This document shows, piece after piece, positions 1-41,455 of a stretch of DNA of 41,455 nt. This stretch comes from Bacteroidales bacterium (GTDB lineage: Bacteria; Bacteroidota; Bacteroidia; Bacteroidales; F082). The notes below the pieces were generated by a model. That model was given only the letters and a program-made list of their open reading frames with translations. It made no database searches and was not told where the DNA came from. Location: NCBI GenBank assembly GCA_016290215.1, contig JAEETH010000026.1:1-41455 (forward strand). The letters are read 5' to 3'. Made by a program: the position numbers and the translations under genes. Position 1 is the first letter of the stretch. Each line of letters begins with the position of its first letter.

Positions 1-73
1 GGTGCTTCTTGTCGGGTGACTGGCCTGTGGTGTACAGTTTCTGTAAGTATTCCTTGTCAAAAGTTACCTTCAT
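1..73 (-). CDS. RelE/HigB-like toxin, N-terminal fragment (cut by window edge)
   Basis: Reading the minus strand from the ATG at 73 gives 24 codons with no stop before the window ends. They begin MKVTFDKEYLQKLY and continue to SPDKKH. This resembles the start of Bacteroidales RelE/HigB-type mRNA-interferase toxins, which commonly open with a similar MKVxFDKEYLxxLY stretch (family knowledge from memory). A good Bacteroidetes promoter lies directly upstream at 82-114, which supports the start. Such toxins cleave mRNA on the ribosome and are usually followed by a HigA-type antitoxin gene, which would lie outside the window. Only the first quarter of the protein is visible, so the assignment is tentative. 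Confidence 0.55.
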   Translation of the reverse strand, partial: MKVTFDKEYLQKLYTTGQSPDKKH

Positions 74-81
74 CTTGCCTG

Positions 82-114
82 CAAAGATAATGCAAATAAT
101 CCGATATTCGCAAA
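82..114 (-). promoter_or_regulatory. Bacteroidetes-type promoter of the left-edge toxin gene
   Basis: On the minus strand a -7 element TATCTTTG (89 to 82) matches TAnnTTTG. It is preceded by TTTG (114 to 111) with 21 bases between. The element lies 8 bases before the ATG at 73, so the mRNA would have a very short leader or none. Confidence 0.55.
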
Positions 115-154
115 AAAAGTGATATTATTTTGTAATGAGCTGAAATTTTGATGA

Positions 155-325
155 TTATTTTTCGTTGAAAAAACCATCAGGTTTTATAAATATACCTCGA
201 AAAATTCCTATTTTTGCAAAAATGAAACGCAACCCAGTGATGACCGTCATCTGGGCATAGTCTTGCGACTTCCTCTCAACGCCTTTCAAGGCCTCCATTT
301 CTGTTTCTCTGTTATAGAATTTCAT
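155..325 (-). pseudogene. Relic of an archaeal-ATPase-like (DUF234 family) gene, N-terminus only
   Basis: Starting at the ATG at 325, the first 31 residues (MKFYNRETEMEALKGVERKS, then to MTVITG) look like the N-terminus of the AAA ATPases common in Bacteroidales. In those proteins a KFYNRExEL opening leads into a VxGRRRxGKT P-loop (family knowledge). Here the similarity stops right after VITG. The Walker A lysine and everything downstream are missing, and the frame ends 25 residues later in unrelated AT-rich sequence. The open frame continues upstream to 604, but that part reads through a dispersed repeat and is not believable protein. I interpret this as a deletion remnant. Confidence 0.45.
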
Positions 326-346
326 GGATTTCAACGTTTTAATTTT

Positions 347-360
347 GTAACACATGTTAC
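347..360. repeat. Short inverted repeat GTAACA-CA-TGTTAC
   Basis: A perfect 6-bp inverted repeat with a 2-base centre lies just upstream of the relic ATPase start, followed by another TGTAACA. It could be a leftover operator, but nothing shows that it is used. Confidence 0.3.
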
Positions 361-464
361 TGTAACAGCCGTTGCAGTAGTATTCTGCTGCAAAAATACA
401 CTTTTCCTGACGAGTTTTTACATAAAACAGATTTTTTTGACGACTATTGTACGATTTTAATGCC

Positions 465-635
465 GGTGGCTTCGGTTTATGAGTTAGGGGCGGAGTTGTT
501 TGGATAGGGGAAACAAATCTTACATAAATCTTTCGTAAATCATCAGTTCCAGCGGATTTGCAATCCGCTCGGCTTGAATATAAGGATTTGTAATCCGAAA
601 ACAAAAAAGCGAAACTATTCGGATTGCATATCCGA
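465..635. repeat. Dispersed intergenic repeat, copy 1 (about 170 bp)
   Basis: This segment matches 1546-1714 along its length with scattered substitutions. It contains the perfect hairpin AGCGGATT-TGC-AATCCGCT, then GGATTTGTAATCC, then GGATTGCATATCC, so it is a string of small palindromes on an AATCC core. It ends 17 bases from the stop of the TonB-like gene at 652. A shorter relative lies at 3161-3241 and a fragment at 9041-9068. Confidence 0.8.
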
Positions 636-651
636 CCGAACGAGAAAACTA

Positions 652-1389
652 TTATTCTTCTAAATTTGCATCAAACCGTACAGGGACTATGTATTCGGCG
701 TCCTTTTCCATACGACCACCTTTCCAATATTCCAAATTCCAAAGAGCCATAATCGCTTCATCATCAAGAGACTTAAATCCAGAACTTTTTTCCAATTTCA
801 CTTTGGCGATTTTGCCGTTTCGGCTCTTCACCTTGAAACGCAGGTATGGTGTCTTACATTCAAAGTCGATTGGGTTTGTATGCTCTCCTATTAAAACAGC
901 CTTTTCTTCAAGCAACTTTTCAAGACTAAAATTCTGTGCTATTGTGATGGGCCAGGATGGTTCATAGTTACAAGAGACTCTCATCATATACAATATATCC
1001 ACCTTTTCTCCTTGATACTCTGCCGCCTCAGATGGATGGCTAATCAAATGGGCATATTCGAGAACTTTTTCATCCAAACCATAACCCAATCCTTTGTATA
1101 TTTTATAATCAGTTAATTTGCAATCTTTTGTGATACGGAAAGTGAGGAGTACATTCCCTTGAATATGGTTCTTTTTTGCATCTTCAGGATAATCCAAAAC
1201 TGGACTGATACGCGTGTAATAAAACAGGGATGCGTAATCCAATTGAAAATCCTTGGGCATCACATCAGGTCGAACGATGTTGCAACTATCCAAGTCATCG
1301 GGAAAGACAATCATATCTTCCACTTCTTGCGCTTTGACCGCAAAACCAATGATAAAACCGCAAAGCAATGTAAATAATATCTTTTTCAT
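652..1389 (-). CDS. Secreted protein with two TonB C-terminal-like domains
   Basis: The product is 245 residues from the ATG at 1389; an in-frame ATG at 1395 is an alternative. I chose 1389 because it opens a clean signal peptide (MKKILFTLLCGFIIGFAVKA, then Q). Two TonB_C-like modules follow. The first, about residues 55-140, has the typical YPEDAKKNHIQG followed by a strand and a VLxYA-type helix. The second, about 175-240, has GFKSLDDEAIMAL. True TonB transducers keep a membrane anchor and a long proline-rich linker. Neither is present, so this is probably a periplasmic TonB-C-domain protein of unknown partner and not the energy transducer of a receptor. A promoter-like element lies at 1455-1487. 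Confidence 0.75.
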   Translation of the reverse strand: MKKILFTLLCGFIIGFAVKAQEVEDMIVFPDDLDSCNIVRPDVMPKDFQLDYASLFYYTRISPVLDYPEDAKKNHIQGNVLLTFRITKDCKLTDYKIYKGLGYGLDEKVLEYAHLISHPSEAAEYQGEKVDILYMMRVSCNYEPSWPITIAQNFSLEKLLEEKAVLIGEHTNPIDFECKTPYLRFKVKSRNGKIAKVKLEKSSGFKSLDDEAIMALWNLEYWKGGRMEKDAEYIVPVRFDANLEE

Positions 1390-1454
1390 ATTCATAAAGT
1401 AAAGTGTTATTGGCAATCATTTCATCCTTAATTCTTTCAATGTGTATCATAGTG

Positions 1455-1487
1455 CAAAAGTAGAACTAATGATTCAATAATTGCAAA
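1455..1487 (-). promoter_or_regulatory. Promoter of the TonB-C-domain gene
   Basis: TACTTTTG (1462 to 1455, minus strand) matches the TAnnTTTG -7 element. TTTG (1487 to 1484) lies 21 bases upstream. The predicted leader is about 60 bases. Confidence 0.5.
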
Positions 1488-1545
1488 AAATGGGTTATTA
1501 TTTTGTAAATTTTGATTCCAATAACTTTATGATAGAGGTAGTACT

Positions 1546-1714
1546 GGTGGCTTCGGTTTATGAGTTAGGGACGGAGTTGTTTGGATAAGGGAAGCAAATC
1601 TAACACAAATCTTTTGTAAATCATAGGTTCCAGCGGATTTGCAATCCGCTGGACTTGGATATAAGGATTTGTAATCCGAAAACAAAAAAGCGTAACTATT
1701 CGGATTGCAAAATC
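1546..1714. repeat. Dispersed intergenic repeat, copy 2 (about 170 bp)
   Basis: Second copy of the 465-635 repeat, with the same order of palindromes (AGCGGATTTGCAATCCGCT, GGATTTGTAATCC, CGGATTGCAAAATCC). Its right end overlaps the stop codon and last codons of the gene that ends at 1696. Confidence 0.8.
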
Positions 1715-2340
1715 CCTCGAGCGGTATTTTCTGGATAAATGCCAGAATTCCATACCATATCCTTTATATTTTCCAAAACGACATTGGTGACTTTATGCTT
1801 TTTGAGAAGATCTTTTACGCGTTCTGTCACAATGATGTCGCCACCACCTTCGGGAGTGAAAAAGTCACTGCCGTCCCAACTTTCCAAAGGAAAATGAAAA
1901 CCTTTCATTATAGAAAACTTGCCTTTTGGAATTACTATGTCAGAGTTTTGAATGACACTTTCGGGATATTCTATCGTTTCCATCACTTTAGATTTTGAGA
2001 TGTCAAATGCCCCGCATCTTCCTGTTATTGTAAGTAGATAATAACTCAAATCTTCATGGTCATTGATGGTTATTGGATAGAATTTACAACCAGTTATATT
2101 GTTGTTTTGTAACAATTTAACTACCCTTCCTGAAATGGCAAACAATAAGCCCTGCCCAGCTGTGACAACATCCCAAAACTTTTTACCAAAACACGGATTT
2201 ACAATAAATCGGAGTTCTCCTTTAGGTATATTTTTGTCTATCCTGATTTTCAAATCATCCCATTCATCTTGACGAAAACAAGGCAATAATAGGAGACTTC
2301 CCCTACCATGAGAAAAACTAAAAAATTGAGATTCATTCAT
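1696..2340 (-). CDS. Imm11-like (DUF1629) protein, possible orphan immunity protein
   Basis: 214 residues from the ATG at 2340 (MNESQFFSFSHG). The open frame extends upstream to 2436, but that part overlaps the hicB promoter and looks noncoding. The C-terminal half has the pattern I associate with Imm11/DUF1629 proteins: a WDGSDFF segment, then DIIVTERVKDLLKKHKVTN and a hydrophobic end. These are immunity proteins of polymorphic toxin systems (family knowledge, recognised by pattern only). No matching toxin gene is visible here. The last codons (GILQSE, stop) are encoded by the dispersed repeat at 1546-1714, so the natural C-terminus may have been replaced. It is divergent from hicB, with starts 103 bases apart. 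Confidence 0.45.
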   Translation of the reverse strand: MNESQFFSFSHGRGSLLLLPCFRQDEWDDLKIRIDKNIPKGELRFIVNPCFGKKFWDVVTAGQGLLFAISGRVVKLLQNNNITGCKFYPITINDHEDLSYYLLTITGRCGAFDISKSKVMETIEYPESVIQNSDIVIPKGKFSIMKGFHFPLESWDGSDFFTPEGGGDIIVTERVKDLLKKHKVTNVVLENIKDMVWNSGIYPENTARGILQSE

Positions 2341-2395
2341 CTTGATTTGTGTTTTGTTGGTGTCGTTGAAACGGAAAAAGGGTTGGATAATTGTA

Positions 2396-2423
2396 TTGGA
2401 ATTGTGAATTATTGTTATTTTTG
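2396..2423 (+). promoter_or_regulatory. Promoter of hicB-hicA
   Basis: TATTTTTG at 2416-2423 matches the TAnnTTTG -7 element, with a TTG at 2396-2398 17 bases upstream. The hicB ATG follows 19 bases after the -7 element. This helps place the hicB start at 2443 and not at 2308. Confidence 0.45.
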
Positions 2424-2442
2424 CGCCATAAAACAAAAAACA

Positions 2443-2808
2443 ATGACGAATCTGAACTACATCAGTTTTAGCAAAGATGGCGTTGAAATCAGCGTTTCGT
2501 TGTTTGTCTTCAAGGAAGGTGACACTTACATTGCTTATTGTCCTTCACTTGATCTTTCGGGCTATGACCTTACCGAAGAAAGTGCCCGCGCTGATTTCGA
2601 TTTCATGCTTTCCGATTATCTTTCTGAGCAGTTGCGCAACGGAACACTCCGTGCTGATTTGGCTTTGCATGGGTGGAAAGTGGGGAAAGTCAAAGGTAAC
2701 GAGCCTGATTTGTCGGACATGCTTGGCATGAATGAACAACTTCGGAAACTTGTTACGCATTCCTTTAAGAAAACGAATGTCAACAAGACCTGCCAGATTT
2801 CAGCATGA
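2443..2808 (+). CDS. hicB: HicB-like antitoxin
   Basis: 121 residues from the ATG at 2443. An upstream in-frame start at 2308 is rejected because it would run through the promoter and overlap the divergent gene. The N-terminal half (FSKDGVEISVSLFVFKEGDT, then AYCPSLDLSGYDLTEESARA) is the partial RNase-H-like fold typical of HicB: a strand, xxAYCPxLxLSGYG-like motif, then a helix. The protein would bind and silence the HicA RNase encoded directly downstream, and HicB proteins often repress their own promoter (family knowledge). The stop overlaps the hicA start by 4 bases (ATGA), so translation is coupled. The order hicB then hicA is the reverse of the classical hicAB arrangement. Confidence 0.8.
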   Translation: MTNLNYISFSKDGVEISVSLFVFKEGDTYIAYCPSLDLSGYDLTEESARADFDFMLSDYLSEQLRNGTLRADLALHGWKVGKVKGNEPDLSDMLGMNEQLRKLVTHSFKKTNVNKTCQISA

Positions 2809-3068
2809 ACACTTATAGGATAGGCAATATTAGCATCGCTGACTTCAAGGTTTTTCTTGCCGAACAAGGTTGCAAGATGGTGGAATCTGGCAACTCTGGG
2901 CATGAAAAATGGTCAAAAGAGGGTATGTTGCGCCCCGTTGTTTTCCAGACGCATATTGACCCAATTCCCGAATTCATCATCAGAAACAATCTGCGCAATA
3001 TGGGATTGACGGCCAATGACCTACGGGCTTGGTTGAAGCAACGTGATACTAAAAAGAGGTCTAAATAA
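2805..3068 (+). CDS. hicA: HicA-like mRNA interferase toxin
   Basis: 87 residues. The HicA (YcfA-like) double-stranded-RNA-binding fold is suggested by the segment around residues 31-40, SGHEKWSKEG, where His33 would be the catalytic histidine. LRPVVFQTHIDPIPEFIIRN and LRNMGLTANDLRAWL follow, typical of the C-terminal strand and helix of the family. The length is normal for HicA. The ATG overlaps the end of hicB by 4 bases. HicA degrades mRNA when not bound by HicB (family knowledge). Confidence 0.8.
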   Translation: MNTYRIGNISIADFKVFLAEQGCKMVESGNSGHEKWSKEGMLRPVVFQTHIDPIPEFIIRNNLRNMGLTANDLRAWLKQRDTKKRSK

Positions 3069-3160
3069 AAACCTGCATCTTTGCTGGCCATTACATCACC
3101 TCCGCCGCATTCCGAATCTTCGCTATCCAACGTATAACTTCCTTGTCCTTTCGGCCAGTT

Positions 3161-3241
3161 TGAAGATTGCGGATTTGCAAATCCGCTGGACTTGGATATA
3201 AGGATTTGTAATCCGCTGGACTTGAATATAAGGATTTGTAA
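3161..3241. repeat. Dispersed AATCC palindromic repeat, short copy
   Basis: Contains GCGGATTTGCAAATCCGC followed by two near-identical units of about 35 bp (GGACTTGRATATAAGGATTTGTA). These units also occur in the 465-635 and 1546-1714 copies. Only the palindromic core is present here, not the flanking half of the repeat. Confidence 0.75.
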
Positions 3242-3313
3242 ACAAGAGATGCAAAGTAGTATTTTGGAAACGTGGAAGTTGTAAAAAAGGGTCATACAAA
3301 AACAGAAAAAATG

Positions 3314-3321
3314 TATCTTTG
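3314..3321 (+). promoter_or_regulatory. -7 element of the esterase gene
   Basis: TATCTTTG matches TAnnTTTG and lies 28 bases before the ATG at 3350. No good TTTG is seen at the usual distance upstream. Confidence 0.4.
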
Positions 3322-3349
3322 CCCAAAATAATCTAATACTATTACTGCT

Positions 3350-4453
3350 ATGAGAACTATTAATGCATTTAAAATCATTGTGTTATCTTTTTTGTTGACA
3401 CTTTGCAGCCCACTTTTTTCTCAGATTCAGACTTTTGAATGGCAAGGGGTTCAGCGACAGTATTTGGTGAGGTCTCCTCAGCATACCGAAAAGTCCAGTG
3501 TGCCCGTGATGTATTTTTTGCATGGATGGACTGACAATATCACCCATGTGGATAATGAATTTCATTTCCAACAAGTTGCGGATGCTTTTGAATGGACAAT
3601 CGTTATTCCACAGGCTTTGGATGAAGGGTCAGGGACAATGTGGAATGCTGGCTTAAACGTTAGCAATATCGACGACTCAGGCTTTCTGATGGCCCTTCTT
3701 GATTCGCTAAGCGAACCTTACCATTTGAATCTTGACAGTGTTTTCTTCACGGGCTTTTCGATGGGCGGTTTCATGACGCATCGCATGGCCATCGAACATG
3801 GCGATCGTATCACGGCGTGTGCACCGGTCAGTGGGCTGATTACGCATTCCATGGCTAACCACGCGGCGGTGGCTCCCGTTCGAATGCTCCACATTCACGG
3901 CACAGCAGACCCGGTGGTGGGCTATAGTGGCTCTTCACAGTATTTTGGCAATCTCGGCCTTGGTGTTGATGCCATCCTCAATTACTGGAAAAACGCCAAC
4001 GGTTGCATTGCCGAGCCAGTCGTTGATACCTTCCCCGACCTTAAAAACGACGGTCTGCGATTTGTGCGCTATACATACGAGGGCGAAAAGGAACTACAGC
4101 ATATCAAGGTTATTGGAGGCAACCATACTTGGTATCACAGCGAAAACCAATACGACATAGGTTATCTGACCGAAATACACAAGTTTTTTGTTGGTAATAA
4201 TACTGGTAATGAAGGTGTTGCCGAGTCAAAGACATTTAGTTTGCGTGTTTGGCCCAACCCTACGACAGGCTGGTTTATTATCGAGACTGAAAAGGATACG
4301 GAAATAAAAGTGATTGATTTTCAAGGCCGTTGTGTGGCCAAATATATGCTGAAGTCCGGCTCTAATGAGATTAACTTCGGAACATTTTCCGAGGGGTTAT
4401 ATTTTATTGAAGAAGAGACTGGTGCAGTGCAAAAGGTTTTGTTGACGAAATAA
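3350..4453 (+). CDS. Secreted esterase/depolymerase-like alpha/beta hydrolase with T9SS sorting domain
   Basis: 367 residues. A signal peptide covers about residues 1-24 (IIVLSFLLTLCSPLFS). The catalytic domain, about 30-280, has an oxyanion-hole motif FLHGW (57-61 region) and a nucleophile elbow GFSMGG with Ser137. Probable Asp187 (HGTADPVVGY) and His259 (GGNHTWY) complete the triad. The arrangement matches the PHB-depolymerase/feruloyl-esterase-like family (LpqC, COG3509), so the substrate is an ester, perhaps on plant polysaccharide; the exact substrate cannot be read. Residues about 298-367, starting LRVWPNPTTGWFII and ending with GLYFIEEETGAVQKVLLTK, form a type A C-terminal domain for export by the type IX system. 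The protein is therefore probably released or surface attached. The next gene starts 7 bases after its stop. Confidence 0.85.
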   Translation: MRTINAFKIIVLSFLLTLCSPLFSQIQTFEWQGVQRQYLVRSPQHTEKSSVPVMYFLHGWTDNITHVDNEFHFQQVADAFEWTIVIPQALDEGSGTMWNAGLNVSNIDDSGFLMALLDSLSEPYHLNLDSVFFTGFSMGGFMTHRMAIEHGDRITACAPVSGLITHSMANHAAVAPVRMLHIHGTADPVVGYSGSSQYFGNLGLGVDAILNYWKNANGCIAEPVVDTFPDLKNDGLRFVRYTYEGEKELQHIKVIGGNHTWYHSENQYDIGYLTEIHKFFVGNNTGNEGVAESKTFSLRVWPNPTTGWFIIETEKDTEIKVIDFQGRCVAKYMLKSGSNEINFGTFSEGLYFIEEETGAVQKVLLTK

Positions 4454-4460
4454 TTGACTC

Positions 4461-5084
4461 ATGCTTGAACCTAAATTCGATACTTGTTTCTTTGAGCGCT
4501 ATGCCATGGTTTCGCTGGCCACCCTGTTAGGCGAGCCGTATGCGCATTTGGTCAACCGCGACAGGCCTGATTTGCAGGACGAAACGCTTGGCATCGGCAT
4601 TGAGGTCACTCGTGCCATCCGTGAGAACAAGAACGTGGCCAACGCCTTGGTGAACGAGATGGCAGGCGAGGATGTCAAAGAAGTGAATGCCGACGATATG
4701 CGTCACATCAACCAAACGGGTTATGCCTACGGCTTGGGCGACGGCAGCATCGTTGGTCGCAATGAGTACGAATATTGGTCGTTGGCTTTGCCCTTGAAGC
4801 GTATCCTCGAAATCAAGATGGACAAGGTGAACAACGGCTTTTATGGCGATTTCCGCGAGTTTGACCTCTTTGTCTTTACCAAGGAAGACCTCGATGTCGC
4901 CCAAATCCAGCAGACCATCGCCTTCATGCAGGAGAAGCAAGCTTTCCAAAACCGCCTTTATTCGCGCTTGTTTGTCTCTCAGATACAGACCTTGTTCGAC
5001 TGCGACCTCTTCTCGGGACAATACCGGAGATTCAAAGTCAGCGAGGCGCAACGGTGTTATTTTTATGACGAAGCAGTGAAATAA
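4461..5084 (+). CDS. Unrecognised protein translationally coupled to ruvC
   Basis: 207 residues with no signal peptide or membrane segment. I do not recognise the family with confidence. Around residues 34-51 the sequence runs DRPDLQDETLGIGIEVTRAI. An acidic PD followed about 10 residues later by a hydrophobic strand ending in E-V-T is reminiscent of the PD-(D/E)XK nuclease core, but a clear catalytic lysine is missing (T in its place), so this is only a suggestion. The middle (YAYGLGDGSIVGR, LALPLKRILEIKMDKVNN) and an acidic FDLFVFTKEDLD are other landmarks. It starts 7 bases after the esterase. Its stop overlaps the ruvC start in TAATG, which implies coupled translation with the Holliday-junction resolvase. 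Confidence 0.55.
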   Translation: MLEPKFDTCFFERYAMVSLATLLGEPYAHLVNRDRPDLQDETLGIGIEVTRAIRENKNVANALVNEMAGEDVKEVNADDMRHINQTGYAYGLGDGSIVGRNEYEYWSLALPLKRILEIKMDKVNNGFYGDFREFDLFVFTKEDLDVAQIQQTIAFMQEKQAFQNRLYSRLFVSQIQTLFDCDLFSGQYRRFKVSEAQRCYFYDEAVK

Positions 5085-5668
5085 TGGACCAGGAAAAAAT
5101 CATATTAGGTATCGACCCGGGCACAATGGTGATGGGCTACGGCGTCATCCGTGAGCAAGGCAAGCAGATGGAACTCATCACGATGGGGGTCATCAACTTG
5201 AAGAAATTAGCGAACCAGGCATTGAAGTTGAAGAAGATCTTTGAGCGTGTGCTGGAAATCATCAACGAGTATCATCCCGATGAATTGGCTATTGAGGCAC
5301 CGTTTTTCGGGAAGAATGTGCAGTCGATGCTGAAGTTGGGACGTGCCCAAGGGGTTGCCATGGCCGCTGCGCTCTATCGCGACATCCCCATCTTCGAGTA
5401 CTCTCCCAAGACCATCAAGCAGACCATCACAGGCAACGGCAACGCTTCGAAGGAACAAGTGGCTAAGATGCTGCATTTCATGTTGAAAATTGATGAAAAC
5501 CCTCAGTTTTTTGATGCCACCGATGCTGTGGGTGCGGCTGTTTGTCACGCCATCGACAAGGGCAAGGACGTGAACTACACCAAACACACCACAGAGAAGG
5601 CCAAGGCGCATCGTCGCCCTGACTGGAGCCAATTCATCGCCGAAAACCCTGACAGAGTAAAGAAATAA
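5084..5668 (+). CDS. ruvC: Crossover junction endodeoxyribonuclease RuvC
   Basis: 194 residues. RuvC resolves Holliday junctions at the end of homologous recombination, working with RuvAB. The four acidic metal ligands are visible: Asp11 in LGIDPGTMVMGYG, Glu71 in LAIEAPFFGKN, and Asp144 and Asp147 in FFDATDAVGAAVCH. The SPKTIKQTITGNGNASKEQV segment is typical for the family. Length is close to the usual 170-190 with a short basic tail. The ATG is shared with the stop of the upstream gene (TAATG). ruvA and ruvB are not nearby. Confidence 0.95.
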   Translation: MDQEKIILGIDPGTMVMGYGVIREQGKQMELITMGVINLKKLANQALKLKKIFERVLEIINEYHPDELAIEAPFFGKNVQSMLKLGRAQGVAMAAALYRDIPIFEYSPKTIKQTITGNGNASKEQVAKMLHFMLKIDENPQFFDATDAVGAAVCHAIDKGKDVNYTKHTTEKAKAHRRPDWSQFIAENPDRVKK

Positions 5669-5741
5669 GAAATACTGGAATAAAATTTGATGAAAGCCAA
5701 TAACTATAAACTCGAATATTCAACAATAAAAACAAAGTAAC

Positions 5742-6191
5742 ATGATTATTACCATTCTGTGTATCACGATTTTAGCATACGCCATTGCAGGCAAGGACAT
5801 CAACGGTTTGCTCGACAAACTGAAGAACGTAGATTGGAAGAAAAAGACAACCAACTTGTTTGGAAAGATTGGTACGTATGCCAAAAAGGCAGGCCGCGTC
5901 ACCACTAAGCCGCTGCTTCAGCTATACTTTGTGCTGACTATGGGCGAGACCACCACGCAGGAGAAAGCACTCATCGTGGGCGCTATTCTCTACACCATCT
6001 TGCCTTTCAGCTTGATACCTTACAAAGCCCATAAAATCCTCGGCTTGCTCGACGAAGGCTTGGCCGTGCTTTATGTGGTGAAGAAGGTGCAACACAAGAT
6101 TACGCCCGAAATCAACGCGAAGGTGGATGAGACTTTGAATCAGTGGTTCGGTCCAGAAGAAGCTGCGCCAACCGCAGAGCCTGCTGAGTAA
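5742..6191 (+). CDS. DUF1232 (YkvA-like) small membrane-associated protein
   Basis: 149 residues. The N-terminus starts with a hydrophobic segment (MIITILCITILAYAIA). A DUF1232 core follows at about residues 78-115: EKALIVGAILYTILPFSLIP, then KILGLLDEGLAVLYVVKKV. This matches the family's xxLxYxxxPxDLIPDxxxxxGxxDDxxxL pattern, with the central Asp pair changed to Asp-Glu. The function of DUF1232 proteins is unknown. The acidic tail (EEAAPTAEPAE) is low complexity. It is 73 bases downstream of ruvC and followed by a strong hairpin at 6205-6274. Confidence 0.75.
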   Translation: MIITILCITILAYAIAGKDINGLLDKLKNVDWKKKTTNLFGKIGTYAKKAGRVTTKPLLQLYFVLTMGETTTQEKALIVGAILYTILPFSLIPYKAHKILGLLDEGLAVLYVVKKVQHKITPEINAKVDETLNQWFGPEEAAPTAEPAE

Positions 6192-6204
6192 TTTGTAAAC
6201 TCAT

Positions 6205-6274
6205 AAAATCGCCCATCTATGTCATTCCAGCGCTGGGGAGTGCGGTGGAAGGGAATCTATAGATGGGCGATTTT
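6205..6274. terminator. Bidirectional terminator-like hairpin between convergent genes
   Basis: A perfect 16-bp inverted repeat (AAAATCGCCCATCTAT at 6205-6220 and its complement at 6259-6274) encloses a 38-base loop. The loop itself contains the palindrome CCAGCGCTGG. A-rich and T-rich ends on both sides let it act for the DUF1232 gene on plus and the rhamnosidase on minus. Confidence 0.75.
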
Positions 6275-6291
6275 GTATGACTATCGGAACC

Positions 6292-9009
6292 TTACAGTTC
6301 CGACGACAGATGGTATTTTCCGCTGTCGTAGGTCTTTGTTTCGTAGCCGTTTGCCGTAGGCAGACAGACCTCAGCCGTAGTGTTGGCAGGGATGACGATG
6401 TCCCATTCAAAATGGTTTCCTTTGCGTTTCCAGTTGCTTTCGATGCGGCCTGAGACGGAGTTGTAGGCGCAATTCACAAAGTCCAGTCCTTCAATGGGAT
6501 AAGGCTTGAGTTGTATCTTGCTGTAGCCAGGCTCAAGGGCACGGATGCCACCGAGGTATTCGTATTCCCAAAGGATAAGGTCACCGAGAAGCATCACGTG
6601 GTTGCCCGAGTTCATGGCGGGGTCGGCGGTGTTGCCGTTCCAGAGTTCCCAGATGGTGGTGGCACCGTTGCGAACCATGTAGCCCCAACTCGGATAGGTG
6701 TCGTTGGAGGCAATCTTGAGGGCGAGGTCGCCACGGCCGTATTCCGTCAGGCAGCGCATCAGCTGCTGGATGCCGATGACACCTGTCGAGACATGACCGC
6801 CACATTCATTCATTGTCTTGTCGACGATGCTTTCCAAGACTTTGTTTTCCAATCCTTTGGGTACCATACCGAACCATAAGGGCAGGATGTTAGCCGTGAC
6901 CGTGTTGTTGGCGTAGATGCCCGTCACGCGGTTGAAATACTTGTCGTTGAAAGCGATGGTGGTGGTGGTGATTTCTTGGTTGAAGAAGTCTACATCCTCA
7001 GTGAAGCCCAAAATCTCGGCAAACTTGGCCATCTTGCCGCAGAGGTAGCAGTAGAACGGCGTGGAGATGACTGTCGACTCGGTGATGCGGTTGGGGTCGC
7101 TGGAGTGGATGAGTTCGAGGCTTTCGGGCGGCATGCACCAGTCGCCGTAAGTGTCGCGAGGCATAAGGCCAGCCCGCATATAGTCGTTCTTCATGTGGAG
7201 CATCCACTTCTTCCAAGCCGCATAATGTTGACGGATGGGTTCAGTGTCGCCGAAGCGGGTATAAAGCATATCCGTCACGGTGACCATGGCACCGGGCCAG
7301 GTCATATTGTCGGTATAGCCGCGCCAGTAGGGTGGGACGATGTTGGGCAGCGAGCCGTTGTCCCATTGGCTATCGTCGCCATCGGAGAGCCACTTTGCGT
7401 AGAGTTGGTGGTTGTTGAAGATATACGACTCACCATAGTTACCCGTGGTGCGGTCGCCCGTCCAGCCCAAACGCTCGTCGCGTTGCGGGCAGTCGGTGGG
7501 CATGGAGCGGTAGTTGCCACGGATGCCCCAGTAGGCGTTGTGGTACACCGCGTTGATGATTTCGTTGGAGGTCTCAAACGAGCCTGTGACGGGCATTTCG
7601 TCGTAGATGACCCAGCCCTCGAAGTCGTCCAAATTGGGCGTCTCGCGCAGGCCGGAGATTTCTACGTAACGGAAGCCGTGATAGACGAACATGGGATGCC
7701 ATTGTAGTTGAGAGTTTAGAGTTGAGAGTTTAGAGTTGTTGGCTACGATGTATTTGTCGATGTTCTCTGAGCTGCGTAGGTTGGCGGTATATAGTAAGCT
7801 ATCGGGAGTCAAAAGTTCGGCGAAGCGTAGGGTGATGATGTCGCCAGGTTGTTGTCCGCGCGCTTTCATGTCGATAAAACCGACCATGTTTTGGCCCATG
7901 TCGAGGTACCATTTGTCGCCTTTCTGGAACAGGCTGACGGGTTTCAGCTTCTCCATCACGGTGATGTTGGGGTTAGGCTGGGCGGAGAGTTGACCTTCGG
8001 GGGCTTCTACGAGTTCGGCTTGAAGCCAAGAAGAGGCGTCGTAGCCAGCGGTGTTCCAATCGCCGAGGTCGAAGTTTTCGTCGTAGGTCTCGCCGTCCCA
8101 TTCATTGGCGGTACGGATGGGGCCACGGTTGGTGATTTTCCAGGTCTCATCGCTGACGATGGTCTCTTTTTGGCCATCTTTGTAGGTCACTTCGAGTTGT
8201 AGCAGCAGACGTGGCGTGCCGAAGCCAAACACATGGTTCGTGCCGTCCCAGTTGGGGTTGGCTTCGTTGTAGCGGATGCTTGTATAGCGACCGCCTTCAA
8301 GGATGACGCCGATGGCGTTGTCGCCGCTGTTGAGCATCTCCGTGACATCGTAGGTGTTGAAATACACGCGCTTTGAATACCAGGAAAGGGTAGGTTTCAG
8401 CAGTTCCTCGGGCGCGACTTCGCAGCCGTTGAGGTAAGCACTATAAACGCCCATTCCGCTGACATAAAGCCGTGCGTTTTCAATCTCGCCATTAAGGGCA
8501 AATTCCTTGCGGAGATAACGGGCAGCCAAGCGTGTTTTGCCCACCAGCACATCGTCCTCAAACTCATGGCCAATCCATTTAGCTTGCCAATCGTATTGGT
8601 TCAACAGGCTGATTTCAAACGATTTGACTTCGCTTTCAACCTTGGCTTTTTTGCCCTTGGCGGCAACGGTCGTGATGACTTTCCAATAGGCTTTGTCGCG
8701 GCTGTGGAGTTCCTTGCCCGCGTATGGGATGTAAAGCATTTGGCTTGAAGACACCACGCCAGAATCCCAAAGGTCGCCGATGCCATCTTGGGCGTTATCG
8801 GCGGTTGAGGCCACGATGATTCGGTAGTTTTGCTGCACCACCTCGTTTTCTGTGGTTTCAAAGTTCCAACTGAATCGCGGCTGGTTTGTGGCCAACGGCT
8901 GCTCGTGGACTTGTTGCTCCACATTGGGGTTGGTGATGGTGATGGTTAGGTTGTTGGTACAAGCAGCAAGACCTATCAAGGCCAAAAGGAATATGAAGAG
9001 GTGTTTCAT
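6292..9009 (-). CDS. Alpha-L-rhamnosidase, GH78 family, lipoprotein
   Basis: 905 residues. The N-terminus is a lipoprotein signal (FLLALIGLAAC, Cys17), so the enzyme is likely anchored to an outer or inner membrane leaflet. Beta-sandwich domains come first, including an Ig-like domain with PNVEQQVHEQPLATNQPRFSW and a domain with YLRKEFALNGEIENARLYVS. The (alpha/alpha)6 barrel follows with the GH78 signature DCPQRDERLGWTGD at 506-519, which contains the acidic residues used in catalysis and binding. TTIWELWNG lies near the C-terminus. It hydrolyses terminal alpha-L-rhamnose, which fits the rha genes on the same strand upstream. Around residues 425-436 the frame contains SKLSTLNSQL, encoded by an inserted 14-bp-period repeat (7706-7738) that keeps the frame open. 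The length is normal for the family. Confidence 0.92.
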   Translation of the reverse strand: MKHLFIFLLALIGLAACTNNLTITITNPNVEQQVHEQPLATNQPRFSWNFETTENEVVQQNYRIIVASTADNAQDGIGDLWDSGVVSSSQMLYIPYAGKELHSRDKAYWKVITTVAAKGKKAKVESEVKSFEISLLNQYDWQAKWIGHEFEDDVLVGKTRLAARYLRKEFALNGEIENARLYVSGMGVYSAYLNGCEVAPEELLKPTLSWYSKRVYFNTYDVTEMLNSGDNAIGVILEGGRYTSIRYNEANPNWDGTNHVFGFGTPRLLLQLEVTYKDGQKETIVSDETWKITNRGPIRTANEWDGETYDENFDLGDWNTAGYDASSWLQAELVEAPEGQLSAQPNPNITVMEKLKPVSLFQKGDKWYLDMGQNMVGFIDMKARGQQPGDIITLRFAELLTPDSLLYTANLRSSENIDKYIVANNSKLSTLNSQLQWHPMFVYHGFRYVEISGLRETPNLDDFEGWVIYDEMPVTGSFETSNEIINAVYHNAYWGIRGNYRSMPTDCPQRDERLGWTGDRTTGNYGESYIFNNHQLYAKWLSDGDDSQWDNGSLPNIVPPYWRGYTDNMTWPGAMVTVTDMLYTRFGDTEPIRQHYAAWKKWMLHMKNDYMRAGLMPRDTYGDWCMPPESLELIHSSDPNRITESTVISTPFYCYLCGKMAKFAEILGFTEDVDFFNQEITTTTIAFNDKYFNRVTGIYANNTVTANILPLWFGMVPKGLENKVLESIVDKTMNECGGHVSTGVIGIQQLMRCLTEYGRGDLALKIASNDTYPSWGYMVRNGATTIWELWNGNTADPAMNSGNHVMLLGDLILWEYEYLGGIRALEPGYSKIQLKPYPIEGLDFVNCAYNSVSGRIESNWKRKGNHFEWDIVIPANTTAEVCLPTANGYETKTYDSGKYHLSSEL
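7706..7738. repeat. 14-bp-period word repeat inside the GH78 gene
   Basis: AGTTGAGAGTTTAG occurs twice in tandem, followed by AGTTG. The same unit occurs inside rhaD at 11941-11970. On the coding strand it reads as SKLSTLNSQL. Because 14 is not a multiple of 3, consecutive units are read in different frames, none of which stops here. Confidence 0.85.
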
Positions 9010-9040
9010 AGTATAATGTTTTTCAATTGATTAAAGTGTT

Positions 9041-9068
9041 GCAGATTACAAATCCGCCCGAACGGAGA
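9041..9068. repeat. Fragment of the AATCC palindromic repeat
   Basis: GCAGATTACAAATCCGCC followed by CGAACGGAGATTTTT lies in the 62-bp gap between the rhamnosidase start and the unknown gene. It matches part of the 465-635 repeat family and can fold weakly. Confidence 0.45.
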
Positions 9069-9071
9069 TTT

Positions 9072-9836
9072 TTAATAAACAAGAACTACTTTCAGAGCTG
9101 ATTTCTTTTGTCCAAATATCCAAGCCTTATCAGTATTGATTCGGTCTCCATCATTAAAACGTTTATTAACATCAACACAAAACATATAATCATCTAGGAG
9201 TTTGATTAAATCAATGGTTTTACTTTTGTATATGATTGCTTGATTCAGATACTCTAAATCTTTTTCTGGAACATCAACATGTGTTGCCATCTCTCCAAAC
9301 TCAATAGGATCGGAAAAAAATAGCAAATAATCTTCTAAAAACAATTCTTTTATTGCGTCTATTTTAAAGTCAATAGCAGAATCAATAAAAGCATCTTCCC
9401 CATGATATACAGGATCAATTAAGTCAAGTATCTCATTTTTATCAATTTCAACTTCAAATACACGATATTTTCTCCTTATTTTATAAATATAATTCTCTAA
9501 ATCAATAGCTTTTTCTAGCATACATACGGTTTCTTCTGCGATGGAAGGATTGTCTGGCCATAATTGTATAATCAAATCCTTAAACTCCAGCAAGTCTTTA
9601 TTCCTTTGCTCGAATTTATGTTTTAATGCTTTCGCCTTGGCAATTGCGGCAAGATGATCAAAATACAAAGCCGTGTTTTCTCCTAGAGAACATTCAATGA
9701 TTCTATTGCTGATGTCTGTTCCGGAAAAATCAAATATTGGATAGTCAAATTCTTTACTTTTATTTTGTGAAAGACTTCTGGAGGATTCCTTCTCTTGCTG
9801 TCTTGTGAATTGACGCATACTTGAGAAAATACTCAT
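9072..9836 (-). CDS. Unrecognised helical protein paired with a trypsin-like protease
   Basis: 254 residues, not recognised. It has no signal peptide or membrane span. The sequence is charged and mostly helical by eye, with several long helices (YFDHLAAIAKAKALKHKFEQ, FKDLIIQLW, AIDAIKELFLEDYLLFF-like segments). The gene is clearly AT-rich: a hand count of the line 9301-9360 gives 16 G+C in 60, against 35 in 60 at 8281-8340 in the rhamnosidase. Its start lies 39 bases downstream of the protease gene stop, so the two are probably one transcript. Base composition and isolation between rhamnosidase and higA suggest acquisition by transfer. A role as regulator, substrate or effector of the protease is inference from position only. 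Confidence 0.6.
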   Translation of the reverse strand: MSIFSSMRQFTRQQEKESSRSLSQNKSKEFDYPIFDFSGTDISNRIIECSLGENTALYFDHLAAIAKAKALKHKFEQRNKDLLEFKDLIIQLWPDNPSIAEETVCMLEKAIDLENYIYKIRRKYRVFEVEIDKNEILDLIDPVYHGEDAFIDSAIDFKIDAIKELFLEDYLLFFSDPIEFGEMATHVDVPEKDLEYLNQAIIYKSKTIDLIKLLDDYMFCVDVNKRFNDGDRINTDKAWIFGQKKSALKVVLVY

Positions 9837-9875
9837 AGCTGTTAAATTTGATTCGTTATGTAAATGATAAAAATG

Positions 9876-10445
9876 CTACTTTAATAAATACGTTATAGCT
9901 TTAGTTTTTAGAAAAGCACAAAATCCAAAACCATTACCTCCTTGCATAATGCCCACGACTCTATCATCTTTAAGTAAAGGACTTCCGCTGCTTCCTTCAA
10001 AGCGTTCGCAATTACAATAGAGATAATTTCCTTCCTCTTTTCCCAATGGATAGGCTGGTACCATAGATAGTCTACATTTGGGATTTAGAGAGGTTGGGTC
10101 TGTTACCTCATGCATACAATAACTTTCAAGTGTTTCACCTTTCTGAGGCATATAATCTGAAAGGTGTAATGGACTATTAATCCCATCAAAATGAACTATT
10201 AGAACATCCAATATGTTTGGATCGTGATAGTCACCCTTGCCGTAATAAAGTGGATTATACTTTGAGAGTTCAATAATTTTGCCATTGAAATTGACTTTAC
10301 ACAAAGGAAAATCATTTAATACATGCGCAGCCGTAATGAAACAACTATCAGCAATAAAGCCTTGTCCGATTATTTCTCCACTATCATGTATGGGAAAAAC
10401 ACAATTTTGTAATTCTAATCCCGTGGGTTTGTAATTCTTTGACAT
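9876..10445 (-). CDS. Trypsin-like serine protease, apparently cytosolic
   Basis: 189 residues from the ATG at 10445 (MSKNYKPTGL); the open frame begins further up at 10481, but this start gives a compact protease domain. The chymotrypsin-fold triad is visible: His41 in CFITAAHVLND, Asp80 in ILDVLIVHFDG, and Ser155 in FEGSSGSPLLKDD. GIMQGGNGFG then forms the last beta-strands. No signal peptide is seen, which is unusual for S1-like proteases outside the HtrA group and fits the stand-alone trypsin domains found in bacterial conflict or signalling systems (established for some systems; applied here by inference). It is AT-rich like its downstream partner at 9072-9836. Confidence 0.75.
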   Translation of the reverse strand: MSKNYKPTGLELQNCVFPIHDSGEIIGQGFIADSCFITAAHVLNDFPLCKVNFNGKIIELSKYNPLYYGKGDYHDPNILDVLIVHFDGINSPLHLSDYMPQKGETLESYCMHEVTDPTSLNPKCRLSMVPAYPLGKEEGNYLYCNCERFEGSSGSPLLKDDRVVGIMQGGNGFGFCAFLKTKAITYLLK

Positions 10446-10558
10446 GAGTATAAGATTTTGTGGGGATTCTCTAATCTTCACTAATTATACAAACACTATC
10501 AATAATCGATTTTCCAAGAACATGATATAAAAGCGTTGGTTTTGCTTAAAGTGTTTTC

Positions 10559-10924
10559 TCATATTCCTAGTACCACAGCAGGCTCAATGTTGAGTTTGAG
10601 GCAGAGGTCGCGGGAGAGTTGATAGGAAGGCTCCATTTTACCATGCATCAGTTCGCTCATCCTCGACGCACTGATTCCCAGTAATTGTGCCACAGCTGCC
10701 TGTGTCAGACTGCGTTCGTACATACGAAGTCTGATGACATCAGGCAATGTCGGTTTGCTGAATGAGAAATGGAGATCCTCATATTCGGCCACCATGTCGG
10801 AAAGGATGTCGAGTTCCTGATAATTAGGGTCGGTAGTCGGGGTCTCGTCCGTTACTACCTTCAAGAGTTCTTCGATGCGTTGCATTGCAGCATTGTACGC
10901 CTCTTCTGTCTTAAGTTGTGCCAT
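10559..10924 (-). CDS. higA: HigA-type antitoxin, HTH domain
   Basis: 121 residues. The C-terminal half is an Xre/HigA helix-turn-helix: LRMYERSLTQAAVAQLLGIS, then ASRMSELMHGKMEPSYQL at about residues 66-104. The N-terminal half is helical and carries the acidic linker common in Bacteroidetes HigA. It follows higB with 3 bases between, giving the higB-higA order typical of this family. It would neutralise HigB and repress the shared promoter at 11251-11281 (family knowledge). Confidence 0.85.
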   Translation of the reverse strand: MAQLKTEEAYNAAMQRIEELLKVVTDETPTTDPNYQELDILSDMVAEYEDLHFSFSKPTLPDVIRLRMYERSLTQAAVAQLLGISASRMSELMHGKMEPSYQLSRDLCLKLNIEPAVVLGI

Positions 10925-10927
10925 GTC

Positions 10928-11224
10928 TCAAATGTTTTCGATGTCCGTAATTTTGTCATATTCTGCATGTGTGCCGATGAAGCGAATGTAAACCGTTTTG
11001 GAGGTCATAATTATCAGTACCACAAGGCGATAGTTATTCCCGTTGATGTTGAACACATAACGCTGATTGCCAACATAATCCACACTATTAAAGGTTTGCC
11101 GAATATCGGTAAGGTTGTTCCATTCAGCCCTACGGGTTTTTTCAAACCAATCGTTGAGACCTCCTGCGGCCTGCGGATGGTTCTCGGCGTATTGGGTCAG
11201 TGTCTTTTTGGCAATGATTCGCAT
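10928..11224 (-). CDS. higB: HigB-type toxin (mRNA interferase)
   Basis: 98 residues, the usual size for the HigB_toxin family. Characteristic segments are the N-terminal MRIIAKKTLTQYAENHP, then LNDWFEKTRRAEWNNLTDIR, FNINGNNYRLVVLI and VYIRFIGTHAEYDKI, which is the RelE-like sheet with the C-terminal THAEYD motif. The toxin cleaves mRNA and is held inactive by HigA encoded directly downstream. Its start lies 26 bases after a near-consensus promoter. Confidence 0.88.
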   Translation of the reverse strand: MRIIAKKTLTQYAENHPQAAGGLNDWFEKTRRAEWNNLTDIRQTFNSVDYVGNQRYVFNINGNNYRLVVLIIMTSKTVYIRFIGTHAEYDKITDIENI

Positions 11225-11250
11225 AACGGCATTTTTTATGTTCTACGCTG

Positions 11251-11281
11251 CAAAGATAATGATAAAATTCGGCATGGCAAA
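11251..11281 (-). promoter_or_regulatory. Promoter of higB-higA
   Basis: TATCTTTG (11258 to 11251, minus strand) with TTTG (11281 to 11278) exactly 19 bases upstream is a near-perfect Bacteroidetes promoter. It lies in the 89-bp gap after the rhaD stop, so the toxin pair has its own transcription start. Confidence 0.65.
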
Positions 11282-11313
11282 ATAAAGTTACAAAATTTGT
11301 GTATTTTTTACCA

Positions 11314-12123
11314 TCACAATCCAAACGTCTCAGCCAGTTCTTGCATCTGTGCCTCGCTCATTCCTTCCGGCTCGAAGCCCATGTTGCGGGCACTCATGTA
11401 GATTTGCGCGGCTTTGTTCAGCACATCCACTTGGTCAAAAGCCGCCATGATGTCGGTGTCGACGGCAAACACGCCGTGCTTCTCCCACATCACCACGTCG
11501 TAGCCTTCATCAAGGGTGTTGAGGGTGGCTTCGCCGAGGGCAACGCTCGACGGCAACAAGTAGGGCACAATACCTAAACCTTTCGGACAAAACACCCGTG
11601 TCTCGGGTATCATCGACCAAAGGATTTGGGTCAGCACGTCTTTCTCCAAGAAGGGCCGATGATGCGTCATCGCTACCAACTCGATGGGATGGGTGTGGAG
11701 CGAGGCTTTGTAAGGCGAGCTTTTGCCAATCAGGTAATTGTGAACGCTAAGGTGCGAGGGCAACTCCGAGGTGGGCATCACAGGTTTGTCGGCGATGATT
11801 TCGTAATGGGCGCAGTCGTCGAGGATGCGGATGACGGAGCCGTTGTCCATGGGCCAGCGGGCGAGGTCGCGCATGCGGCGGTTAGTGCCTTTGCAGTAGA
11901 AATAACAGCCTTTTAGGTGGGGCAATGTCGTGCCAATTGGAAGTTGAGAGTTTAGAGTTGAGAGTTTAGAGTAGTTTAGAGTTGAAAGTTGATCGGTGAC
12001 ATTGATGACGATATTGCCGCCGTTGCGCTCGGCCCAGCCTTTCTGCCAAAGATAGCCTGCCACTTCGGCGACCTGGTCGATTTGGTGTTTTAGTTCGGGG
12101 GTGTTGTCAAGTATGCTTTTCAT
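11314..12123 (-). CDS. rhaD: L-rhamnulose-1-phosphate aldolase RhaD
   Basis: 269 residues, class II aldolase family. It splits L-rhamnulose 1-phosphate into dihydroxyacetone phosphate and L-lactaldehyde, the last step of the pathway encoded here. Visible family segments are YLWQKGWAERNGGNI near the N-terminus, KGCYFYCKGTNRRMRDLARW, the metal-binding LHTHPIELVAMTHH and YDVVMWEKHGVFAVD. Around residues 45-61 the sequence is QLSTLNYSKLSTLNSQL, encoded by an inserted word repeat (11941-11992). It occupies a region that, from memory of other RhaD proteins, is a variable surface loop, so the enzyme is probably still functional. It is the last gene of the rha cluster and is followed by higBA. Confidence 0.93.
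   Translation of the reverse strand: MKSILDNTPELKHQIDQVAEVAGYLWQKGWAERNGGNIVINVTDQLSTLNYSKLSTLNSQLPIGTTLPHLKGCYFYCKGTNRRMRDLARWPMDNGSVIRILDDCAHYEIIADKPVMPTSELPSHLSVHNYLIGKSSPYKASLHTHPIELVAMTHHRPFLEKDVLTQILWSMIPETRVFCPKGLGIVPYLLPSSVALGEATLNTLDEGYDVVMWEKHGVFAVDTDIMAAFDQVDVLNKAAQIYMSARNMGFEPEGMSEAQMQELAETFGL
11941..11992. repeat. 14-bp-period word repeat inside rhaD
   Basis: Two units of AGTTGAGAGTTTAG are followed by degenerate copies (AGTAGTTTAGAGTTGAAAGTTGA). The unit is identical to that in the rhamnosidase gene 4.2 kb away. The total insert keeps the rhaD frame open. Confidence 0.85.
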
Positions 12124-12139
12124 TGTTCATTCTTTTTTT

Positions 12140-12212
12140 GACACGGGACGCGGGACTTTGTGACACGGGACAAGTCCAATGTCTCGCGTCTCGCAGTCTC
12201 GTGTCTTGCGTC
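12140..12212. repeat. Inverted word array between MFS gene and rhaD (GACGCGGGAC family)
   Basis: The left arm 12140-12171 is made of GACACGGGAC and GCGGGAC words. The right arm 12181-12212 is made of GTCTCGCGTC and GTCTCGTGTC words. The arms can pair over about 30 bases with a short loop. The array fills nearly the whole 91-bp gap, starting 17 bases from the rhaD start codon and ending 2 bases from the transporter stop codon. The same words recur at 20187-20259 and at the ends of 16436-16557. Confidence 0.8.
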
Positions 12213-12214
12213 CT

Positions 12215-13558
12215 TTAATACTCCTCTCCATAGCGTTCCTTAGTAATTTGTACCAGCGACTTGCCGCGGGTATTGGGGCAGCCGATGACGCCCACAATCA
12301 ACGAGATGAGCAGCAAGCCAATCATGCAATAGGCGGCCACGGTGAAGCCTTCGCCGTTTTCGCCATAGATGAAAGCGAACACCAGCCCCCATACAGCCGA
12401 CAGTCCTCTGACGACGAAGAACATCAGTCCTTGTGCGCCAGCGCGGAACTTGGCGGGAAACAGCTCCGAGCCCCATAAGGCGTAGAAGATTTGTACTGAC
12501 ATACCGCCTTCGATGCCCCATAGGATGGTGAACAGCCACAGCCCCGCTGTGCCATTCACGCCGACGGCCACAATAATCACCCACGCACTGATGGCAAAGA
12601 GTAGACCTAAGATATAGATTAGTTTATGACTTGTCCTATCGATGACCTTGGAGAGCAGGAAGGTGACGAACACGATGATGGCCCATTGGATGCAGTTCAT
12701 CCAGTTGGCTTGTTCGTTGCTGATGCCACCTGCTGTTTCATAGATATGCGGTTGGAAGAAGCCCAACACCGAGGCTACGAGATTCCAGGTGAGGTAAATG
12801 ACAGCCAAGAAACAAGCGGTCTTGATAGCGGTTTTGTTGGAGAACAACACCTTGAAGGCGTGCCAAAGACCAGTGTCTTCGCCTTTGGCCTTGGCTACCT
12901 CTTGGCTGGTTTTCCACTCGGTGCTTTCCTCCAGTTTGCGCTGTAGGTTCCATGCGATGAATGCCACAATCAGCAATGAGAAGAAGACGATGCGCGAGCT
13001 GAACACGTTGACGGCTTCTGTGGACAAGCCGTCGCCGCCAAAGGTGTGCGCTATGCTTTCGACCCAGCCGAACAGATAGCCGTCGGGGGCGAAGAACATG
13101 CCCAACAGCAGGATAATCATCGGGCCGAAGCCCCACGACATTTGGGAGATACAGATATTACGACCGCGTTTGTCGTTTTCGGAGCTTTCGGAGATGTAGG
13201 TCCATGAGGCCGGCACGCCGATGCCTACCGAGATGCCCGTCACTAAGAATCCCGCCAACAGCATCGGGAAGCTGACGGAGAGCATGATGAGCAGCACGCC
13301 CACCATGTAGACGAGCAGGTTGTAGGTGTAGATGAACTTGCGCCCGTATTTGTCGGCCAAGAAACCGCCGATGATGGCACCGAGGGCGGCACCCAAACAG
13401 TTGGCACTGATGAAGTTGAGCCAGCCGAGATGCACCTCGGTGAGGCCCAGGTATTTCTGCCATAGCGTCAAGCCACTGGCTCCTGCGACGATGGCACCGG
13501 CATCCAAGTAGTTGGTCAGCGAGACGGCGATGGTACTTTTTAGGCTTCCTTTATTCAT
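12215..13558 (-). CDS. MFS sugar transporter, probable L-rhamnose importer
   Basis: 447 residues with about 12 hydrophobic spans, typical of the major facilitator superfamily sugar-porter branch. The loop between spans 2 and 3 has GGFLADKYGRKFIY, the MFS signature. GIGVPASWTYISES and WGSELFPAKFRAGAQGL match sugar-porter motifs. Its place between rhaA and rhaD makes L-rhamnose, or another deoxysugar from the same polymers, the likely substrate. This is inference, because the usual transporter in such clusters is RhaT, a different fold that is absent here. Gaps on both sides are filled by inverted word arrays. Confidence 0.85.
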   Translation of the reverse strand: MNKGSLKSTIAVSLTNYLDAGAIVAGASGLTLWQKYLGLTEVHLGWLNFISANCLGAALGAIIGGFLADKYGRKFIYTYNLLVYMVGVLLIMLSVSFPMLLAGFLVTGISVGIGVPASWTYISESSENDKRGRNICISQMSWGFGPMIILLLGMFFAPDGYLFGWVESIAHTFGGDGLSTEAVNVFSSRIVFFSLLIVAFIAWNLQRKLEESTEWKTSQEVAKAKGEDTGLWHAFKVLFSNKTAIKTACFLAVIYLTWNLVASVLGFFQPHIYETAGGISNEQANWMNCIQWAIIVFVTFLLSKVIDRTSHKLIYILGLLFAISAWVIIVAVGVNGTAGLWLFTILWGIEGGMSVQIFYALWGSELFPAKFRAGAQGLMFFVVRGLSAVWGLVFAFIYGENGEGFTVAAYCMIGLLLISLIVGVIGCPNTRGKSLVQITKERYGEEY

Positions 13559-13643
13559 TGTTTAATTGTTTGGTGTTGAATTGTTTAATTGTTGTTTGAG
13601 GCGGGTCAAACGATTCAACAATTAAACAATCAACAATTCAACA
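13559..13643. repeat. Inverted word array between rhaA and the MFS gene (TTGTTTAATTG family)
   Basis: The left arm, about 13559-13600, repeats TTGTTTAATTGTT and TGTTGAATTG. The right arm, 13606-13643, carries the complements (TCAAACGATTCAACAATTAAAC). The array fills the entire gap. It starts next to the transporter ATG (13558) and runs across the rhaA stop codon (13638-13640). Confidence 0.85.
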
Positions 13644-14891
13644 TCTTTTCACTGTCACTTCTTTTTCATATTGCTGTATCCTTCCGATAAACTCCTCACC
13701 GACAGGCACATCATTCTTCAAATTGAAGTAGTCGTAGACGGCACCAAAGGGCAGGGATTTCATCTCTTCCATCAAGGCTAATTTCTCGAAACCTTGTCCC
13801 TTGTCTTCATATTGGCGCAGCAAATCAAGCGGCTCCAACAAGGCTTGCAGTAGGCATTTCTGCGTGGCGCGGGTGCCGATGAGGTAGGCACCTATTCTAT
13901 TAATGGAGGTGTCGAAGTAGTCGAGGCCGATATGGGCGCGGTGGAGGGCTTCGGCGCGGACGATTTCCTTGAAGAGGTCGAGGGTCTGGTCGTTCATGAG
14001 GGTCACATGGTCGGAGTCCCAGCGGATGGGACGGCTGACGTGCAGCATCAGCTCGGGCACATAGAGTAACAGCGACGAGACCATGTCTGACACATTCTCC
14101 GTGGGTTCGTAGTGACCTGTATCAAGGGTATAGATGACCTTACGTGTAGCACAATAGCCCGCGTAGAAGTCGTGCGAGCCGACGGTAAAGCTCTCCAAAC
14201 CGATGCCGAAGAGTTTAGCCTCGACGCAGGATTTCATGTCGGGCAGGTCTTCGGCCAAGATTTCATCCAAGGATTCGGCCAATAGCTCACGGTAGCGTTT
14301 GCGCTTCACGGTGAGGTCTTTCAATCCGTCGTGTACCCAGATGTTCATGATGCAGGGGTCACTTTGTGCCTTGCCCATGGCATCGGCGATGCGGCGACAG
14401 CGTTTGGTATGCTCGATCCAGAAGGCGCGGATGGCTGGGTCGGGGTTAGCCAAACTCAAATCTCCGCTTTTGGGATGGCCGAAGGAGGTGCTGTTGAAGT
14501 CGAGCTTCATGTCCACCGCTTTGCCCCAGTCGATCCAGCTCTGGAAGTGCTCTACGCCCACTTGGTCGCGGTCGACAAACTTACAGCCGAAGTCGCCGTA
14601 GATTTCGTGCAGGTTGACGCGTTGCGTTCCTGCGAGCAGCGAGTTGACGAACTCGAGGTCGGCGCGCACTTCGTCGATGGTGCGGGCGCGACCAGGGTAG
14701 TTACCCGTGGTCTGGATGCCGCCTGAGAGGCCGGCGTTGCTCTCGAAGCCCATCACATCGTCGGTCTGCCAGCAGTGCAGCGAGATGGGGGTATTCTCGA
14801 GGGTGGCGATGGCTTGGTCTGTGTCGATGCCGAGGGCGGCGTAGCGTTCCTTGGCGAGGGTGTAGGCGTTGAGGATGTTTTGTGTGTTCAT
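13638..14891 (-). CDS. rhaA: L-rhamnose isomerase RhaA
   Basis: 417 residues, the standard length. It converts L-rhamnose to L-rhamnulose, the first step of the pathway, in a metal-dependent TIM barrel. Recognisable parts are ALENTPISLHCWQTDDVMGF-like sequence near the N-terminus, GNYPGRARTIDEVRADLEF, NLHEIYGDFG, a metal-site segment with LDFNSTSFGHP, IWVHDGLKDL, YTLDTGHYEPTENVSDM and IRWDSDHVTLMND. The C-terminal codons run into the inverted word array at 13559-13643, which contains the stop codon. Confidence 0.95.
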   Translation of the reverse strand: MNTQNILNAYTLAKERYAALGIDTDQAIATLENTPISLHCWQTDDVMGFESNAGLSGGIQTTGNYPGRARTIDEVRADLEFVNSLLAGTQRVNLHEIYGDFGCKFVDRDQVGVEHFQSWIDWGKAVDMKLDFNSTSFGHPKSGDLSLANPDPAIRAFWIEHTKRCRRIADAMGKAQSDPCIMNIWVHDGLKDLTVKRKRYRELLAESLDEILAEDLPDMKSCVEAKLFGIGLESFTVGSHDFYAGYCATRKVIYTLDTGHYEPTENVSDMVSSLLLYVPELMLHVSRPIRWDSDHVTLMNDQTLDLFKEIVRAEALHRAHIGLDYFDTSINRIGAYLIGTRATQKCLLQALLEPLDLLRQYEDKGQGFEKLALMEEMKSLPFGAVYDYFNLKNDVPVGEEFIGRIQQYEKEVTVKRC

Positions 14892-14909
14892 AGGTTGGTG
14901 GTGTTAAGA

Positions 14910-15011
14910 GCAGGGACTCACATCGCCTGCTATGGGTCTATTGACTCTTGGTGTAAGAGCAGGGACTCACGTCGCCTGCTTACCGATGTGTCGCTCCTAC
15001 GGGGCTGGGTT
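14910..15011. repeat. REP-like elements, two copies, between rhaB and rhaA
   Basis: GCAGGGACTCACRTCGCCTGC occurs at 14910-14930 and 14959-14979. Each can fold as an 8-bp stem (GCAGGGAC with GTCCCTGC-like partner) with one bulged G and a TCAC loop. The end of the element, TCGCTCCTACGGGGCTGGGTT at 14991-15011, matches 30269-30289 beside the transposase at most positions. This tail supplies the rhaB stop codon. Confidence 0.85.
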
Positions 15012-16421
15012 GTATGTCTTTGTTTCAAAGTTTTGTGCTATCATCTTACGCATGGCCCAACGGTCGCTGACGAGTCCTGCGGCCTTGGCTTGGACCATGA
15101 GGTTGCCAATGGCGGTGGCTTCGGTAGGACCCGCCACTACGGGTATGCCGATGGCGTCGGCAGTCCATTGGTTCAGCAGGTCGTTGGCAGAGCCGCCACC
15201 GATGATGTGCAGCTTCTCGATTTTGAACGGCGCGACTTCTTGCAGCATGTCCAATACCGCTCTATAGCGCTCTGCAAGGCTGTGATAGATGCAGCTGAGC
15301 ATTTCGCCAGCACCATTCGGGGCGGTATACCCGTTTTCTGTCAGTGCTTTGCTGATTTCCGCTTCCATGTCGGCGGGATTGGCGAAACGTGGGTCGTCGG
15401 GGTTGATGCGGCCTGCGTAAGTTTTTGCCGATTGCGCCATCTTGGTCATTTCGTCATAACTATAATCGTGCCCTTGCGCTATCCATTTCTTGCGGCATTG
15501 CTCCACGAGCCACATCCCCGTGATGTTCTTCAGGAAGCGTGTGGTGCCTTCGATGCCACCTTCGTTGGTGAAGTTGAGCCGCGCCGACTGTTCGGTGATG
15601 ATGGGTTCTGGTATCTCAATACCCATGAGGCTCCAAGTGCCGCTGCTGAGGTAGGCAAAATGCTCGTTTTCGGCAGGAACAGCAACAATGGCTGAAGCGG
15701 TGTCGTGACCAGCCACAGCCACCACAGGTACTTCGCCCAAGCCCGTCTCCTTGGCGATATTGAACCTTAATTTGCCAACGATTTCGCCAGGTTGAACCCT
15801 GTCGGGTATCTGGTCTTCTGTGAGACCTACCGCAGCCATCAGCGAAGACTCAAACTGTTGTGTTTTGGGGTTCATCAGTCCTGAGGTGGAGGCGATGGTA
15901 TATTCACAGACTTTACCGCGCGTCAACAGGTAGGCGAGGAGGTCGGGCATGAAGAGGATTTTTTTGGCATGACGGTAGGCCACACTGCCTTCCTCGGCTT
16001 GAGCGAACATCTGGAAAACCGTGTTGAAGTTCATGATTTGGATGCCCGTCAAAGCATAAAGCTGTTCACGAGGAACGATCTTGAAGAACTTTTCAGGAAT
16101 GCCGTCGGTGTAAGGGTCGCGGTAGGCGCGAGGCAAGCCCAACAGTGTGCCGTCATGGCCGATGCAGCCAAAGTCGACGCCCCAGGTGTCGATGCCGATG
16201 GAGTCGAGGGTGATGTGGCGTTGGCCCAATTCCTTGAGGCATTTCAGGAGATGCTCGTAGATGCTATATACATTCCAGTAGTACTTGCCTCCGATTTCGA
16301 GGGTCTGGTTGGGAAAACGATAGACCTCCTCCATGCAGAAGCTGCCGTCAGTGAAGGTGCCAAGGATGGCCCGTCCGCTGGTGGCGCCACAGTCGAAGGC
16401 AAGGAAACGTTGTTGGCTCAT
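14997..16421 (-). CDS. rhaB: L-rhamnulokinase RhaB
   Basis: 474 residues, FGGY carbohydrate kinase family. It phosphorylates L-rhamnulose to the 1-phosphate for RhaD. Visible motifs are the N-terminal ATPase phosphate-1 loop AFDCGATSGRAILG, the substrate-side IGIDTWGVDFG, VAGHDTASAIVAVPA, SSGTWSLMGIE and the C-terminal IIGGGSANDLLNQWTADAIG with PTEATAIGNL. Length is typical. The last codons (YNPAP, stop) coincide with the tail of a REP-like element, so the original C-terminus may have been slightly altered. It is transcribed towards rhaA. Confidence 0.95.
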   Translation of the reverse strand: MSQQRFLAFDCGATSGRAILGTFTDGSFCMEEVYRFPNQTLEIGGKYYWNVYSIYEHLLKCLKELGQRHITLDSIGIDTWGVDFGCIGHDGTLLGLPRAYRDPYTDGIPEKFFKIVPREQLYALTGIQIMNFNTVFQMFAQAEEGSVAYRHAKKILFMPDLLAYLLTRGKVCEYTIASTSGLMNPKTQQFESSLMAAVGLTEDQIPDRVQPGEIVGKLRFNIAKETGLGEVPVVAVAGHDTASAIVAVPAENEHFAYLSSGTWSLMGIEIPEPIITEQSARLNFTNEGGIEGTTRFLKNITGMWLVEQCRKKWIAQGHDYSYDEMTKMAQSAKTYAGRINPDDPRFANPADMEAEISKALTENGYTAPNGAGEMLSCIYHSLAERYRAVLDMLQEVAPFKIEKLHIIGGGSANDLLNQWTADAIGIPVVAGPTEATAIGNLMVQAKAAGLVSDRWAMRKMIAQNFETKTYNPAP

Positions 16422-16435
16422 GGTGTTATTGTTTT

Positions 16436-16557
16436 GACGCGAGACTTTTTTTGACTATGACCAATGACTATGACCATGACAGCTTTTTTGTAAGTTGTGC
16501 TGTCATATCTTCTGTAAAAGTTGTCATAGTCATTGTCACAAGTCATAGTCTCGTGTC
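16436..16557. repeat. Nested inverted word array between GH97 gene and rhaB
   Basis: The outer arms are GACGCGAGAC (16436-16445) and GTCTCGTGTC (16548-16557). Inside, GACTATGACCAATGACTATGA words on the left are mirrored by TCATAGTCATTGTCA words on the right, and AGC...GCTGTCAT closes the centre. Two word families are thus nested in one structure of about 120 bases. It occupies most of the 158-bp gap. Confidence 0.85.
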
Positions 16558-16579
16558 TTGTTTTGTTTATTACGCTGAA

Positions 16580-18604
16580 TTAGAACACCATCACGGCACC
16601 GCCGCCTTCGGCGAGATGGAACTTCACCTTGTTGCCCATCACTTGGATTTGTTCCGCCACATAGTCGCGGGCGGCGCGGTTGGCATTGATGCCGTCGCGG
16701 AAGATACGTCCCGACTTGGCGCCGAAGTTGGGCAGCACCGAGAGGTCGAGCTCAATGTTGCGCTCCTCCCAGTTGGTGATGGCACCTATGTACCAGCGGA
16801 AGTCCTTGCGGCGGGCAATAACGATGTATTCACCCACCTTGCCATCCAAGACGATGGTTTCGTCCCACGTGGTCGGCACGCTGGCGATGAACCGCGTGCA
16901 TTCGTCTTCTCTTATGTAGTTGCTCGGGCTGTCGCACAGCATGTTGAATGGCGACTCATATATCACATATTCAGCTAATTGTCTACAGCGTGTGCCTTGG
17001 CTCATCGGCTCGGTGTAGATGGCTGTGAAACTGTATTTTCCCGCATTTCTCATGGCTCCTTGGGTGTAGTCCATAGGTCCGGCCAACATGCGGATGAAAG
17101 GTATGGTGACTTCGTTGGTGACAAAATCGCTCTTGGAGTCCCAACGTTCCTGTTCCATGCCGTACACGCCCTCGTGGTTGAGCACATTGGGATAGGTGCG
17201 GTTCAGCCCCGTGGGTTTGTAGGCGCCGTGGAAGTCGATGAAAAGATGGTATTTGGCGGCAGTTTTGGCCATGCGGTAGTAGAAATCGACAATCATCTGG
17301 TCGTCACCGTCCATAAAGTCGACTTTGAAGCCTTTTATGCCCATTTCGGAATAGTGCTGGCATACGTGTTCCATGTCTTTGTCCATGGCGGCGTAACCGG
17401 CCCAAAGCACGAGGCCTACATTGCGTTCGGCACCGTATTTGACAAGTTCCGGTAAGTTGATTTCGGGTATCACCTGGAAGAGGTCGGCTTGCTTGTTGAC
17501 GGCCCAACCTTCGTCGAGGATGACATACTCAATGCCGTATTGGCTGGCAAAATCAATGAAGTATTTATAGGTCTCGTTGTTGATGCCTGCTGCGAAGTCA
17601 ACGCCGTAAAGGTTCCACCAGTTCCACCAGTCCCAAGCCACCTTGCCGGGTTGAATCCAAGAGACGTCACCGATGCGGTTGGGTGAAGCCAAGAGATAGA
17701 CCAAGTCGTTGTCGGCCAGTTCTTTGTCGTTTTCCGAGATGGTGATGATGCGCCAAGGGAACGAACGTTTACCCTCCACTTTGGCGATGTAGTTCTCGCG
17801 TTCCTTCACAATCCATTGCAGGTTGTTGTGGCCGCCTTGTTCGCGGGTCTTGGGATAGCCTGCGTGGTAAGCATGCAGCACTTTGGAGGGCAACGAGTTG
17901 CGAAGATACATCCCAGGATAATCTTCCAAGTCCGCCTCAGTGATGACGGCTTTCTTGCCATCCTTGAGCTCGATGAGTAAAGGTAAGAAGGCCAATCGGT
18001 CATATTCCATCTTGCTCAATGGCGTGACGGTATAGGTGTTTTCAAAAGAATTGTAAAACTGCTGTTCGATGAAGTTGCCATCGCCTTTGCGGGCGTTGAC
18101 ATAAGGCACCCATGCCGTGTAATCCTCATCAAATTTAAATTCGACGAATTCGCGAATCACCTTGAAAGGCTTTTTGAAATCGGTCTGAAAGCGATAGGCA
18201 ATGCCTTCGTTATAGGCGCGGAAAATCACCTTATAATTCCCTTTAAAACTGAGTGTCAGTTCGTTATATTGGTCTTGAATTTCAGCTCTCTTGTAAAAAG
18301 GAGCTTTGACAGTTTGATTTACGGATTGAGTCTTGGCCGTAATGATGGATGGTTTTGAGGAAATACCAAGTGTTTTGCCGTTATCAATTTGCATGAATAT
18401 TGCCGACTTGTCCAAGACGGCGGTTTCTTCGTGTTTTATGGAATAGTATAACCAATACTCAGATTGTTCGGAATTCATCTCACATATCTCATCTTCTGAG
18501 ACAGTCACGGTGATTTTTCCATTGGGCGATTGCAATGTGTACTGCTTTTGTGCAAAGGCGCTCACGCAAAGCAAAAGGAGCGCAGAGAGGAGGAGTTTTT
18601 TCAT
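16580..18604 (-). CDS. GH97 family glycosidase, probably retaining alpha-galactosidase type
   Basis: 674 residues from the ATG at 18604, which begins the signal peptide MKKLLLSALLLLCVSAFAQ; an upstream in-frame start is rejected. The N-terminal beta-sandwich has SPNGKITVTVSEDE and NEGIAYRFQT. The barrel has WIQPGKVAWDWWNWW, YVILDEGWAVN, GIKGFKVDFMDGDDQ and FHGAYKPTGLNRTYPN. GH97 contains both inverting SusB-like and retaining enzymes. From memory the retaining nucleophile is an Asp in KVDF, here Asp429, and an acid/base Glu lies 55 residues later, here Glu484 (GMEQ). This points to the retaining alpha-galactosidase branch. It lies directly upstream of rhaB and may share its transcript, suggesting a substrate with both rhamnose and an alpha-linked hexose. 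Confidence 0.9.
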   Translation of the reverse strand: MKKLLLSALLLLCVSAFAQKQYTLQSPNGKITVTVSEDEICEMNSEQSEYWLYYSIKHEETAVLDKSAIFMQIDNGKTLGISSKPSIITAKTQSVNQTVKAPFYKRAEIQDQYNELTLSFKGNYKVIFRAYNEGIAYRFQTDFKKPFKVIREFVEFKFDEDYTAWVPYVNARKGDGNFIEQQFYNSFENTYTVTPLSKMEYDRLAFLPLLIELKDGKKAVITEADLEDYPGMYLRNSLPSKVLHAYHAGYPKTREQGGHNNLQWIVKERENYIAKVEGKRSFPWRIITISENDKELADNDLVYLLASPNRIGDVSWIQPGKVAWDWWNWWNLYGVDFAAGINNETYKYFIDFASQYGIEYVILDEGWAVNKQADLFQVIPEINLPELVKYGAERNVGLVLWAGYAAMDKDMEHVCQHYSEMGIKGFKVDFMDGDDQMIVDFYYRMAKTAAKYHLFIDFHGAYKPTGLNRTYPNVLNHEGVYGMEQERWDSKSDFVTNEVTIPFIRMLAGPMDYTQGAMRNAGKYSFTAIYTEPMSQGTRCRQLAEYVIYESPFNMLCDSPSNYIREDECTRFIASVPTTWDETIVLDGKVGEYIVIARRKDFRWYIGAITNWEERNIELDLSVLPNFGAKSGRIFRDGINANRAARDYVAEQIQVMGNKVKFHLAEGGGAVMVF

Positions 18605-18625
18605 AATGATTAGGATTTGTGCAGG

Positions 18626-18657
18626 CAAAAATAGAAAAAATGACACAAATCACCAAA
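18626..18657 (-). promoter_or_regulatory. Promoter upstream of GH97 and probably the rha genes
   Basis: TATTTTTG (18633 to 18626, minus strand) is preceded by TTTG (18657 to 18654) with 20 bases between. It sits in the one gap of this minus-strand run that lacks a word array, between trkH and GH97. The -7 element is 22 bases before the start codon. Confidence 0.55.
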
Positions 18658-18714
18658 AATGCTGAAATTGATGAAATTTCTTCTTTTGTTGCTTAGCTCT
18701 GTGGTTTTTAGGTA

Positions 18715-20178
18715 TTAATTCCTCCAAAAACTCCGCGAAAGCAGCGTAATCAAAGAGAAAAGCTCCACCCTGCCGAGAATCATCATGAGCATGAGAATCC
18801 ATTTGGCGAAGGGCGTGAAGGCGACATACGAAAAGCCGAGTCCTACCTTTCCCATGCCCGTGCCCACGTTGCTCAAGGAGGCAATCGAGGCACTGATGGC
18901 CATGTTGAAATCGGCACCCGAGAAGAGTAGGATGACGCTGCCGGCGATGAACACTAAAAAATAGATGAAGATGAAAGTGATGTTTTTGCTGACCCCACTT
19001 GAGGAGATGGATTTTCCGTTGACCTTCACGGGCAATATGGCGTTGGGGTGGATGATGCGTTTTAGCTCAAGCATTGCGTTTCGTGTGAAAATCAAGTGGC
19101 GGAAGATTTTAATGCCGCCCGAGGTCGAACCCGAACAGCCTCCGATAAACATCAGTATTAATAGGATGGTCCACAAGAAGGTAGGCCAAGCCATGTAGTC
19201 GCCCACGAAGAAGCCTGTGGTGGTCAGCGAGGAGATGACGCTGAAGAACGACTGGCGGAAGGCTGTGCCGAGACTCATGTGGCGGGCAAAGAGCAGCACC
19301 AGTCCGATGGCGATGCCGAGCACTATGATGTAAAGCAGGAAAGTCTTGAATTCCTGGTTTTTGAAGATGGAGAAATGTTTCCTGCCCATCGAAATCAGTA
19401 GCAATGAGAAGTTGCATCCCGACAGCACCATAAAGACACTCACCACCACTTGCGAGTAGTTGGAGAAGGCGCCAAGGCTCTCCGTTCGGGTGGAGAATCC
19501 TCCTGAACTGATGGTAGTCATCGAGTGACAAAGTGCGTCAAAAAAGTCCATGTCGCCCCAATAGAGCAATAATGTCTCCAAAAGGGTGAAAAACAAATAC
19601 AAGCCCCAAACGCGCCAAACGGTGTGCATGATGCGGGGGTGTAGCTTGTCGTAGTTGATGTCATTAATCTCGGCCACAAAGAGTTGCATGCCGCTCATGC
19701 CGAGATAGGGCAATATGGCGATGGTGAAAACGATGATAGCGAAGCCGCCCATCCATTGGGTCATGCTGCGCCAGAGTAGGATGTCTTTGGGCAGGCTTTC
19801 GATGCGGGTCATGATGGTGGCACCTGTGGTGGTGAAGCCCGACAGCGCCTCAAAGAAGCCGTCAGTGAAGTTGGGCACGCTCTTGCTGAGCAGGTAGGGC
19901 ATGGCGCCGAAGAGCGATAGTATGAGCCACGAGACGCAGACGATGTAAACGCCGTCGCGCGAGGTGGTTTTGTCGTTCTTGTGGTTGCGTGTGGCGATGA
20001 CAAAGATGAACCCTGTCAGCAGGGTGATGAGGGCCGAAAAGGGCATACTGAAGGCATACAGCCCATGGTGGAAATAGGTTGCGGGGAGTACCGTCAGCAT
20101 CAAAATGCCTTCGATGAGCAGCAGCTGGCCTTCGATGCGGAGGACTAAGGGGTGGTTTATTTTAGTTTTCCACTTCAT
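18715..20178 (-). CDS. trkH: Trk-type potassium uptake membrane subunit TrkH
   Basis: 487 residues, polytopic inner-membrane protein of the Trk/Ktr/HKT superfamily. The four pore-loop repeats are seen as SGFTTTGATI, TTISSGGFSTR, SSLTTTGFFVG and ASLSNVGTGM, each with the selectivity-filter glycine. MTQWMGGFAIIVFTIAILP and FIGGCSGSTSGGIKIFRHL are strong TrkH signatures. It forms the K+ channel gated by TrkA, encoded just upstream. The two genes are separated by an inverted word array. Length and ends are normal. Confidence 0.95.
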   Translation of the reverse strand: MKWKTKINHPLVLRIEGQLLLIEGILMLTVLPATYFHHGLYAFSMPFSALITLLTGFIFVIATRNHKNDKTTSRDGVYIVCVSWLILSLFGAMPYLLSKSVPNFTDGFFEALSGFTTTGATIMTRIESLPKDILLWRSMTQWMGGFAIIVFTIAILPYLGMSGMQLFVAEINDINYDKLHPRIMHTVWRVWGLYLFFTLLETLLLYWGDMDFFDALCHSMTTISSGGFSTRTESLGAFSNYSQVVVSVFMVLSGCNFSLLLISMGRKHFSIFKNQEFKTFLLYIIVLGIAIGLVLLFARHMSLGTAFRQSFFSVISSLTTTGFFVGDYMAWPTFLWTILLILMFIGGCSGSTSGGIKIFRHLIFTRNAMLELKRIIHPNAILPVKVNGKSISSSGVSKNITFIFIYFLVFIAGSVILLFSGADFNMAISASIASLSNVGTGMGKVGLGFSYVAFTPFAKWILMLMMILGRVELFSLITLLSRSFWRN

Positions 20179-20186
20179 CGTTTCTT

Positions 20187-20259
20187 TGACGCGGGACTGC
20201 AGGACACGGGACTGTGGGACTAAATCCGTCTCGCGTCTCGCGTCTCGAGGTCTCGTGTC
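20187..20259. repeat. Inverted word array between trkA and trkH (GACGCGGGAC family)
   Basis: The left arm 20187-20220 has GACGCGGGACT, GGACACGGGACT and GTGGGACT. The right arm 20228-20259 has GTCTCGCGTCTCGCGTCTCG and GTCTCGTGTC. These are the same words as at 12140-12212, 8 kb away, in a different register and copy number. It begins 9 bases from the trkH start codon. Confidence 0.8.
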
Positions 20260-20289
20260 TTATATGGCTTTCAAAATTAATCACGATAA

Positions 20290-21630
20290 TTAATGAAACA
20301 AACGTTCAACCGCAGGGATGCCATTGGGCAGGGCCAACACCACCACTTGGTCGTCGGCTTCGATTTGGAAGTCGTCGCTGGCAATGAAGCTCTCGCCATC
20401 GCGGGTGATGCCACAGATGATGGCATCGAGGGGCATGGCTAACTGGCCTATGGTCTTCCGTGTGACGGCAGAGCCTGCCCTCACCTGGAATTCCACAATG
20501 TCGGCGTCGATGCCGCTGAGGCTCTTCAGCGTGGAGACTTTGGCGCCGAGGGTGTATTTCACCATGTAGCTGGCCGCGATGAGTTTCTTGTTGATGATGG
20601 AGTCGATGCCGATGTTCTGCGAGATGTCGATATAGTCGATGTTCTCGACGAGGGCGATGGTCTTCTTCACACCGAACGACTTGGCCTGAAGGCAGGTCAG
20701 GATGTTGGTTTCGGTGTTGTCGGTGACGGCGATAAAGGCGTCCATGTCTTTGATGCCCTCGTCTTCAAGCAGGTTGAGGTTGCGGGCATCGGCGTTGACG
20801 ACCAAGGCTTCCGAGAGGTAGTTGGTCAAGTCCATGCAACGCTCTTTGTCAAGTTCCAAGATTTTGATGTTCAGGTCTTTCTCAAGGCGTTTGGCGGTGA
20901 TGCGACCCACACGTCCACCGCCCACAATCATCACGTTGTGGACGTTGATTTGTTTCTTGCCACTCAGCTTGATGATGTCTTTGATGGCGTGTGGCTTGGT
21001 GACCACATACACCATGTCGGCCACTTGAAACACCTCATCGCCTTGTGGGATGATGGTATTTTGACGGCGGTGGATGGCGGCGATGCGGAATTCGATGTGT
21101 TCGTATTGGTCGACGACCTCGTCGACAGTCTTGCCAAGGATTTCAGCCTCAGGTTCCAGTTTCACCATGAAGAGTTGGAGGTTGCCGCCTGCAAAGTCGT
21201 AGGTTTCCGACGATGCATTTTTCTTCAATAGCGAGATAATCTCTTGTGCGGCAATGTCTTCAGGAGAGAGCAGTCCGTCGATGCCGAGGTCTTGGTACAT
21301 GCGCCATACCTCGGGGCTGAGGTTTTCCATCGTGTTGACGCGGGCGATGACCTTCTTCGCGCCTAATTTCTTGGCGATGATGCCTGTCAGCAGGTTGATG
21401 TGCTCGTCGTGAAGCACGGCAATCATCAGGTCGGCCTTTTTCACGTTGGCGCGTTGTAGCACTGCGGTCGAGGTGGAGTCGCCTGTAACGGTCATCAGGT
21501 CGGTGTGCGATTCCATCATCTTCAGCAGCTCCTCGTGTGGGTCCACGATGGTGATGCTATGGTTGCTACGCACCAAGGCTTCCGCCAAGTGCATGCCTAC
21601 TTCTCCGTCTCCGGCTATAACGATGTTCAT
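20290..21630 (-). CDS. trkA: Trk potassium uptake regulatory subunit TrkA
   Basis: 446 residues. Two tandem RCK modules are visible. The first Rossmann fold starts MNIVIAGDGEVGMHLAEAL; the second starts VMIVGGGRVGRITAKRLEKD at about residue 230. Each is followed by an RCK_C domain; the one at the C-terminus ends DDQVVVLALPNG. TrkA is the cytosolic nucleotide-sensing ring that gates TrkH. It is first in the trkA-trkH pair and has its own promoter at 21658-21691. Confidence 0.95.
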   Translation of the reverse strand: MNIVIAGDGEVGMHLAEALVRSNHSITIVDPHEELLKMMESHTDLMTVTGDSTSTAVLQRANVKKADLMIAVLHDEHINLLTGIIAKKLGAKKVIARVNTMENLSPEVWRMYQDLGIDGLLSPEDIAAQEIISLLKKNASSETYDFAGGNLQLFMVKLEPEAEILGKTVDEVVDQYEHIEFRIAAIHRRQNTIIPQGDEVFQVADMVYVVTKPHAIKDIIKLSGKKQINVHNVMIVGGGRVGRITAKRLEKDLNIKILELDKERCMDLTNYLSEALVVNADARNLNLLEDEGIKDMDAFIAVTDNTETNILTCLQAKSFGVKKTIALVENIDYIDISQNIGIDSIINKKLIAASYMVKYTLGAKVSTLKSLSGIDADIVEFQVRAGSAVTRKTIGQLAMPLDAIICGITRDGESFIASDDFQIEADDQVVVLALPNGIPAVERLFH

Positions 21631-21657
21631 AGTCTCACTAATTCAAATTCAAAACTG

Positions 21658-21691
21658 CAAATGTATGGTTTTTTCCGAAACAATCACCAAA
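21658..21691 (-). promoter_or_regulatory. Promoter of trkA-trkH
   Basis: TACATTTG (21665 to 21658, minus strand) matches TAnnTTTG, with TTTG (21691 to 21688) 22 bases upstream. It overlaps the 3' end of the beta-barrel gene at 21684. Confidence 0.45.
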
Positions 21692-22313
21692 TATCCGACC
21701 AAGTCACGGAAATCACATGGTTGGTGGATTTCTCGCCTTCCTTGAAGACATTGGCCATGCCGAAGGTATAGCGCACCTCAATGAACCAATAACTCAAGGC
21801 TGCGGTGAGGCCATACTCAATGCGGTTGAAGCTGCCTTTTTCCCAAGGCGTGATGAATTGCTGTTTCCTTCTGCCTTTTACTTCTTTCACTTCATTGCCG
21901 CCGATGCAAAATCCGATTTGTGGCCCGATGCGTAGCCGTGGAATCTTGGATTCGTCTTCGTCGTCCTCGTTCCATTTGCGGAAATAGATGTTGAGCAGCA
22001 GCGGCACATTGATATAATGCGACTTTTCCAAGTAGCGTAAGGTGGTATGGCTTTCGCCAACCCATTTTTTCGAGCTTGTGCCTTGCCGAGAATAAAGTAC
22101 ATCGATTTCGGCACCGATGATGAAATGCTCAGGGATGAGGGCGATGCGCACGCCGCCCGTGAAGTCGGGGCGAAAGCGCGTGCTGTCGTTGCCGCTGATG
22201 TTCATGGTGGAGAAGACCGGACCAAGCATCAAGCCGCCACCAATGCGTTGGGCCACGGCGGGAATGATTGCCATCAGAAGCATTGCCAAAATGATATGAC
22301 AATAGTGTTTCAT
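21684..22313 (-). CDS. PorT-like outer-membrane beta-barrel protein
   Basis: 209 residues from the ATG at 22313 (MKHYCHIILAMLLMAIIPAV, then AQ), a clear signal peptide; the upstream in-frame start is rejected. The mature part begins RIGGGLMLGPVFSTMNISG and alternates glycine/aromatic beta-strands (FTGGVRIALIPEHFIIGAEI, YINVPLLLNIYF, RLRIGPQIGFCIGG, EYGLTAALSYWFIEVRYTFG). This is the pattern of the PorT/OMP_b-brl_2 family of 8-10 stranded barrels. PorT itself belongs to the T9SS, but many family members have other or unknown roles, so I do not assign one. It is divergent from the large barrel gene at 22506. Confidence 0.75.
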   Translation of the reverse strand: MKHYCHIILAMLLMAIIPAVAQRIGGGLMLGPVFSTMNISGNDSTRFRPDFTGGVRIALIPEHFIIGAEIDVLYSRQGTSSKKWVGESHTTLRYLEKSHYINVPLLLNIYFRKWNEDDEDESKIPRLRIGPQIGFCIGGNEVKEVKGRRKQQFITPWEKGSFNRIEYGLTAALSYWFIEVRYTFGMANVFKEGEKSTNHVISVTWSDIW

Positions 22314-22329
22314 TGATAGTATTTGACTG

Positions 22330-22337
22330 CAAAAATA
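22330..22337 (-). promoter_or_regulatory. -7 element of the PorT-like gene
   Basis: TATTTTTG on the minus strand (22337 to 22330), 16 bases before the ATG at 22313. No convincing upstream TTTG at the normal distance. Confidence 0.4.
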
Positions 22338-22481
22338 ATGATTTTGTTTCAATGGACGGCGTTTTTAATAACAAAGTTCGAAGAAGTCACTCCGTTCTTC
22401 TTGTAAAACGGCTAACAGATTTTTCATCATTTAATTTGGTCGTTTTGTTGATACTATATGCTTCATAAGACTAAGTTTTTT

Positions 22482-22489
22482 TACTTTTG
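22482..22489 (+). promoter_or_regulatory. -7 element of the large outer-membrane barrel gene
   Basis: TACTTTTG matches TAnnTTTG and lies 16 bases before the ATG at 22506. It supports that start over the longer frame beginning at 22458. Confidence 0.5.
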
Positions 22490-22505
22490 CGGCCTAAAAT
22501 TAACA

Positions 22506-25133
22506 ATGATGAAGAAATCTTTTTCCCTGAGAGCCTTGTTCGCTCTGCTTTTGGTCTTTTCAACGATAGTATGTGTGGCCCAACCTCCTGGCGGCAGACC
22601 TCCTGGGGGCGGCAACCCTCCTGGGGGACGTCCTCCTTTTGGCGGCGACCGTCAGTGGGGACAGACCGAGGGCAACACCCCTACCGTGAAGCCGAAGAAA
22701 AAAGTCCGCGAAGGCGACACCTTTACTGTGGTCGGTGTGTTGCGCGATGCCAAGACGGGCGAGTTTATGCCTTACGTCAACTTGGCCGTGCTCGACTCTG
22801 TCGACAACGAGTTCGTCAAGGGCGGTATCAGTAACATGGACGGCGCTTTCGAGATTAATGGCGTGCCACAGGGCGCTTTCGTGTTGCGCGTTTCGGCCAT
22901 CGGCTACGAGAACTTCCTGCATCCTTTCCATGTGAGCAACAACACCGATTTGGGCACCTTGCGCATCAACCCGGGCGTGACGGCCTTGGGCGAGGTCACC
23001 GTGGCCGCCGAAAGGCCACTCTATGCCATGGAAGGCGAGAAGCTTATCTACAATGTCAGCGAAGACCCGTCCATCCAGACGGGAACCACCGAGGATGCCT
23101 TGCAGAATGCCCCTGGCGTGGAGGTCGACGTGGAAGGCAACATCACCCTGCGCGGCGTGTCGAGCGTGGAGATTTGGGTCAACGACAAGCCCTCGAAACT
23201 CACCGAGGAGAACCTGAAGACTTACCTCCAGACCTTGCCCGCCAATGCCATCGCCCGCATCGAGACCATCACCAACCCCTCGGCCAAGTATGCCACCGAT
23301 GCCGAGGCAGTCATCAACATCGTGACTTCGGCACATATCAAGAGCAACCAGTTCATCAGCTTTGGCGTGAATGGCTCCAACCAGCCTTTCGTTTCGCCTT
23401 GGATAAGTTACATGTGGAAGAAAGAAAAGTTGAGTATCAACGTCTTTGCTTCAGGCCGTTACAGCGACCGCGACAACATCTCCGAAAGCTGGGCGCAGCA
23501 ACGCCGTGATGCCGCCACCGAAGGCGAATACGACATCACCTGGGCGGATACGGTTTCGCAAAGCGACAAGAACCGTCGCATCAGTGGCAACTTGTTCATG
23601 AACATCGACTATGAAATCGACTCGACGAGCGACATCTCGGTGGACGCTGGCGGCTTCTACAACACAAACAGAAACAACATGTTGCGTTCGGAACGCCAAA
23701 CCTATTACTACCTCGACTCCGTTCCTGAATACTCGATGCTGTTTTCCGACAACACCAAAGACAACAGCAAATCGAGGATGCTGTTCAGCCATGTGGGTGC
23801 CGACTATACCAAGAAGTTCGACAACGAGGGACACAATCTCCGTATCGGACTGAATGGCAGGCTCTCCCACAACCACTCCGAAGAATGGTATAACCGTATG
23901 TATGACGTTTATACCGACCTCGACGAGCACCGGTATATGCTCACACGAACCCATAACTTTGGCGGCTCCCTTGATGCCCGTTACAACCGGCCCTATAGCA
24001 CTGACGGAGAAATGAGTTATGGCTTACGTATTGACCATTCGCAGACCGACAACACTTACGACCGTTACAACGACACTGTTGGCGTTGTGGTGGATACGCT
24101 TCGCGCCTATCGTTTCAAAGAGGCTGAAACCGTCTTTGGTGCCGATGTCAACTGGACCCACCGTTGGGGCGGCTTCACGCTGAGCACAGGTCTTGGCGTG
24201 GAGGGCGAACGCTCAAAATACGAGTTCTTCAGCGAAATGCCTTTTGCCGACAAGGGCTTGGATTTCGACTACCATTTCCGTCCGTCCATCCACTTGACCT
24301 ATCGCACCGAAAGCATGCACAACTGGAAAATTAATTATTCCATGCGCATGACGCACCCAAGCAACCAACAAGTCAGCATTTTCCGCAGCTATGGCGAGAA
24401 CAGTTATTCGACGGGCAACCCCAACTTGACCCACAGCTTCACCCACAACATGGAAGCGGGTTGGCAAAAGTTTTTCGAGCGTTTCGGCAACATCGGCCTC
24501 GAAGCCTATGCACGTTGGAGCACCAACGAAATAGGCTCGCTCACCGACGCCGAGCATGACGACTATCTTGACCGTATCGTCAGCTACACCATGCCTTACA
24601 ACATGGGTAGCTCGTGGCGTTACGGCACTTCGCTCAACATGACTTACCGCCCATCGGGATTCTTCAATGTGCGCTTGTATGCCAACCTTTACGACTATGG
24701 CTACCACATGGAATACGACCGCAATGGTGTGCATCAGATTGATGAGCGCAGCAAATGGTCGTGGAGCGTGCGCGTCAATGCCTGGGCTAAACTCTTCGAC
24801 CGCCTGCAAGTAACGGCTTCGGCCAACTACAGCTCACCGACCATCGGCTTGATGAGCGAACGCAAGGCGCGTTATTTCCTCAACATGGGCCTGCGCAGCG
24901 ACTTCTTCGACCGCCGCTTGTCGGTCTTCCTCAATGTACAGGACATCTTCAACTGGGGCGCGAGGATTGGTTCGGGTTCGAGCAACACCAACCCGTACTA
25001 TATTAGCGACGGCACTCACAAGATGCTCAACAGCCGCTACATCTCAGCAGGCTTCACGTTGCGTTTCGGTAAATTAGAGCTTGAACGCCAAGCCAAGGAA
25101 GGCGAAAGCGAAACGGGCGATTCGTTGGAATAA
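22506..25133 (+). CDS. TonB-dependent-receptor-like outer membrane barrel protein (OMP_b-brl_3 type)
   Basis: 875 residues from the ATG at 22506 (MMKKSFSLRALFALLLVFST signal peptide). After cleavage comes a short Gly/Pro-rich stretch with three PPGG-type repeats. A CarboxypepD_reg-like beta-sandwich follows (GVLRDAKTGEFMPYVNLAVL, GGISNMDGAFEINGVPQGAF), then a plug-like domain (EDALQNAPGVEVDVEGNITL, SAKYATDAEAVINIV). A long beta-barrel makes up the rest, with many aromatic strands and a C-terminal strand ending AGFTLRFGKLEL. This is the outer membrane beta-barrel family related to SusC, but there is no SusD gene next to it, so glycan import is not implied. It may take up a small ligand or peptide, or be structural. 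Confidence 0.88.
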   Translation: MMKKSFSLRALFALLLVFSTIVCVAQPPGGRPPGGGNPPGGRPPFGGDRQWGQTEGNTPTVKPKKKVREGDTFTVVGVLRDAKTGEFMPYVNLAVLDSVDNEFVKGGISNMDGAFEINGVPQGAFVLRVSAIGYENFLHPFHVSNNTDLGTLRINPGVTALGEVTVAAERPLYAMEGEKLIYNVSEDPSIQTGTTEDALQNAPGVEVDVEGNITLRGVSSVEIWVNDKPSKLTEENLKTYLQTLPANAIARIETITNPSAKYATDAEAVINIVTSAHIKSNQFISFGVNGSNQPFVSPWISYMWKKEKLSINVFASGRYSDRDNISESWAQQRRDAATEGEYDITWADTVSQSDKNRRISGNLFMNIDYEIDSTSDISVDAGGFYNTNRNNMLRSERQTYYYLDSVPEYSMLFSDNTKDNSKSRMLFSHVGADYTKKFDNEGHNLRIGLNGRLSHNHSEEWYNRMYDVYTDLDEHRYMLTRTHNFGGSLDARYNRPYSTDGEMSYGLRIDHSQTDNTYDRYNDTVGVVVDTLRAYRFKEAETVFGADVNWTHRWGGFTLSTGLGVEGERSKYEFFSEMPFADKGLDFDYHFRPSIHLTYRTESMHNWKINYSMRMTHPSNQQVSIFRSYGENSYSTGNPNLTHSFTHNMEAGWQKFFERFGNIGLEAYARWSTNEIGSLTDAEHDDYLDRIVSYTMPYNMGSSWRYGTSLNMTYRPSGFFNVRLYANLYDYGYHMEYDRNGVHQIDERSKWSWSVRVNAWAKLFDRLQVTASANYSSPTIGLMSERKARYFLNMGLRSDFFDRRLSVFLNVQDIFNWGARIGSGSSNTNPYYISDGTHKMLNSRYISAGFTLRFGKLELERQAKEGESETGDSLE

Positions 25134-25137
25134 ATTA

Positions 25138-25242
25138 GGGCTGTAGGGCTGTCGTATCACGGCCTGGGCTGTAGGGCTGTCGTATCACGGCAGCCGTATG
25201 GTTAATCCGATTAATGCGGCTGCCACAATGTGACAGCCCTAC
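25138..25242. repeat. Tandem repeat plus long hairpin between convergent genes
   Basis: An identical 25-bp unit (GGGCTGTAGGGCTGTCGTAT, then CACGG) occurs at 25138-25162 and 25166-25190. The second copy begins a long hairpin: GTAGGGCTGTC (25171-25181) pairs with 25232-25242 and GGCAGCCG (25189-25196) pairs with 25217-25224, with TTAAT/ATTAA in the loop. It fills the 117-bp gap between the barrel gene and the beta-helix gene and may terminate both. Confidence 0.8.
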
Positions 25243-25250
25243 AAGCCAGA

Positions 25251-26834
25251 TTATGGTTTGACGACCTTTGCGGCAATTCTTCTTTCTGCGTTTTTTACCA
25301 CGAACAAATAGGTTCCGTTAGCTAATGGTTGGAACATTTCGCCAATTTCAATGCGATTAATGCCCATTTGTGCATGGCCTAAAGGCTTGTTGACCAACAG
25401 TTTTCCGTTTAAGGAATAGATGTTTACAGTCAACTCACCCACTTTTTCCATTTCGATTTCGGCATAGCTTGCAGCGGTAATCGGGTTGCCAACGATGCGG
25501 ATTAATGGCTCTTTTTGGGTGTCTTCTTGAACGCCATACTCACCGAGTTCGTAGGCTCCTATGTCGATGGCGCCCCACCACACACGGGAATTGCCAAGTA
25601 AGTCTTGACCGTTCATGATTTCAATGGGGGTGTCGGGCGATCCTGCATTGTAGCAAGGGCTATCGTACCAAATAAAGTATTCGATGGGAATGGGAGTATC
25701 GAAAATCGGGTCGGCATCGATGCAGTTTTCGTAAACGGAGATTCTATCATAGCTTGCGATATTCTCTAATCCAAACTGAACCAAGCAATTGTGAAATTCT
25801 GGGGCATCGTCGTCATAGGTCCACGACCACATCTGCACGGGTGTGTCCAACTCCGCCTCGTTGGTATTGCCATAGACGATGCAATTCCACACAGCGGGAG
25901 AGCTATGCTGGTAGAAGAAGATGCCGCCGCAATTGACGCCGATGGAATGGTTGTCGGCCACAGTGAGGTTGGCGACCAAAGGCGAGGACTCGCTGATGGC
26001 CAAGCCGCCGCCGAAATGTCCCGAGATGTTGTGGGCAAAGAGCGAATTGGTGATGCTACAGGGCCTGTCGTAGCATCGAATCAAGTACAATCCGCCACCA
26101 TTGATCCCTAAGTTGTACTCGAAAATGCAGCGGTCGATGCGGATGGAGCAGCTGTCGATGCTCATGCCGCCGCCGATGGCAGTCTCTCCGATGTTGTGTA
26201 GTACGTTGGTACCCATCAGTTCTACCTCACAATTGATGAAGCGAAGGCCACCGCCGTACATGCCGTAAGTGCCATCGTCGCCGCTAAAGGTCAAATTGTG
26301 GCTTACGTTACAGTCGTGCATCGTCACGTTGGAATGTTCGGCATTGAGGGCCCCACCGTGTTGACGCGAGAAGTTGCAGAACAGCGTGCTATGGTTGATT
26401 TCCACCTCATTGCAATTGTAGATGCGCAATGCCCCGCCGTCTTTGTCATCTTGGAGAGCGGCTTTGCCGTATTGGAAACGGCAGTAGTCGAACCGACAGT
26501 TGCCTGCTTTTTCCAATCGGATGCCGTTCCAGCCGCCTCGACCCGAATTGGGGATATGGAAGTTGGTTGTGTCGGTCACGGTGAAGCAGATGGAGTCAGT
26601 TCTCGTGCCGATGGCTTGCAGCGAGGCGTTTTTCCTGACGCTGATGCCGTAAAAACCATTGAAAACCACCGTGGTTCCTGCCGCGATTTGCAGCTCGTCT
26701 TCAACGACGACGTTATCAGTGACAAAAACGGTGTCGGCTTCCCAAACGCCTGATTGTAAGCTAGATACTTCGATGTTTTGGGCCTTGGCAAAACAGCCAC
26801 AGAGCAAGAGTAACAGTAAAATCCTTGTTTTCAT
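25251..26834 (-). CDS. Secreted right-handed beta-helix protein with T9SS sorting domain
   Basis: 527 residues. The signal peptide is MKTRILLLLLLCGCFAKAQ. Residues about 30-110 hold strands with VVEDELQIAAGTTVVFNGF. From about 110 to 330 there are regular beta-helix coils with repeated N/C-rich turns (FDYCRFQYGKAAL, EINHSTLFCNFSRQHGGALN, SITNSLFAHNISGHFGGGLA). Such coils are seen in polymorphic outer-membrane-like and choice-of-anchor Q proteins. A segment ending SRVWWGAIDIGAYELG closes the helix. Residues about 445-527 (RIVGNPITAASYAEIEMEKV to AAKVVKP) are a type A T9SS C-terminal domain. It is probably exported to the surface; a binding or polysaccharide-acting role is possible, but no catalytic residues are evident. 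Confidence 0.82.
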   Translation of the reverse strand: MKTRILLLLLLCGCFAKAQNIEVSSLQSGVWEADTVFVTDNVVVEDELQIAAGTTVVFNGFYGISVRKNASLQAIGTRTDSICFTVTDTTNFHIPNSGRGGWNGIRLEKAGNCRFDYCRFQYGKAALQDDKDGGALRIYNCNEVEINHSTLFCNFSRQHGGALNAEHSNVTMHDCNVSHNLTFSGDDGTYGMYGGGLRFINCEVELMGTNVLHNIGETAIGGGMSIDSCSIRIDRCIFEYNLGINGGGLYLIRCYDRPCSITNSLFAHNISGHFGGGLAISESSPLVANLTVADNHSIGVNCGGIFFYQHSSPAVWNCIVYGNTNEAELDTPVQMWSWTYDDDAPEFHNCLVQFGLENIASYDRISVYENCIDADPIFDTPIPIEYFIWYDSPCYNAGSPDTPIEIMNGQDLLGNSRVWWGAIDIGAYELGEYGVQEDTQKEPLIRIVGNPITAASYAEIEMEKVGELTVNIYSLNGKLLVNKPLGHAQMGINRIEIGEMFQPLANGTYLFVVKNAERRIAAKVVKP

Positions 26835-26862
26835 AAGTGGAACGATTTGAGATAAAGATGCA

Positions 26863-26870
26863 CAAAAATA
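26863..26870 (-). promoter_or_regulatory. -7 element of the beta-helix gene
   Basis: TATTTTTG (26870 to 26863, minus strand) lies 28 bases before the ATG at 26834 in the divergent spacer with the GH3-like gene. Confidence 0.45.
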
Positions 26871-26911
26871 CGGGTTATTTTTTAAATGGTAGCCAATTCA
26901 GCGAATTTACG

Positions 26912-26919
26912 TACTTTTG
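26912..26919 (+). promoter_or_regulatory. -7 element of the GH3-like gene
   Basis: TACTTTTG matches TAnnTTTG, 22 bases before the ATG at 26942. It supports that start over the longer frame from 26837, which would include promoter sequence. Confidence 0.5.
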
Positions 26920-26941
26920 CAGTCCGATAAAAGTGAGAGTT

Positions 26942-28525
26942 ATGAAACGCCCCATTATAAAGAGGAAATTAATGCCCATCCCTGTCGTTGGTGCCCTTGT
27001 GAAGGCTGCGGCGGAGATTAAGAATATTCCCGTCGAAATTCGTCAGAACCACACCGACCCGATTCGTGCCCAACGACGCGAGTTGCGCAAATTGTTGGTT
27101 AAAGCCCAGTTCACGGAGTTCGGAAAATTCTATCATTTTGATGAAATTCTGTTGTCGAGAGACATCATGCAGGAGTTCCGCAAGCGTGTGCCTGTGTTCG
27201 ACTACAACAAGATGCACGACGAGTGGTGGTACCTCAACCTCCAAGGCAAACGCAACATCGCCTGGCCGGGCAAAATCAAGTATTTCGCACTCAGCTCGGG
27301 CACTTCGGAGGCGGCCAGCAAATACATCCCCATCACTAAGGGCCTGAACAACAGAATCACCCGGGCGGGCATCCGTCAGTTGGTGTCGGCCACACGCTAC
27401 GATTTTCCCGTCGATTTCTACAACCGTGGCGTGCTGATGATTGGCGGCAGCACCGACTTGCAATACAACGAGGAGTTTGGCTATTACGCTGGCGACCTCT
27501 CGGGCATCTCGGCGGGCAAGATTCCGTCGTGGTTTGAGGCCTTCTACAAGCCTGGGCAAAAGATTTCGAAAGAGAAAGACTGGGCGAAGAAGATGGACCT
27601 CATGGTGAAAGCGGCTCCCAAATGGGATATTGGCGTCATCGTGGGCGTGCCGGCTTGGGTTCAAATCTTGTTGGAGCGCATCATCAAAGAGTACCACCTG
27701 AAGACCATCCACGACATTTGGCCCAACCTGATGGTGTATGTACACAGCGGCGTGGCGTTTGCGCCTTACGAGAAGAGCTTTGAGCGCATCTTCGGCAAGG
27801 AGGTGCTGTTTGTGGAAAGCTACTTGGCTTCAGAGGGTTACATCGCCTATCAAGTCGACTTGAAGAAGCGGGTGATGCAGCTGTTGGTCGACAATGGCAT
27901 CTATTTCGAGTTTGTGCCTTTCAACGAGGAGAACTTTGACGAGGATGGCAACATCGTCGCTGACCCCAAGACTCTGCTGCTTTCCGAAGTGAAGGAAGAC
28001 ACGGATTACGCGATACTGCTTTCCACTTGTGCAGGCACATGGCGTTACCTCATCGGCGACACCATCAAATTCCTCAACAAGGAGAACTGCGAAATCGCCA
28101 TCACGGGACGCACCAAGCAATTTTTGAGCATCACGGGTGAGCATCTCTCGCAGGACAACATGACCCGTGCCGTCGACATGATGGCGGAGGAATTAGGTGT
28201 TGAAATCACGGAATTTACTGTGGCAGGCATCCGTCACGACACGATGTATGCGCACCATTGGTATCTCGCCTGCGATGAACCTATTGACAAAGAATTGGCT
28301 ATCAAGAAGATAGATGAAAACCTTTGCCAATTGAACGACGACTACGCCGTGGAGCGTACCCAGGCCATCAAGGAGTTGTTCATCGATGTGCTTCCTACCA
28401 AATACTTTTATGAGTTTATGGAGCAGAAAATCGGCAAGTGGGGCGGTGCCACCAAGTTTCCGCGTGTGTTGAAAGGCAAACGTTTGGAGATGTGGGAAGA
28501 ATATGTGAAAGGTCTGAAATTGTAA
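26942..28525 (+). CDS. GH3 auxin-responsive-promoter family protein (acyl-adenylate-forming)
   Basis: 527 residues from the ATG at 26942 (MKRPIIKRKLMPIPVVGALV). The GH3 family belongs to the ANL adenylating superfamily; plant members conjugate amino acids to hormones, while the bacterial substrate is unknown. Family landmarks are FGKFYHFDEIL, VPVFDYNKMHDEWW, the nucleotide-binding KYFALSSGTSEAASKYIPIT, VESYLASEGYIAYQ, LLSTCAGTWRYLIGDTIKF and ITGRTKQFLSITGEHLSQDN. TKFPRVLKG lies near the end. Length is typical for Bacteroidetes homologues. The LysE gene follows after 6 bases, so the two are probably cotranscribed. Confidence 0.9.
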   Translation: MKRPIIKRKLMPIPVVGALVKAAAEIKNIPVEIRQNHTDPIRAQRRELRKLLVKAQFTEFGKFYHFDEILLSRDIMQEFRKRVPVFDYNKMHDEWWYLNLQGKRNIAWPGKIKYFALSSGTSEAASKYIPITKGLNNRITRAGIRQLVSATRYDFPVDFYNRGVLMIGGSTDLQYNEEFGYYAGDLSGISAGKIPSWFEAFYKPGQKISKEKDWAKKMDLMVKAAPKWDIGVIVGVPAWVQILLERIIKEYHLKTIHDIWPNLMVYVHSGVAFAPYEKSFERIFGKEVLFVESYLASEGYIAYQVDLKKRVMQLLVDNGIYFEFVPFNEENFDEDGNIVADPKTLLLSEVKEDTDYAILLSTCAGTWRYLIGDTIKFLNKENCEIAITGRTKQFLSITGEHLSQDNMTRAVDMMAEELGVEITEFTVAGIRHDTMYAHHWYLACDEPIDKELAIKKIDENLCQLNDDYAVERTQAIKELFIDVLPTKYFYEFMEQKIGKWGGATKFPRVLKGKRLEMWEEYVKGLKL

Positions 28526-28531
28526 AAAGTC

Positions 28532-29251
28532 ATGGAAAACACACCTGTTATCTTCGATAGAATGCCTGAATTTAGCCGTATCGGCTCGTTCAGTTTCATG
28601 TTCTGGGCCATTTTCATAGGCTTGTTCCTTTCTTTGGTCGTCAATTTGGGTCCAGCCTTCATCACCTTGGTGCAGACGAGTATTCATCGTGGTTTCAGGT
28701 CTGCGGCATGGTTTGCTACGGGGGTGATTCTCAATGATGCGATGATTGTCTTGTTGTGCATCCTGACCTCGGTGCAGGTGGTCATGCATTCATCGTTTGA
28801 AGTCGCCCTGGCGTGCATTGGTGCCGGCTTGATACTGTTTTTGTTTGGCATCTTTACTTACCGACGAAAGGTCGAAGGCCAGGAAGAGAGAATCGAAAAA
28901 CGGACGCAAGAAATCATGAAGGAACACAGCGACAAGCCTGCATGGTTTGTGTTTTTGGGTAAAGGCTTCGTACTCAACTTGCTGAATCCCGTTGTTTGGG
29001 TTTTCTGGTTTTCTGCTGTGGCCATGGTGGCGGGTAATATGGGCGGCAACAAAGTGAGCACACTGGTCTTTTTTGCCATCATCCTTGGCACCACCTGGGT
29101 CTTGGAAATGATGAAGGCATGGGGCGCGGCACGACTGAAAAAGTTCTTTAATCCCAAGCGTACTGTCATCATGAACCGCATCACGGGCGTTCTCTTGATG
29201 CTCTGCGGCGCTTACTTCATTATCTTTAAGGGAATCCTGGATCTTTTGTAA
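28532..29251 (+). CDS. LysE-family exporter
   Basis: 239 residues with about six membrane spans. The N-terminal part has LFLSLVVNLGPAFITLVQTS, followed by GFRSAAWFATGVILNDAMIV, which fits the LysE/RhtB start (a GP motif in the first span, then G...R.....GxxxGD). LGKGFVLNLLNPVVWVFWFS matches the conserved KGxxxNxxNPxxxxFW segment. The family exports amino acids or other small metabolites; the substrate cannot be told. A charged cytosolic loop between spans 3 and 4 (RKVEGQEERIEKRTQEIMKE) is long. It is 6 bases downstream of the GH3-like gene, hinting that the exported product may be made by that enzyme. Confidence 0.85.
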   Translation: MENTPVIFDRMPEFSRIGSFSFMFWAIFIGLFLSLVVNLGPAFITLVQTSIHRGFRSAAWFATGVILNDAMIVLLCILTSVQVVMHSSFEVALACIGAGLILFLFGIFTYRRKVEGQEERIEKRTQEIMKEHSDKPAWFVFLGKGFVLNLLNPVVWVFWFSAVAMVAGNMGGNKVSTLVFFAIILGTTWVLEMMKAWGAARLKKFFNPKRTVIMNRITGVLLMLCGAYFIIFKGILDLL

Positions 29252-29255
29252 GAGT

Positions 29256-29351
29256 TTGCAGTTATCAGTTACCAGTTTGCAGTTATCTCTCAACAGATTA
29301 ATAACTGAACAACTGAACAACTGCCAACTCTCAACTGCTAACTGTCAACTA
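29256..29351. repeat. Inverted word array between LysE and rluA-type genes (CAGTT/AACTG family)
   Basis: The left half has TTTGCAGTTATCAGTTACCAG and a second TTTGCAGTTATC. The right half has AACTGAACAACTGAACAACTG and CAACTCTCAACTGC, GTCAACT. The words are complementary, so the 97-bp gap can fold. The last word runs into the stop codon of the pseudouridine synthase gene (29349-29351). Related GTTGTTCAGTTGTTCAG words occur at 34888-34937. Confidence 0.75.
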
Positions 29352-30029
29352 TCGAAACGCCGTCCAAGGTGCGACTTCGGGCAATGGAGCCGTGATTTCG
29401 AGTTGTTCTTTCGTCACGGGATGTTCGAAGGCGATGCGCCAGGCGTGTAGGCTGATGGAGGCATCGGGGTTGCTGCGCGGATAGCCATATTTCAAGTCAC
29501 CACGGATGGGGCAACCGATATGCGCCAGCTGGCAACGGATTTGATGGTGACGACCTGTAAACAATTCTACCTCAAGTAGATAAAAAGTTTCTGATTTCCC
29601 GACCACACGATAACTCAGCCGTGCTAATTTGGCTTCCTTTGTGCCTTCGGGCACCACAAACGACTTGTTCATCTTCTCATTCTTGACGAGGTAGTCCTCA
29701 AGCACGTCGGCTTGCTTGGGCGGATGGTTCTTCACGAGAGCGAGGTAGGTCTTTCGGAAGTCACGGTCTTTCACCTTCACCGTCATGCGCGAGAGGGCTT
29801 TGCTCGTCTTGGCGAAGACGACGGCGCCACTCACGGGGCGGTCGATGCGGTGGACGAGTCCGGCAAACACGTTGCCCGGCTTGTCATACTTCACCTTGAT
29901 GTATTCCTTGACATCATCGAGGAGGCACACGTCACCCGTCTTGTCGCCCTGCACGATCTCAGAGGGGAGCTTGTTGACGATGATAAGATGATTGTCCTCG
30001 TATAGGATTCTATCTGCTATATTATTCAT
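29349..30029 (-). CDS. RluA-family RNA pseudouridine synthase
   Basis: 226 residues from the ATG at 30029 (MNNIADRILYEDNHLIIVNK); an upstream in-frame start would lie in the REP array and is rejected. It isomerises uridine to pseudouridine in rRNA or tRNA. The catalytic Asp is in GLVHRIDRPVSGAVVFAKTS, the RluA motif II. VELFTGRHHQIRCQLAHIGC, PIRGDLKYGYP and SLHAWRIAFEHP are typical later motifs. There is no S4 domain, so it belongs to the short RluA subgroup; the exact target base cannot be assigned. Confidence 0.9.
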   Translation of the reverse strand: MNNIADRILYEDNHLIIVNKLPSEIVQGDKTGDVCLLDDVKEYIKVKYDKPGNVFAGLVHRIDRPVSGAVVFAKTSKALSRMTVKVKDRDFRKTYLALVKNHPPKQADVLEDYLVKNEKMNKSFVVPEGTKEAKLARLSYRVVGKSETFYLLEVELFTGRHHQIRCQLAHIGCPIRGDLKYGYPRSNPDASISLHAWRIAFEHPVTKEQLEITAPLPEVAPWTAFR

Positions 30030-30040
30030 GGTCTTGTTGT

Positions 30041-30285
30041 TAGAGCAGGGACTCATGTCGCCTGCTTACGGGTTGTCAGCTTCTATTTAAGAGCAGGGAC
30101 TAACGTCGCCTGCTTACGGGTTGTCTGCTTCTGTTTTAAGAGCAGGGACTTACGTCGCCTGCTATGGGTTGTCAGCTTCTGTTTAAGAGCAGGGACTCAT
30201 GTCGCCTGCTATGGGTTGTCAGCTTCTGTTTAAGAGCAGGGACTCACGTCGCCTGCTTATAGGTCTGTCGTCCCTACGGGACTTG
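30041..30285. repeat. REP array, five tandem units of about 48 bp
   Basis: GCAGGGACTNANGTCGCCTGC cores start at 30045, 30093, 30142, 30189 and 30236, a spacing of 47-49. The linkers are also conserved (GGGTTGTCAGCTTCTGTTTAAGA). The last unit ends with the palindrome GTCCCTACGGGAC (30271-30283). Each core folds into an 8-bp stem with one bulged G. The array lies directly downstream of the transposase gene. Confidence 0.9.
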
Positions 30286-30286
30286 G

Positions 30287-30736
30287 TTAGATGAGATAGC
30301 GTTCGTCGAACTCAATGCCGTTTTCTTTCAAAAACTGTATGAACTCGTCACGAACTGATACTTCATGATGATGTTGCTCTTGGGTTTCTATATAGTGTAT
30401 AGTCTTTTTCAGTAGGGATGGGCTGACGCAGAACGCGCCATAGCCTTCTTGCCATGCGAAAGTCTCATAATACTCGTCAACGGTTTTTATCCATTTGCTA
30501 CTGTTAGCCTTGATTTTCTGGACGAATTCGGACACGCTCATAGTCTTGGGCATGGTAGCTAAGATATGGATGTGGTTGGTGATGCCGCCAACGTTAATAG
30601 GGTATCCGCCTACATTCCGTATTATGCCTCCGATGTACGCAAAGACCTGTCCGAGGTCTTTCTGGCGGATGGTAATTCCGGTGCTTTTGACGTGGAAGAC
30701 GATGTGGATGTTGAGTTTTGTGTATGTGTTAGCCAT
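30287..30736 (-). mobile_element. REP-associated tyrosine transposase (RAYT, IS200-like Y1 family)
   Basis: 149 residues from the ATG at 30736 (MANTYTKLNIHIVFHVKSTG). It is a HUH single-strand transposase: His55 and His57 form the HUH pair in GITNHIHILATMP, and Tyr99 in WQEGYGAFCVSPS is the likely nucleophile. The end, FLKENGIEFDERYLI, is common in the Bacteroidetes Transposase_17 subgroup. RAYTs are domesticated or semi-mobile enzymes that act on REP palindromes (family knowledge). Here the gene is flanked by REP arrays on both sides (30041-30285 and 30774-30992), and its stop codon falls at the edge of a repeat. No second IS200 gene or target duplication is seen. Confidence 0.9.
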
Positions 30737-30773
30737 GGTCTTTAGGTTTTTATTATGTTCATTGTTCAGGCAT

Positions 30774-30992
30774 GCCTGGCAGGGACTCACGTCGCCTGCT
30801 TATAGGTCTGTCACCACTACGGGGTTCCGCCTAGTCCCGTAGGGACGGCATATCAGTATGCAGGCGACGTGAGTCCCTGTTTTCGAGTCAAGGCGACGTA
30901 AGTCCCTGTTTTTCGAGTCAAGTCCGCCACTACAGTTGAGTCCCGAAGGGACGACACAGAACTCGTCTACTCTAGTGTAGTCCTTTAGGGAC
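30774..30992. repeat. REP array upstream of the transposase, mixed orientations
   Basis: A direct core lies at 30779-30799 and inverted cores at 30860-30880 and 30890-30909. A second palindrome type, GTCCC-NNN-GGGAC, occurs at 30834-30846 and 30940-30952, with a degraded one at 30980-30992, each followed by GRC. Direct and inverted cores facing each other resemble the BIME arrangement of enterobacterial REPs. Confidence 0.85.
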
Positions 30993-31024
30993 GACATAGA
31001 AAACGTCTCTGCACCGTCTCACCC

Positions 31025-32110
31025 TTAGCCCGTCACTGACTCTTCCGTTTCACAGATGATGCCGCTTCCTACGACGTAGGGTTCTGTTTCATGGTACACC
31101 ACCCCAAACTGTCCAGGCGCTACGCCTGAAATGGCGACTTCCGACACGATGTCGGCACCACGCTCCGTGAGGCGAATCGTGCCGTAGGTGAACTCCGGCT
31201 GATGCCGTATCTTGAAGCGCACACGTTGCCCGTCGACGAACTGCAAGGCTGGGTTCATGGGCTGCAGGTCACCCAAGGGGACGATGTTGGTGTATTGCGC
31301 CACGGGGTCGTAGCCCTGCGACACGTAGACGATGTTGTTCGGAATGTCTTTCTTCACCACAAACCATGGTCCGCCGCCGAGGCCCAAGCCTTTGCGCTGA
31401 CCTATGGTGTGGAACCAGAAGCCCTTGTGACGGCCCAACTTCTTGCCCGTTTCCAACTCCACGATGTCGCCAGGCATCTCGCCGAGATATTCACGGATAT
31501 AGTCGTTGTAATTAATCTTGCCCAAAAAACAGATGCCTTGGCTGTCATGGCGTTCGGCGCTTGGCAGCTTGTATTGTGCCGCTAATCGACGCACTTCGGG
31601 TTTGGGAAGGTCGCCGATGGGGAAGATGACCTTGCTCAGCTGGGCGTAGGTGATGCGGCCCAAGAAGTAGGTTTGGTCCTTGAAGGTGTCGGCGGCGGTG
31701 CCGAGCCAGAAGATGCCGTTTTCGTCTTCCCATGAGCGGGCGTAGTGTCCTGTGGCAATCTTGTCGAAGCTATGTCCTTCTTTTTCCTCGAAGGCACCGA
31801 GCTTAATCCAGCGGTTGCACATCACGTCGGGGTTGGGCGTGAGACCCTTGCGCACCATCTCCATGGTGTATTTACCCACGGTCTCGAAATACTCATGCTG
31901 CAGGTCGACGATGTCGAACTTGCAGCCGTATTTTTTTGCAATATAGGTCGTTATCTCAATATCTTCTTCCGACGGGCAGCTCGACAGGTCCTCTTTGCCT
32001 TCCATACCTATTTTAATATAGAAGATATGCGGGTCGTAGCCCTGCTCCTTGAGCAGCGGCACCACCACGGAGCTGTCGACGCCCCCCGAAACCAATGCAG
32101 CGATGTTCAT
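31025..32110 (-). CDS. mnmA: tRNA-specific 2-thiouridylase MnmA
   Basis: 361 residues. It thiolates U34 of the Lys, Glu and Gln tRNAs. The PP-loop is LVSGGVDSSVVVPLL at residues 7-21. The two catalytic cysteines are Cys98 in NPDVMCNRWIKLG and Cys194 in GICFLGKIN. FWFHTIGQRKGLGLGG is the conserved central motif, and the C-terminal beta-barrel ends near residue 350. Its ATG overlaps the stop of the upstream toxin gene by 4 bases (ATGA), so translation is coupled. The stop is 30 bases from a REP array. Confidence 0.95.
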   Translation of the reverse strand: MNIAALVSGGVDSSVVVPLLKEQGYDPHIFYIKIGMEGKEDLSSCPSEEDIEITTYIAKKYGCKFDIVDLQHEYFETVGKYTMEMVRKGLTPNPDVMCNRWIKLGAFEEKEGHSFDKIATGHYARSWEDENGIFWLGTAADTFKDQTYFLGRITYAQLSKVIFPIGDLPKPEVRRLAAQYKLPSAERHDSQGICFLGKINYNDYIREYLGEMPGDIVELETGKKLGRHKGFWFHTIGQRKGLGLGGGPWFVVKKDIPNNIVYVSQGYDPVAQYTNIVPLGDLQPMNPALQFVDGQRVRFKIRHQPEFTYGTIRLTERGADIVSEVAISGVAPGQFGVVYHETEPYVVGSGIICETEESVTG

Positions 32111-32454
32111 TGTTCTTTACTTTCGATTGATTGTACCAGCTGCCTTAAATAGGCATCGGAAACATTGTCAATTTCTGATTTATCGTAAATGGACATTAAT
32201 GTTATCAGAACGTCATCGGATGTTTGTTGCACGTTGTAGGTAATTACACGTGCGCCACCACTTTTACCTTTGCCTTTTGCGGCAATAGCCATTCGATACT
32301 TATAGGTGTTGTGTCCTAACAGGTCGCCGCCAAAAGGATTTTTTTCTAATTCATCCAAAAAAACGTCGTAATCGGAAGGAAAAGACTTGTATTTTTTAGC
32401 CAATGCCTTTGCCCTTCTTTCAAACTCGGGCAAAAAATCAATAGTTACAGTCAT
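32107..32454 (-). CDS. RelE/ParE-family toxin
   Basis: 115 residues. The pattern fits a RelE-like fold: VTIDFLPEFERRAKALAKKY at the N-terminus (strand plus helix), YKYRMAIAAKGKGKSGGARV in the middle and LITLMSIYDKSEIDNVSD at the end. The basic central segment with GGARVITYNV is typical of the subgroup. It follows the antitoxin gene with 12 bases between and overlaps mnmA by 4 bases at its end. Whether it cleaves mRNA or acts on gyrase like ParE cannot be told. Confidence 0.75.
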   Translation of the reverse strand: MTVTIDFLPEFERRAKALAKKYKSFPSDYDVFLDELEKNPFGGDLLGHNTYKYRMAIAAKGKGKSGGARVITYNVQQTSDDVLITLMSIYDKSEIDNVSDAYLRQLVQSIESKEQ

Positions 32455-32466
32455 TTTGGCAAAGTG

Positions 32467-32718
32467 TTATTGGGCAAACAAGCTGCGTGCATTTTTCTTT
32501 GCCTGACCTGAATGTAATTCGTTGAAAGCAGTTGCCAAGCTTTCTTTCACCATAGTATGTTGCTGTGTCGATTCCGATTCAATACGACTGTTCAAATAAT
32601 GCTCCAAGATGGCTGACACTTGTTCTTGTAGCCATTGTTGCAGCGCTTTATCGTCGGCGAATGCAGGACGAGCTTTCTCAACCAACGTATCGTTTAATGT
32701 AATGTTGTAAGTACACAT
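32467..32718 (-). CDS. Antitoxin of the RelE/ParE-type pair
   Basis: 83 residues from the ATG at 32718 (MCTYNITLNDTLVEKARPAF); the upstream in-frame start crosses the promoter and is rejected. The N-terminal strand-helix-helix layout with ALQQWLQEQVSAILEHYLN resembles small ribbon-helix-helix antitoxins of Bacteroidetes. The C-terminal part, about 52-83, would be the toxin-wrapping tail. Position directly before the toxin gene is the main evidence. Confidence 0.65.
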   Translation of the reverse strand: MCTYNITLNDTLVEKARPAFADDKALQQWLQEQVSAILEHYLNSRIESESTQQHTMVKESLATAFNELHSGQAKKNARSLFAQ

Positions 32719-32739
32719 ATCTTTATGTTTTCTTGCCTG

Positions 32740-32747
32740 CAAAAATA
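32740..32747 (-). promoter_or_regulatory. -7 element of the antitoxin-toxin-mnmA unit
   Basis: TATTTTTG (32747 to 32740, minus strand), 21 bases before the antitoxin ATG. No other promoter is seen before mnmA, so the tRNA-modification gene may depend on it. Confidence 0.45.
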
Positions 32748-32801
32748 AGCATTTTACAAAAAACAATATTGGAATGGCAAAAAATCCTCTGTTTCAGCAA
32801 A

Positions 32802-34880
32802 CTATCCTACCGAACATCCCGCCGTCACCAAGTCGCTCGGGGTAAGCAGCACGAGGCGACCGTCCTTGTCCTCGGCGGAGAGGATCATGCCTTCGCTGAC
32901 CACGCCCTTGAGCTTGCGCGGCTCAAAGTTGGCGATGAAGCACACTTGCTTGCCCACTAACTTCTCAGGCTCAGTGTAGTATTTGGCGATGCCGCTCACG
33001 ATGGTGCGTTTGTTCATGCCGTCGTCGATGAGGAACTGCAACAGCTTGTCGGCCTTCGGCACCTTTTGGCATTCGAGGACAGTGCCCACGCGCACATCCA
33101 CCTTCATGTAGTCATCGAAACTGACCACGGGCTTCACGTCGGCAGGCTTCCAAGCGTTCAGTTGGTTGGCTTTCTTGGTCTCTTCCAACTTTTTCAGTTG
33201 GGCTTCCACCACGCTGTCTTCCACCTTTTCAAACAGCAGCTCTGGCTGACCGATGACATGGCCTTCGGTCAACAAGACGGTGTTTTCGGCATCCTTCCAC
33301 ATATTGAACTTCAAGCCAATCATCTTTTGCAGTTTCTTTGCGCTGAAAGGCAGGAAAGGCTCGCTCAAGATGGCCAAGTGCGCCACAATCTGCAACGACA
33401 CCGCCATCACTACCTTCACGCGCTCAGGGTCGGTCTTGATTTGCTTCCAAGGCTCGTTGTCGGTGAGGTACTTGTTGCCCAAGCGGGCCAAGTTCATCAG
33501 CTCCGACAAGGCCTCGCGGAATTTGTAGGTTTCAATCAAATGACCGATTTTGTTCGCATAACCGTTCATCTCGGTGATGACAGCCTGGTCGGTTTCATTC
33601 AAGCCTGTCAAAGCAGGCACGGTACCTTCATAGAATTTATGCGTCAGCACGAGGGTGCGGTTGACGAAGTTGCCGAAGATGGCCAACAGCTCGTTGTTGT
33701 TGCGGTCCTGATAGTCCTTCCAGGTGAAGTTGTTGTCCTTGGTCTCGGGTGCGTTGGCGGTCAAGACATAACGTAGCACGTCTTGTTTTCCAGGGAACTC
33801 TTCGAGGTATTCGTGCAGCCACACGGCCCAGTTGCGTGAGGTCGAAATCTTGTCGTTTTCGAGGTTGAGAAACTCGTTGGCGGGCACGTTGTCGGGGACG
33901 ATATAGTCGCCGTAGGCCTTCAACATGCAGGGGAAGATGATGCAGTGGAACACGATGTTGTCCTTGCCGATGAAGTGTACCAGTTTGGTCTCGGGGTCTT
34001 TCCACCATTTCTCCCAGTCTTCGCCACGTTGTTCGCAAATCTCCTTGGTGTTGGAGATGTAGCCGATGGGGGCATCGAACCACACATAGAGCACCTTGCC
34101 GTCGGCACCTTCGAGCGGGACGGGCACGCCCCAATCCAAGTCGCGGGTGACGGCACGGGGTTGCAAGCCACCGTCGAGCCAGCTCTTCACTTGGCCGTAG
34201 ACGTTAGGTTTCCATTCCTTGTGGCCTTCGAGGATCCACTCGCGGAGCCATTGCTCGTATTGGTCGAGGGGCAGATACCAGTGCTTGGTCGGCTTCTTCA
34301 CCAAGGCTGCGCCGCTGAGTTGCGAGTGCGGGTTGATGAGCTCGTCGGGGCTCAACGAGGAGCCGCATTTCTCGCATTGGTCGCCGTAGGCACCCTCGGC
34401 ACCGCATTTCGGGCAAGTACCCACGATATAACGGTCGGAAAGGAACTTCTGCCGTTCGGGGTCGAAGTATTGCTCCGTCTCCTTCTCGATGAACTTGCCT
34501 TCGTCGTACAGTTTCTTGAAAAACTCCTGCGCTGTGGCGCGGTGCATCTTAGATGAGGTGCGTGAGTAGATGTCGTAGCTGATGCCTAATTCCTCAAACG
34601 ACTTCTTGATGATGGCATGGTAGCGGTCGACGATGTCTTGTGGCGTGCAGCCTTCTTTCTCGGCTTTGATGGTAATCGGCACGCCGTGTTCGTCGGAACC
34701 ACCAACGAACAATACCTCAGCGCCGCACATTCGCAGGTAGCGGACGTAGGTGTCGGCGGGGATGTAGACGCCGGCAAGGTGGCCGATGTGGACCGGGCCG
34801 TTGGCGTAAGGCAAGGCCGTGGTTACTGTGTAACGCTTGAATCCTTTTGCTAGGACTGAGGGATTGGTCGTGTATTCCAT
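32802..34880 (-). CDS. metG: Methionyl-tRNA synthetase MetG
   Basis: 692 residues, the long form. Class I signatures are HIGH at residues 31-34 ([20 protein letters not shown]) and a KMSKS variant KISTS in [16 protein letters not shown]. The zinc knuckle has two CxxC pairs, CPKC and CEKC, at about residues 155-175. [14 protein letters not shown] and [18 protein letters not shown] are typical of the active-site region. Residues about 585-692 are the OB-fold tRNA-binding domain ([38 protein letters not shown]) found in dimeric MetRS. It charges tRNA-Met. A leader of about 160 bases separates it from its -7 element. Confidence 0.97.
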
Positions 34881-34887
34881 TGTATTA

Positions 34888-35035
34888 AGTTATTAGTTTA
34901 TAGTTGTTCAGTTGTTCAGTTTGCAGTTGTTCAGTTGACTATGACTTGTGAACATGACCATAACAACCACACCAAAAGGTGAAGTTAGTAGCCTGGGTTG
35001 AATGGGTCATGGTCATAGTCAATGGTCATAGTGCA
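34888..35035. repeat. Word array in the metG leader (GTTGTTCAG and ATGAC families)
   Basis: 34888-34937 consists of GTTGTTCAGTTGTTCAGTTTG and similar words. From 34937, GACTATGACTTGTGAACATGA and CCATAAC are mirrored by GGTCATGGTCATAGTCAATGG and TCATAGT at about 35008-35032. The ATGAC words are the same family as in 16436-16557. The array lies between the probable -7 element and the start codon, so it would be transcribed. Confidence 0.75.
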
Positions 35036-35047
35036 TGATAACGCCTG

Positions 35048-35055
35048 CAAAAATA
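35048..35055 (-). promoter_or_regulatory. -7 element of metG
   Basis: TATTTTTG (35055 to 35048, minus strand) lies about 170 bases before the metG ATG and 36 bases beyond the terminator at 35091-35122. No upstream TTTG is convincing. Confidence 0.4.
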
Positions 35056-35090
35056 CGGATAATTGTTGATATGTCGTTTTGGGCAGTAAA

Positions 35091-35122
35091 AAAAAGCGCC
35101 ACCCATGCGGGCAGCGCTTTTT
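35091..35122. terminator. Rho-independent terminator after the Fn3 protein gene
   Basis: AAAAAGCGC (35091-35099) pairs with GCGCTTTTT (35114-35122), with an inner CCC/GGG pair. On the minus strand the stem is followed by a run of eight or more T. It lies 19 bases past the stop codon at 35141 and insulates metG. Confidence 0.85.
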
Positions 35123-35140
35123 GCATTAATCAATGATTTC

Positions 35141-38100
35141 TCATTTCTTGATGGGCTTGAAAGGCTTTACCTCTTTTTTGAGGCGAGTATAAGCGTCTTT
35201 CTTGGCAAGTTTCTTCACCATTGTCTTATCGAGAACGATGAAGGGCTTTTCAGCTTTCTTGTCGAGAACGGTGACGTTCTTGTACTCAATCTTGTCGAAG
35301 CTGATGGCTTGGGCAGCAGTCTTGTGCATCTTCTTGTCAAGGCTGATGGCACTTTTATTGTAACCCGGATCAATATTGGCTCCCCCTGGTCCTGGTTCCA
35401 CTGTAGTGAAGTTAACAGTTGTTGTATCTGAAACCTTCACGAAGAAACCTTGCATAGGAGCAACAGGACCGCCAACGAGGGTCTGCATGTTGCCATTCTC
35501 GTCGTAGAACATGACTTCCATATCATTATCGTCTTGATCGTAGATGTAGGCATTGCAGGTGAAAGGATTGCCTATCAGTCTCCAGCCGCTGTTGTCACCA
35601 TTTTCATTCTCGTCATAATTGATGGTCATGTATAAATCATCATAAGAACTGAAAGTGGTGCCAGTCATCGAAAGATCGAGACCTTCAGGATTGGCATAGA
35701 GGTAGCCAGGACCAGGATAGACATAACTAATAGCAGATACTTGGTTGTTTTGCCATTCTTCATCCACCGCACTATTGTTGAATCCATAGAAGTCGGTGCC
35801 AGTTGTGGAAATCATACTTTCGGGGACATCAGGATAATTCGTGAACGGGAAGGACAACAGTTTGTAGTTGTCTTTGGCACCAGTGTAGGCGGTGACATTT
35901 TTCTTCATCGTGACTTCGAGGTCATCGGTATTATGCTTCAGCTGGCCGCCGTCAGCGATGGTGATGGAGCCGCCATCGATAGTGATTTGATCGGCAATGG
36001 CTGTATAACCAGCAGGGATAGTGACATTGGCTTTGATAATCACGCTGCTGCCTTCTTCAGGAGTTGCGCCGCCTGACCAGTCGTTGTCATCGCCCCAGTT
36101 ACCATCGGTAATGAAGACGTTGCCGCCCAAAGTGGTGAAGAAGTCCATAGCAGTCCATACTTCAGTGTTGCACACGCTTTGGATTTGATAAGCGTATGTA
36201 GTGCTCATTTGCAGGCCAGTAATAGTGATGGAGTTCTCGGAGGTGCTGAGCGTCGCGATCCAGTTTTGTTGGGCAGGGGCTTCAACGACAAAGTCATCAA
36301 TACTGACTATATATTGGTCGTAGCCTTGATTGCGGATGGCAATGTAGCCTTGACCTGCATAGGCACTTAAGTCAACCATATATTGAGTCCACTCTGCACC
36401 AGGAGTCCAAGTGTTGAGCAATACGAAGTCTTCCACGTTAGTACTGTTAGTGGAGACATATACACTAATTTGTTCAGGGTAATCGGCCATTATGGATCTC
36501 GCATAGAAGGTAGCCATACCGCCGAGGGTTACCTGAGGTGTGATAAGCCAGTTGTCAGCGTTAAGGGCACCAGCACCGTTGATGTAGGAGCCGCTAAGGA
36601 TAGCGTCGTTACCTACGTGCTGCCATTCGGGAGTTTGTGTGTAGTAGGTATAAAGGGTCGTAAGTTCGCTAAGCAGGAACCAGTTATTGCCGTCACCATC
36701 GGCATCGATAGTGGTCCAGTTACCCAAGCCATTCTCAAAGCCTTCTTCAAGGAGTGTCGCACCATGGATGGGGACGCAGTAGCGTACATTATAGCTGTCG
36801 ACGTCGGTCAATTCAGACCAGCTGAGGGTAGCTGAGGTGGTTCCTTCGTCTACAGTGATATCCGAAGGCAGGGGGCAGGTGGAAGGAGTGGTGAAGGAGA
36901 TTTCGTCGCTCCATTTATTATTCACATCGCACTCAGGACGTACTCTTACGGTATAATAGGTTTCAGAACTGACGGGGATGGTCACGGTGGTTTCAGTGAC
37001 ATTCACAGTAGTAGGTCTTACTCCAGATGAATACGACACCACCCATTCCGTAGCATCGCCATTTTCAGTCCAGCTCAGCGTGACGCTGTTGGCTGTGATT
37101 TCAGTGGCCTGAAGGTTGGTAGGCTTGCGGCAAGAAGTGATGGTGCAGTCCACGGTGTAGGTGGCCAAGATATCTCCAGTCGACAAGTCGTAAGAGCCCG
37201 TACCTGAATTAATTTCTTCGCCGTTCACATCCGAGATAGTCCATGAGGCTTCGCCAGGATAGCTGCCTGCAACCCAAACGAATTGAAGCTGACGACCATT
37301 GCATACGGCGAGAGTCTTGGTTTGGGTATAAGCACCTGATGCGCCAGTAGCGGTATAGTTGTCGTAGTCATTGGTCAGAATATCCACAATGACATTGGTT
37401 GCAGCATCCACCACGGCAATGCCATTGCCATTCCACGTGTCACCGTAGCTGTCGGTGAGTACAAAAGTGAGTAAGCACTTGTCGGCCTCTTCGCAGAATT
37501 CGGTTACGAAGTCTGTAGAGGTCCAGGTGCTGGTGCTGGTGGCACTGCAAACGCTCTGCACTTCAACAGTGTAGGCGGTGGCAGCAGTAAGATTGCTTAA
37601 GGTATAAGGACTGGTAACATTGTTATAAGTTTGATCATTCACCTTAAGGTTATAAGAATTTGCATTGCCCGTCCAAGAGACCACAGCGCTATTTGTTGTG
37701 ATGTCGGTGATGGTCAGGCGTGCGGGAGCAATGCAGGAAGGCAAAGTGGTGAAATAGGCGTTTGTCCAAGTACTGTAGCCATCGCTGCCGCAGTTGGAAC
37801 GCACTTGAACTTGATAGCTGGTTTCAGGAGTAAGCCCAGTCAGCTGTTGTGGGTTTGAAGCATTGTTAATAGTAGTCCAAGGCTGCGGTTCAGTAACACC
37901 AGGTTGGACGATGGTGATGTCGTCCACATTGATGCGGAACTTGTCGGAGCAGTTGAAGTGACGGATGGCCACATAGCCTTGGCCGCTGTAGGAACTCAGG
38001 TCAACAGTGAAAACGCCCCATGCGCCTTGTTCTCTTGTGCCATTGCCTTCAGCATCCAGTGTCCATTCGGCAATGGTGGTGAAATTGGCGGCATTAGTAT

Positions 38101-39271
38101 TGCCAGAGGTCGACACAGCCACGCCAAAGTGTTCGGCTGCCCAATCAGCATCTTGAGCGCAAGCGTAGAAGCTGATGCTACCGCCCAAAGTGATTTGAGG
38201 CGAAACCAAATAGTTGTCAGGATAGAGGGCAACGCTTTGGTAACTGGCTGAAGTGGCAAAACCGTTGGATTCATTGTGGCCCACAATGCCAGTAGAAGCA
38301 TCAAGTACGTACCATTCATAACCGTCGCCATCGGCATCGATGGTTGTCCAGTTACCTAAAGTGCCGTCTTCGAAATCATTGCTGGCTGGTGCTTTGCGAT
38401 ATTGCAGTTGTAAGCTGTTGTTGTCGGAAGTCCAGCTGATGTTGGCAGAATTGGATGTGATGTCAGTAGCAGCCAAATCTCCAGGTGCGGGGCAGGCGAC
38501 TTCGGTGGTGAAACTCACGTTGGTCCAAGCACTGAAGTTGTTGTTGCCACAGTTGGTGCGTACTTTCACGGTGTAATTTGTCTCAGGTGTGAGGCCGCTC
38601 AGCGTGTAAGAAGTCTGATTCACGTTGATGAGATGGGCCTCGTCGTCGTTGACACAGATTTGCCATGCAGAGGCATCAGAGGTCCAGTTGATGGTGGCAG
38701 TGCGGCTGCCGACGTTTGTTGCAGTGAGACCTGTAGGTCTATTACATACTGCTGCACCAGGAGCGGTGAATTCGAAGTCATCAAGGAAAAGATAATGCAC
38801 ATCATTATAGATGTACTTGACCGCTATGCGTTTGGTTCCAGTTGGGAATGTGTTTGTATATTCCTGCCAATCCAGTGATGCAGTTATCACTTCTTCGTAG
38901 GTGAACTGACTTGGATCTTCAACACTCTCATCAGTGGTGTAACCTACTTGGAAATGTTCATCGCCATAAGTAGTAGAATACTCTTTGTACCAGAAGCTTA
39001 CATTAAGACCATTGTCAGTGCCAGAGAAAATAGGCGAAACGAGGTATCCGTTAGTTTCGTCATATTGGAATCCAAAGAAGAGTGTACCTCCATGGGCCAT
39101 TCCTTCACCTTGATACACACCTGTTCCATCGCTGGTGCCGTAAATCGCCCAGCCCTCAGTGTCATCGTTTTCTTCGAAGCCGTAGCTATACGGCAACGAT
39201 TGTTGTGCATGCAACGCTAACGGCATAAACAATGCCGCAAGCAGCATAATTAGTAATGATTTTCTCTTCAT
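35141..39271 (-). CDS. Large secreted multidomain protein: choice-of-anchor J plus Fn3 domains
   Basis: 1376 residues. Signal peptide 1-22 (LAALFMPLALHAQ). Domains by eye: choice-of-anchor J (cleaved-adhesin-like) 27-170; Fn3 175-256; Fn3 260-293 plus 462-509 with a second choice-of-anchor J inserted at 297-456; Fn3 513-591; a module with LTDSYGDTWNGNGIAVVD at 597-709; Fn3 714-795; Fn3 799-834 plus 1002-1047 with a third anchor-J domain at 839-998; a beta-rich VPEEGSSVIIKANVTIPAGY-like segment 1052-1125; a C-terminal domain 1135-1290 with YKLLSFPF. The last 70 residues are strongly basic (KKLAKKDAYTRLKKEVKPFK). There is no standard T9SS tail. It is likely a surface adhesin or carbohydrate-binding scaffold; function is inferred from architecture only. 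Confidence 0.85.
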   Translation of the reverse strand: MKRKSLLIMLLAALFMPLALHAQQSLPYSYGFEENDDTEGWAIYGTSDGTGVYQGEGMAHGGTLFFGFQYDETNGYLVSPIFSGTDNGLNVSFWYKEYSTTYGDEHFQVGYTTDESVEDPSQFTYEEVITASLDWQEYTNTFPTGTKRIAVKYIYNDVHYLFLDDFEFTAPGAAVCNRPTGLTATNVGSRTATINWTSDASAWQICVNDDEAHLINVNQTSYTLSGLTPETNYTVKVRTNCGNNNFSAWTNVSFTTEVACPAPGDLAATDITSNSANISWTSDNNSLQLQYRKAPASNDFEDGTLGNWTTIDADGDGYEWYVLDASTGIVGHNESNGFATSASYQSVALYPDNYLVSPQITLGGSISFYACAQDADWAAEHFGVAVSTSGNTNAANFTTIAEWTLDAEGNGTREQGAWGVFTVDLSSYSGQGYVAIRHFNCSDKFRINVDDITIVQPGVTEPQPWTTINNASNPQQLTGLTPETSYQVQVRSNCGSDGYSTWTNAYFTTLPSCIAPARLTITDITTNSAVVSWTGNANSYNLKVNDQTYNNVTSPYTLSNLTAATAYTVEVQSVCSATSTSTWTSTDFVTEFCEEADKCLLTFVLTDSYGDTWNGNGIAVVDAATNVIVDILTNDYDNYTATGASGAYTQTKTLAVCNGRQLQFVWVAGSYPGEASWTISDVNGEEINSGTGSYDLSTGDILATYTVDCTITSCRKPTNLQATEITANSVTLSWTENGDATEWVVSYSSGVRPTTVNVTETTVTIPVSSETYYTVRVRPECDVNNKWSDEISFTTPSTCPLPSDITVDEGTTSATLSWSELTDVDSYNVRYCVPIHGATLLEEGFENGLGNWTTIDADGDGNNWFLLSELTTLYTYYTQTPEWQHVGNDAILSGSYINGAGALNADNWLITPQVTLGGMATFYARSIMADYPEQISVYVSTNSTNVEDFVLLNTWTPGAEWTQYMVDLSAYAGQGYIAIRNQGYDQYIVSIDDFVVEAPAQQNWIATLSTSENSITITGLQMSTTYAYQIQSVCNTEVWTAMDFFTTLGGNVFITDGNWGDDNDWSGGATPEEGSSVIIKANVTIPAGYTAIADQITIDGGSITIADGGQLKHNTDDLEVTMKKNVTAYTGAKDNYKLLSFPFTNYPDVPESMISTTGTDFYGFNNSAVDEEWQNNQVSAISYVYPGPGYLYANPEGLDLSMTGTTFSSYDDLYMTINYDENENGDNSGWRLIGNPFTCNAYIYDQDDNDMEVMFYDENGNMQTLVGGPVAPMQGFFVKVSDTTTVNFTTVEPGPGGANIDPGYNKSAISLDKKMHKTAAQAISFDKIEYKNVTVLDKKAEKPFIVLDKTMVKKLAKKDAYTRLKKEVKPFKPIKK

Positions 39272-39331
39272 TTTGTTTAGATTTTAGTTAATTATTTAAT
39301 TGAATTATAATGTGTTACATATTCTCAAATG

Positions 39332-39356
39332 GCAGCCACAACAACTCAATGGCTGC
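39332..39356 (-). promoter_or_regulatory. Hairpin in the leader of the Fn3 protein gene
   Basis: GCAGCCA (39332-39338) and TGGCTGC (39350-39356) form a 7-bp stem with an 11-base loop, about 60 bases before the ATG. It lies downstream of the predicted -7 element, so it is in the transcript. Confidence 0.45.
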
Positions 39357-39378
39357 AAATAGTAGTCTATTTGGGCTT

Positions 39379-39412
39379 CAAAATTAGGAAATTAATTATA
39401 AAGTTGGACAAA
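39379..39412 (-). promoter_or_regulatory. Promoter of the Fn3 protein gene
   Basis: TAATTTTG (39386 to 39379, minus strand) matches TAnnTTTG, with TTTG (39412 to 39409) 22 bases upstream. The predicted leader is about 100 bases. Confidence 0.45.
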
Positions 39413-39430
39413 AAAAGTTTTTTTTTGAAA

Positions 39431-39475
39431 GATTTTGTTGTGGGGACATAGGGAACGTGTCCCCACAACAAAATC
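39431..39475. terminator. 18-bp perfect hairpin downstream of the right-edge gene
   Basis: GATTTTGTTGTGGGGACA (39431-39448) and its exact complement (39458-39475) enclose a 9-base loop. It begins 25 bases after the stop of the gene ending at 39500. There is no T-run right after the stem on the minus strand, so it may act as a terminator or as a 3'-end stabiliser. Confidence 0.6.
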
Positions 39476-39499
39476 AGGTATCAATTTCCGACAGGGAAA

Positions 39500-41455
39500 T
39501 TAATTGTTTACAGGGTTCACCAAGCGCACAACATTTCCAGTACTTCGATTATTCACAGCATTATTAAAATCGATATAACCGGCAATATAAATACAGTATG
39601 AATAACTAGCACTAGAATGAGTGGATGACCAGTAATTACAGTAAGTGGTTATTGAAGTCCCTTCGCGGCCAACTGTTTTGGGCAAGAAGACTGCTCCATT
39701 GGCTTCAAGAATCGTAGTCCAATCCGTTGCACTTATGATGTTATTCATGAAATTTCCGTAATCATTATTTGCGCCGGTCAGCGTGTAGGTAGAGGTGCTC
39801 CAATTGTCGGGCAACAAGATGACGCCATCCACACCATTCACATTACCCAAAACGAATCGGATGCCTGATTCAGTACTACGTCCATTGAGAATATAGGTCC
39901 ATTCGTCATTGGTCAGTGTGCGCCATCCGCTGTTTTCTTGGTTGCCGCCGTTACGTATTGCGTTGTAACCCCAGTCGGCCTGGCCTGTCGAGTTATAGAG
40001 CTCATAGTAACGGTTGCCATAGGCAAAGTAGTCGCTGTCTGTTTGGCTCGTGCTCCAAGGCTGGTAACAAACGGCGCCGTGGTCATAGCCGCTCGTTCCC
40101 CAGCCAAAGAGGTCGCGGTCGACGTTTTGGCTCGTACTGCCTTGACCATTGTTGCCCAATGTCTCCCACTGTTTGTCGGCAAACTTCCAGTAAGGTGTGC
40201 TGGCACTACCGATGTATTGCAGGTTGCCTTGCGAGAACCGCACTTGGTCGCCATTGCTATTCACGGTAAACTTGCCTTTGAGGGCGCCTGCTGGCCTTAC
40301 ATTGGATCTGGGATAATAGGAGAAAATGATGTTCGTCGTTTCCGTCACTTTTATGAAGAAGGCACTCATCGGTGGGATAGGCCCGGCCAAAAGTGTCTCC
40401 ATCTCGCCTTCCTCGTTGTAGAACATGACGTTCATCGGTGTGTATTCTTGGTCGTTGTTGTCTTTGCTGTAGATATAAACATCGCAGGTAAGGATATTAC
40501 CAAAGAGGCGCCATCCGTTGGAGATGTTGTTTGGATTCTCAGAATAAGTCATTGTGTAAGAATAAGAATATGATTGCACTGCGCTACCCGTCAGTGATAG
40601 CTCAAGGTCATCGGGGCTGGCAAAAAGATAGCCATAAATCGCTTGAAGCTCGTTGATGGGCGTATCGCGGTTGTTGCGCCATTCGGCATCTGGATAATTC
40701 TCGTTGAACATATACAGGTCGCAGCCTGGGGCAGTCATTTCTGCCGGTACAGGGAGGTTTTCGTTGAATGGGAAGGCTAACAGATAATAGTTGTTCTGGT
40801 TGTTTGCGTCGCCGTAGCCTACGATGTTTTTCTTCATGGTGACCACAAGATCGTCGGTACGATGCCAAAGTTGGCCGCCGTCTTCAACGGTGATGCTGCC
40901 GCCGTCGAGGACAACATCAATGGCATAAGCAGTATAACCTGCAGGGATGACGACATCGGCTTGGATAATGACATTGCTGCCTTCTTCGGGCACTTCGCCG
41001 GTATTCCAGTTGTCGCCATCGTTCCAGTAACCATCAGTAATGAAGACAAACTGTTGCGAGCAGTTGATGGTGTAATGGACGGCCTCACTCATCACATTTG
41101 AACCGGTAAAGACCACACTTCCGTTATTGTCGGTGACTGTATAAGAACATTCACCCGGCCATTGGCCACTCACCCATTCGAAGCGGAGCTCACGACCGTC
41201 GCACACGGGGAGCGTTTTCGTCTGTGTATAGGCTGCTGACGATCCGGTAGCATCATAATAGTCGTAGTCGTTGGTCATGATTGCCAAAACAGTGTTGGTC
41301 TGCACATCCACCACACGGATGGCATTGTCATTCCAGGTGTCTCCGTAGCTGTCGGTGAGTGTAAATGTGAGCTCACATTGTTGTTCATCCGGGCAGAGAT
41401 AGGGCTCGAAGCTGAAGTTGTCAAGGTAAAGATAAAGCTTGTCGTTAGAATTGAG
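39500..41455 (-). CDS. Secreted multidomain protein, 5' end beyond the window (paralogue of the Fn3 protein)
   Basis: The frame is open from the window edge to the stop at 39500; the GTG at 41314 is not the start because the frame continues upstream with good homology (LYLYLDNFSFEPYLC, LTFTLTDSYGDTWNDNAIRV). Modules in order: end of a choice-of-anchor-J-like domain, the DSYGDTWN module, a beta-rich segment (VPEEGSNVIIQADVVIPAGY), and a YLLAFPFNENLPVPAEMT domain. All have close counterparts in the neighbour at 35141-39271. The last 250 residues differ: QVRFSQGNLQYIG, DLFGWGTSGYDHG, WRTLTNDEWTYILNGR and YWSSTHSSASYSYCIYI. This is a domain I recognise from other Bacteroidales surface proteins (FISUMP-like); its function is unknown. 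No T9SS tail is seen. Confidence 0.8.
   Translation of the reverse strand, partial: LNSNDKLYLYLDNFSFEPYLCPDEQQCELTFTLTDSYGDTWNDNAIRVVDVQTNTVLAIMTNDYDYYDATGSSAAYTQTKTLPVCDGRELRFEWVSGQWPGECSYTVTDNNGSVVFTGSNVMSEAVHYTINCSQQFVFITDGYWNDGDNWNTGEVPEEGSNVIIQADVVIPAGYTAYAIDVVLDGGSITVEDGGQLWHRTDDLVVTMKKNIVGYGDANNQNNYYLLAFPFNENLPVPAEMTAPGCDLYMFNENYPDAEWRNNRDTPINELQAIYGYLFASPDDLELSLTGSAVQSYSYSYTMTYSENPNNISNGWRLFGNILTCDVYIYSKDNNDQEYTPMNVMFYNEEGEMETLLAGPIPPMSAFFIKVTETTNIIFSYYPRSNVRPAGALKGKFTVNSNGDQVRFSQGNLQYIGSASTPYWKFADKQWETLGNNGQGSTSQNVDRDLFGWGTSGYDHGAVCYQPWSTSQTDSDYFAYGNRYYELYNSTGQADWGYNAIRNGGNQENSGWRTLTNDEWTYILNGRSTESGIRFVLGNVNGVDGVILLPDNWSTSTYTLTGANNDYGNFMNNIISATDWTTILEANGAVFLPKTVGREGTSITTYCNYWSSTHSSASYSYCIYIAGYIDFNNAVNNRSTGNVVRLVNPVNN

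Follow-up and report, generated by a model that had tools for sequence, protein, structure and literature searches.

Hairpins missing, shared or swapped at the same gene borders suggest a pool of small mobile repeats in a Bacteroidales genus

Introduction

Cyanobacterial STRR are heptameric repeats, E. coli BIME are intercistronic elements, and Rickettsia palindromic elements insert in frame into coding sequence. The repeats described here resemble the last in an in-frame insertion within rhaD and differ from them in that the rhaD site holds different elements across species. REPINs are short, dispersed extragenic elements with two inverted arms round a variable loop, and the associated RAYT has copies of its own REP on its flanks (Bertels and Rainey 2011, PMC3116915). 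BrickBuilt, a MITE of Porphyromonas gingivalis, has one 23-nt direct repeat and IS5-like ends (PMC4596501). In Xanthomonas and Nostoc, the heptamer repeats GGGAATC and GGGGAYT form G-rich rows of a single word, with inverted cases mentioned, and the prominent ones of Xanthomonas were not found next to the same genes when two species of that genus were compared (PMC4692102). E. coli REP sequences form intercistronic hairpins in operons, for which a role in the mRNA has been proposed (PMC12306157).

Here we compare the gap repeats of a window (the whole 41,455-nt stretch of DNA) from a gut bacterium of the Bacteroidales with those of relatives in the same genus. As in REPIN/RAYT systems, the elements are short and dispersed, and the RAYT at 30287-30790 is flanked by the REP found in the rhaB>rhaA gap; in contrast, the arms here are degenerate heptad arrays, the word hairpins adjoin neither of the two RAYTs found in the genome, and the REP copies of rhaB>rhaA are direct rather than inverted. 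E. coli REP and BIME differ from the present case, in which several unlike families occur per genome and per junction. The likeness to BrickBuilt lies in a Bacteroidales MITE, intergenic and lineage-restricted, whose terminal inverted repeats surround internal short tandem repeats (PMC4596501), but one end pair here encloses different heptad hairpins and has TA on its flanks. The heptameric repeats of Xanthomonas and Nostoc are likewise degenerate 7-nt units and mostly non-coding (PMC4692102), whereas many word families are found here, which mostly form inverted hairpins and replace one another at fixed junctions. Searches of the open-licence PMC literature turned up no account of such an exchange of heptad hairpins at fixed junctions.

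Whether REP-like intercistronic hairpins are parasites or working mRNA parts is an old question, which can now be put to a direct test on an operon that exists in filled, empty and differently filled versions. In fifty instances of one junction and in several other junctions, intercistronic DNA within one genus is seen to turn over as ready-made hairpins are gained, lost and swapped, even in frame within a gene, and there are signs that some of the hairpins become constrained.

Results and discussion

Word arrays and REP copies in the gaps of the rha/trk run

The seven genes of the run (11314-20289) belong to Pfam families that match the gene names given in an earlier note on this DNA, and all seven lie on the - strand, as that note had it. 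It had also described five spacers as inverted word arrays or REP elements. Imperfect inverted arrays of 7-8-nt words were found in four of the five, and the fifth, rhaB>rhaA, differs and holds REP copies. The word arrays are the following, together with a heptad row within rhaD.

20188..20259, - strand: GACACGA/GACACGG heptad hairpin array in the trkA>trkH gap, 20179-20289 (period, fold z)
16436..16557, - strand: nested hairpin of outer GACACGA and inner TATGAC words in the GH97>rhaB gap (inverted repeat, fold z)
13559..13643, - strand: AACAATTA/TTGTTTAA hairpin array that fills the rhaA>MFS gap and overruns the rhaA stop codon (fold z, identity)
12133..12214, - strand: GACACG heptad hairpin array in the MFS>rhaD gap (period, inverted repeat, fold z)
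11939..11991, - strand: in-frame ACTCTAA heptad row inside rhaD, in a variable protein stretch (comparison of species)

The arrays occupy 79/79 nt of rhaA>MFS, 74/91 of MFS>rhaD, 122/158 of GH97>rhaB and 72/111 of trkA>trkH. Each gap was compared with 200 dinucleotide shuffles for its ungapped inverted-repeat score, period score and fold z. The inverted repeat of GH97>rhaB, with inner TATGAC arms at 16523-16550 and 16453-16480, scored 21.8 (0/200 shuffles; period 6/200, fold z -10.0). Inverted repeat and period were matched by 1/200 shuffles each in rhaA>MFS (fold z -6.3), and by 1/200 and 2/200 in MFS>rhaD (fold z -4.5). The trkA>trkH gap has a period score of 14.0 at lag 7 (0/200) and a fold z of -3.0, and its ungapped inverted repeat is weak (20/200). 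The window contains no match to an Rfam RNA family at the gathering score.

Hairpins located between genes could be intrinsic terminators or transcript ends. However, 10 terminator-like sites were found in 11314-20400 against 9.2 in shuffles, none of them (GC-rich stem and T run, scanned with loops of 3-8) in the five gaps, and the hairpins are followed on their 3´ side by A-rich sequence and then ATG. Termination is thus very improbable, in line with the earlier note, which had called ordinary terminators counterproductive between genes of one direction.

The rhaB>rhaA gap could not be upheld as an inverted word array (inverted repeat 44/200, period 146/200, z -2.5). It contains a REP that has 17 matches in the genome at up to 2 mismatches and that recurs on both flanks of a RAYT.

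14905..14980, - strand: two direct 27-nt REP copies of the AAGCAGGCGACGTGAGTCCCTGCT family, at 14905-14931 and 14954-14980, in the rhaB>rhaA gap (17 genome matches)
30287..30790, - strand: RAYT (Y1_Tnp, PF01797), domain at 30380-30724 (64.6 bits)
30019..30264, - strand: five REP copies in tandem at a spacing of 47-49 nt, on one flank of the RAYT (same REP as rhaB>rhaA, matches at 30044-30258)
30779..30912, no single strand: REP copies, inverted and direct, on the opposite flank of the RAYT (same REP as rhaB>rhaA, matches at 30778-30881)

An inverted doublet (REPIN) is absent from the rhaB>rhaA gap, where the two copies share the - strand at a spacing of 49 nt. The genome yielded only two RAYTs, each adjoining its own REP and not the word hairpins. 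Judging from the flanking copies, the RAYT at 30287-30790 is most likely the mover of the rhaB>rhaA REP family.

Arrays are absent, shared or replaced at fixed junctions

The earlier note had proposed that the same gene order be compared in related genomes. In relatives of the same genus, the arrays were found to be absent, shared or replaced by different ones, and vertical inheritance of the same arrays, which the note had set against exchange, is seen among some relatives only. At rhaA>MFS (12 genomes), four have the array of the window (one as a 101-nt variant), two have another spacer (55 and 64 nt) and six have 0-1 nt. The MFS>rhaD junction (11 genomes) has the window's array in three, a REP-like filler in one, another word row in one and 3-6 nt in five, with one unclear case. 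Among 17 GH97>rhaB loci, two carry the window's array, two ATCTTGA heptads, three another sequence of 77 nt, and ten only 13-20 nt. The trkA>trkH gap measures 2-3 nt in L014, L019 and L021 and holds other sequence in L020 and L038. Since they are present, absent and exchanged at fixed junctions, the arrays are not a fixed operon-specific device. No clear target duplication was seen at the empty sites of the rha arrays.

Within rhaD, the site of the heptad row holds REP or other heptads in other species, also in frame. This row and the genome-wide spread of the arrays had been overlooked in the earlier note.

The junction between an HlyD-type gene and an AcrB-type pump was read at 50 places, of which 31 hold hairpins of several families, ten hold heptad rows that form no hairpin (fold z -1.6 to +1.4) and nine have 1-12 nt; the count covers the less distant genomes, and array families were sorted by eye. 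The first 30 are the best-scoring loci, a choice that favours a spacer of about 100 nt (28/30 filled), and the 20 junctions added to them brought the empty ones to 9/50. AACAATTA-type arms, as in rhaA>MFS, also occur at this junction in other species, and the left arm of rhaA>MFS is identical to that of one such locus (L272) at 30/30 positions, compared by eye. Among the first 30 loci the array family has changed at least 17 times, with 17 and 19 changes on the trees of the two flanking genes. A tree of 400+400 nt likewise gives 17, against a mean of 20.1 for shuffled labels (3/200 as low); this count lies slightly below that for shuffled labels, and some inheritance is visible.

Dispersal through the genome and MITE ends

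Arrays were found in 74/188 sampled co-directional gaps and 11/72 divergent gaps (p 0.0002), a comparison in which the gap classes are approximate because the ORFs come from a simple greedy script, and in which convergent gaps will include true terminators. In gaps of 30-500 nt, a period score of at least 10 at lags 6-9 (among the gaps listed, mostly 7 or 8) was reached by 42/188 co-directional gaps against 2.2 expected from shuffles. Tandem degenerate intergenic 7-mers are a feature shared with STRR; the direct-only orientation of STRR is not found, as inverted arms occur in the window arrays and at 31/50 HlyD-AcrB junctions. An operon-specific signal was ruled out by the genome-wide pattern.

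The GACACG, TATGAC and AACAATTA hairpins of the window recur at unrelated loci. The pattern of the inner TATGAC arm has 58 matches in its own genome (0 for the reversed control) and occurs in 10/60 genomes, every one of this genus. Phylum-wide spread of the AACAATTA word finds no support, with 41 matches in this genome and 0-2 in each of 295 other sampled genomes. The GACACG array of MFS>rhaD has matches of 83-96% over 73-83 nt at 13/13 places read in other genomes; as judged by eye, seven of these lie clearly between MITE ends and three more between diverged or one-sided ends. With a fuzzy pattern for these imperfect terminal inverted repeats, 33 end pairs were found in three genomes; 26 of them have TA at either flank, and 26 enclose a TATGAC arm. 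One empty site with a single TA was seen (L157 compared with L113 in the same genome), for an element with AGCCATC-type words. At the L113 junction, counted in 10 genomes apart from the G010 and G014 spacers, five have no array and the other five have four kinds of filler.

The window's own rha/trk arrays are without MITE ends. IS630-type (PF13358) and PF01609 transposases are unsupported as drivers of the MITE: PF13358 had no match in 10 genomes, none of eight PF01609 places (G000, G022) has both MITE ends, and G047 and G021 gave no PF01609 match.

The reading that we prefer, with a probability of about 0.72, is that the genus has its own pool of dispersed hairpin repeats, similar to MITEs and REPINs, which settle at permissive junctions and replace one another there time and again, some of them then becoming constrained. 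The pool would consist of short non-coding repeats, mostly hairpin-forming, which include word hairpins (heptad or octad words such as GACACG, TATGAC, AACAATTA, GAATGC, AGCCATC, AACTCCT and others), REPs and single heptad rows. Some of these repeats travel as the interior of a TA-flanked MITE, as the end pairs and the empty site show, and one REP family would most likely be moved by the RAYT of the window. Settling would occur where it is tolerated, in the stop-start gaps of same-strand genes and, within rhaD, at an in-frame site of a variable stretch; gain, loss and replacement leave different families at one junction across species, as is observed. The solo rha word arrays may well derive from leftover MITE interiors, from recombination across species or from local heptad slippage.

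Mobility would be unneeded if the arrays arose in place, the heptads by replication slippage in the leader ahead of the start codon and the inverted arm by template switching. Such an origin is consistent with a junction that carries a row in one species and a hairpin of similar words in another (CTCACTCCTAACTCC row in G073, hairpin in G104), and with word numbers that differ by whole heptads (G021 and G091, with one word less per arm; G000 and G040). It is nevertheless improbable in view of the long arms that recur at unrelated loci in several genomes, such as the identical left arm and the GACACG matches described above.

Shared word arrays change less than four-fold sites

Some of the arrays are probably constrained, because shared word arrays, in the sets measured, change less than the four-fold sites of the adjoining genes. 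The rhaA>MFS gap is identical at 79/79 positions in L014 and L015, against 78-85% at the four-fold sites of the flanking genes, and GH97>rhaB at 156/158 in L035. Changes in the AACAATTA and ACGAATT sets lie mostly outside the arms. Unlike the word arrays, the rhaB>rhaA REP gap is poorly kept relative to four-fold sites (47/62 aligned positions with L014). In four HlyD-AcrB sets, 6/54, 6/60, 4/42 and 1/88 paired columns are variable, compared with 45-80% of the four-fold sites in the upstream gene and 35-67% in the downstream gene; the paired columns were taken from a consensus fold, which favours conserved columns, and one-carrier families, G019, G022, G121 and two TTCTTACT junctions (G074, G066) stand outside these sets. 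A further set, AGCCATC with two carriers, has 2/40 variable. In two of the four sets, pairwise identity is about equal in paired and unpaired columns (96.3 vs 93.0 and 93.7 vs 91.9). HlyD-AcrB arms of 33 and 37 nt are nearly invariant, while the 20-nt loop falls to 9-10/20 in some pairs. A purely mobile, neutral reading leaves this persistence of word arrays beyond four-fold sites unexplained.

Identical arrays at one junction could also reflect recent transfers between species by homologous recombination instead of constraint. The array of L272 and L273 is identical at 100/100 positions, with nearby bins raised (28/30, 20/20, 30/31) over more distant ones, and array families disagree with the gene trees. 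However, L272/L274 and other pairs keep their arms (33/33, 37/37) with a loop at 10/20 and the preceding 20 nt at 14/20, and the flanks of the rhaA>MFS array are not raised, which makes recombination an unlikely explanation.

The constraint on some of the pool's repeats may act on intercistronic mRNA hairpins, perhaps with a leader before the next start codon. In its full form, this idea holds that selection keeps a hairpin and an unpaired leader between stop and start, with effects on segmental mRNA stability or on translational uncoupling or coupling, and that any hairpin serves, so families swap. We regard it as possible but on balance doubtful. The low change of rhaA>MFS and of the HlyD-AcrB paired columns relative to four-fold sites, the nearly invariant arms beside a diverging loop, and the rarity of arrays in divergent gaps all accord with it. 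In gaps of up to 300 nt, array gaps with the longer unpaired tail at the 3´ end outnumber those with the longer tail at the 5´ end by 45 to 22 (p 0.007), and in gaps without arrays the figures are 51 and 41. Against it, relatives without filler are common (half of the genomes at rhaA>MFS, nearly a fifth of the HlyD-AcrB junctions), the heptad rows of ten HlyD-AcrB junctions form no hairpin, one exchange site lies within the rhaD coding sequence, and the REP gap is poorly kept. The support from paired columns is weakened by the consensus-fold bias and by the two sets with similar unpaired columns. The sense strand is the better folder in 11/28 HlyD-AcrB cases and, within the same 300-nt limit, in 23 of 69 array gaps, against 44 for the antisense strand, which lends no support to selection for the more stable RNA strand. 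The roles in mRNA processing, stability or attenuation considered in the earlier note thus gain from the comparison with four-fold sites, but lose from the lack of a sense-strand fold advantage and from the exchange inside rhaD.

A more tentative proposal, which we consider rather unlikely, joins mobility and function: exchangeable hairpin cassettes would serve operon junctions, with arms frozen and identity free, resupplied from the mobile heptad-hairpin pool so that unrelated elements alternate in one regulatory slot. Selection would keep the hairpin and the unpaired leader between stop and start codon.

Promoter gap and division of the run

The gap at 18605-18714 had been described as the promoter gap without an array. 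No array is visible there and a promoter-like box is present, but a lag-9 period score exceeds all 200 shuffles (inverted repeat 11/200, fold z -2.0).

18626..18633, - strand: TATTTTTG, predicted -7-like promoter box of the GH97-rha unit (read directly; present in L021 too)

This box fits the Bacteroidetes -7 consensus. The rha/trk run probably comprises two units, because trkH and GH97 lie 0.8-5.6 kb apart in 5/6 relatives that have both genes on one locus.

Fillers of the rha/trk gaps

The genome that holds the window (contig C72, 41,455 b) spans 3.8 Mb in 153 contigs. Pfam families fit trkA, trkH, GH97, rhaB, rhaA, the MFS permease and aldolase-II (rhaD), and all seven genes lie on the − strand. 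The gaps, named in transcription order, contain the following fillers, with words of 7–8 nt:

trkA>trkH, MFS>rhaD and the outer part of GH97>rhaB: GACACGR words
inner part of GH97>rhaB: TATGAC-type words
rhaA>MFS: TTGTTTAA/AACAATTA words
rhaB>rhaA: two direct REP copies

The earlier note described inverted word or REP arrays in these five gaps. Compared with 200 dinucleotide shuffles, word arrays exceed chance in four of them, by inverted arms, period or both, which leaves rhaB>rhaA, where no word array exceeds chance and the REP copies are direct. As the note also stated, no array is seen in trkH>GH97, yet the lag-9 period score of this gap is above all 200 shuffles. The run is probably composed of two transcription units, because trkH and GH97 are 0.8–5.6 kb apart in 5/6 relatives. 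In three relatives (L016, L017 and L024), rhaB and rhaA are separated by 3.9–4.7 kb of extra DNA.

Arrays throughout the genome

We scored gaps of 30–500 nt in the window and 60 further stretches of the genome (730,628 bases).

Table. Gaps above threshold in the genome sample (expected number in brackets)
Orientation; period score ≥10; inverted repeats scoring ≥14
Co-directional; 42/188 (2.2); 50/188 (0.2)
Convergent; 8/52 (0.0); 20/52 (0)
Divergent; 5/72 (0.8); 8/72 (0)

A period or an inverted repeat is found in 74/188 co-directional versus 11/72 divergent gaps (p 0.0002). The gap-filling pattern is thus real, but it is not special to the rha/trk operon and is wider than first noted. At window 34881–35140, two unlike arrays adjoin, a TATGAC hairpin followed by a ACTGAACA octad row.

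Exchange at fixed junctions

To follow single junctions across relatives, duplicates of one genome were taken once, and the rhaA>MFS gap of G019 was judged by the spacing of its hits. In 12 genomes, rhaA>MFS carries the window's array in 4 (one a variant), another spacer (55 or 64 nt) in 2 and 0–1 nt in 6. MFS>rhaD (11 genomes) carries the window's array in 3, a REP-like filler in 1, another word row in 1 and 3–6 nt in 5, with 1 unclear. For GH97>rhaB (17 loci) the counts are 2 with the window's array, 2 with ATCTTGA heptads, 3 with a 77-nt sequence and 10 with 13–20 nt; for trkA>trkH (6 loci), they are 1 with the window's array, 2 with other sequence and 3 with 2–3 nt. On another contig, the junction at L113 9978–10543 was compared in 10 genomes. 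The window's genome has a tandem row of four TATGAC elements here; G045 and G021 have TGGC-word hairpins, G016 a REP and G047 ACGGATT words. The others are array-free (short leaders in G018, G022 and G012, longer leaders in G040 and G019). The four TATGAC copies (10042–10530) follow each other 105 nt apart inside a single pair of MITE ends; in several other species, the corresponding leader is array-free.

A further junction came to light through the AACAATTA hairpin of rhaA>MFS; by Pfam, the genes beside this junction encode an HlyD-type membrane-fusion protein and an AcrB-type (RND) pump. Sorted by eye, the 30 best-scoring junctions comprise AACAATTA (8), GAATGC (6), ACGAATT (4), AACTCCT (3), AGCCATC with ACTGAACA (2), REP (1), GAGACGC (1), CCCCTGCGGGG (1), TTCTTACT (2, without hairpin, fold z +1.4 and −1.6) and empty gaps (2); fold z ranges from −1.4 to −8.0 for the 26 hairpins. 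Twenty further junctions (19 genomes) have 1–12 nt in 7, structured fillers in 5 and heptad rows without hairpin in 8 (z −1.0 to 0.5, period 11–23 at lag 7), which gives 31 hairpins, 10 plain rows and 9 empty gaps in 50 junctions. Arrays are therefore present, absent and exchanged at fixed junctions, the comparison that the note had proposed, both here and at the rha/trk and L113 junctions. Among the best-scoring 30, the two gene trees require at least 17 and at least 19 switches of array family. The joined 400+400 nt tree requires 17 switches, compared with a mean of 20.1 for shuffled labels, of which 3/200 reach 17. The array family at this junction shows a little inheritance and much exchange.

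Exchange also occurs inside rhaD:

window 11939–11991 (− strand gene): in-frame ACTCTAA heptad row in the variable stretch of RhaD, also in L016

The row is identical at 52/53 nt in the window and L016 (by eye). The same stretch holds a REP in L013, L014, L015 and L035 (exact 26-mer) and in L017 (judged by protein), CCTCCTACC heptads in L019 and L020, and another filler in L024, in frame in every relative compared. This REP differs by one mismatch from the copy at window 25218–25243. Both belong to the family GGCTGCCACANTGTGACAGCCCTACA, which matches 10 times in the 730-kb sample when ≤4 mismatches are allowed. Because the site lies within rhaD and has no intercistronic role, it favours insertion where tolerated.

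Dispersal, MITE ends and RAYTs

The TATGAC arm has 58 matches in the window's genome, 25, 14, 12 and 6 in four same-genus genomes, 1–2 in five genomes and 0 in the remaining 50 of the 60 genomes searched; none of the 60 is positive outside the genus, and the reversed control gave 0 throughout. Each of the 13 GACACG copies compared from other genomes is an 83–96% match to the MFS>rhaD array. By eye, 7/13 clearly lie between common outer sequences, 3/13 have diverged or one-sided ones and 3/13 do not lie between them. A MITE has these sequences as its ends, TA-AGTAGATG..GTTACT-TA; we found 33 end pairs (25 in the genome's own stretches, 7 in G047 and 1 in G021) spanning 137–358 nt (median 192). 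TA stands on both sides in 26/33 pairs, and 26/33 enclose the TATGAC arm; one kind of ends surrounds different words (TATGAC, GACACG and AGCCATC). For one copy, an empty site also exists at another place in the window's genome (flanks 93% identical over 69 nt and 95% over 40 nt); the empty site reads TTTGT-TA-TTAAAA and the filled one TTTGT-TA[element]TA-TTAAAA. The array copies of the rha/trk run are without MITE ends, and no transposase bearing these ends was found: PF13358 had no match in 10 genomes, and each of 8 PF01609 places lacks one or both ends.

The REPs are associated with RAYT genes:

window 30019–30912: RAYT gene (30287–30790, − strand) with five tandem REPs on one side and inverted and direct REPs on the other
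contig C88 of the same genome (L168), around 4063–4524: second RAYT with a different REP, core CCCCTACGGGG, on its flanks (by eye)

The REP flanking the window's RAYT is that of rhaB>rhaA; of its 17 matches in the genome, seven surround this RAYT and two lie in the gap. A sequence at the end of the window's rhaB, CCCCGTAGG, is similar to the core CCCCTACGGGG. The arrays are part of a repeat pool that is mobile, or at least dispersed, and repopulates gene borders.

Strand preference and conservation of shared arrays

The earlier note considered roles in mRNA processing, stability or attenuation. Of 69 co-directional gaps with arrays, 44 fold better as antisense and 23 as sense strand (p 0.014; array-free gaps 54 versus 46). 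The unpaired tail is longer at the 3´ than at the 5´ end in 45 and shorter in 22 (p 0.007; array-free 51 versus 41). In the last 20 nt upstream of the start, the A fraction is 0.425 with and 0.400 without arrays, and base content is similar. The array orientation is therefore compatible with the next gene being translated, but nothing across these 69 gaps points to selection for a strong sense hairpin.

Shared word arrays are well kept. The rhaA>MFS gap is identical (79/79) in the window, L014 and L015, with four-fold sites of rhaA and MFS 78–85% identical. L035 matches the window at 156/158 positions of GH97>rhaB (rhaB four-fold sites 80%) and 90/91 of MFS>rhaD (rhaD four-fold sites 70%); L014 matches at 85/91 of MFS>rhaD. 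By contrast, the REP gap rhaB>rhaA is identical at only 47/62 (L014), 73/102 (L035) and 94/102 (L013) aligned positions. In six species, an HlyD-AcrB hairpin retains 30–33/33 and 35–37/37 nt of its arms and 9–20/20 nt of its loop, with four-fold sites of the two genes 49–80% identical. We compared columns in four families with at least three carriers each, with paired columns taken from the consensus fold.

Table. Variable columns in four HlyD-AcrB families
Family; paired; unpaired inner; four-fold upstream; four-fold downstream
1; 6/54; 10/23; 83/104; 82/123
2; 6/60; 32/48 (gaps included); 80/135; 62/137
3; 4/42; 5/34; 62/112; 56/118
4; 1/88; 22/83; 54/120; 48/136

Therefore, whole arrays are better kept than four-fold sites in 4/4 families, gapped columns aside. 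Locus-specific differences between copies (CATC at HlyD-AcrB, CACC at rhaA>MFS) are constant across species, which speaks against homogenisation inside single genomes; the likeness of loci L272 and L273 may come from recent transfer. An operon-specific regulatory reading is not needed for the filling pattern. What stands is an apparent constraint on shared word arrays, beyond what mobility alone explains, behind which an mRNA function may lie. Only the AACAATTA and ACGAATT families keep their arms clearly better than their loops, and consensus-fold pairing itself favours conserved columns. At HlyD-AcrB, the hairpin of L288 (G091) is one heptad shorter in each arm than that of L286 (G021), a single case of word loss matched in both arms.
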